Positions 1-64,000 of a DNA stretch of 64,000 nt are shown piece by piece. Source of the DNA: Citricoccus zhacaiensis (lineage in GTDB: Bacteria > Actinomycetota > Actinomycetes > Actinomycetales > Micrococcaceae); NCBI RefSeq assembly GCF_014645315.1, contig NZ_BMLQ01000001.1, positions 243,665 through 307,664 on the forward strand. The letters run 5' to 3'. How positions within the stretch are numbered: position 1 is the first letter of the stretch; the number at the start of each line of letters is the position of its first letter. The notes under the pieces are model-generated. The model was given only the letters and a program-made list of their open reading frames with translations. It was not told where the DNA came from and did no database searches. The position numbers and the translations under genes are program-made.

Positions 1-128
1 CCGGCCAGGACGGTGCCGGTCAGCGCGAGAGCCGCCAGGGGCAGGATGCGCCGCCGCGGGGTGCCGGACCGTCTTCGACCCGGCCGCCCGGGGGCGGGTC
101 GGGTGGCGGGCGACGGGGTCTCGTGCAT
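1..128 (-). CDS. N-terminus of an exported lipoprotein, probably zinc ABC transporter substrate-binding protein (partial)
   Basis: Only the first 43 residues lie in the window; the rest is beyond base 1. The start ATG (complement of 126-128) follows a GGAAGG ribosome site. The visible part is a basic, Arg/Pro-rich leader, then a hydrophobic run (LPLAALALTGTVLAG) typical of a Sec signal peptide, possibly followed by a lipobox that lies outside the window. No mature domain is visible, so the family cannot be read from the protein. The zinc-transport suggestion rests on the Zur-like palindrome just upstream. Any other exported protein remains possible. Confidence 0.55.
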   Translation of the reverse strand, partial: MHETPSPATRPAPGRPGRRRSGTPRRRILPLAALALTGTVLA

Positions 129-155
129 GGGGTGCCTTCCGGGCGGTGAGATCTA

Positions 156-172
156 TTGAGAACGGTTGTCAA
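156..172. promoter_or_regulatory. Zur/Fur-family-like operator palindrome
   Basis: TTGAGAACGGTTGTCAA is a 17-bp palindrome matching its own reverse complement at all but positions 5, 9 and 13. It resembles actinobacterial Zur boxes (core TGAAAAT-N-ATTTTCA type). It sits 28 bp upstream of the leftward signal-peptide gene, where a repressor could cover the promoter. A weaker related motif follows near 185-200. Assignment to Zur rather than Fur is inference. Confidence 0.5.
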
Positions 173-257
173 CTTAGCATGCTGCGAACCGTTGCCAATA
201 ATCCGTGCTGCTGTCAGACCAGGAGCCTCGCTACGCCCGTGGGTGCCCTCAGCCCCG

Positions 258-1337
258 CTACCGCCCCGGAGCCTGGAGCTTCAGGGGGTTGTTGGACTGG
301 GTCGCATCGTGGATCTCGCCCACCAGGATCTCGAGCACGTCCTCGAGGAACAGCACGCCGACCGTCTCTCCCTCGGCCGAGATGACCCGGGCCACGTGGG
401 AACCGGTGCGCTGCATCAGGCTCAGGGCGTCCTCGATCTCGTCCGTGACGGACACGTTGGCCATGGAACGGACCTTGGTCACCGGCACGGGCTCCCGGTA
501 GCGCTCCCCGGGAACGGTCATGACGTCCTTGAGGTGCAGGTACCCGGTGTAGGAGCCATCGCCGTCCTCCAGCACGAAGCGGGAGAAGCCGGTGCGGCCC
601 ACCGCCGTCTCGAAGGCCTTGGGCGCCACGTCGGCCGGCAGGGAGACCACGTCGGAGACCGGCACCATGACGGCCTCGGTCGTGTAGTCGGAGAACTCCA
701 GGGCGCCGGAGATCAGGCCGGAGCCGTCGTCCACGAGGCCAGTCCTGGTGGACTCGGCCACGATGGACTGGACCTCCTCGAGGGTGTACGTCGAGTTGAC
801 TTCGTCCTGCGGCTCGACCTTCAGGGCCCGCAACACGATGTTGGCGGCCCAGTTCAGGGCCACGATCACCGGGTGCAGGACCTTGTTCAGCCAGACCAGT
901 GGGGTGGCCAGGAGCATGACCGCCTTGTCCGCCATGGAGACGGCGGCGTTCTTCGGGACCATCTCGCCGAAGGTGACGTGGAGGAAGGTGACCACCAGCA
1001 GGGCGATGACGAAGGCCGTGACGTCCGCGGCCGCCGTCGGGACCCCCATGCCCTCCAGCGGGAGGACGAGCAGGTGATGGATGGCCGGTTCGGACACGTT
1101 GAGGATCAGCAGCGAGCAGACCGTGATGCCGAGCTGGCACACGGCGAGCATCTGGCTGACGTGCTCCATGGCGAACAGGGCAGTCCGGGCCCGGCCCGAG
1201 CCGGCATCGGCCTTGGGCTCGATCTGGCTGCGGCGGGCGCCCATGACGGCGAACTCGCCGGCCACGAAGAAGGCGTTGGCGATCAGCAGCACTACCAGCC
1301 ACACGATGCCCATGACGTCGTTGTTGAGCGCGTTCAT
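258..1337 (-). CDS. CNNM/HlyC-CorC-family membrane protein, short form (DUF21 + CBS pair)
   Basis: A 359-residue integral membrane protein of the CNNM/CorC group (putative Mg2+/Co2+ transport; older name hemolysin C family). An N-terminal DUF21 domain (about residues 5-190) has several hydrophobic helices. It is followed by a tandem CBS pair (about 205-330) that in this family binds adenine nucleotides. The C-terminal CorC/HlyC domain present in the neighbouring paralogue is missing, so this is the shorter class. Its start overlaps the end of the upstream paralogue by 4 bp (ATGA), indicating translational coupling. The pair probably acts as a hetero-oligomer; the transported ion is not shown by the sequence. 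Confidence 0.85.
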   Translation of the reverse strand: MNALNNDVMGIVWLVVLLIANAFFVAGEFAVMGARRSQIEPKADAGSGRARTALFAMEHVSQMLAVCQLGITVCSLLILNVSEPAIHHLLVLPLEGMGVPTAAADVTAFVIALLVVTFLHVTFGEMVPKNAAVSMADKAVMLLATPLVWLNKVLHPVIVALNWAANIVLRALKVEPQDEVNSTYTLEEVQSIVAESTRTGLVDDGSGLISGALEFSDYTTEAVMVPVSDVVSLPADVAPKAFETAVGRTGFSRFVLEDGDGSYTGYLHLKDVMTVPGERYREPVPVTKVRSMANVSVTDEIEDALSLMQRTGSHVARVISAEGETVGVLFLEDVLEILVGEIHDATQSNNPLKLQAPGR

Positions 1338-2728
1338 CGGTGGGCCGCCTTCCGCTGATCAGCTGATCCGGCTGAACGGGCTGAACCGGATGAACCGGAC
1401 GCCTCGGCCGCGGCGAGGTTAGGGGCGCTCGGCACGAACTTGACCCGGTCCACCCGGCGCCCGTCCATCCGCTCCACCACCAGGGTGCCGCCGTCGGCCG
1501 CCACGGTGTCCCCGGCCTCGGCCACCCGGCCGAGCACGGCCATGATGTAGCCGCCGACCGTGTCATAGGAGCCGTCCTCCGGCACCTTCAGGGCCGGGAT
1601 CTGCGCACCGACCTCGTCGGGGCGCATCAGGGCCGGGAAGTACCACTTGCCGGAGGCGGTCTGGAGCACTCCGGGGGTGACCCGGTCATGCTCGTCGGAG
1701 ACCTCGCCGACGATCTCCTCCACGAGGTCCTCGAGGGTGACCATGCCGGCGGTGCCGCCGTACTCGTCCACGACCATGGCGACCTGGAGGCTGGAGGAGC
1801 GCAGCTCCGTCAACAGCTGGTCCAGGTGCACGGTCTCCGGCACGCGGCCGACGTCGGTCATGATGGTGGCGGCCACGAGTTCCTGACGCTTGGCGCGCGG
1901 CACCGCCACGGCCTTCTTGACGTGGAGCACCCCACGGACGTCGTCCGGGGAGTCACCGATGACCGGGAACCGGGAGTAGCCCGTGCGGCGGGCGGTCTCG
2001 ATGACGGCATCCAGGGGCTCGTCGACCTCGATCGACTCCATCCTGATGCGCGGGGTCATCACGTCGGCCGCGGTGCGATCGGAGAACCGCAGGGTGCGGT
2101 CCACGAACACGGCGGTCTTCTCGTCCAGCGTGCCCATCTCGGCGGACCGGCGGATCAGGGACGAGAGTTCTTCCGGGGTGCGCGAACCGGAGATCTCCTC
2201 CTTGGCCTCCATGCCGAACAGGTGCAGTACCCGGTTGGAGAAGCCGTTTAGGATGAAGATCACCGGCCGGAAGACCAGCGAGAACACCAGCATGGGGCGC
2301 GCCAGGGCGCGGCCGACCTGCATGGACCGGGCGATCGAGAGGTTCTTCGGGATCAACTCGCCGATGAGCATCGAGGCGAGGGTGGCGGCCACCATGGCCA
2401 CCACGATCGAGACGGTCGAGGCGGTGGCCTCGTTCAACCCGAGGGCCGCCATCGGCCCCGCCAGGAGGGCACCGAGGGACGGTTCCATCAGGTAGCCCGT
2501 GAGCAGGGTCGTCAGCGTGATGCCGAGCTGGCACGCGGAGAGCTGTGTCGAGAGCGACTTCAGGCACTTCAGCAGCGGCTCGGCGCCGCGGTCGCCCTCG
2601 TCCACCAGCCGCTGGACGGTGGGGACGTCCAGGGCGATCATCGAGAACTCCACGGCCACGAAGAAGCCGGTCCCGAAGACGAGCAGAAGGCCCAGGGCAA
2701 GCAGGAGCCATTCCACGTCAGCACCCAC
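1334..2728 (-). CDS. CNNM/HlyC-CorC-family membrane protein, long form (DUF21 + CBS pair + CorC_HlyC)
   Basis: A 464-residue paralogue of the downstream gene with the full domain order: DUF21 transmembrane domain (about 1-195), CBS pair (about 215-340) and a C-terminal CorC_HlyC domain (about 350-430), then a low-complexity Ser/Gly/Ala tail. The family is linked to Mg2+/divalent-cation efflux. The start used is a GTG at 2728; a second GTG four codons in (2716), giving MEWLLLALGLLLV, is equally plausible because the first hydrophobic segment begins there. It is first gene of a two-gene overlapping operon. The 185 bp upstream carry no recognised operator. Confidence 0.85.
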   Translation of the reverse strand: MGADVEWLLLALGLLLVFGTGFFVAVEFSMIALDVPTVQRLVDEGDRGAEPLLKCLKSLSTQLSACQLGITLTTLLTGYLMEPSLGALLAGPMAALGLNEATASTVSIVVAMVAATLASMLIGELIPKNLSIARSMQVGRALARPMLVFSLVFRPVIFILNGFSNRVLHLFGMEAKEEISGSRTPEELSSLIRRSAEMGTLDEKTAVFVDRTLRFSDRTAADVMTPRIRMESIEVDEPLDAVIETARRTGYSRFPVIGDSPDDVRGVLHVKKAVAVPRAKRQELVAATIMTDVGRVPETVHLDQLLTELRSSSLQVAMVVDEYGGTAGMVTLEDLVEEIVGEVSDEHDRVTPGVLQTASGKWYFPALMRPDEVGAQIPALKVPEDGSYDTVGGYIMAVLGRVAEAGDTVAADGGTLVVERMDGRRVDRVKFVPSAPNLAAAEASGSSGSARSAGSADQRKAAHR

Positions 2729-2913
2729 CCCCCGCGGGACCGTCAGCGGCCGGGTCGTTCAGTGGGCACGTACTAGAGGGCTCCGTTCCGGCCACGGCGG
2801 AATCCAGAAGGGATCCCCGGCGGCGGGCGGTGGCACCAGATCGGTGTCTGTCCATAGTGCTCCCAGTATACGGAACACTTCCCGCCGCGCCTCACCGGCA
2901 TCTCACCGGCACC

Positions 2914-4593
<1,680 letters not shown>

Positions 4594-4601
4594 TTACCAC
4601 C

Positions 4602-7600
4602 GTGCCAGAACTCACGTCCGACCGGCTTTCCGCGGAATTTCCCGGAAACGAATGGCTCGTCGCGGAAATCTACGACAAGTACAAGGCGGACAAATCCTCC
4701 GTGGATGCCAAGTGGGTCCAGATCTTCGAACGGCTGGAAGCGGACACCCCGGCGTCCGCAGCCGCTCCGTCCGCCTCACCGGCCAGGGCGTCCTCGCAGG
4801 CCGTGAAGGACACCGCCGTCGACGTCGGCAAGCGTGCCGATTCGAACGGTTCGGGCCAGTCCGCCGGCTCTGGTGAAAAGACTGAGAAGTCAGAGAAGGC
4901 AGGGAAGACAGCCAAGGCCGCACCGGCCGAGAAGGCCGAGGACCCGAAGAAGGCCACCGCCCCGTCCGCCGCCTCCGCATCCCCCGCCGTGAAGAAGTCC
5001 GGCGCCCCGGCCACCGCCCCTGTTCCGTCCGAGCCGGAGAAGACCAAGAAGAAGGGGTCCGAGGAGTCCACCGAGGACAAGGTCTCCCCCCTGCGCGGAA
5101 TGTCACGGGCCGTGGCGAAGAACATGGACGCCTCGCTGTCCATGCCGACCGCGACCACGGTGCGCGATGTCCCCGCCAAGCTGCTCATCGACAACCGCGT
5201 GGTCATCAACAACCACCTCAAGCGCAGCCGCGGCGGCAAGGTCTCCTTCACGCACCTGATCGGCTACGCCCTGATCCGCGCGCTGGCCCAGTACCCGGCC
5301 ATGAACGTCCTGTACCGCGAGGTGGACGGCAAGCCCTCCATCGTGGAACCGGCCCACATCAACTTCGGCCTGGCCATCGACCTGCCGCAGAAGGACGGCT
5401 CGCGCACCCTCGTGGTCCCGAACATCAAGGGTGCCGAGTCCATGAACTTCATCGACTTCTGGCGCGCCTACGAGGATCTGGTCAAGCGCGCCCGGGACAA
5501 CAAGCTGGGCCTGGACGACTACGCCGGCACCACCGTCTCACTGACCAACCCCGGCGGCATCGGCACCGTGCACTCCGTGCCGCGCCTCTCCGAGGGCCAG
5601 GCCGCCATCATCGGCGTCGGTGCCCTGAACTACCCGGCCGAATTCCAGGGGGCCTCCGAGAAGACCCTGAACCGCCTGGCCGTCTCCAAGACCATCACGC
5701 TGACCTCCACCTATGACCACCGTGTGATCCAGGGTGCCGCCTCCGGCGAGTTCCTGAAGATCATCCACGGGCTGCTGCTCGGTGAGCAGGGCTTCTACGA
5801 GGAGATCTTCGAATCGCTGCGGATCCCCTACGAGCCGGTGCAGTGGAAGCCGGACGTCCAGGTCAACCCGGAAGACCAGATCAACAAGGTCGCACGGATC
5901 CAGCAGATGATCCACTCCTACCGCGTGCGCGGCCACCTGATCGCAGACGTGGACCCGCTCGAGTACACGATGCGCAAGCACCCGGACCTGGACATCCTGG
6001 AGCACGGGCTGACCCTGTGGGACCTGGACCGCGAGTGGCCCACCGGCGGCTTCGGCGGCCAGCCCATGCTGCCGCTGCGCAGCATCCTCGGCGTGCTGCG
6101 GGATGCCTACTGCCGCAACACCGGCGTGGAGTACATGCACATCCAGGACCCGGCCGAGCGCAAATGGTTCCAGGACGAGCTGGAGCATCCCTATGCCAAG
6201 CCCACGCGTGAGGAGCAGCTGCGCATCCTCGGCCGCCTCAACGCCGCCGAGGCCTTCGAGACGTTCCTGCAGACGAAGTTCGTCGGCCAGAAGCGCTTCT
6301 CCCTCGAAGGCGGTGAATCGCTGATCGCCCTGCTGGACGGGGTGATCTCCGGCGCCGCTGATGAAGGCCTCGACGAGGTCGCGATCGGCATGGCCCACCG
6401 CGGCCGCCTCAACGTGCTGACCAACATCGCGGGCAAGACCTACGCCCAGGTCTTCCGCGAGTTCGAAGGCACCGCCATCCCGGGTTCCGTGGAGGGCTCC
6501 GGTGACGTGAAGTACCACCTCGGCACCGAGGGCACCTTCACCTCGGACCGCGGCAACCGCACCAAGGTCTACCTGGCTGCCAACCCCTCCCACCTCGAGG
6601 CCGTGAACCCGGTCCTGGAGGGTGTGGTCCGCGCCAAGCAGGACCGCCTGGACCGCGGTGGCGACTCCGTGAACTCCTACTCCGTGCTGCCGATCCTGGT
6701 GCACGGGGATGCGGCCTTCGCGGGCCAGGGCGTGGTGGCGGAGACGCTGAACCTCTCCCAGCTGCGGGGCTACCGCACCGGCGGCACCATCCACGTCGTG
6801 GTCAACAACCAGGTCGGCTTCACCACCCCGCCGTCCTCCGCCCGGTCCTCGGTCTACGCCACGGACGTGGCCAAGACCATCCAGGCGCCGATCTTCCACG
6901 TCAACGGCGACGACCCGGAGTCCGTGGTCCGCGTGGCCCAGCTGGCGTACCAGTACCGGCAGCGGTTCAACAAGGACGTCGTCATCGACATGATCTGCTA
7001 CCGCCGCCGCGGCCACAACGAGGGTGACGACCCCTCGATGACCCAGCCGCGCATGTACAACCTCATCGAGCAGAAGCGCTCGGTGCGCAAGCTGTACGTG
7101 GAGAACCTGGTCGGCCGCGGTGACATCACCCAGGACGAGGCCGATTCGGCCCTGAAGGACTACCAGCAACGCCTGGAGCGCGTGTTCGCGGAGACCCATG
7201 AGGCTCAGACCTCGCCCATCCCCGTCATCGGCACCGGCTTGGAGAAGACCACGGACGATGAGGATCGCACTCCCGAGGCGCCGGACGGCACCAAGATCAC
7301 CGAGGAGACCCTGCAGCGGATCGGTCAGGCCCACCTGGAGATCCCCGAGGACTTCACCATCCACCCGAAGCTCAAGTCGCTGCTCGAGAAGCGTGCCAAG
7401 ATGGCCGTGAACGGGGACATCGACTGGGGCTTCGCCGAGCTCGCTGCCTTCGGCTCGCTGCTCATGGAGGGCGTGCCGGTGCGACTGGCCGGCCAGGACT
7501 CGCGCCGCGGCACCTTCGTGCAGCGTCACGCGGTCTTCCACGACCGCGTGACGGACGACGAGTGGACGCCGATCAGGAACCTGTCCAGCGACCAGGCCAA

Positions 7601-8432
7601 GTTCTGGGTGTACGACTCACTCCTGAGTGAGTACGCCGCGATGGGCTTCGACTACGGGTACTCCGTGGAGCGCTCCGACGCCCTCGTGCTGTGGGAGGCC
7701 CAGTTCGGCGACTTCGTCAACGGCGCCCAGACCGTGATCGACGAGTTCCTCTCTTCCTCGGAGCAGAAGTGGGGTCAGAACTCCTCGCTCGTGCTGCTGC
7801 TGCCGCACGGCTATGAGGGCCAGGGGCCGGATCACTCGTCCGCACGGATCGAGCGCTTCCTGCAGATGTGCGCCCAGGACAACATGCGGGTGGCCAACCC
7901 GTCCAACGGTGCGAACCACTTCCACCTGCTCCGCGAGCAGGCCTACGCGCGTCCGCGCCGTCCGCTGATCGTGTTCACGCCCAAGCAGCTGCTGCGCCTC
8001 AAGGCGGCGTCCTCGACGGTGGAGGACTTCACCCAGGGCCGCTTCCAGGCGGTCATCCCGGACGACGAGGTCGGCAACTCGGTGGAGAAGGTGCTGCTGG
8101 TCTCCGGCCGCCTGTACTACGACCTGCTGGCTCGCCGCCAGAAGGACGGGGACACCAAGACGGCGATCATCCGCGTGGAGCAGCTCTACCCGTTGCCCTC
8201 CGAGGAGATCCAGGCCGAGCTGGCCAAGTACCCGAACGCCACGGTGTCCTGGGTCCAGGACGAACCCGCCAACCAGGGTCCGTGGCCGTTCATGGCCCTG
8301 AACCTGCTGCCGGAACTGGACCGGAAGGTCACCCTGGTGTCCCGCCCGGCGTCGGCCTCCACGTCCGCCGGCTCCAAGGTCCGCCACGATCATGAGGCCT
8401 CCATCCTGCTGGACCAGGCCTTCGGCCGCTGA
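4602..8432 (+). CDS. kgd: Multifunctional 2-oxoglutarate decarboxylase/dehydrogenase, fused E2-E1
   Basis: A 1,276-residue TCA-cycle enzyme of the actinobacterial Kgd/OdhA type. Order: short E1-type N-terminal helix (1-45), a long Ala/Lys/Glu/Pro-rich linker (46-165), an E2-like acyltransferase domain with the active-site His373 in DHRVIQG, then a ThDP-dependent E1 domain (GDAAFAGQGVVAE near residue 702; YGYSVE near 1015). No lipoyl domain is present, as is normal for this fusion, which borrows lipoyl from pyruvate dehydrogenase E2. The GTG start at 4602 follows GGAAGAG with 11-bp spacing; an open frame continues upstream without a better site. A strong hairpin terminator follows. Confidence 0.95.
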   Translation: MPELTSDRLSAEFPGNEWLVAEIYDKYKADKSSVDAKWVQIFERLEADTPASAAAPSASPARASSQAVKDTAVDVGKRADSNGSGQSAGSGEKTEKSEKAGKTAKAAPAEKAEDPKKATAPSAASASPAVKKSGAPATAPVPSEPEKTKKKGSEESTEDKVSPLRGMSRAVAKNMDASLSMPTATTVRDVPAKLLIDNRVVINNHLKRSRGGKVSFTHLIGYALIRALAQYPAMNVLYREVDGKPSIVEPAHINFGLAIDLPQKDGSRTLVVPNIKGAESMNFIDFWRAYEDLVKRARDNKLGLDDYAGTTVSLTNPGGIGTVHSVPRLSEGQAAIIGVGALNYPAEFQGASEKTLNRLAVSKTITLTSTYDHRVIQGAASGEFLKIIHGLLLGEQGFYEEIFESLRIPYEPVQWKPDVQVNPEDQINKVARIQQMIHSYRVRGHLIADVDPLEYTMRKHPDLDILEHGLTLWDLDREWPTGGFGGQPMLPLRSILGVLRDAYCRNTGVEYMHIQDPAERKWFQDELEHPYAKPTREEQLRILGRLNAAEAFETFLQTKFVGQKRFSLEGGESLIALLDGVISGAADEGLDEVAIGMAHRGRLNVLTNIAGKTYAQVFREFEGTAIPGSVEGSGDVKYHLGTEGTFTSDRGNRTKVYLAANPSHLEAVNPVLEGVVRAKQDRLDRGGDSVNSYSVLPILVHGDAAFAGQGVVAETLNLSQLRGYRTGGTIHVVVNNQVGFTTPPSSARSSVYATDVAKTIQAPIFHVNGDDPESVVRVAQLAYQYRQRFNKDVVIDMICYRRRGHNEGDDPSMTQPRMYNLIEQKRSVRKLYVENLVGRGDITQDEADSALKDYQQRLERVFAETHEAQTSPIPVIGTGLEKTTDDEDRTPEAPDGTKITEETLQRIGQAHLEIPEDFTIHPKLKSLLEKRAKMAVNGDIDWGFAELAAFGSLLMEGVPVRLAGQDSRRGTFVQRHAVFHDRVTDDEWTPIRNLSSDQAKFWVYDSLLSEYAAMGFDYGYSVERSDALVLWEAQFGDFVNGAQTVIDEFLSSSEQKWGQNSSLVLLLPHGYEGQGPDHSSARIERFLQMCAQDNMRVANPSNGANHFHLLREQAYARPRRPLIVFTPKQLLRLKAASSTVEDFTQGRFQAVIPDDEVGNSVEKVLLVSGRLYYDLLARRQKDGDTKTAIIRVEQLYPLPSEEIQAELAKYPNATVSWVQDEPANQGPWPFMALNLLPELDRKVTLVSRPASASTSAGSKVRHDHEASILLDQAFGR

Positions 8433-8462
8433 GCGTCACCGCCAGTCCCTGACGGGGGTATT

Positions 8463-8494
8463 CGGCCCGGCCACCACCTCAGGTGGCCGGGCCG
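8463..8494 (+). terminator. Rho-independent-like terminator after kgd
   Basis: A 13-bp perfect stem CGGCCCGGCCACC / GGTGGCCGGGCCG closes a 6-nt loop, 30 bp after the kgd stop. The T-tract is poor, as is common in high-GC actinobacteria. Confidence 0.75.
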
Positions 8495-8588
8495 AGTGCT
8501 CCCCAGCGCTTCCCTCCAGACCCCGATTCCGTACACGGCTCCCAGTCGGCCTTGGTACAGTGACGGGCACCCCATCGAAAGGTAAACA

Positions 8589-9191
8589 GTGGAGATTCGT
8601 CGGATCCGCATCGCCTCCGTCGGCAATGAATTGCTGGCCGGCGTGGGCGACCCCCGCGCCCTGGGCTGGCTCGGCCGCGTGCTGGCCAAGACCTCGTCAC
8701 CCGGGGTGCAGCTGGAGAGCTATGTCCTCGCCCGCCCGGATGAGGGAACCGAGGCCCTGTCCCAGCGCTGGCAGTCGGAGACGGCACTGCGCTACGGCGA
8801 GGGGACCGAGAACCGGCTGGTCATCGGGTTGTCCGATCTCGACCTGGACCGGGAGTCCTCCACGGCCCGTGCGCGCCTGAACCTGGCCAACATCCTGGAC
8901 CGGGCCGCGCAGCTGGACATCGCCACCCTCGTGGTGGGCCCCGTCCCCTCCTTGGACGGCGAGCGCAATGCGCGTCTGCAGGAGCTGAACACGGCCTACA
9001 TGGACGTGGCGGACCGGCGCCACCACTACTATGTGGATACCTTCACACCGCTGGTGAACCACGAGCAGTGGCGCAATGACCTGGCGGCGGGTCAGGGCCT
9101 GCCCGGCCAGGCCGGCTACGGCCTCATCGCCTGGCTCGTGCTGCACCGGGGCTGGTACCAGTGGCTGAACCTGCCGGAGCCCACCGCCTGA
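8589..9191 (+). CDS. SGNH/GDSL-like hydrolase-fold protein with degenerate active site
   Basis: A 200-residue protein that follows the SGNH-hydrolase layout: beta strand and block I at the N-terminus (IRIASVGNELLAG), a block III-like VIGLSDLDLD, and a C-terminal GYGLIAWLVL segment. The expected GDS catalytic motif reads GNE, the GxND motif reads GLSD, and no DxxH is seen near the C-terminus, so the Ser-His-Asp triad appears lost. It may be a non-catalytic binding protein. The GTG start follows GAAAGG. The next gene, bL37, is co-directional, 131 bp away. Function unknown. Confidence 0.7.
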   Translation: MEIRRIRIASVGNELLAGVGDPRALGWLGRVLAKTSSPGVQLESYVLARPDEGTEALSQRWQSETALRYGEGTENRLVIGLSDLDLDRESSTARARLNLANILDRAAQLDIATLVVGPVPSLDGERNARLQELNTAYMDVADRRHHYYVDTFTPLVNHEQWRNDLAAGQGLPGQAGYGLIAWLVLHRGWYQWLNLPEPTA

Positions 9192-9322
9192 CCGGGCCGG
9201 CGCGGCCTACTCCTCGGTCTGGGCCGGCCAGTCCCCCAAGTTGGGCCGGGCAACCGGCGTGTGCCAAACTGGAGGACGCTGTCATGTATCGATGACGGCA
9301 TCCATCACCGGAAGGAACCGCG

Positions 9323-9397
9323 ATGAGCAAGCGTGGACGCAAGCGCAAGGACCGCCGCAAGGGCAGCGCCAACCACGGCAAGCGGCCCAACTCCTGA
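9323..9397 (+). CDS. 50S ribosomal protein bL37 (24 residues)
   Basis: A very short, highly basic ORF: starts MSKRGRKRKDRRKG and ends NHGKRPNS. This matches the 24-residue actinobacterial large-subunit protein bL37, first seen in mycobacterial ribosome structures, which shares the KRGRK start and the ANHGKRPN end. It is preceded by GGAAGG (about 8 bp from the ATG) and followed by a hairpin terminator. It sits opposite rsrA-sigR. Automated annotation often misses genes of this size. Confidence 0.85.
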   Translation: MSKRGRKRKDRRKGSANHGKRPNS

Positions 9398-9414
9398 GGC
9401 CCTGCAACGCACTA

Positions 9415-9465
9415 GACCCCGCCGATCGGGACGGTTGATCCGTCCGCTCCGGCGGGGTCTGTTGC
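9415..9465. terminator. Terminator hairpin between bL37 and rsrA
   Basis: Outer stem GACCCCGCCG (9415-9424) pairs with CGGCGGGGTC (9450-9459); an inner stem GGACGG/CCGTCC lies inside it. It separates the converging bL37 and rsrA genes and can serve both strands. Confidence 0.7.
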
Positions 9466-9537
9466 GTTAAGCCTGTTCTGGTCCTGCGTGAAGCCGTCGC
9501 CGCGGGCCGCTCTCGCAACCAGCACGCACCGGCGCGA

Positions 9538-9804
9538 TCAATGGCCGGCTTCCACCTTGATCTCACTGATGCGGGCCATGATGCTGACCTTCAGGGTCGA
9601 GGGAGCCTTCTCGGAGCAGCTGCGCTTGACCACGGAGCGGATGATGCACTCCAGGTCGTACTCGTGGGAACAGTCCGTGCACTCACCCAGGTGATTCTTG
9701 ACCTCCTCGAGGTCCTGGTGGGTCAGCGCACCGTCGAGGTACTCGTAGAGCCGCTGGATGCGGGCATCCTCACAGTCGCCGATCTTCTGGCAGTCCTCGC
9801 TCAT
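9538..9804 (-). CDS. rsrA: Anti-sigma factor RsrA, zinc-binding (ZAS family)
   Basis: An 88-residue mycothiol-system anti-sigma factor. It carries the zinc-binding anti-sigma signature H-x3-C-x2-C (HLGECTDC, about residues 38-45) plus further cysteines (C5, C11, C53, C62). In this family thiol oxidation ejects zinc and frees the sigma factor. The start ATG overlaps the sigR stop by 4 bp, so the two proteins are translationally coupled, as is usual for SigR/SigH-RsrA/RshA pairs. Confidence 0.93.
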
Positions 9805-10529
9805 CTGCCCGCCTCCTTGTCCGTGTCAGTCGTGTGGTCTGTCGTCGTGGTGGTACTCTTCTGGTTCTTCGCGCCCTGGGGGCCCTTCTTGCCGGCCCGG
9901 TCGACCTTGATGCCGCGGTCCCGGGCGTAGTCCGTCAGCAGGCCGCGCAACAGCTTGCGGCCGCGGTGCAGCCGGCTCATGACCGTGCCGATGGGGATGT
10001 CGAGGATCCCGGCGATCTCCTTGTAGGCGAAGCCCTCCACGTCCGCGAAGTACACGGCCAGGCGGAACTCCTCCGGAATGGACTGCAGGGCATCCTTGAC
10101 GTCCGAATCGGGCAGGTGGTCCAACGCCTCGGTCTCGGCGGACCGCAGTCCGCTGGACGTGTGCTCGGCAGCCTGCGCCATCTGCCAGTCCTCGACCGTG
10201 TCCGTGGCCGCCTGCTGGGGCTGGCGCTGACGCTTGCGGTACAGGTTGATGTAGGTGTTCGTCAGGATTCGGTACAGCCATGCCTTGAGGTTGGTCCCCG
10301 GCTTGTACTGGTGGAAGGACGAGTACGCCTTGGTGAACGCCTCTTGGACCAGGTCCTCGGCGTCCTGCGGGTTACGCGTCATACGCATGGCGGCCGAATA
10401 CAACTGGTCCACGTATTCCAGTGCGTCCCGCTCGAAGCGCATGCGCCGGGCGCCGTCCGACTCCGAGGCCAGGTCCACGTCCGGGTTGTCGTGCGCCGCG
10501 GGGACCGAGGCGGTGTCTTTGGTATCCAT
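9801..10529 (-). CDS. sigR: ECF RNA polymerase sigma factor SigR/SigH (thiol-oxidative stress)
   Basis: ECF sigma factor with region 2 ([30 protein letters not shown]) and region 4 ([30 protein letters not shown]), ending in a polar Lys/Thr-rich tail. It directs thioredoxin, mycothiol and chaperone genes under thiol oxidation in related bacteria and is inhibited by the adjacent RsrA. Start choice is uncertain. The ATG at 10529 begins [10 protein letters not shown] (242 residues) but has only a badly spaced GGCAGG. An in-frame ATG at 10598 has GGAAGG with 9-bp spacing and would add 23 residues. The Streptomyces homologue has a longer, unstable isoform, so both starts may be used. Confidence 0.92.
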
Positions 10530-10743
10530 TGCCTGCCAGTCTACGGCCCGGTCCGTCAGGAGGGGCCGTTCGGCAAGCGACACTACGGCTGGGGCCATGA
10601 GGACCATCCTTCCCGGACGATTGGACTGTGCAGAACTGTGCTGGACTGCGCTGGACTGGTGGAGAGCAGCTGGAGCAGGTGGATCTTGGCGAGTACAGCA
10701 ACCCAACCAGCAGGGATATTCCGCGGCCGGTAATCTGGGCAGG

Positions 10744-12114
10744 GTGAGCACCTTTCCCGCGCCCCTCGATCCCTGGCCCGCACCCCGAGCCTCCGGCCCC
10801 GTCTCCGGCACCGTGCGCGTGCCCGGTTCCAAGTCGCTCACCAACCGGTATCTGGTGCTGGCCGCCCTGGCCGACGGGCCCAGCCGCCTGCGTGGCGTCC
10901 TGGACAGCCGTGACTCCCGGCTCATGGTCCAGGCCCTCGTCGCCCTCGGGGCCACCATCACGGAGGTCGCGCCCGGTACGGTGGAGGTCACGCCCCTTCC
11001 CACGACCGTTCCCATCACCGGGTCCGACGCCGGCCCGTCCGGCCCGCTCGGCGACGTCACCATCGACTGCGGCCTGGCCGGCACCGTCATGCGGTTCGTC
11101 CCACCGGTGGCCGCACTCGTGTCCGGTTCTGTCCGATTCGTCGGTGACGAGGCCGCCCTGTCCCGGCCCATGGGTCCGGTCCTGGACGGCCTGGCCGGAC
11201 TCGGCGTCCGGATGGACGGCCCCGGGGTCGACGCCGGCACCCTGCCCTTCACCGTCCACGGCACCGACGGAGTGGACGGCGGCCGGGTCGAGGTGGATGC
11301 CTCGGGTTCGAGCCAGTTCGTCTCCGCCCTGTTGCTGGCCGCCCCCCGTTTCCGCGATGGCCTGCACCTGGTGCACACCGGGGACACGGTGCCGAGTCCC
11401 GAGCACGTCGGCATGACCGTAGCGGTGCTGCGGCGCTGCGGTATCCAGGTGGACGACTCCGTTCCCGGCGAGTGGAGGGTCTCCCCCGGGCCGATCCGCG
11501 CCCTGGACACGGCGGTGGAACCAGACCTGTCCAATGCCGGGCCCTTCCTGGCGGCGGCCGTCGCCACGGCCGGCACGGTGTCCGTCCCCGACTGGCCCGC
11601 CCGGACCACCCAGATCGGTGACCGCTGGCGCAGCATCCTGCCCGCCTTCGGCGCCCGCGTGGACTTCTCCCCCACCGTCCCGGGTGGTGCCACGGGCACG
11701 CTGACCGTGACCGGCGGAGCACGGATCACCGCCCCGGGCGAGATCGCGGACACCGGTGAACTGGCCCCCACCGTGGCGGCCCTCTGCCTGCTGGCGGATG
11801 GTCCGGGGCAGTTGACCCGCATCGGCCAGCTGCGCGGCCATGAGACAGACCGCCTGACGGCGCTGGCGACTGAAGCCGGGCGCCTCGGCGGTGCGGTCGA
11901 GGAGGGCCGGGACCAGCTGGTGTTCACCGGCCTCCCCGCCGGGACCACACCACTGCACGGGGCCACGCTGGAGACCTATGAGGACCACCGGATGGCGACC
12001 TTCGCCGCCGTCGTGGGCCTGGTGGTGCCGGACGTGACCGTCCGCAACATCGCCACCACGGCGAAGACGATGCCGGACTTCCCGGAGATGTGGACCGGGC
12101 TGGTGGGGGGATGA
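10744..12114 (+). CDS. aroA: 3-phosphoshikimate 1-carboxyvinyltransferase (EPSP synthase)
   Basis: A 456-residue shikimate-pathway enzyme joining PEP to shikimate-3-phosphate. Visible family motifs: [10 protein letters not shown] near residue 25, [10 protein letters not shown] near 110, and ETYEDHRMA near the C-terminus. The GTG start at 10744 ([12 protein letters not shown]) was chosen because similarity begins shortly after. The ribosome site is weak (GGGCAGG almost adjacent), and the frame is open far upstream into the sigR promoter region. Its stop overlaps the rsgA start (ATGA), beginning a five-gene run of overlapping or nearly abutting genes. Confidence 0.95.
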
Positions 12115-13241
12115 GCCGCCCCGGCCGCGACTTCGACCCGCGCCGGTGGGACGAGTCCGATGTCCGTGCCCGCCCGTCCAAGAAGGGTTCCCGTCCTCGC
12201 ACCAAGGACCGCCCCACGCACGGAGAGGCCTTGGTGGGGCGGGTCGTCACGGTGGACCGCGGACGGTACACCGTGCAGGTCAGCGACGAGGACGGCACTC
12301 GGGACATCACCGCCATGCGTGCCAAGGAGCTGCGCCGCAACCCCGTGGTCACGGGTGACCTCGTAGGCGTCGTCGGGGACCTCTCCGGCCGCGAGGGGAG
12401 CCTCGCGCGGATCGTGAGGATCGAGGACCGGTCCACGGTCCTGCGCCGATCCGCCGACGATTCGGACGCTTACGAGCGCGTGGTGGTGGCCAACGTGGAC
12501 ATCCTCGTGATCATGGTGGCCGCGGCCAATCCGGAACCGCGCACCGGGTTCATCGACCGGGCCCTGGTGGCCGCCTATGATGCCGGCATCGAGCCGATCC
12601 TGTGCATCACCAAGACCGACCTGCGCGATCCCGCCGACCTGCTCTCCCACTACCGCCACCTCGATCTCGAGGTCCTCACCTCGGGCGCCGCGGAACCGGC
12701 CCCGACAGGCGTCGCGGAGTCGGCGCAGGCGGATGAATCGGAAGAGCCGGACGGGCCGAGCGGTGACGCTGATCTGGACGCCGGCCTGCTCGCCACCCTC
12801 CGGACCCGGCTGGAAGGCCACATCTCCGTGCTCGTGGGGCCCTCCGGCGTCGGGAAGTCCACCCTGCTCAACGCCCTGGCCGGGACCCGGCGTGCCACCG
12901 GCCACGTCAACGCCGTCACGGGCCGCGGCCGCCACACCTCGTCCTCGGCGCTGGCGATCCCGCTGCCGGACGCGGACGGATCCTGGCTGGTGGACACCCC
13001 CGGCATCCGGTCCTTCGGGCTGGGGCTGGTGGACCGGGACCGCGTGGTGGAGGCCTTCGAGGACCTGGCCCCGGCGCTGGCGGACTGCCCGCGCGGTTGC
13101 CTGCACGCCGCCGGGGAACCCGGGTGCGCCCTGGACGCCTGGGTGGCCGGGGGGCACGCGGGGGCGGCTGGCCCCGAACGGCTGGCGTCATTGCGACGCC
13201 TCCTCGACGGGCGTTCCGATGCGGCCACCGGGGAACGGTAG
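12111..13241 (+). CDS. rsgA: Small-ribosomal-subunit-dependent GTPase RsgA
   Basis: A 376-residue circularly permuted GTPase acting in 30S maturation. Order seen: N-terminal OB-like domain, G4 motif TKTDL (about 166), G1 loop GPSGVGKS (about 243), G3 DTPGIRSFGLG (about 293) and a C-terminal Cys/His zinc region (CPRGCLHAAGEPGC). An Ala/Glu/Asp-rich insertion of roughly 35 residues (about 188-225) lies between G4 and G1, which most homologues lack. The start ATG overlaps the aroA stop and has a GGGGGG site. Confidence 0.92.
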   Translation: MSRPGRDFDPRRWDESDVRARPSKKGSRPRTKDRPTHGEALVGRVVTVDRGRYTVQVSDEDGTRDITAMRAKELRRNPVVTGDLVGVVGDLSGREGSLARIVRIEDRSTVLRRSADDSDAYERVVVANVDILVIMVAAANPEPRTGFIDRALVAAYDAGIEPILCITKTDLRDPADLLSHYRHLDLEVLTSGAAEPAPTGVAESAQADESEEPDGPSGDADLDAGLLATLRTRLEGHISVLVGPSGVGKSTLLNALAGTRRATGHVNAVTGRGRHTSSSALAIPLPDADGSWLVDTPGIRSFGLGLVDRDRVVEAFEDLAPALADCPRGCLHAAGEPGCALDAWVAGGHAGAAGPERLASLRRLLDGRSDAATGER

Positions 13242-13251
13242 CGTGGCCTCC

Positions 13252-14070
13252 ATGACCGATGCGCCCAAGAACTACACCGATGATCTTCGACTGGCCCACA
13301 TCATGGCCGACTCGGTGGATTCCCAGACCATGTCCCGCTTCAAGGCGCAGGACCTCACGGTTCACACGAAGCCGGATCTGACCCCGGTGACCGATGCGGA
13401 CCGCGGTGCCGAGGAGCTCATCCGGGGCAACCTGGCACGTGCCCGGCCCCGTGATGCCGTCCTGGGCGAGGAGTTCGGCGAGCACGGGCACGGGCCGCGG
13501 CGCTGGGTCGTGGACCCGATCGACGGCACCAAGAACTTCGTGCGCGGGGTCCCCGTCTGGGCCACGCTCATCGCCCTGATCGACGACGGCGTGCCCGTGG
13601 TCGGCGTGGTCTCCGCCCCGGCCCTGAACCGCCGCTGGTGGGCCGCCCAGGGCACCGGCGCCTACACCGGCAAGTCCCTGGCCTCAGCCACCCGCATCCA
13701 CGTCTCCAACGTCTCCAAGATCGAGGACGCCTCGCTGTCCTACTCCTCCCTGGAGGGGTGGCGGGAGCGGGGCAACATCCGCGAGTTCCTCGAGCTGACC
13801 TCCACCGTGTGGCGGACCCGCGCCTACGGTGACTTCTGGTCCTACATGATGGTGGCCGAGGGTGCCGTGGACATCGCCTGCGAACCGGAGCTCGAGCTCT
13901 ATGACATGGCGGCGCTGGTACCGATCATCACCGAGGCCGGCGGGCGCTTCACCTCACTCGAGGGCGAGGACGGCCCCTTCGGCGGCAACGCCCTGGCCAC
14001 CAACGGGCTGCTGCATCCGGACGCCCTCGAATCCCTCAATCCCGAGCTGATCGGCCAGCAACAGGCTTGA
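13252..14070 (+). CDS. hisN: Histidinol-phosphatase, inositol-monophosphatase type
   Basis: A 272-residue Mg2+-dependent phosphatase of the IMPase superfamily, the form that serves as histidinol-phosphatase (HisN) in actinobacteria. Metal-binding motifs are visible: GEEFG (about residue 70), DPIDGTKNFVRG (about 86-97) and ELYDMAAL (about 213). The combination aroA-rsgA-hisN is common in this order. A GTG at 13243, 1 bp after the rsgA stop and preceded by GGGGAACGG, is an alternative start giving 275 residues. Activity on another phosphate ester cannot be excluded. Confidence 0.88.
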   Translation: MTDAPKNYTDDLRLAHIMADSVDSQTMSRFKAQDLTVHTKPDLTPVTDADRGAEELIRGNLARARPRDAVLGEEFGEHGHGPRRWVVDPIDGTKNFVRGVPVWATLIALIDDGVPVVGVVSAPALNRRWWAAQGTGAYTGKSLASATRIHVSNVSKIEDASLSYSSLEGWRERGNIREFLELTSTVWRTRAYGDFWSYMMVAEGAVDIACEPELELYDMAALVPIITEAGGRFTSLEGEDGPFGGNALATNGLLHPDALESLNPELIGQQQA

Positions 14071-14555
14071 TGGAACGACCACGGCATCCCGGATGGGCCG
14101 TCGTCGGCTCCGTGGCGGCCGGCGGTGCCCTCGGAACGCTGCTGCGCTGGCTGCTCGTGGCGCCGGCCCCGGAGACCGGTTCGCCCGTGGCCGGATGGAT
14201 CAGCCTGGGGCTGGTGAACCTGTCCGGGTCCCTCCTGCTGGGGCTGTTGGCCGGCATCAGCTCGCGGCGGACCCTGCCACGGTGGCTCGTGGCTGGCCTC
14301 GGCGTCGGCGTGCTGGGGGCCTACACCTCGCTGTCCGCCGTGGTTCTGGCCGCCTCCGTGGCCACGGCCTTCGGCCTCACGGGATTCATCCAGACCGGCT
14401 CCCCGGGCGGGATCGTCCTCATGACGGGCCTGGCCGGCACCCTCCTGGCCCTCGCGGCCGGAGCGACGCTGGGGACCGCCTGCGCCGCCGCCGGACTGCG
14501 TCTGGGAGGGTGGTCCGCTCCGGTGGCGGGGAACTCCTCCGGAGGGCACCCGTGA
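14070..14555 (+). CDS. crcB: Fluoride channel subunit CrcB/Fluc (first, divergent copy)
   Basis: A 161-residue, four-helix membrane protein of the Fluc family, which exports F- through dual-topology dimers. Helices lie at about 10-30, 45-65, 75-100 and 110-145. The conserved Asn is present (LVNLSGSLLLG), but the pore Phe box, normally TFSTF-like, reads AYTSLS, so both phenylalanines are lost. Its ATG overlaps the hisN stop. It is paired with a second subunit downstream, indicating an obligate heterodimer. No fluoride riboswitch is visible; expression appears operon-driven. Confidence 0.85.
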   Translation: MERPRHPGWAVVGSVAAGGALGTLLRWLLVAPAPETGSPVAGWISLGLVNLSGSLLLGLLAGISSRRTLPRWLVAGLGVGVLGAYTSLSAVVLAASVATAFGLTGFIQTGSPGGIVLMTGLAGTLLALAAGATLGTACAAAGLRLGGWSAPVAGNSSGGHP

Positions 14556-14899
14556 CGTCACTGACGATGATGCTGGCACTGGCCCTGGCGGGTGCCGTCG
14601 GAGCGGTCCTGCGGCTGCTCGCGGATCACTACCTCCATCCGCGAGGCATCCTCGTGGCCAACGCGATCGGCTCCTTCGTGGCCGGGCTGGCCACCACGGG
14701 AGTCTCCGAACCTGCCCAGGCCATCTGGGTGGTCGGCCTGGCCGGAGCCCTCACCACCTTCTCCACCGTCTCCGTCTCCACGGCGCGGGACGCCCTGTCC
14801 GGGAGGTTCGCCGCCGCCGTCGGGTCTTGGTCCGCGCATCTGGCTCTGGCCCTGGTGGCCGTCGGACTCGGGCTCGCCACGGGTGGCGCCTTCCGGTAG
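14552..14899 (+). CDS. crcB: Fluoride channel subunit CrcB/Fluc (second copy)
   Basis: A 115-residue Fluc subunit with canonical motifs: VANAIGSFVAG (pore Asn) and TTFSTVS (Phe box, one Phe kept). The GTG start overlaps the stop of the first copy (GTGA) and follows GGAGGG at 14541. Together the two encode a heterodimeric channel with specialised subunits. This is the last gene of the aroA operon. Confidence 0.87.
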   Translation: MTSLTMMLALALAGAVGAVLRLLADHYLHPRGILVANAIGSFVAGLATTGVSEPAQAIWVVGLAGALTTFSTVSVSTARDALSGRFAAAVGSWSAHLALALVAVGLGLATGGAFR

Positions 14900-14959
14900 C
14901 CGGAGGCCTGCCGGTCACCGAGAATCCGGCCACCGGCCGTCACGTACCCGCCTCTGGGC

Positions 14960-15361
14960 CTACCGGCCGGCGGCGCGGCGGCCCGAGGGGGCGGCCGACT
15001 CGCGGACCGGCTCCATGGCACGGCCCGCCCGATCTCGATAGACGATGGTCAGGACCACGGACGCGAGGATCGGCGCGAGGTAGACGGCGGCGATCCATGG
15101 CTGGCCGACGGCGAAGAGCACCACGGCGCCCAGGACGAACAGCACGTGAGCGGCTACGGCGTGCCAAGGCCACGGTGGCCGGGCCGGAGCCTTGGGCGAG
15201 AGCAGCAGGCCCCATGCGGCCGCCACCACGATCACGGCCACGACGGCCGCCCAAGGGCTGGAGAACAGCGTCAGCGCCCAGAACCCCGCCGCGCCCAAGA
15301 GCCCGAGTTCGAGCAGGAAGAGGAGGACGGCGTGGAGGGCGGGACCGGCGGTGACTGGCAT
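14960..15361 (-). CDS. DUF2568/YrdB-like four-helix membrane protein
   Basis: A 133-residue protein that is almost entirely hydrophobic: about four membrane helices (roughly 8-30, 36-52, 68-85, 88-108) and an Arg-rich C-terminal tail. The arrangement and length fit the DUF2568 (YrdB-like) family, whose function is unknown. It is a single gene, convergent with the fluc genes, with a strong terminator region on its upstream side belonging to tmRNA. Confidence 0.65.
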   Translation of the reverse strand: MPVTAGPALHAVLLFLLELGLLGAAGFWALTLFSSPWAAVVAVIVVAAAWGLLLSPKAPARPPWPWHAVAAHVLFVLGAVVLFAVGQPWIAAVYLAPILASVVLTIVYRDRAGRAMEPVRESAAPSGRRAAGR

Positions 15362-15395
15362 GGTAGCCCCAGTCTAGGGGACGGACGGGCATGAC

Positions 15396-15436
15396 ACAGG
15401 CCCTGGAACACCGGTGAACGGTGTTCCAGGGCCTGT
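15396..15436. terminator. Terminator of tmRNA (17-bp perfect hairpin)
   Basis: ACAGGCCCTGGAACACC (15396-15412) pairs perfectly with 15420-15436 around a 7-nt loop. It lies just past the 3' end of the leftward tmRNA. Confidence 0.8.
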
Positions 15437-15445
15437 GCGGTGGGA

Positions 15446-15816
15446 TGGTGGAGATGGCGGGAATTGAACCCGCGTCCGATGCAGTGTTGCCAGGTCTTCT
15501 CCGGGCGCAGTTTGCTGTGGGTGTTACTCGGCCCTGGCTGTCCCGCAAACAGGCAGCCAACCCGGGCCCAGCCGGATTAAGGTCTCCACCACGACCCCCG
15601 GCGAGGGTGGTGGACATTGGCTATCTAATCGACGCCAGGTCCTGGGGCGATAGCATCCTCAGGTTGACGGACTCGTTCACTGATCAGGCAGCGAGAGCGA
15701 AGTCAGTGCGCTTAGATTCGGCACTTGTTGGTTTGCAGAGAGCGTTGACGAGATGACTCTGCATCCTCGGCCCGCTTCCCCTGTCGCGACTCACATCGTC
15801 GAAACCGATCATCCCC
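15446..15816 (-). ncRNA. ssrA: tmRNA (ssrA)
   Basis: The 371-nt RNA runs leftward. Its 5' end GGGGATGATC... pairs with the 3' CATCTCC before A-CCA to form the tRNA-like acceptor stem, and the T-arm reads GGGTTCAATTCCC. The tag reading frame on the minus strand decodes AESKRTDFALAA followed by TGA, with the usual ALAA proteolysis signal. CCA is encoded. Together with SmpB, encoded 115 bp upstream on the same strand, it rescues stalled ribosomes. Confidence 0.97.
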
Positions 15817-15931
15817 ATGTTCTGTTCTCAATCAACCGGTTCCCTGCGGGGCTTCTCTGATTCCCCGCCTGGTCCGGACTATCCAGTGTAACGCATCCCC
15901 GACCCGGGGTATTCCGGCCGGTCTCCTGATA

Positions 15932-16441
15932 TCAGGCTGCGCGGCGGTTGCGGATTCTCATGGCACGCTGCGCCTCACGATTGTCCTGCTTCTCGCGCAG
16001 GGCATGGCGCTTGTCATAGTCCTTCTTACCCTGGGCGACGCCGATCTCGACCTTGACGCGGCCGTCCCTGAAGTACAGCTGCAGTGGGACGATGGTGTGT
16101 CCGGATTCCATGATCTGGCGGGAGATCTTGGTCAACTCCTGGCGGTGCAGCAGCAGCTTGCGCCGCCGGCGTGCAGAGTGGTTGGTCCAGGACCCGTTGA
16201 GGTACTCCGGGATGTAGACCTGCTCGAGGAAGAGCTCATCCCCGTAGAAGACGGCGAACCCGTCCACGAGGGAGGCGTTGCCCTCGCGCAGGGACTTGAC
16301 CTCGGTCCCCATCAGGGAGATCCCGGCCTCGTAGGTGTCCAGGATGAGGTAGTTGTGCCGGGCCTTGCGGTTGGTCGCGATGATCTGACGGCCGTCCGGG
16401 GTGGACGACTTGCCGGACTTGCCGGCGGACTTCTTGGCCAT
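15932..16441 (-). CDS. smpB: SsrA-binding protein SmpB
   Basis: A 169-residue protein that delivers tmRNA to stalled ribosomes. Family motifs: NRKARHNYLILDTYEAGI at the start, GTEVKSLR and the basic C-terminal tail (KKDYDKRHALREKQ). The ATG follows GGAGGGG. It is placed directly upstream of ssrA and downstream of the M23-ftsXE genes. Confidence 0.96.
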   Translation of the reverse strand: MAKKSAGKSGKSSTPDGRQIIATNRKARHNYLILDTYEAGISLMGTEVKSLREGNASLVDGFAVFYGDELFLEQVYIPEYLNGSWTNHSARRRRKLLLHRQELTKISRQIMESGHTIVPLQLYFRDGRVKVEIGVAQGKKDYDKRHALREKQDNREAQRAMRIRNRRAA

Positions 16442-16544
16442 AGCCGGTCCCCTCCTTTCCGACGGGTCGGATGCGCACTACACAGACTTACCAGTGTACC
16501 GCCACCGTCAAGGGGTGGTGTCGAGGGCCGGCACCGGGTCAACC

Positions 16545-18074
16545 TCAGAGCAGACCGGCGGGGTTGACGGCCTGGCCGTCCAGGATCGTCTCGAAGTGCA
16601 GGTGGCAGCCGGTGGAGTTGCCAGTGGTGCCGGTGTAGCCGATGATCTGGCCGCGCTTGACGTTCTGCCCCGGGGACACGATGTACCGGGTCATGTGGTG
16701 GTACTTGGTGGCCAGAGCGCGCCCGTTGACCACGCCGTGGGAAATGACCACGCGCTTGCCCGAGGTCCACACCGCCCAGTCCGCGTTCCAGACCTCGCCG
16801 TCCGCGGAGGCCCGGATCGGCAGGCCGCAGCCACCGCCGAAGTCCATGCCGGTGTGCACGTACCCCCCGGCGCCCCCATAGTCGAAGGTACCGGACGGCG
16901 TCGGACGCCAGCCGAATCCAGAGGTGATGTAGGTGTTCAGTGGCCACTGCAGGCCCCAGCTGTTCGAGGTGCTGGCGGCCTTCTCGGCCTCGCTCGCCCG
17001 GTCCTCCGCGGCGCTGGCCTCGCGTTCGGCCTTCTCGGCGGAGGCCTGCGCGGCCGCCCGGTTCGCCGCCGAGGCCTGCCGGGCCTTGCGGGCCGCCTCC
17101 TCGGCCTCGCGACGCTTGCGCTCGGCCTCGGCCACGGCCGCACGGTGCTGTTCCTGCAGGTCGCTGGCCTTCCCGGCCTGGGCCGTCAGCTCCCGTTGGC
17201 GCTCGGCGATCTGTGCGTTGACCTGGTCCTGAGCCGCGCGGTTCGCATCGATCTGTGCCTGGATCTGAGGGCGCTGCGCCTTGAGCTCGTCGGTCAGCTG
17301 CGAGGTGGTGGAGACCATCTGGTCGAGTTCACGCTTGGCGGCGGCGGCCGCGTCGCGGGCCTGCTCCTCGCGCTGGAGCGCCTCCTCGGCCTGGGCCCGC
17401 AGGTCCCGGATCTCCGTCTCGACGGCGGCCAGGCGCACTTCGGCGTTGACGTCCGTGGACTTGCTCTGGGAGACCGTGGAGATGCGGCTGTTCTGGATGC
17501 GCATGGCCTGGTTCGCCAGTCCCATGGCGTCCGGCAGCGACGAGTCGCTCATCCCCAGGATGAAGGCGAGGTCCGAGGAGACGCCACCCTGCTTGTAGGC
17601 CTGGTTGGCGATCTGCCCGATCTCGGTGGAGGCCTCGTCCAGCTCCTGTTCGCTCGCGGCGATCTCGGCGAGGATCTCGGAGCGGCTCGATTCAGCCTGC
17701 CGCACGCGTTCATTGAGGGACTGGACTTCCGCCGCGGCGGCCGAGACCTGGCCTTCGGCCGCGGTCAGCGCCTCCTGGGCTCCGGGCAGCTGGTCCTGGA
17801 GCGAGTTCAGCTCCCGGATCTTGTCGGCGATGTCGGCGTCCAGGCCCTCGAGGGACGCGTCGAGGTCGCCCTGACGTTCTTCCAGGTCCGATTGCTTCCC
17901 GCCCAGGTTGCCGATCTCCTCATCGATCTCGGACTGCTGACGCTCGGCCTGCTCGATCTGGCGCTGCAGGTCGTCGATCGAGTCCTGGGCCGTGGCGGTG
18001 CCGCCCATGGACAGGGTCAGAAAGGTGACCAGTCCGGCACCGATGATGGCGCGGGAGAGTCGGCGTGGCTTCAC
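16545..18074 (-). CDS. Exported coiled-coil M23 (LytM) peptidase, probable FtsEX-dependent murein hydrolase
   Basis: A 509-residue secreted protein. Residues 1-30 form a signal peptide ending TATAQ. A long Gln/Glu/Ala-rich coiled coil spans about 31-380 in two blocks, and the C-terminal M23 domain (about 385-509) keeps the zinc motifs HTGMD and HLHFE, so it should be active endopeptidase. The domain order equals EnvC/PcsB-type activators, which FtsEX controls through the coiled coil. Its position directly after ftsE-ftsX supports that partnership at the septum. GTG start with GGAGGAAA site. Confidence 0.9.
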   Translation of the reverse strand: MKPRRLSRAIIGAGLVTFLTLSMGGTATAQDSIDDLQRQIEQAERQQSEIDEEIGNLGGKQSDLEERQGDLDASLEGLDADIADKIRELNSLQDQLPGAQEALTAAEGQVSAAAAEVQSLNERVRQAESSRSEILAEIAASEQELDEASTEIGQIANQAYKQGGVSSDLAFILGMSDSSLPDAMGLANQAMRIQNSRISTVSQSKSTDVNAEVRLAAVETEIRDLRAQAEEALQREEQARDAAAAAKRELDQMVSTTSQLTDELKAQRPQIQAQIDANRAAQDQVNAQIAERQRELTAQAGKASDLQEQHRAAVAEAERKRREAEEAARKARQASAANRAAAQASAEKAEREASAAEDRASEAEKAASTSNSWGLQWPLNTYITSGFGWRPTPSGTFDYGGAGGYVHTGMDFGGGCGLPIRASADGEVWNADWAVWTSGKRVVISHGVVNGRALATKYHHMTRYIVSPGQNVKRGQIIGYTGTTGNSTGCHLHFETILDGQAVNPAGLL

Positions 18075-18215
18075 GGTTTCCTCCGTCGGGGAATGCGAAC
18101 TGGGATGGTCGGGGTGCAGGTCGGTCGACCTGCGGGTGAATCACGTCGTCCAATGTCTCGAATCGGACAACATCTGGTCACAAGTGTCTCACGAGTCACA
18201 CCTGTCTCACCATCG

Positions 18216-19130
18216 TCACACCTTGAGATAACGGCGCAGAGTGAGGATCGACGAAAGTGCGGCCAGCAGGACCGCCACGAGCAGCAGCAGCGGGATGAGG
18301 ACCAGGGCGTCCCCGCCCGCGATGAAGCCGGTTCCCGGATACTGGCCGGTGAGCCAGTCCCCGATGAAGAACTCCGCCACGGCCCACGTGGTGACGCTGG
18401 CCAGGACGGCGCCCGCGAGGGCGGCGATCACTCCCTCCAGCAGGAACGGCAGCTGGATCATGGTCTTTGAGGCACCGACCAGGCGCATGATTCCGGTCTC
18501 CCGCCGACGGGAGAACGCGGAGAGCCGGATGGTGGTCGCGATCAGCAACACCGCACAGACCAGCATCACCACCGCCACGGAGACCGCGATGACGGACGCC
18601 ATGTTCATCAGGGAGAAGATCTGCTCCAGCAGCTCACGCTGGTCGGACACGATCTCCACGCCGGGCATGGAGGAGAACAGCTCGTTGACGACCTCGTACT
18701 GCTCGGGATCCACCAGGGCCACCCGGAAGGACTCCGGCAGCTGATCTGCCGTGACGGTGCCCGCCATGGCCGAGTTCTTGAACTGCTCCTGGAAGATCTC
18801 CAGGGCCTGGTCCTGCGACTCGTAGTCGAAGCTCTTGACGTAGGGAGCGGCCGTGGGCGCCTCCAGCAGGTCCTGGACGGCCTGGCGTTGGCTGTCCGTG
18901 ACGGGGCCGGAGGCGCACGAGGTGGTGGTGGAGGTGTCCGTGCAGAGGAAGATGGCCACCTCGACCCGGTCATACCAGTATCCCTTCATCTGGTTGATCT
19001 GCTGCTGCAGCAGGCCCGCCGCCCCCACGAAGGTCAGCGAGATGAAGGTCACGAGCACGACCGAGACGACCATGGACAGGTTGCGGCGGATGCCGGAGAA
19101 CGTCTCCCCGAGGACGAAGGCGAACCTCAT
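18216..19130 (-). CDS. ftsX: Cell-division permease FtsX
   Basis: A 304-residue membrane protein: one N-terminal helix (about 20-42), a large extracytoplasmic domain (about 45-175) and three C-terminal helices. In the FtsEX complex it passes ATPase-driven movement to a periplasmic/extracellular hydrolase, here probably the downstream M23 protein. Start ATG overlaps the ftsE stop (ATGA). The 141 bp between ftsX and the M23 gene leave room for a second promoter. Confidence 0.93.
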
Positions 19131-19822
19131 GCCTCCACCTCCGTCCGGTAGCCGCCGCCGGCCTCGTCGCGGACGATCCCGCCCGTGTGCAGCTCGACCA
19201 CGCGGCGGCGCATCTGGTTCACGATGTCGTCATCATGGGTGGCCATGACCACGGTGGTGCCGTTCTGATTGATCTTGTCCAGCACGGCCATGATGCCCAG
19301 GGAGGTCTCCGGGTCGAGGTTGCCGGTCGGCTCATCGGCCAGCAGGATCTCCGGCCGGTTGACGATGGCGCGGGCGATGGCCACGCGCTGCTGCTCGCCG
19401 CCGGACAGCTCGTGCGGCATGCGCCTCTCCTTGCCCTCCAGGCCCACAGTCCCGAGGACCTCGGGAACGGTCTGGCGGATCTGGGCCCTGCCCTTGCCGA
19501 GCACCTGCATGGCGAAGGCCACGTTCGCATAGACGGTCTTGTTGGGCAGCAGGCGGAAGTCCTGGAAGACCACACCGATCCCGCGGCGCAGCCTGGGCAC
19601 GCGCCATGAGGGCAGCCGTGCCACGTTACGGCCGACCACGTAGACCGTCCCGCTGCTGGCGCGTTCCTCACGCAGCATCAGGCGGATGAAGGTGGACTTC
19701 CCGGAACCGGAGGCACCCACGAGGAAGACGAACTCACCTCGCTCGAACTCCACCGTCACGTCATGCAAGGCCGGACGGGAACGGCGGTCATAGACCTTGG
19801 AGACCTGCTCGAACCGGATCAT
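19127..19822 (-). CDS. ftsE: Cell-division ATPase FtsE
   Basis: A 231-residue ABC ATPase: Walker [10 protein letters not shown] (about 36-44), signature LSGGEQQR, Walker [10 protein letters not shown] and the H-loop MATHD. The start at [11 protein letters not shown] (19822) was preferred over an upstream in-frame ATG because all family similarity begins there. It partners FtsX at the divisome. Confidence 0.95.
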
Positions 19823-19961
19823 GTTCCACACTTGCCCCTGGACGCGATCATCCCGCGGCACCAGGGGCTGGGTTGGGGAAGTCTCGGTGCCGGCCTTCCC
19901 CACGGTAGTCACGAAGCGATAACAGCGGTGGGACGCTGGGCGGTGAGTCGGCGCGGAGCAA

Positions 19962-19995
19962 GGGGCCCGACCACCGCGAAAGGTGGCCGGGCCCC
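19962..19995 (-). terminator. Hairpin between ftsE and the CoA-transferase operon
   Basis: GGGGCCCG-A-CCACC pairs with GGTGG-C-CGGGCCCC around a GCGAAA loop. It lies at the end of the leftward catabolic operon and upstream of ftsE, and would separate the two transcription units. Confidence 0.7.
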
Positions 19996-20062
19996 GGCGC
20001 CCGCCGGCCGGCGTCGGGCCCTGACGGGGGTGCGTCAGTGAGGGCGCATCAGGAGGCGTTCG

Positions 20063-20707
20063 TCAGTGCAGCGTGGCGCCGGTGGCCTCGCGGACCTCAT
20101 CCTCGGTGAGCCCGGGAGCGGTCTCGACCAGCACCAGGCGCGGGGCGGTCGGATCCGTTGTCTTGTCCACGTCGATCACGGCCTTGTCCGTGATGATCCG
20201 GTCCACCACCCCCTGGCCTGTCAGCGGCAGGTCACATTCCGTGAGGACCTTCGGGGCCCCGTCCCTGGCGTTGTGGTCCATCAGCACGATCACCCGGCCG
20301 GCACCGTGGACCAGGTCCATGGCCCCGCCCATGCCCTTGACCATCTTGCCCGGTACCATCCAGTTCGCCAGATCCCCGTTCTGGGCCACCTGCATGCCAC
20401 CGAGCACCGCGACGTCGATCTTGCCGCCGCGGATCATTCCGAACGAGGTGGCCGAATCGAAGAACGAGGCTCCCGGGCGGACCGTCACCGTCTCCTTGCC
20501 CGCATTGATCAGGTCCGGATCCACGTCCTCCTCGAAGGGGTACGGACCGACCCCGAGGATCCCGTTCTCGGACTGCAGCACCACCGTACGCTCATCCGGG
20601 ATGTGGTTCGGGATCAGTGTCGGCATCCCGATCCCCAGGTTCACATAGGCACCGTCCGGCAGCTCCTGCGCCGCCCGGGCCGCCATCTCGTCTCGACTCC
20701 AACTCAT
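20063..20707 (-). CDS. scoB: 3-oxoacid CoA-transferase subunit B
   Basis: A 214-residue beta subunit of a succinyl-CoA:3-ketoacid (acetoacetate) CoA-transferase. The catalytic Glu lies in SENGILG (about residue 47) and [12 protein letters not shown] is the adjoining family motif. It overlaps scoA by 4 bp (ATGA) and is the last gene of the ketone-body operon. The reaction activates acetoacetate to acetoacetyl-CoA for thiolysis by the thiolase encoded upstream. Confidence 0.92.
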
Positions 20708-21504
20708 CGGTTCCCCTCCTCGCTGTCCGGTCCGGCGGCGCGGACGGTTCGCTTCTCGATCGGCTTCTCGATATCCGGCCCGACCTCCACGATCCGGTGC
20801 ACGTAGACCCCGGGCAGGTGGACCTGGTCCGGATCGATCTCCCCGGGTTCGACCAGCTTCTCCACCTGGGCGATGCACACGGTCGCGGACATCGCCGCCG
20901 GCGGCGCGAACTGGCGGGTGGCCTTGTTGAAGACCAGGTTGCCGTGGCGGTCGCCGACCGCCGCGTGGACCAGCGCGAAGTCCGTCACGATGGACTCCTC
21001 CAGCACATAGTCCTTCTCCCCCGTCTGGCCCAGACAGAAGGAGCGCACATCCTTCGGCGCCGAGGCCTTCGCCACCGTGCCATCCGTGTTGTACCGCATC
21101 GGCAGACCCCCCTCAGCCACCTGGGTCCCGACGCCGGAACGCGTGTAGAACGCGGGAATGCCGGCTCCCCCGGCCCGCAACTTCTCCGCCAGGGTTCCCT
21201 GCGGCACCAGCTCGACCTCCAGCTCACCCTCGAGATACTGACGGGCGAACTCCTTGTTCTCCCCCACATAGGACGAGGTCATCTTGGCGATCTGCCCGGA
21301 GGCCAGCAGCAGCCCGAGCCCCCAGCCGTCCACACCGCAGTTGTTGGACACGATCGACAGCTCCGTCGCCCCCTGGTCCCGCAACGCCTCGATCAACTGG
21401 ACCGGATTGCCGGACAGCCCGAAACCGCCCACCGCCAACGACGACCCGTCGCCGATATCGGCCACCGCCTCCGCCGCGGTACCCACCGTCTTGTCCACAC
21501 TCAT
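20704..21504 (-). CDS. scoA: 3-oxoacid CoA-transferase subunit A
   Basis: A 266-residue alpha subunit. The Gly-rich segment [16 protein letters not shown] (about residue 30) and [14 protein letters not shown] fit the family. The start [14 protein letters not shown] follows GGAAGGG. It forms a heteromer with the overlapping subunit B. Acetoacetate is the likely substrate given the 3-hydroxybutyrate dehydrogenase and thiolase neighbours. Confidence 0.92.
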
Positions 21505-21544
21505 GGTCTGCCCTTCCGTTCTACTGGTCTGTTGGTCTGAGGTC

Positions 21545-22363
21545 TCAGCTGGCGGTCCATCCACCGTCCATCGCATAGGAGGCGCCGGTGGCCATGCCGG
21601 AGGCGTCCGAGGCCAGCCAGAGCACCAGCGAGGCGACCTCCTCCGGCTCCACGAGGCGTTTGACGGCGGACTCGGTCAGCATGATCTTCTCCACGACCTC
21701 GTCCTCGGAGATCCCATGGGTCTTGGCCTGGTCGGCGATCTGCTTCTCCACCAGCGGAGTGCGCACATAGGACGGGTTGATGCAGTTCGACGTCACCCCG
21801 TGCGCCGCGCCCTCCAGGGCGGTCACCTTGGACAGGCCCTCGAGGCCGTGCTTGGCGGAGACGTACGCGCTCTTGAAGGCCGAGGCACGCATCCCATGGG
21901 CGGAGGAGAGGTTGATGATCCGGCCGAAGCCCCGTTCGTACATGCCCGGCAGGGCCGCGCGGGTGAGCAGGAACGGCGACTCCAGCATGAGCCGGTGGAT
22001 GAACCTCCACGCCTGGGGGTCGAACTCGTGGATCGGGGCGATCCGCTGGATCCCGGCATTGTTGACGAGGATGTCCGTGTCCAGCCGGAGGTCGTCCAGA
22101 GCCTCGGTCTCGGCGAGGTCAGCCACCCAGGCCGTACCGCCGACCTCGGCTGCGAGCGCCTCAGCGGCCTCCGCGTTCAGATCGGCCACGGTCACCGTGG
22201 CCCCCGCCGCAGCCAGGGCACGCACGCAGGCTGCCCCGATTCCGGAGGCCCCTCCTGTCACCACCGCGGTGCGTCCGGCGAGGATACTGTCCCGGAAGAT
22301 CGAGGTGGTCTGCTGATGCCGGGTCACTGATTCGGTCCCTGGTTCGATCACGGGTTCGGTCAC
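21545..22363 (-). CDS. 3-hydroxybutyrate dehydrogenase (SDR family)
   Basis: A 272-residue short-chain dehydrogenase: NAD-binding TGGASGIG near residue 36, NNAG, catalytic Ser and YVSAKHG (Tyr-x3-Lys) near 175. Length and the C-terminal segment fit D-3-hydroxybutyrate dehydrogenase, which oxidises 3-hydroxybutyrate to acetoacetate. The GTG start has AGGAA at 7-bp spacing and adds a 27-residue polar leader before the Rossmann core. The operon context supports the substrate strongly. Confidence 0.88.
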   Translation of the reverse strand: MTEPVIEPGTESVTRHQQTTSIFRDSILAGRTAVVTGGASGIGAACVRALAAAGATVTVADLNAEAAEALAAEVGGTAWVADLAETEALDDLRLDTDILVNNAGIQRIAPIHEFDPQAWRFIHRLMLESPFLLTRAALPGMYERGFGRIINLSSAHGMRASAFKSAYVSAKHGLEGLSKVTALEGAAHGVTSNCINPSYVRTPLVEKQIADQAKTHGISEDEVVEKIMLTESAVKRLVEPEEVASLVLWLASDASGMATGASYAMDGGWTAS

Positions 22364-22406
22364 GGGTCGTTCCTGCTTTCGGAGTCGGGGGGGGACGGGG
22401 TGGTGG

Positions 22407-23636
22407 TCAGAGGCTCAGCAGCAGGGCCTCGCCCTGGCCGCCGCCACCGCACAGGCTGACGGCGGTCCGGCCGCCGCCGCGCCGGGACAGCTCCAGGGCA
22501 GCGGTCAGGGCCAGCCGGGCCCCCGAGGCACCGATGGGGTGGCCCAGGGCGATGGCACCGCCGTGGAGGTTGGTCTGCTCCAGCGGGTACTCCAGATCCT
22601 TCAGAGACTGGACCGCCACGGCGCCGAAGGCCTCGTTGATCTCGATGAAGTCCAGCTCCCCCACGGACCAACCGGCCTTGGCCAGCGCCGCCCGGATGGC
22701 GTTGGACGGCTGGGAGTGCAGGGAGGAGTCCTTGGGTCCGGCCACCTGGCCGGGTGCCCCGATGGTGGCCAGGACCGTCAGGCCCCTGGACTCCGCATAG
22801 GCCCTCGAGGTGACCACCAGGGCGGCGGCGCCGTCGGAGAGCGGCGAGGAGTTGCCGGCGGTGATGCCGCCGTCCTGCGCGAACGCCGGGCGCAACCCGG
22901 CCAGGGAGTCCACGGTGGTGTCCGGGCGCACGCCCTCGTCCTGGGAGAGGACGACCGGCTCGCCCTTGCGCTGCGGGATCTCGATGGGCGCGATCTCCGT
23001 GTCGAAGGTGCCGTCAGTTTGGGCATCGGCGGCTCGCCGGTGGGAGGCCGCGGCGACCTCGTCCTGGGCGGTGCGGTCGATCTGCCGCTCCGTGTTGCCG
23101 GACTCGGTGAGCTCGCCCATCGCCTCCTTGCTGAGCGCATCGGTCAGACCGTCGTAGGCGACCGAGTCGAGTACCGTCGTCGGGCCGTACTTGTAGCCCT
23201 TCCGGGCTCCCACCAGCAGGTGTGGGGCGTTGGTCATGGACTCCTGGCCGCCGGCCACCACCACCTCGGCCTCTCCCAGGCGGATCAGCCGAGCGGCGTC
23301 GATGACGGCGGTGAGGCCGGACAGGCACACCTTGTTGATGGTCGTGGCCGGCACGCTCCAGTCCAGTCCGGCGGCGAGGGCGGATTGACGGGCCGGGTTC
23401 TGTCCCTGGCCGGCCTGGACGACCTGTCCCATGATGACCGAGTCCACGTCAGCGCCGTCCACGCCGGCACGCTGCAGGGCGTGCTTGATGGCGTGGGCGC
23501 CGAGGTCCACAGCAGTCAGGGAGGCCTGCTGGGACAGCAGGCGGGTGAAGGGGGTCCGGGCCCCACCGACGATCACTGCGTCGTGGGCGGCAGGGGCAGC
23601 CGGCGCGGCAGAGCGAGCAGAAGGTGTGGTGGTCAT
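22407..23636 (-). CDS. Acetyl-CoA C-acetyltransferase (thiolase)
   Basis: A 409-residue biosynthetic-type thiolase. The nucleophilic Cys is in NKVCLSGL (about residue 103), with GHPIGASGARL and the second Cys in SLCGGGGQG near the C-terminus. It splits acetoacetyl-CoA to two acetyl-CoA in this pathway. GGAGA ribosome site before the ATG. Confidence 0.92.
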   Translation of the reverse strand: MTTTPSARSAAPAAPAAHDAVIVGGARTPFTRLLSQQASLTAVDLGAHAIKHALQRAGVDGADVDSVIMGQVVQAGQGQNPARQSALAAGLDWSVPATTINKVCLSGLTAVIDAARLIRLGEAEVVVAGGQESMTNAPHLLVGARKGYKYGPTTVLDSVAYDGLTDALSKEAMGELTESGNTERQIDRTAQDEVAAASHRRAADAQTDGTFDTEIAPIEIPQRKGEPVVLSQDEGVRPDTTVDSLAGLRPAFAQDGGITAGNSSPLSDGAAALVVTSRAYAESRGLTVLATIGAPGQVAGPKDSSLHSQPSNAIRAALAKAGWSVGELDFIEINEAFGAVAVQSLKDLEYPLEQTNLHGGAIALGHPIGASGARLALTAALELSRRGGGRTAVSLCGGGGQGEALLLSL

Positions 23637-23728
23637 GGGTGTTCTCCTGTGGCTGAGGCGGGAGGTGTCTTGGTGTGTCTTGGTGTGGCGTGGATGACAT
23701 CCAGCCTAGATCGGGCGGGCCGGGCGCG

Positions 23729-25174
23729 TCAGAAGGCCCCGACCACCGAGACCACGGCGGTGAGCACGGCGACCGTGATGACCGGCATGACGAGGGTGAC
23801 CATGAAGATGTCCTTGTAGGACTGGCGGTGGGTCATGCCACAGACGATCAGCAGGGTGACCACGGCCCCGGAGTGGGGCAGGGTGTCCAGGCCACCGGCG
23901 GCCATCGCGGTCAGGCGGTGCATGGCCTCGAGGCTCACCCCCTGATCCAAGGCCAGCGTCCTGAGGTCGTCGCCGAAGGCGTTCAGGGCGATGGTCATGC
24001 CACCCGAGGAGGAGCCCGTGATGGCGGCGGTGACCGAGGTGGAGAACACCGAGGTGATCAGCGCATTGCCGCCCATGCTGAACACGGAGTCCCGGACCAC
24101 GGCGAAGGCTGCCACGGACGCGACGACGGCACCGTAGCCGACTTCCGAGGCCGTGGAGAAGATCGGCAGCATGGAGCCCTTGGCCCCGTCCACGAAGGCC
24201 GTGCGCAGGTCTCCGAAGCGGCGGATGTTGAAGGCCACGATGACCAGGATGGCCACGGTCAGGGCGATGATGACGGCCCAGATGCCGGCGCGGGAGCTCA
24301 GCTCGATGGCGCCGAACTTCTCCTCCTGCAGGTAGTCCCAGTTCAGGGCCGGGAAGACCAGCAGGGTGCAGCCGAAGTTGACGACGATGACGGCCAGCAG
24401 CGGGATGAAGGCCTCGACCCCGTTGCGCGGAGTCATGTGGGCACCGGAGGTGCCGGTCTCAGCCTCCTTGACCTGGGCCTGAGCGCCGGCCAGCGCCGCA
24501 CCGGGTCCGTCCCCGCGGCGGGGACTCGCATCGCTGAAGTGCTCACCGTTGGCCATGAGCCGGCGGCGACGGAACTCGAGCCAGGCCAGGCCGAGCCCGA
24601 GGATCATCGCGGTTCCCACGAGGCCGATCCCCGGGGCCGCGAAACCGTCGGTCCCGAAGAACTGCCCTGGAATCAGGTTCTGGACCTGCGGGGAGCCCGG
24701 CAGGGCCGTCATGGTGAACGTGAAGATGCCCAGGGCGATGGTCCCCGGGATCAGCCGCTTCGGGATGTCCGCCACGCGGAACAGTTCGCGCGCCAGGGGG
24801 AACATCACGAAGGCCACCACGAAGAGGCTGATGCCACCGTAGGTCATCAGGGCGGAGGTGATCACGGTGGCGGCCAGGGCGTTGCGGGCGCCGATCCAGC
24901 GCGCCACCGTGCGGGCGATGGACTCGGCATAGCCGGTGACCGTCATCAGCACGCCGAACATGGCGCCGAGCAGGAACAGCGGGAAGTACTGGCCCACGAA
25001 CCCGGCGAGGGCCGGCATGAAGATCTCCGTGTAGGAGGCGAGAATCGGCGCGCCGGAGAACACGAGGGCCACGACGGCCGCGATCGGCGCCGCGATGATG
25101 ACGGGCATGCCCCGGTACGCCAGCGTGATCAGCAGGGCGAGGGACAGGATGATGCCAATGATCCCCAAGATCAT
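23729..25174 (-). CDS. GntP-family permease, probable 3-hydroxybutyrate/ketone-body importer
   Basis: A 481-residue transporter with about 12 hydrophobic helices and the GntP features SLALLITLAYRG at the start and GSSSGGM in the C-terminal half. A cytoplasmic polar loop lies around residues 215-255. GntP members carry gluconate or short hydroxy acids; placement at the head of a hydroxybutyrate operon suggests that substrate. The start MILGIIGIILS follows AAGGAGAA; upstream in-frame codons were rejected. Confidence 0.87.
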   Translation of the reverse strand: MILGIIGIILSLALLITLAYRGMPVIIAAPIAAVVALVFSGAPILASYTEIFMPALAGFVGQYFPLFLLGAMFGVLMTVTGYAESIARTVARWIGARNALAATVITSALMTYGGISLFVVAFVMFPLARELFRVADIPKRLIPGTIALGIFTFTMTALPGSPQVQNLIPGQFFGTDGFAAPGIGLVGTAMILGLGLAWLEFRRRRLMANGEHFSDASPRRGDGPGAALAGAQAQVKEAETGTSGAHMTPRNGVEAFIPLLAVIVVNFGCTLLVFPALNWDYLQEEKFGAIELSSRAGIWAVIIALTVAILVIVAFNIRRFGDLRTAFVDGAKGSMLPIFSTASEVGYGAVVASVAAFAVVRDSVFSMGGNALITSVFSTSVTAAITGSSSGGMTIALNAFGDDLRTLALDQGVSLEAMHRLTAMAAGGLDTLPHSGAVVTLLIVCGMTHRQSYKDIFMVTLVMPVITVAVLTAVVSVVGAF

Positions 25175-25322
25175 TCGGTTCTCCTTGGTGGGTGAGGTGT
25201 CACGGCGCTGAGGGGCCGCACCTACCACCATGCCCCGGAGGGGTGATTCAGGCCACGTCCTGATCCACAAGAGGTGGGCGCCGGATTCGTAGCCGGATAC
25301 AACACGAGCTCATCGGCGAGCT

Positions 25323-26441
25323 CTAGCCGCAGCCCTGGTCGGCGGCGAGGGCCCAGGCCACCTCGATGAGGGCGTTCAGGTCTCCCAGGTCGGCTCCGGT
25401 GAGCTCGCGATAGCGCCTGAGGCGGTACCGCAGGGTGTTGACGTGGATCGGGATGGACTCGGCAGCCGCCGGGATGTTCATCCGGTGCTCCAGGTAGGCG
25501 CGCACGGATTCGATGATGAGCTCCCCGAACGCCCCCTCCTCCCGCAACGGTTCCAGATAGATGCCGTCGAGCAGGCCTGTGGTCTCCGGGCTGGCGAAGA
25601 CGCCCATGCGCCAGGAGAGCCGGTCCACGTCGACGACCCCGTCCACCCCCACCCGCTGGGCGGACGCCAGCACCCGGGTGGCCACGTCGAAGGATCGGGG
25701 CAGCTCGCCCAGGACCACCGGGGCACCGAGGGCGATGGTCGCCCCCGCGGGCGACGGGCCGGCGTCGGGCTCACCGATGAGGATGCCGATGGCCCCCGTA
25801 CCCTGCGGCACGACGACGGCCTGGGCCCCGGCGTCCTCGGCCCAGTCCTGGAGGGCGGGGACGGCGGCGCCGTCCGCACACAAGGCCCGGACCGGCCGGT
25901 CACGGGGCACACCGAAGACGGAGGCACCGGCGAACAGCGCGGTTCGGTCCAGGCTCCCCGCCAGGGCGGCGCCGATCCAGTGGGCGCGGCGGGCCGAATC
26001 GGCCACGGCCTGGGCGATGGTGCGGTCGCGATAGGAGACCACGGCGCGGGTGGTGAAGGCGTCACCCAGGGACCAGAGCAGGGTGGAGAAGGACAGGGCC
26101 GTCTCCACCGGCACCCCGTAGCGCGGGGCCGCGGCCAGCAGATGGCGCAGGATGATGGACATGCAGGCGCGGAAGCCGGCCAGCACACTGGCGATCTCGA
26201 CGCCCTGAGCCATCCGTTCCTCGGTCAGCGTCTCCGCCTCGTCGATCGCCTCGGGCTCGGGGGCCAGGCCGTCGAGGATGGTGCGGATGCTGAGCGCCCG
26301 ATTGCGGCGGGCAGAGGCCTCCAGGGACTCGGCGGGGACATGCTCATAACCGGGGATCGTGGCCCGGAGGCTCTCGACCGTCTCGGCCAGGATGGCATCG
26401 TCGGCCGCGAGCGACTCGACGAGGGCCCGCACGGGATCCAC
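25323..26441 (-). CDS. PucR-family transcriptional regulator
   Basis: A 372-residue regulator with a ligand-sensing/GGDEF-like middle part and the family's C-terminal helix-turn-helix (IPIHVNTLRYRLRRYRELTG, about residues 335-355). The GTG start follows GGAG. It lies upstream of gntP on the same strand, 148 bp away, and probably controls the hydroxybutyrate operon. Its promoter faces the NRPS operon across a 204-bp divergent region with a CRP-type site. Confidence 0.87.
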   Translation of the reverse strand: MDPVRALVESLAADDAILAETVESLRATIPGYEHVPAESLEASARRNRALSIRTILDGLAPEPEAIDEAETLTEERMAQGVEIASVLAGFRACMSIILRHLLAAAPRYGVPVETALSFSTLLWSLGDAFTTRAVVSYRDRTIAQAVADSARRAHWIGAALAGSLDRTALFAGASVFGVPRDRPVRALCADGAAVPALQDWAEDAGAQAVVVPQGTGAIGILIGEPDAGPSPAGATIALGAPVVLGELPRSFDVATRVLASAQRVGVDGVVDVDRLSWRMGVFASPETTGLLDGIYLEPLREEGAFGELIIESVRAYLEHRMNIPAAAESIPIHVNTLRYRLRRYRELTGADLGDLNALIEVAWALAADQGCG

Positions 26442-26532
26442 TCACTCCACCGCCTTTCCGACGTTCAGTTCCCTGACGGTCTCACTGTAGGTCCAGTCCG
26501 ATCACCCGTGGGCGACCGTGCGGCCTCATGCC

Positions 26533-26548
26533 TGTGATCTGGTTCACA
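26533..26548. promoter_or_regulatory. CRP/GlxR-type binding site
   Basis: TGTGATCTGGTTCACA matches the consensus TGTGA-N6-TCACA exactly. It lies between the pucR-type gene (leftward) and the peptide/NRPS operon (rightward), 92 bp before the pucR start. It could place either unit under cAMP-CRP/GlxR control. No iron (DtxR/IdeR) box was seen in this region. Confidence 0.6.
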
Positions 26549-26645
26549 TTCGACCCCACATGCCATCCGTTCCCGCTCGCGCTCCGAACACTGACCAACG
26601 CCCCGCCCGGGGCGCGTATCCACTGGAACACCAGGAGTGAAGACC

Positions 26646-26885
26646 ATGAGTGAACACACCATGACCCGACCGTCCACCCGCCCGGCCCAGTGGGCCGTGT
26701 TGGCTGTGCTGGCCGTGGCAGCGCTGATGATCCTGAACGCCCTGATCACCGGCGCCCATCCCGCCTCGTTGACACAGGCGGTGGTGGCCGGCCTCACCCT
26801 CATCAACGGTCCGCTGGTGGACGGTCCCCTGCTTGACCTGGGCGGCCTGCTGAACGGTCTGCAGTTGGGCCAGTTCCAGCAGTGA
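26646..26885 (+). CDS. Small single-pass membrane protein upstream of the NRPS
   Basis: A 79-residue protein of unknown function. The N-terminal 16 residues are polar, one strong helix follows (WAVLAVLAVAALMILNAL, about 18-36), and the C-terminal part is rich in Gly/Leu/Asn with a repetitive LNGLQLG pattern. The ATG at 26646 has AGGAG with 8-bp spacing; a GTG nine bases earlier lacks proper spacing. It is first gene of the NRPS operon, 77 bp before it, but nothing ties it to biosynthesis beyond position. Confidence 0.6.
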   Translation: MSEHTMTRPSTRPAQWAVLAVLAVAALMILNALITGAHPASLTQAVVAGLTLINGPLVDGPLLDLGGLLNGLQLGQFQQ

Positions 26886-26962
26886 TGCCCTCCTGACAGA
26901 TATCCCCGACCGAGACCTCCGGGCCGTCACCGCCCGCCGCTGAGATCAGGAGACCCACTGCC

Positions 26963-29900
26963 ATGCCCCACCGCCAGACATCGCCTGCCGGACACGCTCG
27001 ACCCAACAGGTCCGAGGCACTCTCCCTCACCGAGGCCCAGCACGGCATCTGGTACGCGCAGCAGTTGGATCCCGAGAACCCGACCTATCAGATCGGGCAG
27101 TACCTCGATCTCGCCGGTCCCGTGGATCTCCACCTCCTGACCATGGCCCTGACCAAGACGGTGCGGGACATCGATGCGTTGTCGATGCGCTTCGCCGCGG
27201 ACGACGCCGGCCCCTTCGCCACGCTCGACCGCCCCGAACCGACGGCAGACCTCCTCCACGTCGTGGACCTCCGGCAGGAGCCCGACGTGGAGGAGGCGTG
27301 GCAGCAGGCCCGGGACCGGATGGACCAAGAGATGACCACCCCTCGTCCGATCGAGCAGGGCGATCTGTTCGGCGCCGTGCTGTTCCGGTTGTCTCCGGAC
27401 CGTTCCCTGCTCTTCCAGCGCGTGCACCACATCCAGCTCGACGGCTACTCTGCGGTGCTGGCCCTGCACTACCTGGCCCGCGTCTACACCGAACTGCGGC
27501 AGCGGGTGCCCCGGGCCCTGCCGGTGCGCGCCCTGGCGGGGAGGATCGCCCGGACGGCAGCCCGGATCGCCTCACCCTTCCCCCGGCACCAGGACCTGCT
27601 CGCCGCCATCGAGGACTACGAGTCATCCGAGCAGTACGTGCGGGACGAGGAGTTCTGGCGCCAGTCCCTGCAGCGGGACTCCACGGTGGACGGCCTGGAG
27701 GGCACCACCACCCGGCCGGCACGCGAGGTGGTGCGCGTCCGGATCCCCCTGGCCGGTCACCAGGCCGCCTCCCTGCGCGAACAGGGCCGGGACGTCTCCC
27801 GGACGCTGATCGGCGCCATCGGCTACTACCTGTCCCGGATCACCGGACATGACCGGGTCTCCGTGGGGCTGCCCGTCACGGCACGGCGGGGCCGGATCGC
27901 CAAGTCGACGCCGTCCATGCTCTCCAGCATCCTTCCCCTGCCCGTGGACGCCACCCCGGGGACGACCGTGGGGAGCCTGATGGCCTCCACGGCCGAGACG
28001 CTGCGCGGCACGGTGGCACACCAGCAGTTCCACCCGGGACGGCTCTCCGGTGCTCCGGGACATGCCGGCCCCTCGGTCAACCTGCTGCCCCTCGTCGAGG
28101 ACCTGAGACTCGGAGCGGCCACCGGATCCGTGCACGTCCTCTCGACCGGGCCCGTGCACGATCTGTCCTTCGTGATCTCTGGGCTCACCAGCGACGCCGC
28201 CGAGGCTGCCCTGCTGCTCGAGGGCGACGCCGAGCTGCACACCACCTCCACTCTGCACGGCCACGGCGAGCGCTTCCTCGCATTCCTGGACCGCCTCCTC
28301 GCCGCCGAGGAGGGCACCGCCCTGTCCCAGCTCCCGGTCACGCTTCCGCAGGAGGCCGAGGTCCTCCTGGAGGACGGGCTCGGCCCGCAACATCCTGCCG
28401 CGGACGAGACGGTCCTGGCCTCCTTCGCCCGCACCGTGGCCTCGCGCCCCGGGGCCACCGCCGTCGTCGGGACGGACGGCGCGTTGACGTTCGCGGAGCT
28501 GGACTCCACCTCGAATCGGCTGGCGCACCATCTGCTTCACCGTGGGATCGGCCGCGGGGACGCCGTCGCCGTTCGCGTGGAGCGTGGAGTGCACCTGCCC
28601 GTCCTGGTGCTGGCGGTCCTGAAGTCCGGGGCGGCCTACCTGCCCCTGGACCCCGAGTATCCCGCGGAGCGGGTGCACGGGATGATCGAGGACGCCGGTC
28701 CGCTGCTGCTGCTGACCACGGGTCGCCAGGCCGCCATCGACCGTTCCGCCGGGGGCGACTGGAACGTCCCCTGCCTCACCGTCGACGCTGACACCGAGCC
28801 GGCCTGGCGGCGCTGCCCGGACGATCCGCTGACGCTGGTCCCCGCCGTCGGCGGAGTCTCCGATAAGGACCTCGCCTACATCATCTTCACCTCCGGCAGC
28901 ACCGGACGCCCCAAGGGGGTCGGTGTGCCCCGGGCGGCTCTGCGGAACCTCTTCCTCGACCACCGCAGCACGTTGTTCGAGCCCACGGAGCGACGACTGG
29001 GGCGGCCGGCCAGGGTGGCCCACACCTCCGGACTCTCCTTCGACGCCTCTTGGGACCCGCTCCTGTGGCTGTTGGCGGGCCACTCGCTCCACCTGGTGGA
29101 CGAGGAGGTCCGGCGGGATCCGCAACGACTGGCCGATTACCTGATCGACCATCGGATCGACTCGATCGAGACCACCCCGTCCTTCGTCCAGACGTTGCTG
29201 GACGCCGGGCTGTTCGATCAGGACGGCCATCCCACCGTGGTCGCGGTCGGTGGTGAGGAGGTCGGTCTTGAGGTCTGGCAACGCCTCGCCTCCCTGGACG
29301 GAGTCCATGCGGTGAACCTGTACGGTCCCACCGAGACGACGGTGGACAGCCTGGTCGCCCGGATCACGCCGGAGACGCAACCGCACCTGGGCCGTCCCGT
29401 GCGCAACAGCCGCCACTACATCCTGGATGCGGCCCTGCGACCGGTTCCGAAACGTGCCGTCGGCGAGCTGTACCTGGCCGGTGCCAACATGGCCCGTGGC
29501 TACGTGGGCCAGCCGGGACTCAGCGCGGCCCGCTTCGTGGCGGATCCCTTCGCCGCCGACGGCTCACGGATGTACCGCACCGGCGACGTCGTGCGGCTCC
29601 GGCATGACGGCTCGGTGCGGTTCCTCGGGCGACTGGACGACCAGGTCAAGATCCGCGGCTACCGCGTGGAGATCGGCGAGGTCGAGGACGCGTTGCAGCG
29701 TCAGGACGGAGTGGCCCAGGCCGCCGTCGTGGTGCATGGCCGGGACGAGACGGCCCGGCTGTCCGGCTACGTCACGCTGACCGAGCCGGCCACCCCGGAC
29801 CGGCTGGACGGAGTCACCATCCGGGAACGCCTGCGGCAGGGCCTGCCGGACTACATGGTTCCCGGCACCGTGATGGTGCTGGAGCAACTGCCCCTCACGA

Positions 29901-32900
29901 CGAACGGGAAGCTCGACCGACACCGCCTGCCCGATCCCCTGGACACGCCCTCCTCCTCATCCACATCCCGCGTCCTGGATGAGGCCCAGCGACCGAGCAC
30001 GGCACGCCAGTGCCGGATCGCCGCGGCCTTCGCCGGGGTGCTCGGCCACGACGGCACCGGCTCCGGACTGGGCCTGGATGACGATTTCTTTGCCGTGGGC
30101 GGGCATTCGCTGCTGGCCACCCGACTCGCCGCGGTCCTGACGGCCGAGCTGGGCATGCCGGTGGCGGTGCGGGACATCTTCGAGTGCCCGACCGTGGGTG
30201 CCCTGGACCGACGGCTCGGAGAACGCCGCGACACCGCCAGTCCACTGGCACTCCAGCCGATGGCGTGCCCCGAGCGGCTGCCCGTCTCCCTGACGCAGCG
30301 GCGGCTCTGGTTCCTGAACCGGATGGACCCGGACTCGGCGGCCTACAACGTGCCGCTGGTGCTGGAGCTGACCGGAGGCCTGGACGCCCAGGCCTTGCGC
30401 GGGGCCCTGGCGGATGTGGCCGGGCGGCATGAACCCCTGCGCACCGTCTTTCCCCTGCTGGACGGCGAACCGGTGCAGCAGGTGCTCGGCGCCGAGGCGG
30501 GCGCACCACCCTTCACCGCGGTGCGTATCCCCGCTGTCAGTCTCGCCGCCGCGGTCCAGGCGGAGGCGGAGCGCCCCTTCGACATCACCACCCAGACGCC
30601 CCTGCGGGCCGTCCTGCTGCAGACGGACGAGCAGGTGCACACCCTGGTGGTGGTCATGCACCACATCGCCACGGACGGGTGGTCCCTGGCTCCCTTCGCC
30701 CAGGATCTCGCTGCCTACTATGCGGCGCGCCGGAACGGCCGGGCCGCCGAGCTTCCGGATCTGGAGGTTTCGTACGCCGATTTCACCCTGTGGCAGCGCG
30801 AGCTCCTCGGGGATGGCGAGGCATTCCCCCGTCAGATGCACGAGTACTGGCAGCAGGCCCTGCAGGACGCTCCCGCCGAGATCGATCTGCCCCGGGACCG
30901 GGCACGCGGCGAGGAGGGCGCACCGTCCGGTATGGGCGAGGTAGGCCTTCCCGTGGATCCAGCTCGTCACGCCGCCCTGCGGCACCTGGCCGCCCAGCAC
31001 CGCAGCAGCCTCTTCATGGTGCTCCAGTCCGCCGTCGCCGTGACCCTGAGGCAGCACGGCGCCGGGGACGACATCGTCGTGGGCACACCCGTCGCGGGCC
31101 GCGGCGACCCGGCGCTGGAGCCCCTGGTCGGCTTCTTCGTCAACACCCTCGTGCTGCGCACGGATGTGGCCAACAATCCGACGTTGGTCCAGGTGCTGGA
31201 GCGGGTCAGGGAGGCCAATACCCGGGCCTACGGACACCAGGACCTGCCCTTCGATGCCGTGGTCGATGCGGTGAACCCGCCCCGGGTGGCCGGACGCCAC
31301 CCGGTGTTCCAGGTGATGCTGACGCTGCAGAACACCCCGCCGGCGGTGCTGGACCTGGACGGGGTCAATGTCACCGTGCCCGCCCAGATGACGAGCGCCG
31401 GAGTCAAGACGGACCTGATGATCGATGTCAGCACCCCCGAGGGTGACGACGGGCAGCTGCAGGTGGTGCTGGGTTACGACCGCGCCCTGTTCGAGCCCAG
31501 CACGGGCCAGCGGATCCTCGACGCCCTGGACCGGGTGCTCACGGCCTTCGCCACCTCGACGCAGCGCCACCTCTCCGAACTCGATGCCGTGGGACCGGCC
31601 ACGCGAGACCGGCTGGCGGAGTGGGGCCAGGGTCCGTCCGTACCGGCGCCCAACACCCTTCTGGAGACCTTGGAGCAGACTGCCGCACGCCATCCCCAGG
31701 AGACAGCCGTGCAGGACGACGCCGGCCGGATGACCTTCGGCGAGTTGCTGGAGGCCGTCCACCAGGTGGCCGGTGGCCTCGTGGTCCACGGGGTGGGCCA
31801 CGGCGACCGGGTGCTGATCTCCCTGCCGCGATCCGCACAGGCACTGGTCAGCATGCTGGCCACCCTGCGCGTCGGCGCGGTCGCGGTGCCCGTGGACGTC
31901 TCCTATCCGGCCGCCCGGATCGCGCACATCACCACCAGTGCCGCGCCGCGGCTGGTGATCGGTGAGGATGCTCCCGACGCGGTCCCGCCCCGGGTGGGGC
32001 CGGACACGCTCCGCACCGCCGGGACCCGAAGCCGACGGCCACTGCCGGCTGCACCCCATCTCGAGGACACCGCCTACCTGGTCCACACCTCCGGCACCAC
32101 GGGCGCGCCCAAGGGCGTCCAGGTACCGCACCGTGCCCTGGCCAACCTCCTGGCGCACCACCGGCGCACGATCATCGACGCCGGCCAGCGGCTCGCCGCC
32201 CCGGACCTGCCCCGCATGCTGCACCTGCCGGGACTGGGCTTCGACGCCGCCTGGGACCCGATCCTGTGGCTCGCGGCCGGAACCACCCTGGTCCTGCCCT
32301 CGGAGGCGGAGCGGGTGGACGCCCAGGCCGTGGTGGAGGCGCTGGCCACCGTGGACGTCGTGGAGACGACTCCCTCCTACGCCCAGCAATTGCTCGCCCT
32401 CGGGCTCGAGGACCTTCTCCAGGAGCAGGACCGCACCCTGCTGCTGGCCCTGGGCGGGGAACCCCTGCCCGCCGTCCTGTGGGATCGCGTGGCCGCGTCC
32501 CCCGTGCTCCGCGGCTGGAACCTGTACGGTCCCAGCGAATTCACGGTGGACGCCCTCACGGGACCCATCGAGCCCGGCAGCCCTCATCTGGGCACCCCCG
32601 TGGCGAACCTCACCGCACGCGTCCTCGACTCCACCCTCGCCCCGGTCCCCCCGGGGGTCGCCGGTGAACTGTACCTGAGCGGACCGGCCGAGGCCCACGG
32701 CTACCGTGGCCGCCCCGGGGAGACAGCGGCCCGGTTCGTGGCCGATCCCTACACGGAGGTCCCGGGCGCCCGGATGTACCGTACCGGTGACCTGGTGCGC
32801 CGATCGGCTGACGGGTCCCTGGAGTTCCTGCGCCGCAACGACAGCCAGGTCAAGATCCGCGGCTACCGGATCGAACCGGCCGAGGTCGAGGCCGTGCTGG

Positions 32901-35900
32901 AGCGGCTGGACGGGGTGACGTCCGCCGTCGTGCGGGTGGTGGCCCCCGGTGGCGCCGGGACCGAGCAGCTGGCGGCCTGGCTGGTCGGCTCGCGGGACCC
33001 CGACGAGGCTCGTCGGGCCGCTGCCCTGGAACTGCCTCCCTACCTGGTGCCCACCCGGGCGATGATGATCCCGGCGGTGCCCTTGACCGCCCACGGGAAG
33101 ATCGATGAGGCGGCGCTGCCGGATCCCCTGGCGGACCTCGGAGACGGAGCGGCCGGAACCTCTTCCACGGCGCCCGTCACGGAGGCGGAGCGTGCCTTGT
33201 GCTCGGTGATGGGCGAGGTGCTCGGCGTCACGGAGGTCGGCCTGGACGATGACTTCTTCGCCTTGGGCGGCCACTCCCTGCTGGCGGTCACCCTGATTGG
33301 TCGCCTGCAGCAGGAGGCCGGGCTGCACCTGCCCCTGCGGACGGTGTTCGAGGCGCCCACCCCGGCGCTGATGCTCGCCGCCGCCGGCGGGGACCGGCCC
33401 GAGGTCCGTGATGTCGAGACATCAGCCGGATCGGCGGGATCGGCTGGGACCGTGTCCCTCAGCCAGTGGGTGGACGCCCACCCTCGCGACCCGGCGGCCC
33501 CGCTGCCGCTGACCGCGGGCCAGGCCCGGCTGTGGTTCCTCAACCAGCTCGAATCGGGCACCGCCGAGTACAACGTGGTGGTGCGGATGCGCCTGGAGGG
33601 GGCGCTGGAACCGGATGCCCTGGAGGCAGCCCTGCGGGACGTCGTCGAGCGTCATGAGGTCCTGCGGACCGTCTACCCGGCCGTGCAGGGCTCGCCCGTG
33701 CAGCGCGTCGGCCCCGTGCCGGACCGGCTGTTCGACGCCGGCCCGGTGGACGTCACGGCCGGATTCGACCTCACTCACGAGCCGCCCCTGCGGGCAGCGC
33801 TGATCCCGGAGGGTGAGCAGTGCTGGCGGCTGGACCTGGTCATCCACCACATCGCCACTGACGGGGCGTCCCTGCGGCCCCTGGTCCGCGACCTCGCCAC
33901 GGCCTACGCGGCCCGGGTCTCCTCGGGCCTCGCCCTGAGCCGGCCGCTGCGGGTGCAGATGGCCGACTTCGCCCGGCGCCAGGTGGCCGAACGCACCGGG
34001 CCGGATGCCCTGGAGCGCTGGGTCCGACAGCTGGACGGCGCACCCCAGGAGCTGGACCTCCCGGCCGACGGCCGGCGGCGGGACACCGGTGCGCAGCCGG
34101 CGGCCCAGTACCGCTTCGAGATTCCCGGCGGGCTGGCCGACCGCCTGGGCCGGGTGTCCGCCGGCCGTTCCGCCAGCGGCTTCCACACGTGGCTGGCGGC
34201 CCTGGCCGGGTACCTGTACCGGATCGGGGCCGGCGACGACCTCGTTATCGGCTCACCTTCCGCCGGCCGGTCCGACCCTGACGTGCTGGACATGGTGGGG
34301 TTCTTCGTCAACACCCTTCCCCTGCGGCTGTCACTGCGGGAGGGCCGGCTCAGCTTCGCGGAGGCCGTGGACCTGGCCCGTCAGGTCACGCTGGAGGGGC
34401 TGGAGGACGAACAGGTGCCCTTCGAGCAGATCGTGGAGGAGCTCTCCCCCGAACGCCGGCTGGGCCGTCATCCACTGTTCCAGACCATGCTCTCGGTCGA
34501 GGAGCCCACTGACCTGGTGCCGGAACTTCCCGGCGTCACGGCCGCGCCACTACCCTCGGAATCCACCGGCCACGCCAAACTGGACCTGTCCATCACCCTC
34601 CGGCCCCGCGGTGGGGACGACCCCACCGTGGAGGCCGTGCTGGAGTACAACAGCTCGCTGTTCAGCGCTGCGGCCGTCCACGGGCTGATGGACCGCTGGC
34701 TGGTCTTCCTGGAAGAGATCGCTTCGGCACCGCACCGGCCCCTCGCCCACACGCAGATGGCCGGGGCCGCCACACGACTGAAGCCGTGGCCGTCCGCGGA
34801 AGACGCGGTACCGGTGCTGGAGCACTTCGCCCAGACCGTCCGCCGCCGGCCGCAGTCCACGGCCCTCGTCGACTCCACGGAGGCCGTCGACTACGCCAGC
34901 CTGTGGACTCGAGTCGGCGCACTCGCCGCCGGCCTGCGGGCCCGGCACGTCTCCCGCGGCGACGCGGTGGCCCTCTGCCTGCCCCGATCCGTGGACACGG
35001 TGGCAACGCTCCTGGCCGTCTGGCAGGCCGGAGCGGTGGCCGTGCCGGTGGACTCCACCCTGCCGCCGGCCCGCTTGGCGGACATGATCGCCGACACCGG
35101 CGCACGCCTGGTGCTGCACGGCCCCGATTCCGGCCGCGCACCGGACGACCCCTCGACCGCGCAGATCGCCGCGGACGCGGCCCGGCAGGCCGGCCTGGCT
35201 CCCGATCGGGTGCTCGGTACGGACCAGCTGGCTCAGGCCCCCGCCCCGGGCACCGACCTGGCAGCGATGCCACCCGGGTCAGGCTCGGCACCGGAGATGC
35301 CGGCACCCGGGGATCCGGCCTACGTGGTCTTCACCTCCGGCACCACCGGCCGCCCGAAGGGCGTCCAGGTGCCCCACTCCGCCCTGGCCCAGCTGCTCGC
35401 CTCACACCGCGCCACCGTCATGCCGGATGCAAAGGATGTATCAGGCGAGCAGGGGGCGCGCGCGAGGATGGCCCACACCACCGGCGTCGGCTTCGACGCC
35501 GCCCTGGACCCGGTGCTCTGGGCCGTCGCCGGGTACGAGGTGCACGTGGTTCCGGATCAGACCCGCCGGGACCCGGAGGCCCTCGTGGCGTATTTCCGTG
35601 CCCACCGGATCAGCGCCTGGGAGACGACCCCGAGCTATGTCTCCGCGGTACGGTCCGCCACCGACCTCGACGGATACCTGGGCGGTCCGGACTCCCCCGA
35701 CTTCACCCTGCTCCTCGGTGGGGAGCCGGTGGATCCGGAGCTCTGGTCCTGGCTGCGCGGCCTCCGGCGGACCCGCAGCTGGAATCTCTATGGCCCGACC
35801 GAGGCCGGCGTGGACTCCCTGGTGGCCGAAGTGGCCGGAGACCCAGCGCCAGAGCTGGGCTCCCCCACCGCCGCCATGCGGGCCTATGTGCTGGACGCCC

Positions 35901-37597
35901 GCCTGCAGCCGGTGCCTGAGGGCTCGACCGGTGAACTCTGGCTGGCCGGCCCCCAACTGGCCCACGGCTACCGGGGGCGCCCCGGGGAGACGGCCGCCCG
36001 GTTCGTCCCCGATCCGTTCGCCGCGGACGGCAGCCGGATGTACCGCACCGGCGACCTGGTGGCGGCACGCCCGGCCTCGGGAGCCGTGGCGGGCCCGGAG
36101 ACTGGCCGTGAATCCGGTGCGGGTCTCCCGGCACCGTCCGCGACGGACGCCCCCGACGGGCGGCTGCGGATCAGGATGATCGGCCGCGCGGACGGCCAGG
36201 TCAAGATCCGCGGTCATCGGGTGGAGCCGGCCGAGGTGGAGTCACTGTTGCGCTCCACCGGTGTGGCCACCCAGGCGGTGGTGCGTGCCCGGCAGACGGA
36301 GCAGGGCACCGCCCTCGTAGCCTGGGTGGTTCCCGCCGCCCACGGTGGGCTCGGGGTGGACGGTGCCGGGGTCGATGGCGGTGCTGGTGGTGGTGGTGGC
36401 GAGTCCGACGACCGCGTCCGGACCGCCGTCGTCGCCGCCCTGCAGAACCGCGTTCCGGCCTACATGGTCCCGGCAGCCGTGGCGGTGGTCAGCGAGATAC
36501 CGCTCACCGCCAACGGGAAGGTGGACGAACGTGCCTTGCCCGAGGCGCAGTCCCGAAGTGGTTCGGGCCGGGCCCCGGAGGGCGTGGCCGAACAGGCCGT
36601 GGCCGCTGCCTTCACCCAGGTGCTGGGCGTCGCCGAGGTCTCGGCGGACGACTCGTTCTTCGACCTGGGCGGACACTCCTTCGTGGCCCAGCCGGCCATC
36701 GCGGCACTCAACTCCGCCCTGGGCACCACGCTGCCGGTGCGGGCGCTCTTCCAGGCCCCGACCGTTGCCGGTCTGGCTGCCCTCGCCACCGCCGGCGCGG
36801 ATCCGGTGGCCGCGAGCCTACGGCCGGTGCTGCCCCTTCGTCCTGACGGTCGTGGTGAACCGCTGTTCACACTGCACCCGGGCAACGGACTGGCCTGGTC
36901 CTACTCCGCCCTCGCCGACCGATTGGACACGGACCGTCCCATCCTGGGCCTGCAGATGGGCGCGATCTCCCCGGAGACTCCGCCCGAGACCGAGCCGGAG
37001 ACCTTGTCGGAACTGGTGGACCGGTATGTGGGCGTCATCCGCGACATCCAGCCGGATGGCCCCTACCACCTGGTGGGGTGGTCGCTCGGGGGGCGGCTGG
37101 CCCACGCCATCGCCGCTGCCCTGCAGTCGGCGGGGCAGCGGGTCGGACTGCTGGCCGTGCTGGATGCCTATCCGGCCGGTCACTCGATGGCCGGCGTCGA
37201 GGACTCCCAGGACCTGTGGCACGCTTTCCTGGCGGCCAATGGTGTGGCCACGGAACCCGGGGACCGGCTGACGGCGGCGTCCGTCCGAGACCGGCTGCAG
37301 CGGGCCGGGAGTCCCCTGGGAGAGGTTCCCGAGGACAGCATCGACCGCATCGTCCGCCGTTTCCGGTCCATCGTGACCCTTCTCGATGCCACCCAGGCGC
37401 CCACGTTCGAGGGTGACCTGGTCCTGTTCGAGGCGACCCGGGACGTGCCCGCCGACCGGCCGGCCCCGGATTCCTGGCACCGCCATGTCTCCGGACGCGT
37501 CCAGCACCATCGTCTGGCCGCCTCGCACGATGGCCTGCTCAGCACGGCGGAATCCCTGCGGACCCTGACCGAGATCCTGCAACTAGAACTGCCGTGA
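26963..37597 (+). CDS. Three-module non-ribosomal peptide synthetase (C-A-T x3, TE)
   Basis: A 3,544-residue NRPS. C1 resembles EntF-type condensation domains (HHIQLDG, H155-G161). A1 has [11 protein letters not shown] near 643 and FDASWD at 693-698; T1 has its pantetheine Ser at 1049. C2 HHIATDG starts at 1233, A2 FDAAWD at 1760, T2 Ser2105. C3 HHIATDG starts at 2295, A3 FDAALD at 2844, T3 Ser3239. A type-I thioesterase ends the protein: GWSLGG Ser3374, Asp3401, His3522. No epimerisation, methylation or oxidation domains are seen. By-eye pocket codes are DADEAGLVDK (A1, A2) and DADELGLVDK (A3), so all modules should load the same residue. The acidic positions (D698, E736, D795 in A1) suggest a basic amino acid. 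A3 has two extra low-complexity linkers (about 3035-3070 and 3132-3155). A C domain ahead of module 1 implies an acyl or aryl starter from elsewhere. Product unknown. Confidence 0.95.
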
Positions 37598-37712
37598 GAA
37601 ACCGCTGGTGGCCGGAGGAAATTGCCGCCTCGACCCATCCGCGGCCGGTTCCGCCCCGAACCCCTGATGAGACCCGCCGACCCGGCGCCACCCACGATCA
37701 CCAGGAGAGATC

Positions 37713-37922
37713 ATGACCAACCCCTTCGACCGCGACGACGACCAGTTCCGCGTGCTCGTCAACGACCGTGGCCAGCACTCCCTGTGGCCCGAGTTCGCCG
37801 ACGTGCCGCCGGGATGGGTGGTGGTGCACGGCCCAGCCCTGCGGCCGGCCTGCCTGGAGTACGTGGAGGAGCACTGGCGGGACATCACGCCACTGTCCTC
37901 GCGGGATCTGGCGGTCTCGTGA
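37713..37922 (+). CDS. MbtH-like NRPS accessory protein
   Basis: A 69-residue MbtH-family chaperone of adenylation domains. Family pattern visible: [31 protein letters not shown], and the C-terminal YVEEHWRDI. It should bind the A domains of the NRPS encoded 115 bp upstream. AGGAGAG site before the ATG. Its stop overlaps the following ABC gene. Confidence 0.95.
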
Positions 37923-38887
37923 TCGCACTGCGCGGCGTGACCCAACGGTTCGGCACGTACACAGCCCTCGACGACGTGGACCTGGAGGTGCCCGCGGGCA
38001 CCGTCCAGGGACTGCTCGGCCCCAATGGGGCCGGCAAGACCACCAGCGTCCGGGTCCTGACCACGTTGCTGTCCCCGGACCACGGTGACGCCCTGGTGGC
38101 GGGTCACAGCGTCCGGCGCCGCCCGGACCTGGTCCGCGCCAACCTCGGAGTCTCGGGACAGTACGCCGCGGTGGACGACAAGCTCACCGGCCCCGAGAAC
38201 CTGCGCATGGTGGGCGAGCTCTACGGCATGCGCCGGCGTGAGGCCCGGGACCGTGCGGCGGCGTTGCTGGAGCAGTTCCGGCTCGACGGAGTGCCCCGGA
38301 CCCAGCCGGCCGGCTCCTACTCCGGGGGCATGCGCCGGCGGCTGGACCTGGCCGGGGCCATCGTGGCCCGCCCTCCGGTGGTCATCCTGGATGAGCCGAC
38401 CACCGGGCTGGACCCGCGCAGCCGCCGGGACACCTGGGACGCCATCACCTCGCTGGCGCGGGATGGGACCACCGTGTTGCTCACCACGCAGTACCTGGAG
38501 GAAGCCGACGAACTGGCGGATTCCATCACCGTGATCGACGGCGGCCGGATCGTCGCCGAGGGGACCTCGGCCTCCCTGAAGTCTTTGGCCGGCGGCGCCC
38601 GCATCGACCTGGTCCTGGAGGCTGGAGGTCCGGTGGCACTGGCCCTGGATCTGCTGGGGCCATTGCAATTGGAGGCCGTCGCCGAGCAGCGGTCCGGCCG
38701 GATCACCGCGGCCGCCCCGGACGGCGGCCGGAGCCTGACCCGTGTCCTGGAGGTCCTCGCCTCGGCCGGGATTCCCGTGACCGAGGCCGCTCTCCGGCAG
38801 CCGACCCTGGATGAGGTCTTCCTCAGGATCACCCGCAGCCCCGCCGGGGCGCGGCGTTCCGAACTCCTGCAGGAGAGCACCGCATGA
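37919..38887 (+). CDS. DrrA-like ABC exporter ATPase
   Basis: A 322-residue ATPase of the daunorubicin-resistance (DrrA) type: Walker [10 protein letters not shown] (about 36-44), signature YSGGMRRRL, Walker [13 protein letters not shown] and a C-terminal domain of about 100 residues. The GTG start overlaps the mbtH stop (GTGA). With the next gene it probably exports the NRPS product and provides self-resistance. Confidence 0.92.
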
Positions 38888-39753
38888 GCCCCGCCGTTTC
38901 CACCGTTTCCGCCGTCGCCCGCGTTTCCACCGTCTCCCGCCGACCCTCCGGCGTGATCTCCGGGGTGGCCTCAGCCGTGCGCGACGGCGGCGTGATCGCC
39001 CGACGCAACCTCACCGTCGTGCGCCGCACCCCCGGCGCGCTGGTCACCGGGGTGGCCCAGCCGATCCTGTTCGTGCTCATCCTGGCGTTCGTCTTCGGCG
39101 GCACGCTGGGTGGCAGCGAGTACCGCGAGTTCCTCATCGGCGGCATCCTGGCGCAGACCCTGACCTTCAACTCCTCCTTCACCGCGGTCTATCTGGCCAA
39201 GGACCTGCACCATGGCATCATCGACCGATTCCGCGCCTTGCCGATGTCCCGCGTCGGCGTCGTGCTCGGGCGGACCTGGTCGGATCTGGCCACCAGTGTG
39301 GTCTCCCTGCTGGTGATCCTGGCGTGCGGGCTGGCCATCGGCTGGCGGGTCGGGACTGATCCGCTCCAAGTGGTCGGGACGGTGGGCCTGCTCCTGTTCT
39401 TCGCCTTCGCCGTCTCCTGGATCGGGGCGGTCATCGCCTTGACGGCCCGCAGCGTGGAGGTCGCCCAGAGCCTCGGGCTGCTGTGGCTCTTTCCCGTGTG
39501 CTTCGTCTCCGGTGCCTTCGTCTCCCCCGCCTCGTTGCCCGGCCCGCTGCAGGGGATCGCCGAATGGAATCCCGTCACGGCCGTGGCCACCGCCGCCCGC
39601 CAGGGGTTCGGCAACGAGGCCCCCGCGGGCTTCCAGGCCGCCGCAGGTTGGCCCGCCGAGAACGCACCGCTGTATGCGGCACTGTGCTGCGTGGCGATCA
39701 TCGCCGTCTTCGCCCCCTTGGCCGTGGCGCAGTACCGGCGCGTCGGACGGTGA
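38884..39753 (+). CDS. DrrB-like ABC-2 exporter permease
   Basis: A 289-residue permease with six predicted helices beyond a 40-residue cytoplasmic N-terminus. The ABC-2 region includes TFNSSFTAVYLAKDLHHGIIDRFRALP-like features and the family's FVSGAFVSP loop. Start ATG overlaps the ATPase stop. It partners that ATPase. Confidence 0.9.
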   Translation: MSPAVSTVSAVARVSTVSRRPSGVISGVASAVRDGGVIARRNLTVVRRTPGALVTGVAQPILFVLILAFVFGGTLGGSEYREFLIGGILAQTLTFNSSFTAVYLAKDLHHGIIDRFRALPMSRVGVVLGRTWSDLATSVVSLLVILACGLAIGWRVGTDPLQVVGTVGLLLFFAFAVSWIGAVIALTARSVEVAQSLGLLWLFPVCFVSGAFVSPASLPGPLQGIAEWNPVTAVATAARQGFGNEAPAGFQAAAGWPAENAPLYAALCCVAIIAVFAPLAVAQYRRVGR

Positions 39754-40607
39754 TCACCGTGGTGGCCACCGGTGTCGACGCCCTGGCCCGCGCCATGCCC
39801 CGGGTGACCGGATGGGCTGGCGGCCAGGTGTCCGACGTCGTCTCCTCCGGCGACCTGATCCAGGCCGGACTGCGCCGGGATCCCGCCGATGGCCAACGCC
39901 TGTTGGCGGGGCGGGCGGCGCTGCGGCTCCTGGTCGCCCATCAACGCGGCGCATCGCCCCACGTCGCCCGCACGCTGCCGATCGACCGGACCTGCCCGCG
40001 CTGTGGCACCGGCCATGGACGCCCCACCCTGCCGGGACTCAGCCTGAGCACCGCCAGCCGGCGTGGCGCCGTCCTGGCCGGGGTGGCGCGGGAGCAGGAC
40101 CGGATCGGGGTGGACCTGGAACGCGTCCCGGACCAGATCCTCCCGGGATTCGACGACTATGCCCTGCACGCGGCCGAGCGCGAGCGGTTCTCCGGCCGCG
40201 GAGACCGCGCCGGCCTACAGATCGGCGGACCGCAGGGCACATCGGCGGGCACACCGACCGGCGGTCCCGTGACGCGACGCATCGCCCTGTGGGTGCTCAA
40301 GGAGGCGGTGCTGAAGGCCGCCGGGACCGGGCTGGACCACCCTCCCGACCAACTCCTGCTGGGCCCCGGCCGGGCCGAGACCACCTTCCACTCTGCAGAC
40401 CGGGCCCATACCCTGACCTGGCACCCCGTGGATCGGGCCATGGACCGGCACGTGGAGGAGTTGTGGGCCTGCGTGGTTCCCGCGCCGGAGGGCTACCTGG
40501 GCGCCGTCGCGGCGCGCCGGCCGGATGATGTCCGTGACATCATCCAGGATCTCCTGGATCGCTTCACCGCCACACCACCGAACGCATCCGGGCCCACCGA
40601 GCCGTGA
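39750..40607 (+). CDS. 4'-phosphopantetheinyl transferase, Sfp type
   Basis: A 285-residue PPTase that loads the three NRPS carrier domains. Metal/CoA motifs are visible: IGVDLERV (about residue 118) and LWVLKEAVLKAAGTGL (about 180-195, the W-x2-KEA-x2-K signature). An insertion rich in Gly/Pro/Thr precedes the second motif. The GTG start overlaps the permease stop. It completes a translationally coupled NRPS support set. Confidence 0.9.
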   Translation: MITVVATGVDALARAMPRVTGWAGGQVSDVVSSGDLIQAGLRRDPADGQRLLAGRAALRLLVAHQRGASPHVARTLPIDRTCPRCGTGHGRPTLPGLSLSTASRRGAVLAGVAREQDRIGVDLERVPDQILPGFDDYALHAAERERFSGRGDRAGLQIGGPQGTSAGTPTGGPVTRRIALWVLKEAVLKAAGTGLDHPPDQLLLGPGRAETTFHSADRAHTLTWHPVDRAMDRHVEELWACVVPAPEGYLGAVAARRPDDVRDIIQDLLDRFTATPPNASGPTEP

Positions 40608-40629
40608 GCTGTGGTCCGGTCCGGTGGCC

Positions 40630-41103
40630 CTATCGGACTGACTCTGCCAGCGCGGCCAACCGGTCCATCGATGCCCTCAGGGTGGCTTCCGTGGTCGCCA
40701 GGGCCCGGCGAAAGCGGGTCTCGTCGGCCAGCCGCGTCCAGTCATAGGTGTGCTGCACCAGCGTGCCGCCGCCCGGTGCCGGTTCCAGTTCCCAACGCCA
40801 CAGGTGGCCCGGGGGCTCCCCGCCCACCGGGGCCGGCCGCCAGGCGAGTCGCCGGCCCTCCACGAACTCGACGACGTGGTTCTCTCGGACGGCACCGTCC
40901 TTCGTCAGGACCATGGTGAACACATCCCCGACCGCGGTGACCCGCTGGCCGAGTGCGGCTTCCGCCAGGTTGCCGTTGCCGTCCCACTCGGGTTGGCGGG
41001 CCGGGTCCGCGATCAGTTCGAAGATGGTGCCGGCATCAGCGGCGATGCGACGTTCGGCGGTGACGACGCGTTCGGCGACGGGCGGCAGGTCTGGCTCGGC
41101 CAC
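40630..41103 (-). CDS. SRPBCC-family (polyketide cyclase/START-like) protein
   Basis: A 157-residue protein with the helix-grip layout: ERRIAADAGTIFELIADPARQPEWDG at the start, a run of beta strands (LAWRPAPVGG, WRWELEPAPGGGTLVQHTYDW) and a long C-terminal helix. Such proteins bind hydrophobic ligands; no catalytic role is visible. It converges on the PPTase gene with a 22-bp gap and lies 4 bp after the dehydrogenase gene, with which it may be co-transcribed. Confidence 0.8.
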   Translation of the reverse strand: MAEPDLPPVAERVVTAERRIAADAGTIFELIADPARQPEWDGNGNLAEAALGQRVTAVGDVFTMVLTKDGAVRENHVVEFVEGRRLAWRPAPVGGEPPGHLWRWELEPAPGGGTLVQHTYDWTRLADETRFRRALATTEATLRASMDRLAALAESVR

Positions 41104-41107
41104 CGGT

Positions 41108-42175
41108 TCAGAGCCCCTTCCCGGTGGGCGAGACGAGGATCTTCACCGCGGTCTCGTTGTGGTTGATGAGCGTGTCGAATCCCTCATCGATGAGGTCGTC
41201 CAGGCCGATCTTGCCCGTGATGAACGGCTTGACGTCCACGGTGCCGTCCTCGATCAGCTTGATGGTGGCCGGATGGTCCCAGGCGTACCCGATGGTGCCG
41301 CGGAGGTCGATCTCCTTGAGGACGAGCTGGTGGAGGGGGACCTTCGGTTCATGGCCCCAAATGGACTCATTGACGATCACGCCCCCGGGGCGCACCGCCT
41401 CCAGGAGCATCTCCAGCACCACGTCCACGCTGGTGGCCTCGAAGCCCACGTCCGCCCCGCGACCACCCGTCAGCTCCTTGACCTTCGCGGCCACGTCCAC
41501 CTCTCGGGGGTCGAAGGCGTCATCCACGACGCCGGCGTCCAGCACCCGCTGCCGGCGCAACTCGGAGAGCTCGGAGACGTAGACGGTGAGGCCCTCGCCC
41601 TTGAGGACGGCGGCGGTGAGCGCCCCGATGGGACCGGCGCCGCCGATGACGGCCACGTCTCCGGCCTGTGCCCCGGACCGGACGAAGGCGTGGTGGGCCA
41701 CGGCGAGAGGTTCGATCAGGGCCGCCTCGTCCAGGTTGACGTGGTCTGCCACCGGATGCACCCAGCGCCGCCGCACCGCGATCTGTTCGGCCAGGCCCCC
41801 GCCGTGACCGCCCAGGCCGATGAAGTTCATGTCCGGGGACAGCTGGTAGTCCTGGTCGTTCTCGTGCTCCTCGCGGATCACGTAGGGCTCGACCACCACC
41901 TTCTGCCCGATCTCCAGATCATTCACGCCCTCGCCCAGCGCGGCCACGGTGCCGGACATCTCGTGGCCGATGGTCAGCGGGGCCGACTCACCGGAGATGG
42001 GATGCGGATGTCCGGCCGGCGGGATGAAGATCGGACCGTCCAGGTATTCGTGCAGGTCCGTGCCGCAGATGCCGCACCAGGCCACGTCGATGAGCACCTG
42101 CCCGGGGCCCGCGGTCGGGTTGTCGATCTCCTCGATGCGGATGTCTTTGGCGTCGTAGTACCGTGCTGCGCGCAT
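41108..42175 (-). CDS. Zinc-dependent medium-chain dehydrogenase, 2,3-butanediol dehydrogenase-like
   Basis: A 355-residue MDR enzyme. Catalytic zinc ligands are in CGICGTDLHEY (about residue 37) and GHEMSG (about 70), and the Rossmann motif is VIGGAGPIGALTA (about 178). The extra loop IFIPPAGHPHPISGE is typical of (R,R)-butanediol dehydrogenases. The structural four-Cys zinc site is not seen. The start MRAARYYDAKDIR follows GGAGG. Substrate assignment is by family resemblance. Confidence 0.82.
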   Translation of the reverse strand: MRAARYYDAKDIRIEEIDNPTAGPGQVLIDVAWCGICGTDLHEYLDGPIFIPPAGHPHPISGESAPLTIGHEMSGTVAALGEGVNDLEIGQKVVVEPYVIREEHENDQDYQLSPDMNFIGLGGHGGGLAEQIAVRRRWVHPVADHVNLDEAALIEPLAVAHHAFVRSGAQAGDVAVIGGAGPIGALTAAVLKGEGLTVYVSELSELRRQRVLDAGVVDDAFDPREVDVAAKVKELTGGRGADVGFEATSVDVVLEMLLEAVRPGGVIVNESIWGHEPKVPLHQLVLKEIDLRGTIGYAWDHPATIKLIEDGTVDVKPFITGKIGLDDLIDEGFDTLINHNETAVKILVSPTGKGL

Positions 42176-42324
42176 GATGCCGGCCTCCTGCTGCGGATGG
42201 TGACGGGAGAGCCCGGGACGGGCCCACGGCCCGGATCGGGCCTCGTGGTCACTGTAGGCAGGGTGTTCCGGCGCGGACAAGGGAACCAGGGAACAAGAGT
42301 CCGTTCGGCCGAGGGACCGGGTGG

Positions 42325-43440
42325 TCAGTCCTCGCCGTGGCGGGCACCGGCGCGCCAGCGGATGCCGGCGTCGATGAAGCCGTCGATCGCGCCGTCGAAC
42401 ACGGAAGAGGGGTTGCCCTCCTCGTGGTTGGTGCGCAGGTCCTTGACCATCTGGTACGGATTCAGCACGTAGGAGCGCATCTGATCGCCCCAGGATGCCT
42501 TGACGTCCCCGGCCATCTCCTTCTTCTTCGCGTCCTCCTCGGCCTTGCGCACCAGCAGCAGGCGGGACTGCATGACGCGCAGGGCGGCGGCACGGTTCTG
42601 GATCTGGGACTTCTCATTCTGCATCGAGACCACGATCCCGGTGGGGATGTGCGTCATGCGCACGGCTGAGTCGGTGGTGTTCACCGACTGGCCGCCGGGG
42701 CCGGAGGAGCGGAAGACGTCCACCTTGAGCTCGGCTTCCGGGATCTCGACCGAGTCGTCGGACTCGATGAGTGGGATGACCTCGACGGCGGCGAAGGAGG
42801 TCTGGCGCCGGCCCTGGTTGTCGAACGGGCTGATGCGCACGAGGCGGTGGGTGCCGGCCTCCACGGACAGCGTGCCGAAGGCGTAGGGGGCCTTGACCTC
42901 GAAGGTCGCGGACTTCAGCCCGGCCTCCTCGGCATAGGCGGTGTCCATGACCTTGGTGGCCCAGCCGCGCTGCTCAGCCCAGCGCAGGTACATGCGCATC
43001 AGGATCTCGGCGAAGTCGGCGGCATCCACACCACCGGCACCGGCGCGGATGGTGATGACCGCGTCGCGTTCGTCGTACTCCCCGGACAGCAGGGTGACGA
43101 TCTCCAGGTCGGACATCGTCTTGCGCAGGGCCTCGAGTTCCTTGGCCACGTCCTCCCGGGCGGAGTCATCATCCTCCTCGGCCGCGAGCTCCACCATGAC
43201 CTCCATGTCATCGATGCGCTGCTCCAGCTTGGCGACGCGCTCAAGCTCGGTCTGCCGGTGGGAGAGCTTGGAGGTCACCTTCTGCGCCGCCTCGGGATCG
43301 TCCCAGAGGTCCGGTGCGGAGGCCTCCGCCTCCAGCCGGGTGATGTCCGCCTTGATCTGCTCCATGTCCGACACCTGCTCGATGTTGGACAGCGTGGAGC
43401 GCAGTTGCGCGATTTCAGCGGTGTAGTCAGTCTCAGCCAT
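42325..43440 (-). CDS. prfB: Peptide chain release factor 2
   Basis: A 371-residue class I release factor. GGQ motif in [14 protein letters not shown] (about residue 250), and the RF2 stop-codon tripeptide SPF in [10 protein letters not shown] (about 205). It reads through in one frame: the programmed +1 frameshift found in many bacterial prfB genes is absent, as usual in actinobacteria. Confidence 0.96.
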
Positions 43441-43509
43441 GGTGGGGTCCAGCCTACAACGCGGCGGGGCCGGCGTTGTTCCCAGGCCCGACGCCGGCCC
43501 CGCCGCCCG

Positions 43510-43731
43510 TCATCTGGCGTCCCGCGAGACGTACTCCACCAGCACCGGATCAGCGGAGGAGAAGACGTCCATCTCCTCTCCCCCATCACAGGTCATCAGG
43601 GAGAGGGTCACGGTCTCGCCGGAGGACATCGCCCGGCGGGCGGCCACCACCCAGGTGCCCCCGGAGTCCTCCCAGCGGCGCAGTCGCTGCAGATCCGGGT
43701 GCTCGGTGTTCTCGGGGTTGTCGGTCGACAT
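43510..43731 (-). CDS. Small hypothetical protein (73 residues)
   Basis: Not recognised. A short, soluble, acidic protein with a central VVAARRAMSSGETVTLSLMTCDGGEEMDVFS segment that looks like a small beta-rich fold, and no membrane helix. GGAGA precedes the ATG. It lies between the Tad pilus genes and prfB on the same strand, 9 bp after the TadG-like gene, and may be the last gene of the pilus operon. Confidence 0.6.
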   Translation of the reverse strand: MSTDNPENTEHPDLQRLRRWEDSGGTWVVAARRAMSSGETVTLSLMTCDGGEEMDVFSSADPVLVEYVSRDAR

Positions 43732-43740
43732 GGAGTCTCC

Positions 43741-44229
43741 TCAGCGTGTCAGGGCGGTACGGGACGAACTGGTCGCCACGATCCGGATGCCGTCCGGCAC
43801 GATCCAATTCACGATAGGTGGATGGGCGGTGGCCGTCAGCACCACGTCGACGGTCTGGCCGCCGTCGCCCACGGAGACGGATTCCACCACGAGCCCGTCG
43901 AACCGCCCGTGTGCACCGGCGGCGGCCAGATATCCGGCCACCGCCTCGGCGGCCTCGGCGTCAGCGAGCACCGGGACGTGTCCGGCGTCGGCGCCTTCCT
44001 CGATGGCGATGGTGAAGCTGTCCGCCGCCGCCATGGTGGCCCCGTCCGCTGCGGACAGCAGCTTGCGGGCCTCGAGGTTCACTGTGGTCACGGCAAGGAT
44101 CACGGTGGCCAGCAGCAGGCAGACCACCGTCAGCCCCACGACCAGCACCGTGGTCTGGCCTTCTTCTCCGGCTCGGCTGACCCCGTAGTCCCGTCCTGAT
44201 TCGTCCTGACACCGCATGCGGGCCCTCAT
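43741..44229 (-). CDS. TadG-like (Rv3654c-type) pilus-locus membrane protein
   Basis: A 162-residue protein with the TadG/TadE signature order: GEEGQTTVLVVGLTVVCLLL, one N-terminal helix (about 26-48), then a small exposed domain. It carries the Glu just before the hydrophobic stretch typical of pseudopilins. Start ATG overlaps the preceding TadE stop (ATGA). Last pilus gene in the leftward locus. Confidence 0.8.
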   Translation of the reverse strand: MRARMRCQDESGRDYGVSRAGEEGQTTVLVVGLTVVCLLLATVILAVTTVNLEARKLLSAADGATMAAADSFTIAIEEGADAGHVPVLADAEAAEAVAGYLAAAGAHGRFDGLVVESVSVGDGGQTVDVVLTATAHPPIVNWIVPDGIRIVATSSSRTALTR

Positions 44230-44699
44230 CCGAACCTCGGCACAGGCTGCTGGGAGTTGCTGGTGACCGTGGCGACGGCGGCGTCCCAGCCGAGTCCTTG
44301 CGGCAACAACGGCACCGGCACCCGGATCGACACCTCCACCGACACGGAGGAGCCGGGCTCCAGACAGGGGCTGGTGGAGCAGGACAGGGCGGACTGCGCC
44401 ACAGAGGGATCCAACCCGTAGTCCCCCAGTGTCAAGGCGACGACCTCGTCGGCACGGCCGGCGGCACTCGAGGCATCCGGAGCTCCGGCCATCGCCTTGG
44501 CCGCCTGGTCTGCAGCAGCCACGGACGCATAGGCCGCGGATTGGATCTGGCTGGTCAACATCAGGAAGTAGATCACCGGTATCAGGAGGAGTGCGGCCAG
44601 GAGCACGAACTCCACCGTGGCCGAGCCTTCCTCTCCCCGCGCTTCCGTTCGCCGAGCGTCGATCGTGGTGCGGATAGCCGTGTCAGTAACGGTAGGCAT
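44226..44699 (-). CDS. TadE-family pseudopilin (second)
   Basis: A 157-residue TadE-like protein: EEGSATVEFVLLAALLLIPVIYFLML (about residues 22-47) is the conserved pseudopilin helix with Glu at the fifth position. The ATG at 44699 has GGAGG with 9-bp spacing; another ATG six bases earlier is too close. It overlaps the upstream TadE gene by 17 bp in another frame. Confidence 0.8.
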   Translation of the reverse strand: MPTVTDTAIRTTIDARRTEARGEEGSATVEFVLLAALLLIPVIYFLMLTSQIQSAAYASVAAADQAAKAMAGAPDASSAAGRADEVVALTLGDYGLDPSVAQSALSCSTSPCLEPGSSVSVEVSIRVPVPLLPQGLGWDAAVATVTSNSQQPVPRFG

Positions 44700-45063
44700 G
44701 GCCATCGGCCTCCAATCCCACGGGACCGGACAGGAAGCCGACCATGGGCATCTGCGTGCGCACGGTGATCCTGACCATGGCGGTTCCGTCCCCGCCCGTC
44801 GTCTCCGCAGACACATCGGCTTGGCCGCCGCCCGGAATCGACCCGGCGAGCAGTTCTCGGGTCCTGGCCGCGCCGTCGTCGGGCGTCCGGTCCCCCAGCG
44901 CTCCGTACCGGGCCCCGGCGCTGGCTGCATCGATCAACGTGTTGCGGACGTAAATGATGATGCCGAACTGGAGGATCGCGGCGAAGATGATCGAGAGCAG
45001 CGCCATCACCATGACGGATTCGGCCACTGCCGATCCGCGTTCGCCCTCACGCGCGTTCAGCAC
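44683..45063 (-). CDS. TadE-family pseudopilin (first)
   Basis: A 126-residue protein with the TadE pattern GERGSAVAESVMVMALLSIIFAAIL near the N-terminus (Glu15 before the helix), then a compact exposed domain. GTG start, 2 bp after the pilin-like gene. Likely a minor pilin of the Tad/Flp machine. Confidence 0.82.
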   Translation of the reverse strand: MLNAREGERGSAVAESVMVMALLSIIFAAILQFGIIIYVRNTLIDAASAGARYGALGDRTPDDGAARTRELLAGSIPGGGQADVSAETTGGDGTAMVRITVRTQMPMVGFLSGPVGLEADGHAYRY

Positions 45064-45065
45064 GG

Positions 45066-45275
45066 TCAGTTCTGGGTGACCTGGCTGATCGCCTGGTTGA
45101 ACAGGTCCGTCAGAGCCGGGCCCGCGATGGCCAGCAGTCCGGCGACGAGCACGGCCGACATCAAGGTGATCATCACCCAGCCGGGCACGTCTCCCCGCTC
45201 GTCATCACGGGCCTCGCCCAGGAAGGTGGTCAGGGCTGCCAGGGCCCGGTATTTCGGTTCGGTCTTGTCTGTCAT
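45066..45275 (-). CDS. Flp-like major pilin candidate
   Basis: A 69-residue protein: 31 polar residues, then VPGWVMITLMSAVLVAGLLAIAGP as the single helix and a short tail ending SQVTQN. Position (directly after tadC, before the TadE genes), size and a Gly-Asp before the helix fit actinobacterial Flp-type pilins (DUF4244-like). GGAGGGG site before the ATG. No prepilin peptidase is encoded in the window. Confidence 0.72.
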   Translation of the reverse strand: MTDKTEPKYRALAALTTFLGEARDDERGDVPGWVMITLMSAVLVAGLLAIAGPALTDLFNQAISQVTQN

Positions 45276-45341
45276 AGTCCCCTCCAGGATGGGCTGTCGG
45301 TTGGGTTGTCGGCTGAGTGACTCTATTGGTTGGGCGGTGGT

Positions 45342-46277
45342 TCAAAAGCCGAGATTCATGATCGAGATCCCGGGGTACACGGCGAAGATGACGGTCAGGG
45401 GCAGGATGCCGAAGACCAGGGGCGCCATCATGCCGATCTCCTTGCGGCCGGCGGATTCCAGCAGTTCCCGCTTGGACAGCTCACGGACGTCCTTGGCCTG
45501 GGCCCGGAGCACATCGGCCAGCGGCGTGCCCCGTTCCAGGGCGACGAGGACCCCCTCGATGAACCGTTCCACCGGCGCCAGCTGGATCCGGCGTGCACAC
45601 GCTTTCAGCGCGGCATGGATGGAGGATCCGGAGCGCATGTCGGACAGGACCGTGCCGAACTCCCCGGCCAGTTCTCCCCTGGCCGAGGTGGCAACCCGTT
45701 CCAGGGCTCCGGCCGCACTGTCCCCGGCGCTGACGGACAGAGCGAACAGCTCCGCCACTGAGGGGAACTCGCTGAGGATCCGGGCGCGGCGGCGATTGAT
45801 CTGGCCGGTCAACAGGTTGTCCCTGAAGAAGAAGGCCACCACGGCCAAGGTTCCCACGAGCATGACGCCGATGACCGGATTCAGGGCTCCGTTGACGGCG
45901 AGCGCCACGCATCCCGTCACCCCCAATGCGGCTCCTCCGGCCGCGGCGATGAGCTGCTGGGCCCGGTAGTCCTGGACGGAGAGGCCGGATCCCGCGGCAT
46001 CCAGTTTGCGTTCGAGAGCTTGGTGACCGAGGTTGAGTCGCCCCAACTGCCGTACGCCGGCCGACAGCACCGGTTGCATGATCCGGCCCAGGGCGCCCCA
46101 GGGGGACACGACCTGTTGCTCGTTCAGCAGTGATGAGGCAGGTGCATGGTGCCTCAGTTGGGGTTCGACGCGACGTGCCAGCGAGGGCTGCCACCCCCAG
46201 GGCAGCGCCACCAGCACTAGGGCCAGCCCGGACCCGAGGGCGAGCCCCAAGACCAGGGCCAGGGAGAACGTCGTCAT
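45342..46277 (-). CDS. tadC: Tad inner-membrane protein TadC (T2SS F family)
   Basis: A 311-residue membrane platform protein of Flp pilus assembly. T2SF domain with helices at about 5-25, 115-160 and 270-300 and the family segment AELFALSVSAGDSAAGALERVA. It abuts tadB (stop and start adjacent), with which it forms the platform driven by TadA. Confidence 0.88.
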   Translation of the reverse strand: MTTFSLALVLGLALGSGLALVLVALPWGWQPSLARRVEPQLRHHAPASSLLNEQQVVSPWGALGRIMQPVLSAGVRQLGRLNLGHQALERKLDAAGSGLSVQDYRAQQLIAAAGGAALGVTGCVALAVNGALNPVIGVMLVGTLAVVAFFFRDNLLTGQINRRRARILSEFPSVAELFALSVSAGDSAAGALERVATSARGELAGEFGTVLSDMRSGSSIHAALKACARRIQLAPVERFIEGVLVALERGTPLADVLRAQAKDVRELSKRELLESAGRKEIGMMAPLVFGILPLTVIFAVYPGISIMNLGF

Positions 46278-47129
46278 CTACAGCACCCTCTGCTCTTCCG
46301 GCAGTGCACCGATCCTCAGCATGAGTTGATAACAGATGACGGAGACCACGAGGCCGCCGGCCAATACCAGGAGGCCCGTGAAGGTCTGGTAGACGCGTAC
46401 TGCGTCCGGCTGGGTTCCCAACAGCAGCAACACGATCCACGGGGCCGCCACGGCCAGGCGAGCGGCATTGACGGTCCAGGACTGACGGGACTCCAGTTCG
46501 CTACGGGTCCGGGCATCCTCACGCAGGAACTCGGCGAGGGTGGACAGCAGGTTGCCGATGTCTGCGCCGCCGACCTCCCGGGTCAGCCGCAGGGCGGCGA
46601 TCAACCGGTCGGCCACCGGATCGGCCATCCGGAACTTAAGGTTGTCCAGGGCGTCCATGAACCGCAGTCCCGAACGGTAGTCCCGGGCGAACTCGCGGAA
46701 GGCAGGCTGGAGTTCCTCCGGTCCCTTGTCCCCGAGCTGGATGAGTGCCTCGGGCAGTGTCAGGCCGGCACGGATGGCAGATCGGAGGTGGTCCACGGCA
46801 TCTGGCCACACATCACGCAGCAGGGTGCGCCGCTTCTTCGCCTGCCAATTCAGCGCGACCCATGGCACCAGCGCCCCGAACAGACCGAAGCACAACGCGA
46901 TCGGCAGGGCCCGCGTCACGATGAAGACCAGCAGCAGCGCCACCATTCCGCAGCCGATCATCGCCGCCACCACACCGGCGGGGCCGACCTGCTCGACGCC
47001 GGCACGGGCGAGCAGTTGCCGCAGGTTGCTGTCCCGGCGGATCACCACCGGTGTGTCCCCGCGGGGCCAGAACGACCACCACACCAGGAACAACCCGGCC
47101 CCCAGCATCAGCCCCAGGAACAGCGACAT
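46278..47129 (-). CDS. tadB: Tad inner-membrane protein TadB (T2SS F family)
   Basis: A 283-residue platform protein: helices at about 2-18, 55-95 and 220-275, with a cytoplasmic T2SF domain (WPDAVDHLRSAIRAGLTLPEALIQL). Its ATG overlaps the stop of the tadA fragment by 1 bp, so translation would normally be coupled to TadA, which is now cut by the inserted element. Confidence 0.88.
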   Translation of the reverse strand: MSLFLGLMLGAGLFLVWWSFWPRGDTPVVIRRDSNLRQLLARAGVEQVGPAGVVAAMIGCGMVALLLVFIVTRALPIALCFGLFGALVPWVALNWQAKKRRTLLRDVWPDAVDHLRSAIRAGLTLPEALIQLGDKGPEELQPAFREFARDYRSGLRFMDALDNLKFRMADPVADRLIAALRLTREVGGADIGNLLSTLAEFLREDARTRSELESRQSWTVNAARLAVAAPWIVLLLLGTQPDAVRVYQTFTGLLVLAGGLVVSVICYQLMLRIGALPEEQRVL

Positions 47130-47869
47130 CAGCCGACCCCCACCACGGAGCGCACGTCGTAGCCCCGGGATTCGAGTTTGCGGTTCTCCAACATGGCTGA
47201 CGGACTGAGGACCAATTGGCCGTCAACGCGGTGGAAGACGGTCGAGGACTCGATGATCCCCTCCTCCACCCGGCTGCCGACGGACAGGATCTCCTCCACG
47301 TACCGGCGGCCATGGCGGTCCCGCGCGCAATGCACCACGAGGTCGAAACAGGACGCCACCGTCGGGACCACGAAGTTCCGGGAGATGTTCTCGCCGGCCA
47401 TCAGGGGCAGCGTGCAGATCTTCGTCAGGGCGTCCGACGCACTGTTGGCGTGCAACGTGCACATGCCGGGCAGGCCTGAATTCAAAGCAACCAACATGTC
47501 CAGGCTCTCGGCCTCTCGGACCTCCCCCACGATCAGCCGGTCCGGGCGCATACGCAGTGCCTCCTTCACAAGACGGCGCAGGGGAATCTCGCCGTGGCCC
47601 TCCAGGTTCGGCTGGCGGCACTGCATCTGGACCACATCACGCAAGGGAAGTTTGAGTTCGAAGATCTCCTCGACCGTCACTACCCGTTCCCTGCTGCCGA
47701 TGGAGGCCGACAGGCAATTGAGCATCGTGGTCTTGCCGGACTGGGTGGCACCGGACACCAGGATGTTCAACCCGGCGTCAACACTGGCATCCAGGAAGCG
47801 TGCGGCATCCGCGCTCAGGGATCCTGACCGCACCAGGTCCTCGACCCGATGGGCTCGGACCACGAATTT
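47129..47869 (-). pseudogene. tadA: tadA/cpaF ATPase, C-terminal fragment (gene split by mobile element)
   Basis: The 246-residue C-terminal part of the Tad pilus secretion ATPase. It keeps the ATPase core: Walker A GATQSGKTT, the Asp-box VVTVEEIFEL, Walker B RPDRLIVGEVREAE and the His-box MCTLHANSA. It begins at KFVVRAHRVEDL; the N-terminal 161 residues lie 9.9 kb away at 57741-58223. A GTG inside the element (47881) could start a stand-alone fragment (MSSGKFVV...), but the N-terminal domain would be missing. Removing bases 47870-57740 restores the reading frame exactly. Confidence 0.93.
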
Positions 47870-47883
47870 GCCGGATGACACCT
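47854..47883. other. Left attachment-site hybrid, integrase-gene side
   Basis: tadA sequence (…CACGAAT) runs up to the TT core at 47868-47869; element sequence GCCGGATGACACCT follows (47870-47883). The element half is nearly inverted relative to the half at the right end (AGGTATCCACCCGA), matching at 9 of 14 positions. Confidence 0.8.
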
Positions 47884-47920
47884 AGTGAGCTGACCGCCAC
47901 CTCATGGCGGTCTCTCACTA
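47883..47920. repeat. Inverted repeat between attachment site and integrase
   Basis: TAGTGAG-ct-GACCGCC (47883-47898) pairs with GGCGGTC-t-CTCACTA (47906-47920) around ACCTCAT: two 7-bp stems in register. It lies 30 bp upstream of the integrase start. It could be an integrase operator, an RNA hairpin blocking read-through, or part of the attachment region. Confidence 0.7.
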
Positions 47921-47950
47921 CGTCAGCCGACCAAGTGAAAGGCCCACGCC

Positions 47951-49453
47951 ATGACCACCGCGCCCCGCGCAATCCTGTATCTTCGCCTCTCATCTATCAC
48001 CGACGATTCGACGTCCATCGTCCGGCAGGAGGCCGATCTACGCTCCCATGCCGAGCGGCAGGGCTGGGAAATCATCGACGTTTTGACCGACAACGGCATA
48101 TCAGGGCGCAAGGCCCGCGAGAAGGCATCCGAGGCGGTCCGCCGAATCGCCGACAACGAAGCCGACGTCCTGGCCGTGTGGAAACTGGACCGGTTCACTC
48201 GACAGGGATGGGACGGTCTGGGTGAGCTGTCGAGAGCGCTGGATGCTCGCGAGCGCGCCGGTAGCCCTGCGCTGTTCGTAGCCCTGCAGGATGGGCTCAC
48301 GTCCGCGCAATCGGCTTTCCGCTTGATCGCAGGTGTGCTTTCCGAAGTCGCCCGGACCGAGGCGGATAATGCCTCGAAGCGCATCAGTAGCTCGATTCAG
48401 TACCGGCGTCTCGTGTCGAACAAGTTCGCTGGCGGCTCCCCGCCGTTCGGGTATCGCTCGGCCCCTGCGCCGGACGGTGTTGGTCGCGTGCTCCTGGTGG
48501 ACCCGGCCGAGGCGCCCGTCGTCCGCGACGTGGCGGCGCGTCTGGCTGAAGGCGTCGAGTCGATGGGGTCGATCATGCGCGATCTGGACGCCCACGGCGT
48601 GCCGACGGGTAGAGCGAAAGCCCGCCGGGAGCGGCAGCTCGGGCGCGATTGGGAGGGGGCGGACCGCGGGAAATGGACCGCTACGGCGATCCGGCGCATC
48701 TGGACTTCTGACGCCGTACTCGGTCGGCAGCGGCACGGCGGCGACGTTGTCCGCGGTCCTGACGGGTTGCCGTTACAGGTATGGCCGCAACTGCTCGACG
48801 TCGCAACCGTCGAGGCCGTTCGACGGCGCTTCGGAACGTACAACGGCGTGAAGGTCGGTACCGAGCCCCGACGGCGTGCTGCTCGTGTGTTGTCCGGTCT
48901 CGTTTTCTGCAGCGATTGCGGCGGGAAGATGTACGTCTTTTCGAGCACCGAGGGCCGCCGTGCGGGTTACCGGTGCTCCGCTGGCGGAAACTACGCGATT
49001 GTGTGCCGTAACCCTCGCATAAGCGCAGCCGACCTAGAGCGCATCGTCGCAGATGAGTTCCTGTCGGTGGCTGGGAAGTGGCCTGAAGTCGAAGAGGTTG
49101 TCGCCTCCACCGTCGCGGCGACCGAGGCGGCGCTGGCTGAGGTCGAGGTCGCGTTGCGCGAGGCGTCGGCCGCGCTGACCGCCGACGGCGCGGACGTGCC
49201 CGCACTGCTGAGCCGCCTGGAGACGCTCAAAGGTCGTCGAACTGAGCTGCGATCGACGCCGCAGACCGCCGAGGTCGAGCATCGGGCCACGGGGCGCACG
49301 CTCGCCGAGGCGTGGGCGGCGACGGAATGCGTCGCATGGCGCCGAACGCTGCTTGCGGTGGCGATGGATTCTGTTGAGGTCAGTCCTACGCCGCCGGGCG
49401 GTCGGTACATGACGCCGAACGAGGATCGTGTCGTCATCCGCTGGCGGAGCTGA
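47951..49453 (+). CDS. Large serine recombinase (integrase)
   Basis: A 500-residue site-specific recombinase. The N-terminal resolvase domain has catalytic Ser14 in YLRLS and KLDRFTR (about 76-82). The recombinase domain follows (GGSPPFGYRS, then DRGKWTATAIRRIW), then a zinc ribbon (FCSDCGGKM, later CSAG/CRNP, about 318-360) and a C-terminal coiled coil (about 375-445). This class joins attP and attB at a 2-bp core, in agreement with the TT core deduced here. It is the element's first gene, next to the left end. GAAAGG ribosome site. Confidence 0.95.
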   Translation: MTTAPRAILYLRLSSITDDSTSIVRQEADLRSHAERQGWEIIDVLTDNGISGRKAREKASEAVRRIADNEADVLAVWKLDRFTRQGWDGLGELSRALDARERAGSPALFVALQDGLTSAQSAFRLIAGVLSEVARTEADNASKRISSSIQYRRLVSNKFAGGSPPFGYRSAPAPDGVGRVLLVDPAEAPVVRDVAARLAEGVESMGSIMRDLDAHGVPTGRAKARRERQLGRDWEGADRGKWTATAIRRIWTSDAVLGRQRHGGDVVRGPDGLPLQVWPQLLDVATVEAVRRRFGTYNGVKVGTEPRRRAARVLSGLVFCSDCGGKMYVFSSTEGRRAGYRCSAGGNYAIVCRNPRISAADLERIVADEFLSVAGKWPEVEEVVASTVAATEAALAEVEVALREASAALTADGADVPALLSRLETLKGRRTELRSTPQTAEVEHRATGRTLAEAWAATECVAWRRTLLAVAMDSVEVSPTPPGGRYMTPNEDRVVIRWRS

Positions 49454-49474
49454 CGCCGGGTGCGGGTGATGAAA

Positions 49475-49560
49475 TGACGGAAGTACCGTCACTACGTATT
49501 CCTTTGTTAAGAGTTCTCTCTCTCGAACAAGTAATAGAGAAGTGACGCTTTACCGTCACT
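49475..49560. repeat. Two short palindromes flanking an AT-rich stretch in a 405-bp gap
   Basis: TGACGG-AAGTA-CCGTCA (49475-49491) and AGTGACG-CTTTAC-CGTCACT (49541-49560) share the TGACG/CGTCA half-site and lie about 67 bp apart centre to centre, around an unusually A/T-rich stretch. The gap 49454-49858 holds no convincing gene; ORFs in it lack family features. The arrangement suggests an operator or origin for the element's own or a helper's regulator. Confidence 0.6.
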
Positions 49561-49858
49561 TCCGCCACCCCTGCACGTGCCGGGCACCGCCCGCACCCCG
49601 CGTCAGTCGTTTCGGCGTCGCTGGCCCTTGTTGGTTACGCGTGGCCCTCTATCTATATGTGGCGGAAAGCTGCGCACCCTCCTCGGGCGGCGCAGCCCGT
49701 CACGCTGGGCGCCTTCCTTCCGCTCGGCAGCGCCCGGCCTGTCCGGTTCTGATGCTCCCCGTTCTCGTGCTTGTGGCGGGTTGAGCTTCCCGGACAGGTC
49801 GGGCGCTACTTCTTGCCCCACGTCCGTTAGCGACGCCCATACGAGAGAGGCGCCCGCC

Positions 49859-50041
49859 ATGCTTACCGACCCCCGCCATTGCGCCGAGTGCGGCGACCCG
49901 TTCGCTGACGACGTCGACCCCCGCCGCCTGACCTGTAGTACGCGCTGCCGCGTCCGCCGACACCGTCGCCGCGAGCGCGAGGAGCTGGCGCGCCTACGCG
50001 CGCAGCTCGCCGCCATGACCGCCGAGGAGGCCCGCCCGTGA
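49859..50041 (+). CDS. Small zinc-finger-like element protein
   Basis: A 60-residue protein: CAECGDPF (C-x2-C) and CSTRCRVRRHRRR (C-x3-C) would hold one zinc, followed by a basic helix and an Arg/Glu/Ala-rich tail. It looks like a small nucleic-acid-binding protein and could be a regulator or packaging accessory. The ATG follows GAGAGAGG. It overlaps the next gene by 4 bp. Confidence 0.65.
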   Translation: MLTDPRHCAECGDPFADDVDPRRLTCSTRCRVRRHRRREREELARLRAQLAAMTAEEARP

Positions 50042-50346
50042 GCGTCCCTGTCCCTACACCGCCGCGTCCCCTGGCCTATTCGGCTCCGTCCCCGGCTGCC
50101 GCGGCCGCAGCTGCGCCGTCCACCCCGGCGGCACTCCCTGCCCACACCTACACCGGCCGCCCGCCGTTCTACTCGGCAATGGAGCGCCGCACCTGGCGCG
50201 GCAGCGACGGCAAGAGTACGCGCGGTATCGCACTGATGAAGGGCCGTAACAGCGTGGCTATCTTTCTCACGCCGGAGCAGGCGCGCTCGCTCGCTGACGG
50301 GCTGCACGACCTCGTCGAGGACATAGACGCTGCGCCTCGGCGGTGA
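50038..50346 (+). CDS. Hypothetical element protein (102 residues)
   Basis: Not recognised. A Pro/Ala-rich N-terminus (1-40) precedes a small folded part (FYSAMERRTWRGSDG, VAIFLTPEQARSLADGLHDL). Its slot just before the HNH and large-terminase genes is where many phages carry the small terminase, but no helix-turn-helix is visible. GTG start overlaps the previous stop; its own stop overlaps the HNH start. Confidence 0.55.
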   Translation: MSVPVPTPPRPLAYSAPSPAAAAAAAPSTPAALPAHTYTGRPPFYSAMERRTWRGSDGKSTRGIALMKGRNSVAIFLTPEQARSLADGLHDLVEDIDAAPRR

Positions 50347-50720
50347 GCTGGCAACCGCAGCGCCCTTGCCTGTCCTGCGGTCGTCCGCAGCGTGTGGGCA
50401 AGCGGTGCACTGACTGCGCTGCCGGTCACCGCCGTTCGCACGAGGTGCGCAAACCCGGACGCTCCGCTCGCGCTTCGGGCTATGACGCTCGATGGGATGC
50501 GCTGTCTCGGCGTGCCCGGCGCATACAGGACTGGTGCACCGACTGCGGTCGTCCCGACATGTTGCAGGCGGACCACTTGCCGAGCGCGTGGCACCGCCAC
50601 GAGCGCGGCCTGCCGCTGCGCCTGCAGGACGTCGACGTCGTGTGTGCCGCGTGCAACACCGACCGCGGCAGCTCCCGCCCCGGCTCCGAGCGCTACCGCG
50701 TCGAGTTCGGCGACCGCTGA
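50343..50720 (+). CDS. HNH endonuclease
   Basis: A 125-residue HNH nuclease: two zinc pairs (CLSCG and CTDC near the N-terminus; CTDCG and CAACN later) and the HNH core with DHLPSAWHRH followed by VCAACNTDRG. Phage HNH proteins next to terminase assist cleavage of concatemers in cos-type packaging. Position one gene before the large terminase fits this. Confidence 0.85.
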   Translation: MSWQPQRPCLSCGRPQRVGKRCTDCAAGHRRSHEVRKPGRSARASGYDARWDALSRRARRIQDWCTDCGRPDMLQADHLPSAWHRHERGLPLRLQDVDVVCAACNTDRGSSRPGSERYRVEFGDR

Positions 50721-50835
50721 CCCTCGAGACCTGGGGGGCAGGGGTGACCGCACCCCCGCTGGACTGGCGGCGTTCAGGGCCGGAGCCGAATTGTATCGCC
50801 CATTGTTCTAGCCCTACCGCCTGAAAGGGGGGTCT

Positions 50836-52311
50836 ATGGCCGCACCCGGCCGCAAGGCAGCCGTAGACCCGTCGCCGCTGCCGTTCAGTCCTCGCGCCAC
50901 GGGCGCCGCACGGTTCGTGAGGTTCGCCGAGAAGTTCGTCAAGGTGCCGAAGGGCACCGGCGCCCGCGCTCCGATGCGCATCCGCGACTGGCAGCGCGAC
51001 CTCGCCGGGTCCGTCCTGGACGCCGAGGTGCAGCCCCGCACCGCGGGCTGGCTGCTCCCGCGAGGACAGGGCAAGTCGACCCTCGTTGCTGCCCTTGGGC
51101 TGTACGACCTCATGTGTGGCGAGGAGGGCGCGAGCGTCGTCGTCGTGGCCGTGGACGAGCGGCAGGCGCGCATCGTGTTCAACACCGCGAAACGCATGGT
51201 CGAGCTGTCCCCCGAACTGGAAACCCGGGTGCAGGTCTACGCCGACCGGCTCGTCGTGCCCGCCCGCGGCGCGTCGTTCGCCGTGTTGCCCGCGTCCGCG
51301 CCGTCGCTGGAGGGCCTGGACTTCACGCTCGCGATCGTGGACGAGGCGGGCGTCGTCAGCCGCGACGTGTTCGAGGTCGTCAGCCTCGCAGGCGGCAAGC
51401 GCGAGCGCTCGACGCTGATCGCCATTGGCACGCCGGGCCCTGACCCGGACGACAGTGTCCTCGCCGACCTGCGCAACTACGCCCGCGAGCACCCCGAGGA
51501 CACCTCGCAGGTCTACCGCGAGCACAGCGCCGCCGGGTTCGAGGACCACCCCATCGACTGTGAACACTGCTGGAAGCTGGCCAACCCGGCGCTCGATGAC
51601 TTCCTGTATCGCGATGCGGTGCGCGCGCTGCTGCCTCCCAAGACCCGCGAGTCGACATTCCGGCGCGCCCGGCTCGGGCAGTGGGTGACGGACACGTCCG
51701 GCGGGTTCCTGGCCGACGGCGTGTGGGACGGCCTCGCCGAACCGCGGCCGATCCCGCCCGGTGCCGACGTCATCGTCTCGCTCGATGGGTCGTTCAACAG
51801 CGACTCGACGGCGATCGTCGTCGCCACCGTGGACCGCAGGCCGCACTTCACCGTCGGCGGGCTGTGGCAGGCACCGCCGGAGCTGCCGGGCTGGCAGGTG
51901 CCGGTGTTGGAGGTCGAGGACCGTATCCGCGAGCTGGCCGAGACATTCAACGTGCGCGAGGTCGTCGTTGATCCATTCAGGTGGCAGCGCACCATGCAAG
52001 TCCTGGAGGCCGACGGCCTGCCCGTCGTGTCCTTCCCCTGGTCGGCGTCCCGCATCACTGCGGCAACGGCCGACTTCTTCGGCGCGTGTGTAAACGCCGG
52101 GCTGACGCACGACGGCGACGCACGTCTCGCCGCGCACATCGGCGCCGCCGTCGTCCACGAGGACAGCAAGGGCGGCATCCGCCTGGACAAGGCCAAGCGC
52201 CGCGGCCGAAAGATCGACCTCGCCGCGGCCGCCCTCATGGCGCACAGCCGCGCCACGTGGCTGGCGACGCGCCCTCAAAAACGACGACGTGCAAGGAGCT
52301 TCCGCACATGA
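50836..52311 (+). CDS. Terminase large subunit
   Basis: A 491-residue DNA-packaging motor. The ATPase has Walker A LPRGQGKST (about residues 75-83) and Walker B FTLAIVDEAG (about 161-170). The nuclease domain includes VIVSLDGSFNSDSTAIV (about 315) and VVVDPFRWQRT, with acidic metal ligands. Length matches complete phage TerL proteins and nothing is truncated. GAAAGGGGGG precedes the ATG. Stop overlaps the portal start. Confidence 0.93.
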   Translation: MAAPGRKAAVDPSPLPFSPRATGAARFVRFAEKFVKVPKGTGARAPMRIRDWQRDLAGSVLDAEVQPRTAGWLLPRGQGKSTLVAALGLYDLMCGEEGASVVVVAVDERQARIVFNTAKRMVELSPELETRVQVYADRLVVPARGASFAVLPASAPSLEGLDFTLAIVDEAGVVSRDVFEVVSLAGGKRERSTLIAIGTPGPDPDDSVLADLRNYAREHPEDTSQVYREHSAAGFEDHPIDCEHCWKLANPALDDFLYRDAVRALLPPKTRESTFRRARLGQWVTDTSGGFLADGVWDGLAEPRPIPPGADVIVSLDGSFNSDSTAIVVATVDRRPHFTVGGLWQAPPELPGWQVPVLEVEDRIRELAETFNVREVVVDPFRWQRTMQVLEADGLPVVSFPWSASRITAATADFFGACVNAGLTHDGDARLAAHIGAAVVHEDSKGGIRLDKAKRRGRKIDLAAAALMAHSRATWLATRPQKRRRARSFRT

Positions 52312-53630
52312 CAGACACCCTCACCGCCCTATCCCAACAGCTCGACGCGGGGACCGCGCAGCGCGCCCGCTATGACGCCGCGTACGAGGGCCGCTCGCCG
52401 ATGTCCTACCTCGCACCCGCGGCGAAGGTCGCCCTCGGCAGCGGCTTCAACGCCCTGGGCTCCAACGTGTGCCGCGTCGCCGTGACCGCGCTCGCCGAGC
52501 GGCTACGCGTGACCGGCTTCACCGTCGACGGCGCGGCTGCTCCCGAGCTGTGGGCCGCATGGCTGGCGAACGACTTGGACCAGCTCGCCGGGACGGCGCA
52601 CCGCGAGGCGCTCGTGCACGGCGCGAGCTACGTCATCGTGTGGGCCGACGCCGAGGGCGCCCCGCTCGTGACGATCGAGTCCGCCCATCAGGTGACCGTG
52701 CAGCGCGACCCGGCGACCCGCCGCGTCGTCTCGGCGCTGAAGCGCTGGGGCACGCCGACCGGCACCGAGGCGATCCTGTACGGGCCCGAGCAGGTCATCA
52801 AGTACCGCAGCGACACCGTCGGCGCCGCATCCGCCGGGCAGTTCCGCGTCGTCGAGTCGCTGGACAACCCGCTCGGCGTCGTGCCCGTCGTCGAGCTGGC
52901 GAACACCGACCGGCTGCTCGGCGGCGGTGCTAGCGAGCTGGCCGACCTGCTGCCCCTGCAGGACGCGCTCGACAAGCTGCTCGCCGATCTGCTCGTCGCG
53001 AGCGAGTACTACGCGCGCCCGCGGCGCTGGGCGACCGGCGTCGAGCTCGAAGAGGTCGAGGAGCTGGACGAGGACGGCGAGCCGACCGGCGAGCTGGTCG
53101 CGGAAAACCCCTTCCCCGAAGGGGACCGCATGCTGCTCGCTGAGGACCCGGCCGCGAAGTTCGGCAGCCTGCCCGCGGCCGACCTGAAGGCGTACGAGTC
53201 CGCTCTCGCGGTCATCACCTCACAGATTCAGACCGTGGCCGGGCTGCCCGCCCACTACCTCGGCGTCAACAGCGTGCAGCCGCCAAGCGCGGACGGCCTG
53301 CGCGCTGCCGAGGCGTCGCTGACCGCTCGCGCCGAGGCTCGGCAAGCGACCTTCGGCCGCGCCTGGGAGAAGGTGGCGCGACTGATGCACGGCATCCTGA
53401 CCGGCAGGTTCGACGCCGAGGTCCGCGTGAGCTGGGCCGACGCCGCTACCCGCTCGATCGCGCAAGAGGCCGACGCCGTGACCAAGCTCTATCAAGCCGG
53501 GTTGCTGCCCGCGTCCTACGCCCTGGCCCGGCTCGGCTACGGCGCCGACGAGGTGGACGCGATCCGCGCCGCCCGCCGGGCCGAAGCGCTCGACAACACC
53601 GGCACGGACCTCGGCGAGCTGCTGGCATGA
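52308..53630 (+). CDS. Portal protein
   Basis: A 440-residue SPP1-gp6-like portal: YEGRSPMSYL at the start, LVHGASYVIVW, TVQRDPATRRVVSALKRWG, and the long C-terminal clip/wing region (GLPAHYLGVNS, ARAEARQATFGRAWE). It forms the dodecameric ring through which TerL drives DNA. Start ATG overlaps the terminase stop (ATGA). Confidence 0.9.
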   Translation: MTDTLTALSQQLDAGTAQRARYDAAYEGRSPMSYLAPAAKVALGSGFNALGSNVCRVAVTALAERLRVTGFTVDGAAAPELWAAWLANDLDQLAGTAHREALVHGASYVIVWADAEGAPLVTIESAHQVTVQRDPATRRVVSALKRWGTPTGTEAILYGPEQVIKYRSDTVGAASAGQFRVVESLDNPLGVVPVVELANTDRLLGGGASELADLLPLQDALDKLLADLLVASEYYARPRRWATGVELEEVEELDEDGEPTGELVAENPFPEGDRMLLAEDPAAKFGSLPAADLKAYESALAVITSQIQTVAGLPAHYLGVNSVQPPSADGLRAAEASLTARAEARQATFGRAWEKVARLMHGILTGRFDAEVRVSWADAATRSIAQEADAVTKLYQAGLLPASYALARLGYGADEVDAIRAARRAEALDNTGTDLGELLA

Positions 53631-54151
53631 ACACCGCGACGCAGACCCGCCTCGCGGACATGATCGTCGCGCAGCTCGTGGCCCTCGTGGAACGGCACAC
53701 CGCCGGGCGCCTCACGGACGCCGCGTTCGAGGCCGCCGCCGTGGCGCTGCTGACCCGTGCGCAGGCGCAGGGCGCGGCCCTGGCGGACATCGCCGCAGCC
53801 GCCGAGGTGGGGCGCCTGCGCGGCACGGTGCTGGCCGCGATCGGTCTGGAGGTCCGCGAGGACGCCGCCGGCCACGCCCGCGCCGAGCTGGCCGCCGCTC
53901 GCGCCCGCCCCGAGTGGGACACCGACCCGGTTGCAGCGGCGACCGTGCTCGCGTCCGCCGTGACGCTGGCAGCGGCGCAGGAGGCCACCGACCGCGCGTA
54001 CCGCGAGCACGGCGTACGGCAGTGGGTCCGCGTGCCGAACGTCGGCGCCTGCGAGCTGTGCCAAGAGCTTGCCGACATGGGACCGGCGCCCGCGGGCGTG
54101 GAGCCCTATCACCACAAGGGGTGCGGCTGCTCGTCGCGCCCCGTCAACTAG
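53627..54151 (+). CDS. MuF-like minor head protein
   Basis: A 174-residue protein, mostly helical (AAEVGRLRGTVLAAIGLEVRE), ending in the MuF/gp7-type metal motif: WVRVPNVGACELCQELAD ... YHHKGCGCSSRP. It overlaps the portal gene by 4 bp, the usual position for this head protein. MuF proteins are injected or head-internal in other phages; the role here is inferred. Confidence 0.82.
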   Translation: MNTATQTRLADMIVAQLVALVERHTAGRLTDAAFEAAAVALLTRAQAQGAALADIAAAAEVGRLRGTVLAAIGLEVREDAAGHARAELAAARARPEWDTDPVAAATVLASAVTLAAAQEATDRAYREHGVRQWVRVPNVGACELCQELADMGPAPAGVEPYHHKGCGCSSRPVN

Positions 54152-54165
54152 CCCGAGGAGATCAC

Positions 54166-54639
54166 ATGACCACCGACCTGACCAACGCTGACGGCACCCC
54201 CGCCGAGGAGCTGCCGACCACCACGGCGGACGACAACGCAACGCCCGCCGCTGACAGCGACGCAGACGCCCCGGAGACGCCCGAACAGGACGCCGAGGCC
54301 ACCGAGGACGGCGAGACCTTCCCGCGCGCCTACGTGGAGCGCCTGCGCGCTGAGAGCGCCCGCTACCGCGACCGCGCCAAGGCCGCCGACGGGCTCGCGC
54401 AGCGTTTACACACGGCGCTCGTGGAGGCCACCGGCCGACTGGCCGACGCGTCCGACCTGGAGTTCGACGCTGCGCACCTGGACGATCCCGAGGCGCTGAC
54501 CGCCGCGGTTGACGACCTGCTCGCGGCGAAGCCGCACCTTGCGAACCGCACGCCGCGCGGAAGCGTCGGGCAGGGCGCCGTACCGTCCGGCGACGGCAGC
54601 GCCGTCTCCCTCCTAGGGATGATGCGCCCCAATGCTTGA
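54166..54639 (+). CDS. Scaffold-like acidic coiled-coil protein
   Basis: A 157-residue protein: a Thr/Asp/Glu/Ala-rich acidic N-terminus (1-48), a coiled-coil segment (YVERLRAESARYRDRAKAAD) and a short tail. Position between the MuF-like gene and the capsid gene matches phage scaffolding proteins. GAGGAG site. Confidence 0.75.
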   Translation: MTTDLTNADGTPAEELPTTTADDNATPAADSDADAPETPEQDAEATEDGETFPRAYVERLRAESARYRDRAKAADGLAQRLHTALVEATGRLADASDLEFDAAHLDDPEALTAAVDDLLAAKPHLANRTPRGSVGQGAVPSGDGSAVSLLGMMRPNA

Positions 54640-54820
54640 TCCCCGCACCGTCGCCGACGAGCTGGACGACGTCGTCGCCGTGATCCGGCGGGCCGACGAC
54701 GTCGACGACCTCGGGGCCGCCGAGCGCAAGCTGCGCGCCCTGGCCGACCAGCTGCGCCGCGAGGCCGCCGAGCCGCCCGCAAGAACAGCCTATTCACAGC
54801 GCGGACTAACGGTTATCTAA
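54632..54820 (+). CDS. Small coiled-coil element protein (62 residues)
   Basis: A short helical protein (VADELDDVVAVIRRADDVDDL, AERKLRALADQLRREAAE) overlapping the scaffold-like gene by 8 bp. Not recognised; a head-assembly accessory is plausible by position. Confidence 0.55.
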   Translation: MLDPRTVADELDDVVAVIRRADDVDDLGAAERKLRALADQLRREAAEPPARTAYSQRGLTVI

Positions 54821-54846
54821 CCGCGATCTAAACGCATTCATTCTTC

Positions 54847-54875
54847 GACCCCGTAGCCCTGGCGGCTGCGGGGTC
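54847..54875 (+). terminator. Hairpin upstream of the capsid gene
   Basis: GACCCCG-TAGCC pairs with GGCTG-CGGGGTC around a short loop, in the 117-bp gap before the major capsid gene. It may be a partial terminator or an RNA processing/stability element. Confidence 0.5.
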
Positions 54876-54937
54876 GTTGGCGTGCCCCGGTGGCCGTCAA
54901 ACAATCCCTATTCCTGACACCCCGAAAGGGCATTCAC

Positions 54938-55771
54938 TTGTCTACTTCCACCACCACCGCGCCCACCCTGACCCGCGAACAGGTCGCGAACCTGCTCGTG
55001 CAGCCTCTCGAAGCTGCATCCGTCGTCATGGCCGCCGGACCGACCGTGTTCGACTCCTCCGAGCCGCTGCGCATCCCGACCCTCACCGCGGGCACCGCCC
55101 CCGGCTTCGTCGGCGAGGGCGAGCTGATCCCGACTGACGACGTCGAGTTCGACGAGCTGAAGCTCATGCCGTCGGATCGCAAGAGCCTGAAGGTCATCAC
55201 CCGGTACACCGCCGAGCTGGCCCGTCAGTCCGTCATGGGCCTCGACGCCGTGCTGCAGGCCCGTCTCGTCAACGACGTGGCGAACAAGCTGGATAGCGCC
55301 CTGCTCACCGGCGACGGCGCCGACGGCTCGATCACCGGCATCATCAACCAGCCCGGCGTGCAGACCGGCACCCTGGACGTCGCCGACCCGGACTCGCTGC
55401 TCGACGCCCTGGCCCTTGCGCACGCCGCCGAGGTCACCCCGTCGACCTGGATCGTCAACGCCGCCGACTACATCGCCCTGCGCAAGCTGAAGGGCGCCGA
55501 CGGCCGCGGGCTGGTCCAGACCGACATCACCGCCGACGCCGCCCAGCGCCTCCACGGCACCGGCGTCATCGTGACGAACAAGCTGCCGCAGGGCACCGCC
55601 GTACTGGCGAACATGTCCGAGGTGGCCGTCGTCCGCGACACCAACCCGACCGTGACCGTCCTGTCCGAGCGGTACGCCGAGTACGACGAGATCGGCCTGC
55701 GCGTGACCTCCCGGTTCGACCTGGGCCTGCTGCGCCCCGAGGGCGTCATCGTCCTGACGGCGGGCGCCTGA
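54938..55771 (+). CDS. Major capsid protein, HK97 fold
   Basis: A 277-residue capsid protein with the HK97 family pattern: VMAAGPTVFDSSEPLRIPTL near the N-arm, GEGELIPTDDVEFDELKLMP (E-loop region), and the P-domain/spine helix DAVLQARLVNDVANKLDSALLTGDG. The TTG start at 54938 (STSTTTAPTL) has GAAAGGG at 7-bp spacing; a GTG at 54890 would add 16 residues but lacks a site. No long delta domain is present, in line with a separate scaffold gene. Confidence 0.92.
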   Translation: MSTSTTTAPTLTREQVANLLVQPLEAASVVMAAGPTVFDSSEPLRIPTLTAGTAPGFVGEGELIPTDDVEFDELKLMPSDRKSLKVITRYTAELARQSVMGLDAVLQARLVNDVANKLDSALLTGDGADGSITGIINQPGVQTGTLDVADPDSLLDALALAHAAEVTPSTWIVNAADYIALRKLKGADGRGLVQTDITADAAQRLHGTGVIVTNKLPQGTAVLANMSEVAVVRDTNPTVTVLSERYAEYDEIGLRVTSRFDLGLLRPEGVIVLTAGA

Positions 55772-56085
55772 TGACGGCCCCCACTGGCGCCGACGTGGCG
55801 GCCTTCCTGGGGGCCGCCGATGACACCGAGCTGACCGCCCTCGCAGACGAGCACGTCGCCGTCGTCACGACCATGGTCCGCGCCTACACGCGCGGCGGAG
55901 GCTTCGCCGCGGGTACGCCGAACGACGAGCTGGCCGCCGTCATCACGACGGCGACCGCCCGGCTCGTGGCCAACCCCGAGCAGGTCGGCTACAGCGTCGG
56001 CAGCGTCCGGCAAGACGCCGGGTTCAAGGGCTTTTCCCTGGCGGAGACGTTCGTCCTGAACCGCTATCGGCGGCGGTCGGCGTGA
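55771..56085 (+). CDS. Head-tail connector (gp6/gp15-like adaptor)
   Basis: A 104-residue helical protein; VAAFLGAADDTELTALADEH and VITTATARLVANPEQVG followed by GFSLAETFVLNRYRR fit the phage adaptor ring that binds the portal. Start overlaps the capsid stop. Confidence 0.8.
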   Translation: MTAPTGADVAAFLGAADDTELTALADEHVAVVTTMVRAYTRGGGFAAGTPNDELAAVITTATARLVANPEQVGYSVGSVRQDAGFKGFSLAETFVLNRYRRRSA

Positions 56086-56411
56086 TGATCCTGCACGACC
56101 GCATCGAGACCGTGCAGCGGATCGAGACCGGCGATTGGGATGACTACGGTAATCCCATCGTCGATGAGGTCCGCGTCCCCACCCGCGCCGCACTGCAGCC
56201 GATGGACAGCGACGAAATGACCGCCGCCGACCCCGGCGCGCAGGTCGTCACCCGGTACCGGCTCATTCTGCCCGCGTCCTCCAAGATCACCGCTCGCGAT
56301 GCGATCCACCACGGCGGCAGGACATACGAGGTGCACGGCGACATCGCGCCGCACACGATCCGCGGCCGCGTGCACCATCACGAGGCCGTCATCGTCCGCA
56401 CGATGGGCTGA
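56085..56411 (+). CDS. Head-closure (stopper) protein
   Basis: A 108-residue beta-rich protein of the SPP1 gp16 / head-closure type: short strands throughout with ARDAIHHGGRTYEVHGD near the middle. The ATG overlaps the adaptor stop (TGATG); a GTG three bases earlier is an alternative. It is the last head gene; the next genes in a tailed phage would be tail completion and tube genes, which are absent. Confidence 0.78.
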   Translation: MILHDRIETVQRIETGDWDDYGNPIVDEVRVPTRAALQPMDSDEMTAADPGAQVVTRYRLILPASSKITARDAIHHGGRTYEVHGDIAPHTIRGRVHHHEAVIVRTMG

Positions 56412-56420
56412 CACACAGAC

Positions 56421-56458
56421 GCGCCCCGCTAGCCCTTGATGGGCTGGCGGGGCGCTTT
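56421..56458 (+). terminator. Terminator of the capsid operon
   Basis: GCGCCCCGC-T-AGCCC pairs with GGGCT-G-GCGGGGCGC around TTGAT and is followed by TTTCG. It sits 9 bp after the last head gene. Confidence 0.85.
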
Positions 56459-56473
56459 CGTGCGTCCTGGCGC

Positions 56474-56605
56474 CTACTGGCCCGCGGCGGCCAGCTCGTC
56501 GACAAGCGCGTCGAACCTGTCCGCCTCCAGCAAGTGCCCCACGTGGGCGTAGAGGATTTCCGACACGTGGCCGATGGATTCAGCGTCGAGGTAGGTCGTG
56601 CTCAT
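56474..56605 (-). CDS. Small acidic element protein (43 residues)
   Basis: A short leftward ORF opposite to the structural genes: starts MSTTYLDAESIGHVSEIL and ends ELAAAGQ, mostly helical and acidic. The ATG has AGGAG with good spacing, which supports expression. Unknown; size and orientation would suit a regulator or antitoxin-like partner. Confidence 0.5.
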   Translation of the reverse strand: MSTTYLDAESIGHVSEILYAHVGHLLEADRFDALVDELAAAGQ

Positions 56606-56784
56606 GGTGTGTGCTCCTGTACCCGGCGCCCCGGCGGCGCCGTCGAGAAGAACTGTAGCGGTGCTTATATCAGAGAACAATCCCGTGCGCAAGTCGACTC
56701 GCGCGGGTCGATTCCCGCTCTCCCACTAGGAGTGCGGGGCGACTCTGCCAAGTAAGCGGGGCGGATATTCGCTAGCCTGCAGTG

Positions 56785-57687
56785 GTGACATCCTCGGACG
56801 AGCGCAATACGCGCTACATTGACTCCACCGCCTGGTTCGGCACGGTGAGCCAATTCACCGCGATTCTCGAAACGCTGGAGAAGGCCTTGGTCCAACTGGC
56901 AAAGCAAGAGAATGAAGAAGTGATCGCGAGCCTTGAGAAGGAACTAGAGAAGAACAAGACGAGGCTGGATGATACAAGCGACCAGACCGCATCGGGGGCC
57001 CGGCCCATGTCCCCGTATGAAGCTGTGATCACGCGAAATGAGTACGAGATAGCGTTGCATAGACGTGACAGCGCCATTGTGCTCGACATGGTGGCCACTC
57101 GTCCCAGAGTGAGGGACGAGATTTCCGGAAGTGCCGCTACGCTGGGCGACCGGATAGCCCGTGAGCCCTATGACTCGTTGACCGTGACCTTCTACGGTTC
57201 CAGTCCATATACGTCCCGCGTCGACCTCAAAGCAGATAGGCGCAGAGGCCTGAGCATCAACATCTCGTCCGCCTCACGGCAGTGGTCGAATGGCACCATC
57301 AAGGAACTGGAGGACACGGTTAGGCGTGGAACGCCGTGGTTTGGGCGTCAGTTGACTAGTTTCCGTTGGCTGTTTGGCGCTCTAACTGTGCTTGGCGGTG
57401 TCGCATTCCTGGGTGCGACTGTCACCAGTGATGCGTTGCGCGCGTTCATGTCCAGCCTCGTCGCCATGCCCGTAGGTTTCATCGGCCTGTTTGCATTATT
57501 TGTCATGCTGCCCGCCGCGGGTGCCGCCGCAATCATTCATCGTGTTGCGCCGCTCTTTGCACTCAATCTGGGTGCAGAAACTCCGTTCAGGGACCGTCAG
57601 CTTCCCCGCATGTTATTCGGTATCGGTGTCGGAATTATCAACGTTGCTTTGGCTCTTGCCCCCGCACTGCTATTCCCCGCGGGGTAG
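56785..57687 (+). CDS. Three-helix membrane protein with coiled coil, likely element cargo
   Basis: A 300-residue protein of unknown function. Residues 1-65 contain a coiled coil (ASLEKELEKNKTRLDDTSDQ), about 75-190 a soluble domain, and the last 115 three membrane helices (LFGALTVLGGVAFLGATV, VGFIGLFALFVMLPAAG, IGVGIINVALALAPALL). It is visibly less G/C-rich than its neighbours, as expected for recently acquired cargo. Placed alone at the far end of the element, it could act in superinfection exclusion or abortive infection. A GTG at 56782 is an alternative start. Confidence 0.75.
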   Translation: MTSSDERNTRYIDSTAWFGTVSQFTAILETLEKALVQLAKQENEEVIASLEKELEKNKTRLDDTSDQTASGARPMSPYEAVITRNEYEIALHRRDSAIVLDMVATRPRVRDEISGSAATLGDRIAREPYDSLTVTFYGSSPYTSRVDLKADRRRGLSINISSASRQWSNGTIKELEDTVRRGTPWFGRQLTSFRWLFGALTVLGGVAFLGATVTSDALRAFMSSLVAMPVGFIGLFALFVMLPAAGAAAIIHRVAPLFALNLGAETPFRDRQLPRMLFGIGVGIINVALALAPALLFPAG

Positions 57688-57724
57688 TTGAATGCGCCCG
57701 GCACAATATAAAGATACGCTCACC

Positions 57725-57754
57725 AGGTATCCACCCGATTCCGGATATTGACGG
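57725..57754. other. Right attachment-site hybrid, tadA N-terminal side
   Basis: Element sequence AGGTATCCACCCGA (57725-57738) meets the TT core (57739-57740), then tadA sequence CCGGATATTGACGG. Joining 47869 to 57741 gives codons for VNIRKFVV across the scar, the expected TadA sequence. Confidence 0.8.
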
Positions 57755-58223
57755 ACCAATGCCGGCGAGTGATATCCGGGATGACCACGTGCAGGCGTGA
57801 ACCGTCCGGCAGGGCCGCATCCACGAACGGGGAGGACAGGTCCAGGCGGCGGCCCGATGACTTCAGCATGCGCTCGACCAGATCCCGGACGTTCTCCTCG
57901 GTCAACGAGATGTTGGTCAGCTCGGACACACCGCCCCGCGCGCAGAACACGGCCGTGGGCGAGTTGATCCAGATCTCCTCGACCGTATCGTCGTCCAATA
58001 GGGGCTGGAGCACGCCGAAACCGGCAACGGAGTCGAAGACGGTCTTCTCCGCGTCGTCACGGTCCGGCAAGAGCGGCAGTGAACCGATCAAGGAGCGCGC
58101 GTCATAGTCCGCCGTGGCGGCTTGCACCAGACGGCGCATCTCCTCCGGCTCACGCTGCGGATCCATGCCCCGTCGGCGGATCAGCTCGCGGACCTCATCC
58201 TCGAGAATGCGGATGGCTTCCAT
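57741..58223 (-). pseudogene. tadA: tadA/cpaF ATPase, N-terminal fragment (gene split by mobile element)
   Basis: The first 161 codons of the pilus ATPase: N-terminal domain with GFGVLQPLLDDDTVEEIWIN and LPDGSRLHVVIPDITRRH, the segment just before the ATP-binding core. The ATG at 58223 has a strong GGAGGGG site. As it stands the frame runs on into the element for six codons and stops at 57720-57722. Alone it lacks every nucleotide-binding motif. With the fragment at 47129-47869 it makes a 407-residue TadA. Confidence 0.92.
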
Positions 58224-58433
58224 GGTTTCCCCTCCATGACGACCCGGACGGGCCTCAACCTGGGTCTGAGCGTACAGAGTTCTGGACCCGCAGCACACTG
58301 CATCCCAGGTGAACTGTGGATATCCATGCTTCGGGCGTGTTGTCCACACTCTCGCTGACCCCGTCCTCCAGACCACCCACCTTCACGGCATTCTGGCGTG
58401 AGGAACATCAGCACTGCGGGAGGTCAACCTGGC

Positions 58434-61400
58434 GTGTGGTTGAGAATACTGGGCCTGCCGGCGACGGAAGGCCAATGGTGGAAGGTGGTCAATGGGCCGC
58501 CGACCGCCGGTCCTGATTCCGTCAGTTTGGTTGACGGTCTGTTGCGCGACCGATTCCCCGGATACCGCTTCTCGGGCGTCAACTCAGACGCCGGCCGGCC
58601 TGGTCGGCCTGCTGACGGGCGGCAGCCCACGGCGAACCACCTGGTGGTGATCGCTCGCCCCGGAGACAGCACGGATACCCGCGGTCCCGGGCCGGATGTC
58701 ACGGTGGTGGCCGAGGACGGTCCCGACGCCGGCCGGCTGGCCCCGCTGCCCCGTTCCGGACTCACTGTGGGCCGGAACCACGCCGAATGGCTGGTCACCG
58801 ACCCCTATCTGTCCGCCCCGCATTTCCGGTTGGAGGTCGATGCGGAAGGTGTCCTCGTCACCGGGGCAGATGCCGATCAGCGCCCCGCACAGCTGCTCTG
58901 GACCGGGGACCGGCCCCACACAGCCGGCAGCACGACCTTCCGCTTGGTCCGCGGCAGGCCGGTCCCCCTGTCACCCATCCGATCGATCCCGGACCCGGTC
59001 GTGGATCCAGGGCCGGAACCGGCTCGGCCGAATGCGGTGCTTCAGGCCATCATGGCTGCCGGGCCCCTGGTCATCGGAGTGGTCATGGCCGTGGTCACCG
59101 GCCTGTGGTATTTCCTGTTGTTCAGTCTCGTCTCGGTGGCCGTCGTGGCCGTCATGTGGTTCCAGCACCGAGTGGCGTCTCGGCGCCACGGCCGGCGGAT
59201 CCGGGATGGTGCCGAGCGGATCAGCGTCCGACTCGATGATCTGGCGCCCACTCCAGGGCGCCTCGCTCTGGCAGCGCGGGCCGACTCCGTGGATCGCTTC
59301 GGCATGGACGGTGTTCCAACGGACGGTCCGGTCATCCGCTGGGGCACCGGGACCGCCCGCCTCCGGGTGGACACCGCGAAAGAGGACGACCAGTGGACTC
59401 GCTGGTCCACGGTGGACCTGCCCGCCACCTCGGTGCTGCTCCCCGGACGGACGACGGTCGTCACGGGGCAGCCCTCCACCCTGCAGGCCATGGGACGGTG
59501 GCTGCACGTGCAGTTGTGCCGTGATGCCATCGCCTCAGGCCGAGGCGTGGTGATGCGGACCGCTCAGGGTGACACCCCCTGGGGTGGTGCGTCCCGGGCT
59601 TCAGCCGGCACCATCGTCTGCTGGCCCGGGACCTCTGCCCGGGACCTCCCCGCGGGATGGCACCGCGTGCTGCTCGGTGACGTAGGGCGAGAACAGCATT
59701 CCGAGGCCATGGCCGGCGGCACGTCAGGCCAGGACGACCGGGTGAGCGCGGACCGGGGGGTCGCTTCGCTCGCAGGCCTGGACTTCACGGCTCTGCGGTG
59801 GCATGGCATGACCGCCCGGACCGCATCCTGGTTGCTGGATGAGATGGGCACGGCACACCGGCCGGAGATGGGCCGGGACCCGATCCGCATGGCCCTGCCT
59901 CAACCTCTGATGGTTCAACCGGGGGTCGAGTCCCTCCGGACCGAGCTCTCGCCCGGCGTAGACCCCGTCACCATCGACCTGGTCGCCCACGGGCCACACC
60001 TGCTCGTCGCCGGTACCACCGGCTCGGGCAAATCCGAGCTGCTCCTGACGTTGCTGACGGGCCTCGCCGCGGCTCATCCACCCACCGAGGTGTCCTTCGT
60101 CCTGATGGATTTCAAGGGCGGATCGTCCTTTGCGGTCCTGGCCGGGCTGCCCCACACCATGTCGGTGGAGACCAATCTCGCGGAAGCGGAGTCGCTGCGC
60201 ACCCTCGATGCCCTCTCCGCCGAGCTCCGCCGCCGGGAGGAACTGTTCCTGGCCGCCGGCGCAGCGGACTTCCGTGCCTACCGGCATGCCCACCCGAACG
60301 CGGACCTGCCACGTCTGGTGGTGGCCGTCGATGAGCTCCGTGTTCTCGTCGACGACCATCCCCAGGCTGCCACGCTGCTGGCCAGACTGGCTGCCACGGG
60401 ACGTTCACTCGGATTCCACCTCGTCCTGGCCACCCAACGGGCACAGGGCGCCGTCAGCCCGGATGTCCGGTCCAATCTGGGCACCGTGATCTGCCTGCGC
60501 ACGGCCACCGAGCAGGAATCGTGGGACCTGCTGGGCACCTCTGACGCCGTGACGATCGCCGCCGATTCCCCGGGACGCGCCTATCTGAGGCACGGCGGCG
60601 GACCGCCAAGGCCCTTCCAGGCAGGTCAGTTCTCGGTGGCGACCGGCCCTCCGGCCCTGGCGCGGTGGACCGACGGTGAGCCCGAGACCGATTCGGCCCC
60701 CTGGCAGGAACTGGTGGCCCGGATCGGTGCCGAGGCCGCCTCCCGCGCCCTGCCGGTTCCCGCGAAGGCGGTCATGCCCGCCCTCCCCGAACAGTGGACC
60801 CCGACGCCGGAGGACCGGCGGCTGTTCCCCGACGCGGCCATCCTGGGCCTGGCCGACCTTCACCACGAGAGGGCGCAACGCCCCGTGCGCTGGTTGCCGG
60901 GGCGGGACAGTCCGGTGGCCTGGATCGGCACGTCGGCCGGCGGCGTCGACGCGGCAGCTCAGTCCTTCCTCGACCACCTCGCGCTCCTGGGCCCCGCCGT
61001 CCCGACCTTCGTGTTGGACGGCAATGGCGTGGCGGATTCGCTCGGCGTGCTGGGTTCCTGGAGTGTGCTCGCAGCCGACCGGGCCACCCCGCAGGATCTG
61101 GCAGACCTCCTGGAGCAGGTCAGGGGTCACCTGGCAGAGCATCACCGCGTCCATCTCGTGGTGACCTCGTGGGGGCGTTGGTCGGCGCAACGCGTCGGAA
61201 CGGGCTACGAGACGGTGGAGGAGCATCTGGCCACCCTCCTGCGGGACCATGGTCCCGAGGTGCTGGCCGCCGCGCTGTTCGGAGCCCGAGAGCTGGCCGG
61301 TGGTCGCGTCCTGGGCCTGGTTCCCACGCGTTTCTACCTTCCGGCCGGCTCCACCCCGGAGCACCGGATGGTGTGGCCGACGTTGCAGCGGGTGAAGGAA

Positions 61401-61526
61401 GTTCCGGGACGGGCGGTCATGATCTCACCGGACCACCCGGCTCCCGGCGTCGCCGTTCAATTGACGGCGGGTGCCCCCGCAGACGTGGTCACCGAGCCGT
61501 CTTCCGCGGGAACACCACGGCGATGA
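58434..61526 (+). CDS. FHA-domain FtsK/SpoIIIE-type ATPase, EssC-like
   Basis: A 1,030-residue membrane ATPase. Order: N-terminal region, an FHA domain (LTVGRN, about residues 110-175), two adjacent membrane helices (about 202-245), a linker, a canonical FtsK ATPase with Walker A GTTGSGKSE (about 527) and Walker B LVVAVDEL (about 628), then a degenerate second ATPase-like domain without a P-loop (about 815-1000). The layout matches EssC/EccC motors of type VII secretion more than chromosome-partitioning FtsK. No WXG100 gene is in the window. The GTG at 58434 has GGGAGG at 10-bp spacing and was preferred over a GTG at 58398. Its 3' end overlaps the convergent permease gene by 38 bp. Confidence 0.85.
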   Translation: MWLRILGLPATEGQWWKVVNGPPTAGPDSVSLVDGLLRDRFPGYRFSGVNSDAGRPGRPADGRQPTANHLVVIARPGDSTDTRGPGPDVTVVAEDGPDAGRLAPLPRSGLTVGRNHAEWLVTDPYLSAPHFRLEVDAEGVLVTGADADQRPAQLLWTGDRPHTAGSTTFRLVRGRPVPLSPIRSIPDPVVDPGPEPARPNAVLQAIMAAGPLVIGVVMAVVTGLWYFLLFSLVSVAVVAVMWFQHRVASRRHGRRIRDGAERISVRLDDLAPTPGRLALAARADSVDRFGMDGVPTDGPVIRWGTGTARLRVDTAKEDDQWTRWSTVDLPATSVLLPGRTTVVTGQPSTLQAMGRWLHVQLCRDAIASGRGVVMRTAQGDTPWGGASRASAGTIVCWPGTSARDLPAGWHRVLLGDVGREQHSEAMAGGTSGQDDRVSADRGVASLAGLDFTALRWHGMTARTASWLLDEMGTAHRPEMGRDPIRMALPQPLMVQPGVESLRTELSPGVDPVTIDLVAHGPHLLVAGTTGSGKSELLLTLLTGLAAAHPPTEVSFVLMDFKGGSSFAVLAGLPHTMSVETNLAEAESLRTLDALSAELRRREELFLAAGAADFRAYRHAHPNADLPRLVVAVDELRVLVDDHPQAATLLARLAATGRSLGFHLVLATQRAQGAVSPDVRSNLGTVICLRTATEQESWDLLGTSDAVTIAADSPGRAYLRHGGGPPRPFQAGQFSVATGPPALARWTDGEPETDSAPWQELVARIGAEAASRALPVPAKAVMPALPEQWTPTPEDRRLFPDAAILGLADLHHERAQRPVRWLPGRDSPVAWIGTSAGGVDAAAQSFLDHLALLGPAVPTFVLDGNGVADSLGVLGSWSVLAADRATPQDLADLLEQVRGHLAEHHRVHLVVTSWGRWSAQRVGTGYETVEEHLATLLRDHGPEVLAAALFGARELAGGRVLGLVPTRFYLPAGSTPEHRMVWPTLQRVKEVPGRAVMISPDHPAPGVAVQLTAGAPADVVTEPSSAGTPRR

Positions 61527-62316
61527 GCCAAATGGCGATCGCCATGAATCCGAGGCACCAGGCCACGGCGACCCAGGGGTCGGCCCCGGGATCCTGGCCG
61601 TTCATCAGGGCGCGGGCGGCATCGATGACGGGGGTCATCGGCTGGTGCTCGGCGAAGGGCTGCAGCCACCCGGGCATGGTGTCCACTGGCGCGAAGCCAC
61701 TCGAGACATACGGCAGGAACAACAGGATGAAGCCGTAGCCGTTGGCGGACTCCGGCGAACCGGCCACGAGGCCCAGCAGGGCGAAGATCACCGTGATGGC
61801 CAGGATCCACAACAGGATGAGTCCCACGGCGGCCAACAGTTGTCCCACCGTGGCTTCGGTGCGGAACCCGACCGCGAAGCCGACCAGGAAGACCACGGCG
61901 GTGGCGATCAGGTTGCGGGCCATGGAGGACACCGTGTGGCCCAGCAGGACGGTCACTGAGGGGAACGGCATGGTCCGCAACCGGTTCATGAACCCGGTGG
62001 CCACGTCCTGGCTGACCACGACGGCCGTGTAGGAGGCCCCGAAGCCGGCCGCCGTGAGGACCACGGCCGGCATGACGTAGGCCAGGTAGGCCTCTCGCCC
62101 TCCCCCGCCGCCCACGTCGATGGCCCCGCCCATGATGAACGTGAAGATCAGCATGAGGAGCACCGGCAAGAGGATCGCCATGAGCATCGACTCGCCGTCC
62201 CGGAAGGACTTCTTCAGGCTGCGGACCGAGAACACTCTCAGGGACGTGAGGAATCCGGTGCCTGCGGTCACAGGAGCGGCAGGATCGGTGGCGGGACGGG
62301 TCGCGGTGGCGGTCAC
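61489..62316 (-). CDS. ABC-2 exporter permease (DrrB-like)
   Basis: A 275-residue permease with six helices after a Thr/Ala/Pro-rich leader. ABC-2 features are FVVSQDVATGF-like segments (VVVSQDVATGFMNRLRTMPF) and YVSSGFAPVDTMPGWLQPFA. GTG start overlaps the ATPase stop. With that ATPase it forms a drug/lipid-type exporter, regulated by the divergent TetR protein. Confidence 0.9.
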   Translation of the reverse strand: MTATATRPATDPAAPVTAGTGFLTSLRVFSVRSLKKSFRDGESMLMAILLPVLLMLIFTFIMGGAIDVGGGGGREAYLAYVMPAVVLTAAGFGASYTAVVVSQDVATGFMNRLRTMPFPSVTVLLGHTVSSMARNLIATAVVFLVGFAVGFRTEATVGQLLAAVGLILLWILAITVIFALLGLVAGSPESANGYGFILLFLPYVSSGFAPVDTMPGWLQPFAEHQPMTPVIDAARALMNGQDPGADPWVAVAWCLGFMAIAIWLIAVVFPRKTAR

Positions 62317-63200
62317 GATGCGGCTCCTTCGGTGGGCTGGCCTGTGAGTTGGAGGAAGACCTCGTCCATGCTGGGCTTGCGGACGGTCACCGCCAGGTCG
62401 GGATACTGGGCCGCCAGTTCCGCCAGGGTGCGGGACACGTCGGCAGCCGACCCGTCGGTGGCGTGCTCGGCCCGCAGATGACCGGAGCCGTCGTGCAGCT
62501 GGATGGTGGCACCGCCCACGAGCTCCTTGAGCTCATCGGCCGTTCCCTCGGCGACGATCCGGCCGTCGTCGAGCACCAGAATCTGCTCGGCGAGCGCCTC
62601 GGCCTCGTCCAGGTACTGGGTCGTCAGGAACACCGAGGTGCCGTGGTCCGCCAGCCGGTGGATCTCGTCCCAGAGGGCCTGGCGGCTGCGGGTGTCCAGG
62701 CCCGTGGTGGGTTCGTCCAAGAAGATCAGTTCCGGCTCGGCGATCAGACTGACGGCGATGTCCAGTTTGCGGCGCATTCCCCCCGAATAGGTGGAGACCT
62801 TGGCGGACTTCGAGGCGGTCAGCCCGAACTGGTCCAGCAGCAACCCGCCGCGGCGTCGCGCCGCTGAACGGGACAGACCGAAGAGCTGCCCCATCATGTC
62901 CAGGTTCTCCATGCCGCTGAGGGCTTCGTCGACCGCCGCGTACTGGCCGGTGAGGGCGATCTTGCGTCGCAGTCGGGCCCGGTCGGCATGGACATCCAGG
63001 CCCAGCACCCGGGCTCGACCGGCATCGGGGCGGATCAGCGTGGACAGGATGTTGATCAGGGTCGTCTTGCCGGCGCCGTTCGGTCCGAGCAGGGCATGGA
63101 TTCCGGGCGGCAGGCTCACCCTCAGGTCCCGGAGGACTCGGCGGTCGCCGAACGACTGGGACAGGCCGTCGATGTCTACCAATGGAGTTGTGTATGGCAT
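62313..63200 (-). CDS. ABC exporter ATPase (DrrA-like)
   Basis: A 295-residue ATPase: Walker [10 protein letters not shown] (about 39-47), signature YSGGMRRKL, Walker [13 protein letters not shown] and H-loop TTQY, with a C-terminal domain. The ATG at 63200 lies inside the first palindromic operator, so repressor binding would directly cover the translation start. Open frame upstream was rejected. Confidence 0.92.
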   Translation of the reverse strand: MPYTTPLVDIDGLSQSFGDRRVLRDLRVSLPPGIHALLGPNGAGKTTLINILSTLIRPDAGRARVLGLDVHADRARLRRKIALTGQYAAVDEALSGMENLDMMGQLFGLSRSAARRRGGLLLDQFGLTASKSAKVSTYSGGMRRKLDIAVSLIAEPELIFLDEPTTGLDTRSRQALWDEIHRLADHGTSVFLTTQYLDEAEALAEQILVLDDGRIVAEGTADELKELVGGATIQLHDGSGHLRAEHATDGSAADVSRTLAELAAQYPDLAVTVRKPSMDEVFLQLTGQPTEGAAS

Positions 63201-63218
63201 ACACTGAGTATGGCATAC
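63192..63218. promoter_or_regulatory. Tandem palindromic operators for the divergent TetR regulator
   Basis: Two exact copies of the 11-bp palindrome GTATGGCATAC (63192-63202 and 63208-63218), 16 bp centre to centre, lie between the ABC exporter start and the TetR gene. Size, symmetry and location are typical of TetR-family sites controlling both directions. Confidence 0.8.
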
Positions 63219-63271
63219 ACAGTCACGGGTCACCAGTGCGCCCGTCCCCCACGGTGAATGAGAAGATGCTG

Positions 63272-64000
63272 GGATGGGAAACGAGACCACTGAGGGCGGG
63301 CTGCCCCGTGCCGTCGCCGCAGCCTGGGGGCTCCTCGAGACCCCGCAGCGTGGTCCAGCCCGGGGCCTGGACCACCGCAGGATCGCCGAGGCCGCCGTGG
63401 GGATCGCCGACGAGGAGGGCCTCACGGCCGTCACGATGTCCTCCGTGGCGCGATCCCTGGGATTCACGACGATGTCCCTCTACCGGTATGTCAGCAGCAA
63501 GGACGAGCTGTTGCGCCTCATGCAGGATGCCGCCGTGGGTGTCCCTGCGAAAGCTCAGTTGCCGGCCGTGTGGCCCGCGGGGATCAAAGCCTGGGCGGAC
63601 CTCATCCGCGAGTCCTATCGAGCTCATCCCTGGCTCATGGACCTCCCCCGTGACCAGGCCGCTGTCCTCATGCCGAACACCCTGCGTGCGGCCGAACTGG
63701 GACTGGCCACCATGGCCGGGCTCAATCTGGACGACGGGGAGAAGATCGGGGTGATCCTGCTGATCTCGCAGCATGTGATGTCCCTGGTGGAACTGGAACG
63801 CTCCCTCGCTGCGGAGGGCGGGCTGTCCCTCACCGCCGAGGGCCTGGAACGCCTCTCCACCGTCATCACACCCGAGGACTTTCCCCACTTGGCCGCTATG
63901 GTCTCGACCGGCGGCTTCATGGGTGACCCCATCGACGGACCCGACGGCGTCAGCGGACCTGACACTGCCGAGCAAGTCCCCACCGAGCCGGCAGATCCGG
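63272..64000 (+). CDS. TetR/AcrR-family transcriptional regulator (runs off the window end)
   Basis: The visible 243 residues begin MGNETTEGGLPRAV. The N-terminal DNA-binding domain is clear: HRRIAEAAVGIADEEGLTAV and SSVARSLGFTTMSLYRYVSS (helix-turn-helix, about residues 57-76), then a helical ligand/dimer domain. The stop lies beyond base 64000. The frame has no better upstream start and only a weak GAGAAG site. It probably represses the divergent ABC exporter and itself through the tandem palindromes. Confidence 0.88.

Follow-up and report, generated by a model that had tools for sequence, protein, structure and literature searches.

PICIs usually carry their own regulator and replication genes. 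The capsid-forming type, cf-PICI (Alqurainy et al. 2023, as summarised in passages of PMC10690885 and PMC11389934), is tail-less and encodes its own capsid, portal, connectors, HNH and TerL. Among actinobacterial systems, Mycobacterium candidate PICIs, including phiRv1/phiRv2, are described in the relevant parts of PMC10654092 as carrying an integrase and a major capsid gene, and the Streptomyces phage satellites MulchRoom and MiniFlayer are described in PMC10690885 as using helper tails. For PLE1 of V. cholerae, the passages on excision in PMC6002521 report that it proceeds through the recombination directionality factor (RDF) of the helper. Cluster AZ phages (Azeevirinae) are temperate tailed phages whose lysogeny and immunity, with no identifiable repressor, are called unexplained in a passage of PMC8758107. 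Here we analyse an integrated element of Citricoccus zhacaiensis that we interpret, with a probability of roughly 0.6, as a capsid-forming satellite of a widespread actinobacterial family in which the control and replication module has been replaced by a cassette for an AZ-like helper.

The element occupies positions 47868..57740 (+) of the window, by which we mean the whole 64,000-nucleotide stretch analysed, and measures 9,871 bp when the TT core is counted once. The two TT cores, to which no strand is assigned, lie at 47868..47869 (left) and 57739..57740 (right). Its exact insertion target is a cpaF/TadA pilus ATPase gene, which it splits into a 5' part (57741..58223, −) and a 3' part (47129..47867, −; Pfam T2SSE, E = 2e-34), and which is present whole in the empty-site genome L039. 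With the flanks joined over one TT, the junction was spanned in 7/7 other same-genus genomes at 78–94% identity. Six of these seven alignments were gapless, and the seventh (L044) contained four gap positions, none in the ~200 bp around the junction; the element itself was not seen in these 7 other genomes of the genus. The attP junction predicted from excision forms a dyad centred on TT with 16 of 25 pairs matched, a score reached at 25 of 63,940 window positions, and a similar TT-centred architecture was found in phiAAU2, KeAlii, Phives, Wildwest and L094.

At the left end lies a large serine integrase of 500 aa (47951..49453, +; Pfam Resolvase, Recombinase and Zn_ribbon_recom; PHROG integrase, 3e-73). 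No TerS family match was obtained in the window (Pfam, PHROG); two small ORFs without an assigned family precede the HNH gene, one a possible zinc-finger-like protein (49862..50041, +; sub-threshold DUF2116 and HNH PHROG matches) and the other a 102-aa protein (50038..50346, +) lacking a Pfam or PHROG family, with 52% identity over 60 aa in L027. The head operon then continues on the plus strand with the HNH endonuclease (50343..50720; PHROG, 3e-9), the terminase large subunit TerL (50836..52311; PHROG, 2e-82), an SPP1-type portal (52308..53630; PHROG, 4e-104), a putative MuF/VG15-like minor head protein (53627..54151; Pfam VG15, 9e-5, under the curated cut-off), a scaffold-like protein (54163..54639, with a start perhaps upstream, near 54121; PHROG scaffold, 1e-4), a 62-aa ORF (54632..54820), the HK97-fold major capsid protein (MCP; 54890..55771; Pfam 8e-34, PHROG 1e-44), an Ad1-like head-tail adaptor that is kept beside the MCP in relatives (55771..56085; PHROG, 0.003) and the head closure protein Hc1 (56082..56411; PHROG, 7e-15). 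A first-pass annotation had proposed an element resembling a phage satellite that encodes a capsid but no tail, whose ends are exact and whose genes are intact; the Pfam/PHROG assignments and the seven empty sites bear this out. Its claim of a complete head and packaging set holds for TerL, portal, HK97 capsid, Hc1, HNH, scaffold and Ad1 by PHROG, with the MuF-like protein reaching only the sub-threshold VG15 match; the terminator it placed after the last head gene is visible by eye as a GC-rich hairpin but is missing from the terminator-scan list.

To the right of the head block, beyond what that annotation described, are a small ORF on the minus strand (56474..56692, perhaps only 56474–56605) and an orphan ORF of 301 aa with hydrophobic segments towards its C-terminus (56782..57687, +), which we regard as putative cargo. 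For the latter, searches of viral contigs, plasmids and 294 other genomes of the family returned nothing, and no Pfam/PHROG family applied; its weak matches to a PADLOC Cas7 model (7e-4) and to NCBIfam (0.18) were taken as spurious. For the remaining ORFs of the element, no Pfam or PHROG family reached E ≤ 0.01. Tail, lysis, repressor, replication and excision-factor genes were not detected in the element (Pfam/PHROG). Of the cf-PICI traits, capsid, portal, connectors, TerL and HNH are thus present by Pfam/PHROG, while a head maturation protease had no family match in any ORF scanned, nor had regulator or replication genes of its own in the window (Pfam, PHROG). The element also combines an integrase and an MCP within one region, as in the Mycobacterium-type candidate PICIs described in parts of PMC10654092.

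The first-pass annotation had suggested a new type of satellite and recommended searching actinobacterial genomes for the same tail-less head block. As regards the head block, the suggestion of novelty is not supported: the tail-less block was found again in ~50 loci of Actinomycetota, most of which have a tyrosine integrase, and integrase-plus-capsid elements are in print for Mycobacterium (in the sections concerned of PMC10654092). The element matches the family order HNH-TerL-portal-scaffold-MCP-Ad1 without a tail module, and the MCP family takes in loci of Mycobacterium and relatives. Its MCP is nested in a clade with support 97/90 that otherwise holds 23 tyrosine-integrase rows, 9 rows without an integrase type called and a single serine-integrase row (L061), which sits elsewhere within the clade. 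Nor is the element unusually small, as had been thought: integrase start and last head gene lie 8.5 kb apart in this element and 8.0–11.5 kb apart in the 33 relatives whose tyrosine integrase is on the left. One relative (L033) has its tyrosine integrase on the opposite side of the head block, and in 16 of 51 loci, many of which end at contig ends, no integrase was detected. Among the sisters sampled, HTH regulators occur in L019 and L035, an HTH_17 excisionase-sized protein in L021, and AAA_25/Toprim replication-like proteins in L021, L033 and L035. The 130 downstream proteins of relatives matched 87 PHROG families, the 25 commonest of which include no tail family; two of these proteins matched the TerS family phrog_800. 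A blastn comparison of noncoding stretches for a cos-like motif common to sisters returned HNH-gene similarity and short matches only. Genes were called with a home-made gene caller, and the anatomy counts were made after dropping eight duplicate loci and retaining L030/L052 and L035/L062, which have identical MCPs; L092 and L093 are MCP fragments.

It is highly improbable that the element arose by deletion from a full tailed prophage. Its gene order does resemble the left arm of a siphophage, but the same tail-less layout is found in many loci at different sites, the ends are exact att sites, and the loci with an MCP identity of at least 41% all have this layout wherever the flank is visible. 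Relatives inside full tailed prophages, which the first-pass annotation had named as the finding that would speak for such a deletion, were looked for and not found, with at least 1.5 kb to the right of the head block in 43 of 51 loci. MCP relatives in the phage database, as far as the 30 of 132 records listed go, are 25–28% identical.

The novelty lies not in the head block but at the front end, where integrase, attP and cis element match those of AZ phages. The serine integrase is 56.6–58.6% identical to eight AZ-type phage integrases. Adjoining it, just ahead of the head operon, is a near-palindromic noncoding element of ~110 bp (49464..49571, +) that is common to AZ/EH phages and is a candidate origin or promoter/operator. 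In phage records, this cis element was found in 18 of 50,697 at E ≤ 1 (15 Arthrobacter, 3 Microbacterium). A model built from phages only matched the window at E = 3e-17 and a second satellite, L048, at 2e-10, compared with 0 of 39 other (sister-type) loci at E ≤ 1. Overall, 5 of 295 family genomes contain the cis element, among them L048, L126 and L125; besides the window and L048, it lies in two more integrated elements within the host family, along with one weak partial match. L048 and L126 have an AZ-like coat and TerS, and L048 also an AZ-like adaptor and closure ("P22-like coat" and the luciferase-like and thioredoxin/NHL-like target-gene names are informal labels, in part assigned by eye). 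The first-pass annotation mentioned neither this noncoding element nor the likeness of integrase and attP to those of AZ phages.

Two copies are present in every one of the five whole AZ genomes, at ~19.7–23.5 kb and ~35.7–39.1 kb. Because both are internal and ahead of genes, a role as packaging site is unlikely. Retention merely by linkage to the integrase is argued against by L048, where the cis element lies ~2 kb away from the integrase, by L126 and L125, whose integrases are just 28–29% identical to that of the window, and by the phages Berrie and DrManhattan, which carry the cis element although their integrases are just 35–36% identical. Copies agree at 0.87 inside one phage versus 0.66 across phages, the true pairing being the best of 120. 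As to function, the mini element L125, which consists of an integrase, the cis element and otherwise short doubtful ORFs, leans towards an origin; the constant position ahead of an operon leans towards a promoter/operator. One arm scores as a terminator-like hairpin and may indicate a terminator role, with terminator-like sites in the region at chance level.

Since integrase and noncoding site match the AZ group, AZ phages are likely candidate helpers. On our preferred reading, the left module usual in sisters (tyrosine integrase, HTH regulator and replication-like gene) would have been swapped for an AZ-type cassette of serine integrase, attP and ~110-bp cis element, which would offer a reason for the missing repressor and replication genes. 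The satellite would lie dormant in cpaF until infection by, or induction of, an AZ-like phage. A helper RDF, homologs of which occur in 5/5 whole AZ genomes and were not found in the window, would then direct the satellite integrase to excise the element at its TT cores, and the helper factor recognising the cis-element copies in AZ phages could act on the satellite copy to switch on the head operon, start replication, or both. The satellite would build its own head, package its DNA with its own HNH/TerL and borrow helper tails and lysis. Several observations count against this reading: the inner attP arms differ from those of AZ phages; integrase relatives are rare (one other among 295 family genomes at 1e-60, none among 393 other class genomes at 1e-70); neither a cos site nor TerS was identified in the element; and the head genes resemble AZ genes only distantly, with 27–30% identity between portals and a best phage match for Hc1 in Kumotta of 42.5% over 67% of the protein. 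The tail module and AZ-type head genes of an AZ phage (Azeevirinae) are not present in the element. The host genome yielded no AZ-type tape-measure homolog and no PF10145 match, so no resident helper was seen; PF10145 matched in 5 of 34 satellite-bearing genomes, counted wherever in the genome the match lay.

That no AZ-like resident prophage was seen also fits a capsid-forming satellite with a non-AZ helper, in which a chance exchange brought in the integrase and its downstream DNA, the cis element being a passenger or a mere intergenic terminator. Its location directly beside the integrase and the hairpin-like arm agree with this, yet we consider it unlikely, given the separation in L048, the divergent integrases of L126, L125, Berrie and DrManhattan, and the pairing of copies within phages; a passenger would hardly be expected to match at E = 3e-17 next to an integrase diverged to 58%. 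Quite doubtful, too, is a stranded relic with intact genes that lost mobility for want of TerS, RDF and replication functions. That these were not found in the window, nor the element in the seven other genomes of the genus, would suit such a relic, but the head genes are open in tight overlap, the att dyad is intact and the phage-type cis element has been retained.

If the AZ-helper reading is true, a satellite may need no repressor or replicase of its own when it carries the integration system and the cis element of its helper. We give about even odds to a broader proposal from these comparisons, namely a satellite class united by one helper-phage DNA element and not by genes: its members would differ in integrase and cargo and each carry one ~110-bp site, versus two in AZ phages, through which helper trans-factors would switch them on or replicate them without a satellite regulator or replicase. 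The cis element would then be a prime candidate for the AZ immunity operator, or for the AZ replication origin, and may help to explain AZ lysogeny and immunity without an identifiable repressor. Because the candidate helper group grows on Arthrobacter globiformis B-2979, the idea is directly testable. More generally, tail-less elements that encode a capsid occur throughout Actinomycetota, and their control module appears swappable. In the open-licence literature searched, we found no AZ satellites.

Compared with known systems, the element shares the listed head and packaging genes and the lack of a tail with cf-PICIs (as outlined in PMC10690885 and PMC11389934) and differs in that TerS, protease, repressor and replication gene were not found, and in its serine integrase and helper-type cis element. 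Mycobacterium candidate PICIs likewise combine integrase and MCP, some with a serine integrase and sites outside tRNA genes, whereas the parts of PMC10654092 that describe them mention no AZ-type cis element (phiRv1/phiRv2 being compared by description only). MulchRoom and MiniFlayer, also compared by description only (from passages of PMC10690885), resemble the element as actinobacterial satellites with their own head genes and no primase, but have terminal repeats and were isolated with virulent helpers, and MulchRoom encodes a tyrosine integrase together with an HTH protein. PLE1, although unrelated and encoding its own initiator RepA, offers a working model of a satellite serine integrase with a helper-encoded RDF (in the sections cited of PMC6002521 and PMC7145576). 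Cluster AZ/EH phages (Azeevirinae: KeAlii, Phives, Wildwest, Berrie, DrManhattan and Powerpuff), while whole tailed siphophages of ~42–44 kb whose head genes are only distantly related, have the integrase, attP architecture and cis element as in the element.

The cpaF/tadA gene of the Tad pilus locus in the 3.69-Mb host genome is interrupted by a 9,871-bp element (47868-57740) whose genes are open. The insertion is exact: the joined flanks align across the uninterrupted site in all seven other genomes of the genus (78–94% identity), six of the alignments being gapless and the seventh having four gap positions, none at the junction. The predicted excision junction forms a TT-centred dyad (16 of 25 pairs), a score equalled or exceeded at 25 of 63,940 window positions. 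From left to right, the element encodes a serine integrase, two small proteins, HNH, the large terminase subunit (TerL), an SPP1-type portal, MuF-like and scaffold proteins, a 62-aa ORF, the HK97 major capsid protein (MCP), an adaptor (Ad1), a head-closure protein (Hc1; sole phage match, Kumotta), a small minus-strand ORF and a 301-aa orphan. None of the element ORFs scanned matched tail, lysis, repressor, replication, protease or small terminase (TerS) families, no homolog of the Wildwest-type recombination directionality factor (RDF) was found in the window by tblastn, and no cos site was found in the element. The orphan (56782-57687), which has hydrophobic C-terminal segments and is absent from the 294 other family genomes at 1e-5, is possibly cargo. 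Tad pilus genes are repeated insertion targets: the window element (cpaF region 47129-58223) and L019 (7457-19180), a relative with a tyrosine integrase, occupy two different cpaF sites, another relative (L022) apparently cuts tadB near 5398, and a ~9.3-kb serine-recombinase element (L127, 5439-14706) lies inside tadC. Our guess is that integration causes loss of the pilus, which is perhaps a phage receptor.

The element belongs to an actinobacterial family of tail-less head blocks. MCP relatives were found at seven loci with 49–60% identity (six of 295 family genomes, three other genera), in seven IMG/VR contigs (60–65%) and at 45 named genome loci whose titles are all actinobacterial; a further MCP, 49% identical, lies on a Tsukamurella tyrosinosolvens plasmid record (NZ_LR134447.1, 151515-152297). 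Among the 51 loci whose anatomy was compared, 33 have a tyrosine integrase to the left of the head block and span 8.0–11.5 kb from the integrase through the final head gene; in L033 it lies on the opposite side, and in 16 no integrase was detected. The remaining locus, the Nocardia speluncae sister L061, combines the head block with a distant serine integrase (26%) at its right end (12154-13656). Sisters usually begin with a tyrosine integrase and a divergent gene, followed by small genes and often a gene of 350–700 aa, and continue with HNH-TerL-portal-(MuF)-scaffold-MCP-Ad1-(Hc1) and then other genes. Ten left-module proteins from five sisters comprised two HTH regulators, one HTH_17, three AAA_25 (one with weak Toprim matches) and four with no informative family. 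At least 1.5 kb is present to the right of the head block in 43 of the 51 loci, and the 25 commonest of the 87 families matched by 130 downstream proteins include no tail family. In L062 and L035, a second MCP/Ad1 fragment to the right of Ad1 perhaps represents a tandem or decayed second element. The capsid tree places the window inside a supported clade (97/90; 34 rows) with 23 tyrosine-integrase rows, nine rows without a determined integrase and L061; because L061 and the window stand apart within it, serine integrases were acquired twice. TerL identity to the window is 61–63% in L019, L020 and L033 and 31–46% in nine further matching loci; TerL is mosaic. More distant capsid relatives (L025-L029; MCP 24–32%) also appear, by eye, to be small tyrosine-integrase elements.

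The integrase, of a type rare in genome searches, has its closest phage-database relatives in Arthrobacter phages, which are Azeevirinae in the records opened. It is 56.6–58.6% identical to eight integrases of the type found in the temperate, tailed cluster AZ phages, 50–51% to two, and just 35–36% to those of Berrie and DrManhattan. A TT-centred dyad (17–19 of 25 pairs) also lies 5′ of the integrase gene in phiAAU2, where it coincides with the annotated attP, in KeAlii, Phives and Wildwest, and at locus L094; in their outer arms these dyads are similar to the element's, in their inner arms they are not.

A noncoding near-palindrome (49464-49571), here called the cis element, immediately follows the window integrase gene; a terminator-like hairpin in one arm is at chance level. 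A 161-bp query matched 18 of 50,697 phage records (blastn, E ≤ 1; 15 Arthrobacter, three Microbacterium), with a best E of 4e-8 and some weak matches. Querying with the Berrie copy (E ≤ 1e-3) gave 30 records (28 Arthrobacter, two Microbacterium); two places matched in 21 of them, three in one and a single place in eight. Profile searches found two copies, one following the integrase and one preceding the exonuclease gene, in five of five whole AZ genomes, which were chosen since they matched and contributed three after-integrase copies to the profile seed. Copies agree at 0.87 inside one phage versus 0.66 between phages, and of 120 pairings the true one ranks first, as would be expected if a phage-specific factor read both. 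The paired site is a candidate operator or origin.

Within the satellite set, a phage-only profile detected the window (E = 2e-20) and L048 (4e-10) and nothing else under E = 9; a second model, built on 21 phage copies, matched only the same two among 41 sources (3e-17 and 2e-10; E ≤ 1). Across the 295 family genomes it matched five: the host, the L048 genome (G050), G038, G060 and, partially (8e-4), G030. The L048 element (about 7157-16297, roughly 9.1 kb) splits a gene that we take to be luciferase-like. It resembles AZ phages in integrase (59–67% to eight), coat (41–49%), Ad1 (70–75%) and Hc1 (50–55%), and has a TerS match. L126 (about 2986-12246) comes from a genome of the same genus as the host; its coat shares 52% identity with that of L048, its TerS match is weak (2e-4), and its serine integrase shares just 29% identity with that of the window. 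Together, L048 and L126 represent a second type of small element carrying a serine integrase, with an AZ-like coat, TerS, EndoVII/HNH-like genes and the cis element, and with no TerL or portal among the proteins scanned (ten in L048). A ~2.7-kb mini element (L125, about 7375-10045), at the 5′ end of a target gene common with L126, holds a serine integrase (70% identical to that of L126), the cis element and otherwise just short doubtful ORFs.

We propose that AZ phages act as helpers. By analogy with PLE1, whose excision uses PexA of ICP1 as helper RDF (PMC6002521), a helper RDF would excise the satellite, an AZ trans-factor would activate or replicate it through the cis element, and the satellite would build its own head and take tails and lysis from the helper. 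The AZ phage Powerpuff gives immune lysogens, although AZ/EH phages have no identified repressor (PMC8758107). Against AZ helpers, the element's head genes are only distant relatives of those of AZ phages, and the host genome has no AZ tape-measure homolog and no PF10145 match; tape-measure homologs occur at 1e-20 in 19 of 295 family genomes, one in the host's genus. The missing cos site, the rarity of the integrase, the sole phage match of Hc1 to Kumotta and the terminator-like hairpin also count against this model.

Head-only satellites are already known, as described for cf-PICIs (PMC10690885, PMC11389934), for MulchRoom (PMC10690885) and, in Mycobacterium, for candidate PICIs together with phiRv elements (PMC10654092), and many small actinobacterial prophages (<15 kb) are already supposed to be satellites (PMC10023795). 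For a complete head-block chassis combined with a helper-type integrase and the cis element, we found no precedent in the open-licence literature searched, and the available part of the Wildwest description (PMC11895437) does not mention the repeated element. Unlike in cf-PICIs, protease and regulator/replication genes were not found in the element when tested for, and neither of the two small unassigned ORFs ahead of HNH could be clearly assigned as a TerS; we therefore regard it as cf-PICI-like in its working without classing it as a cf-PICI.
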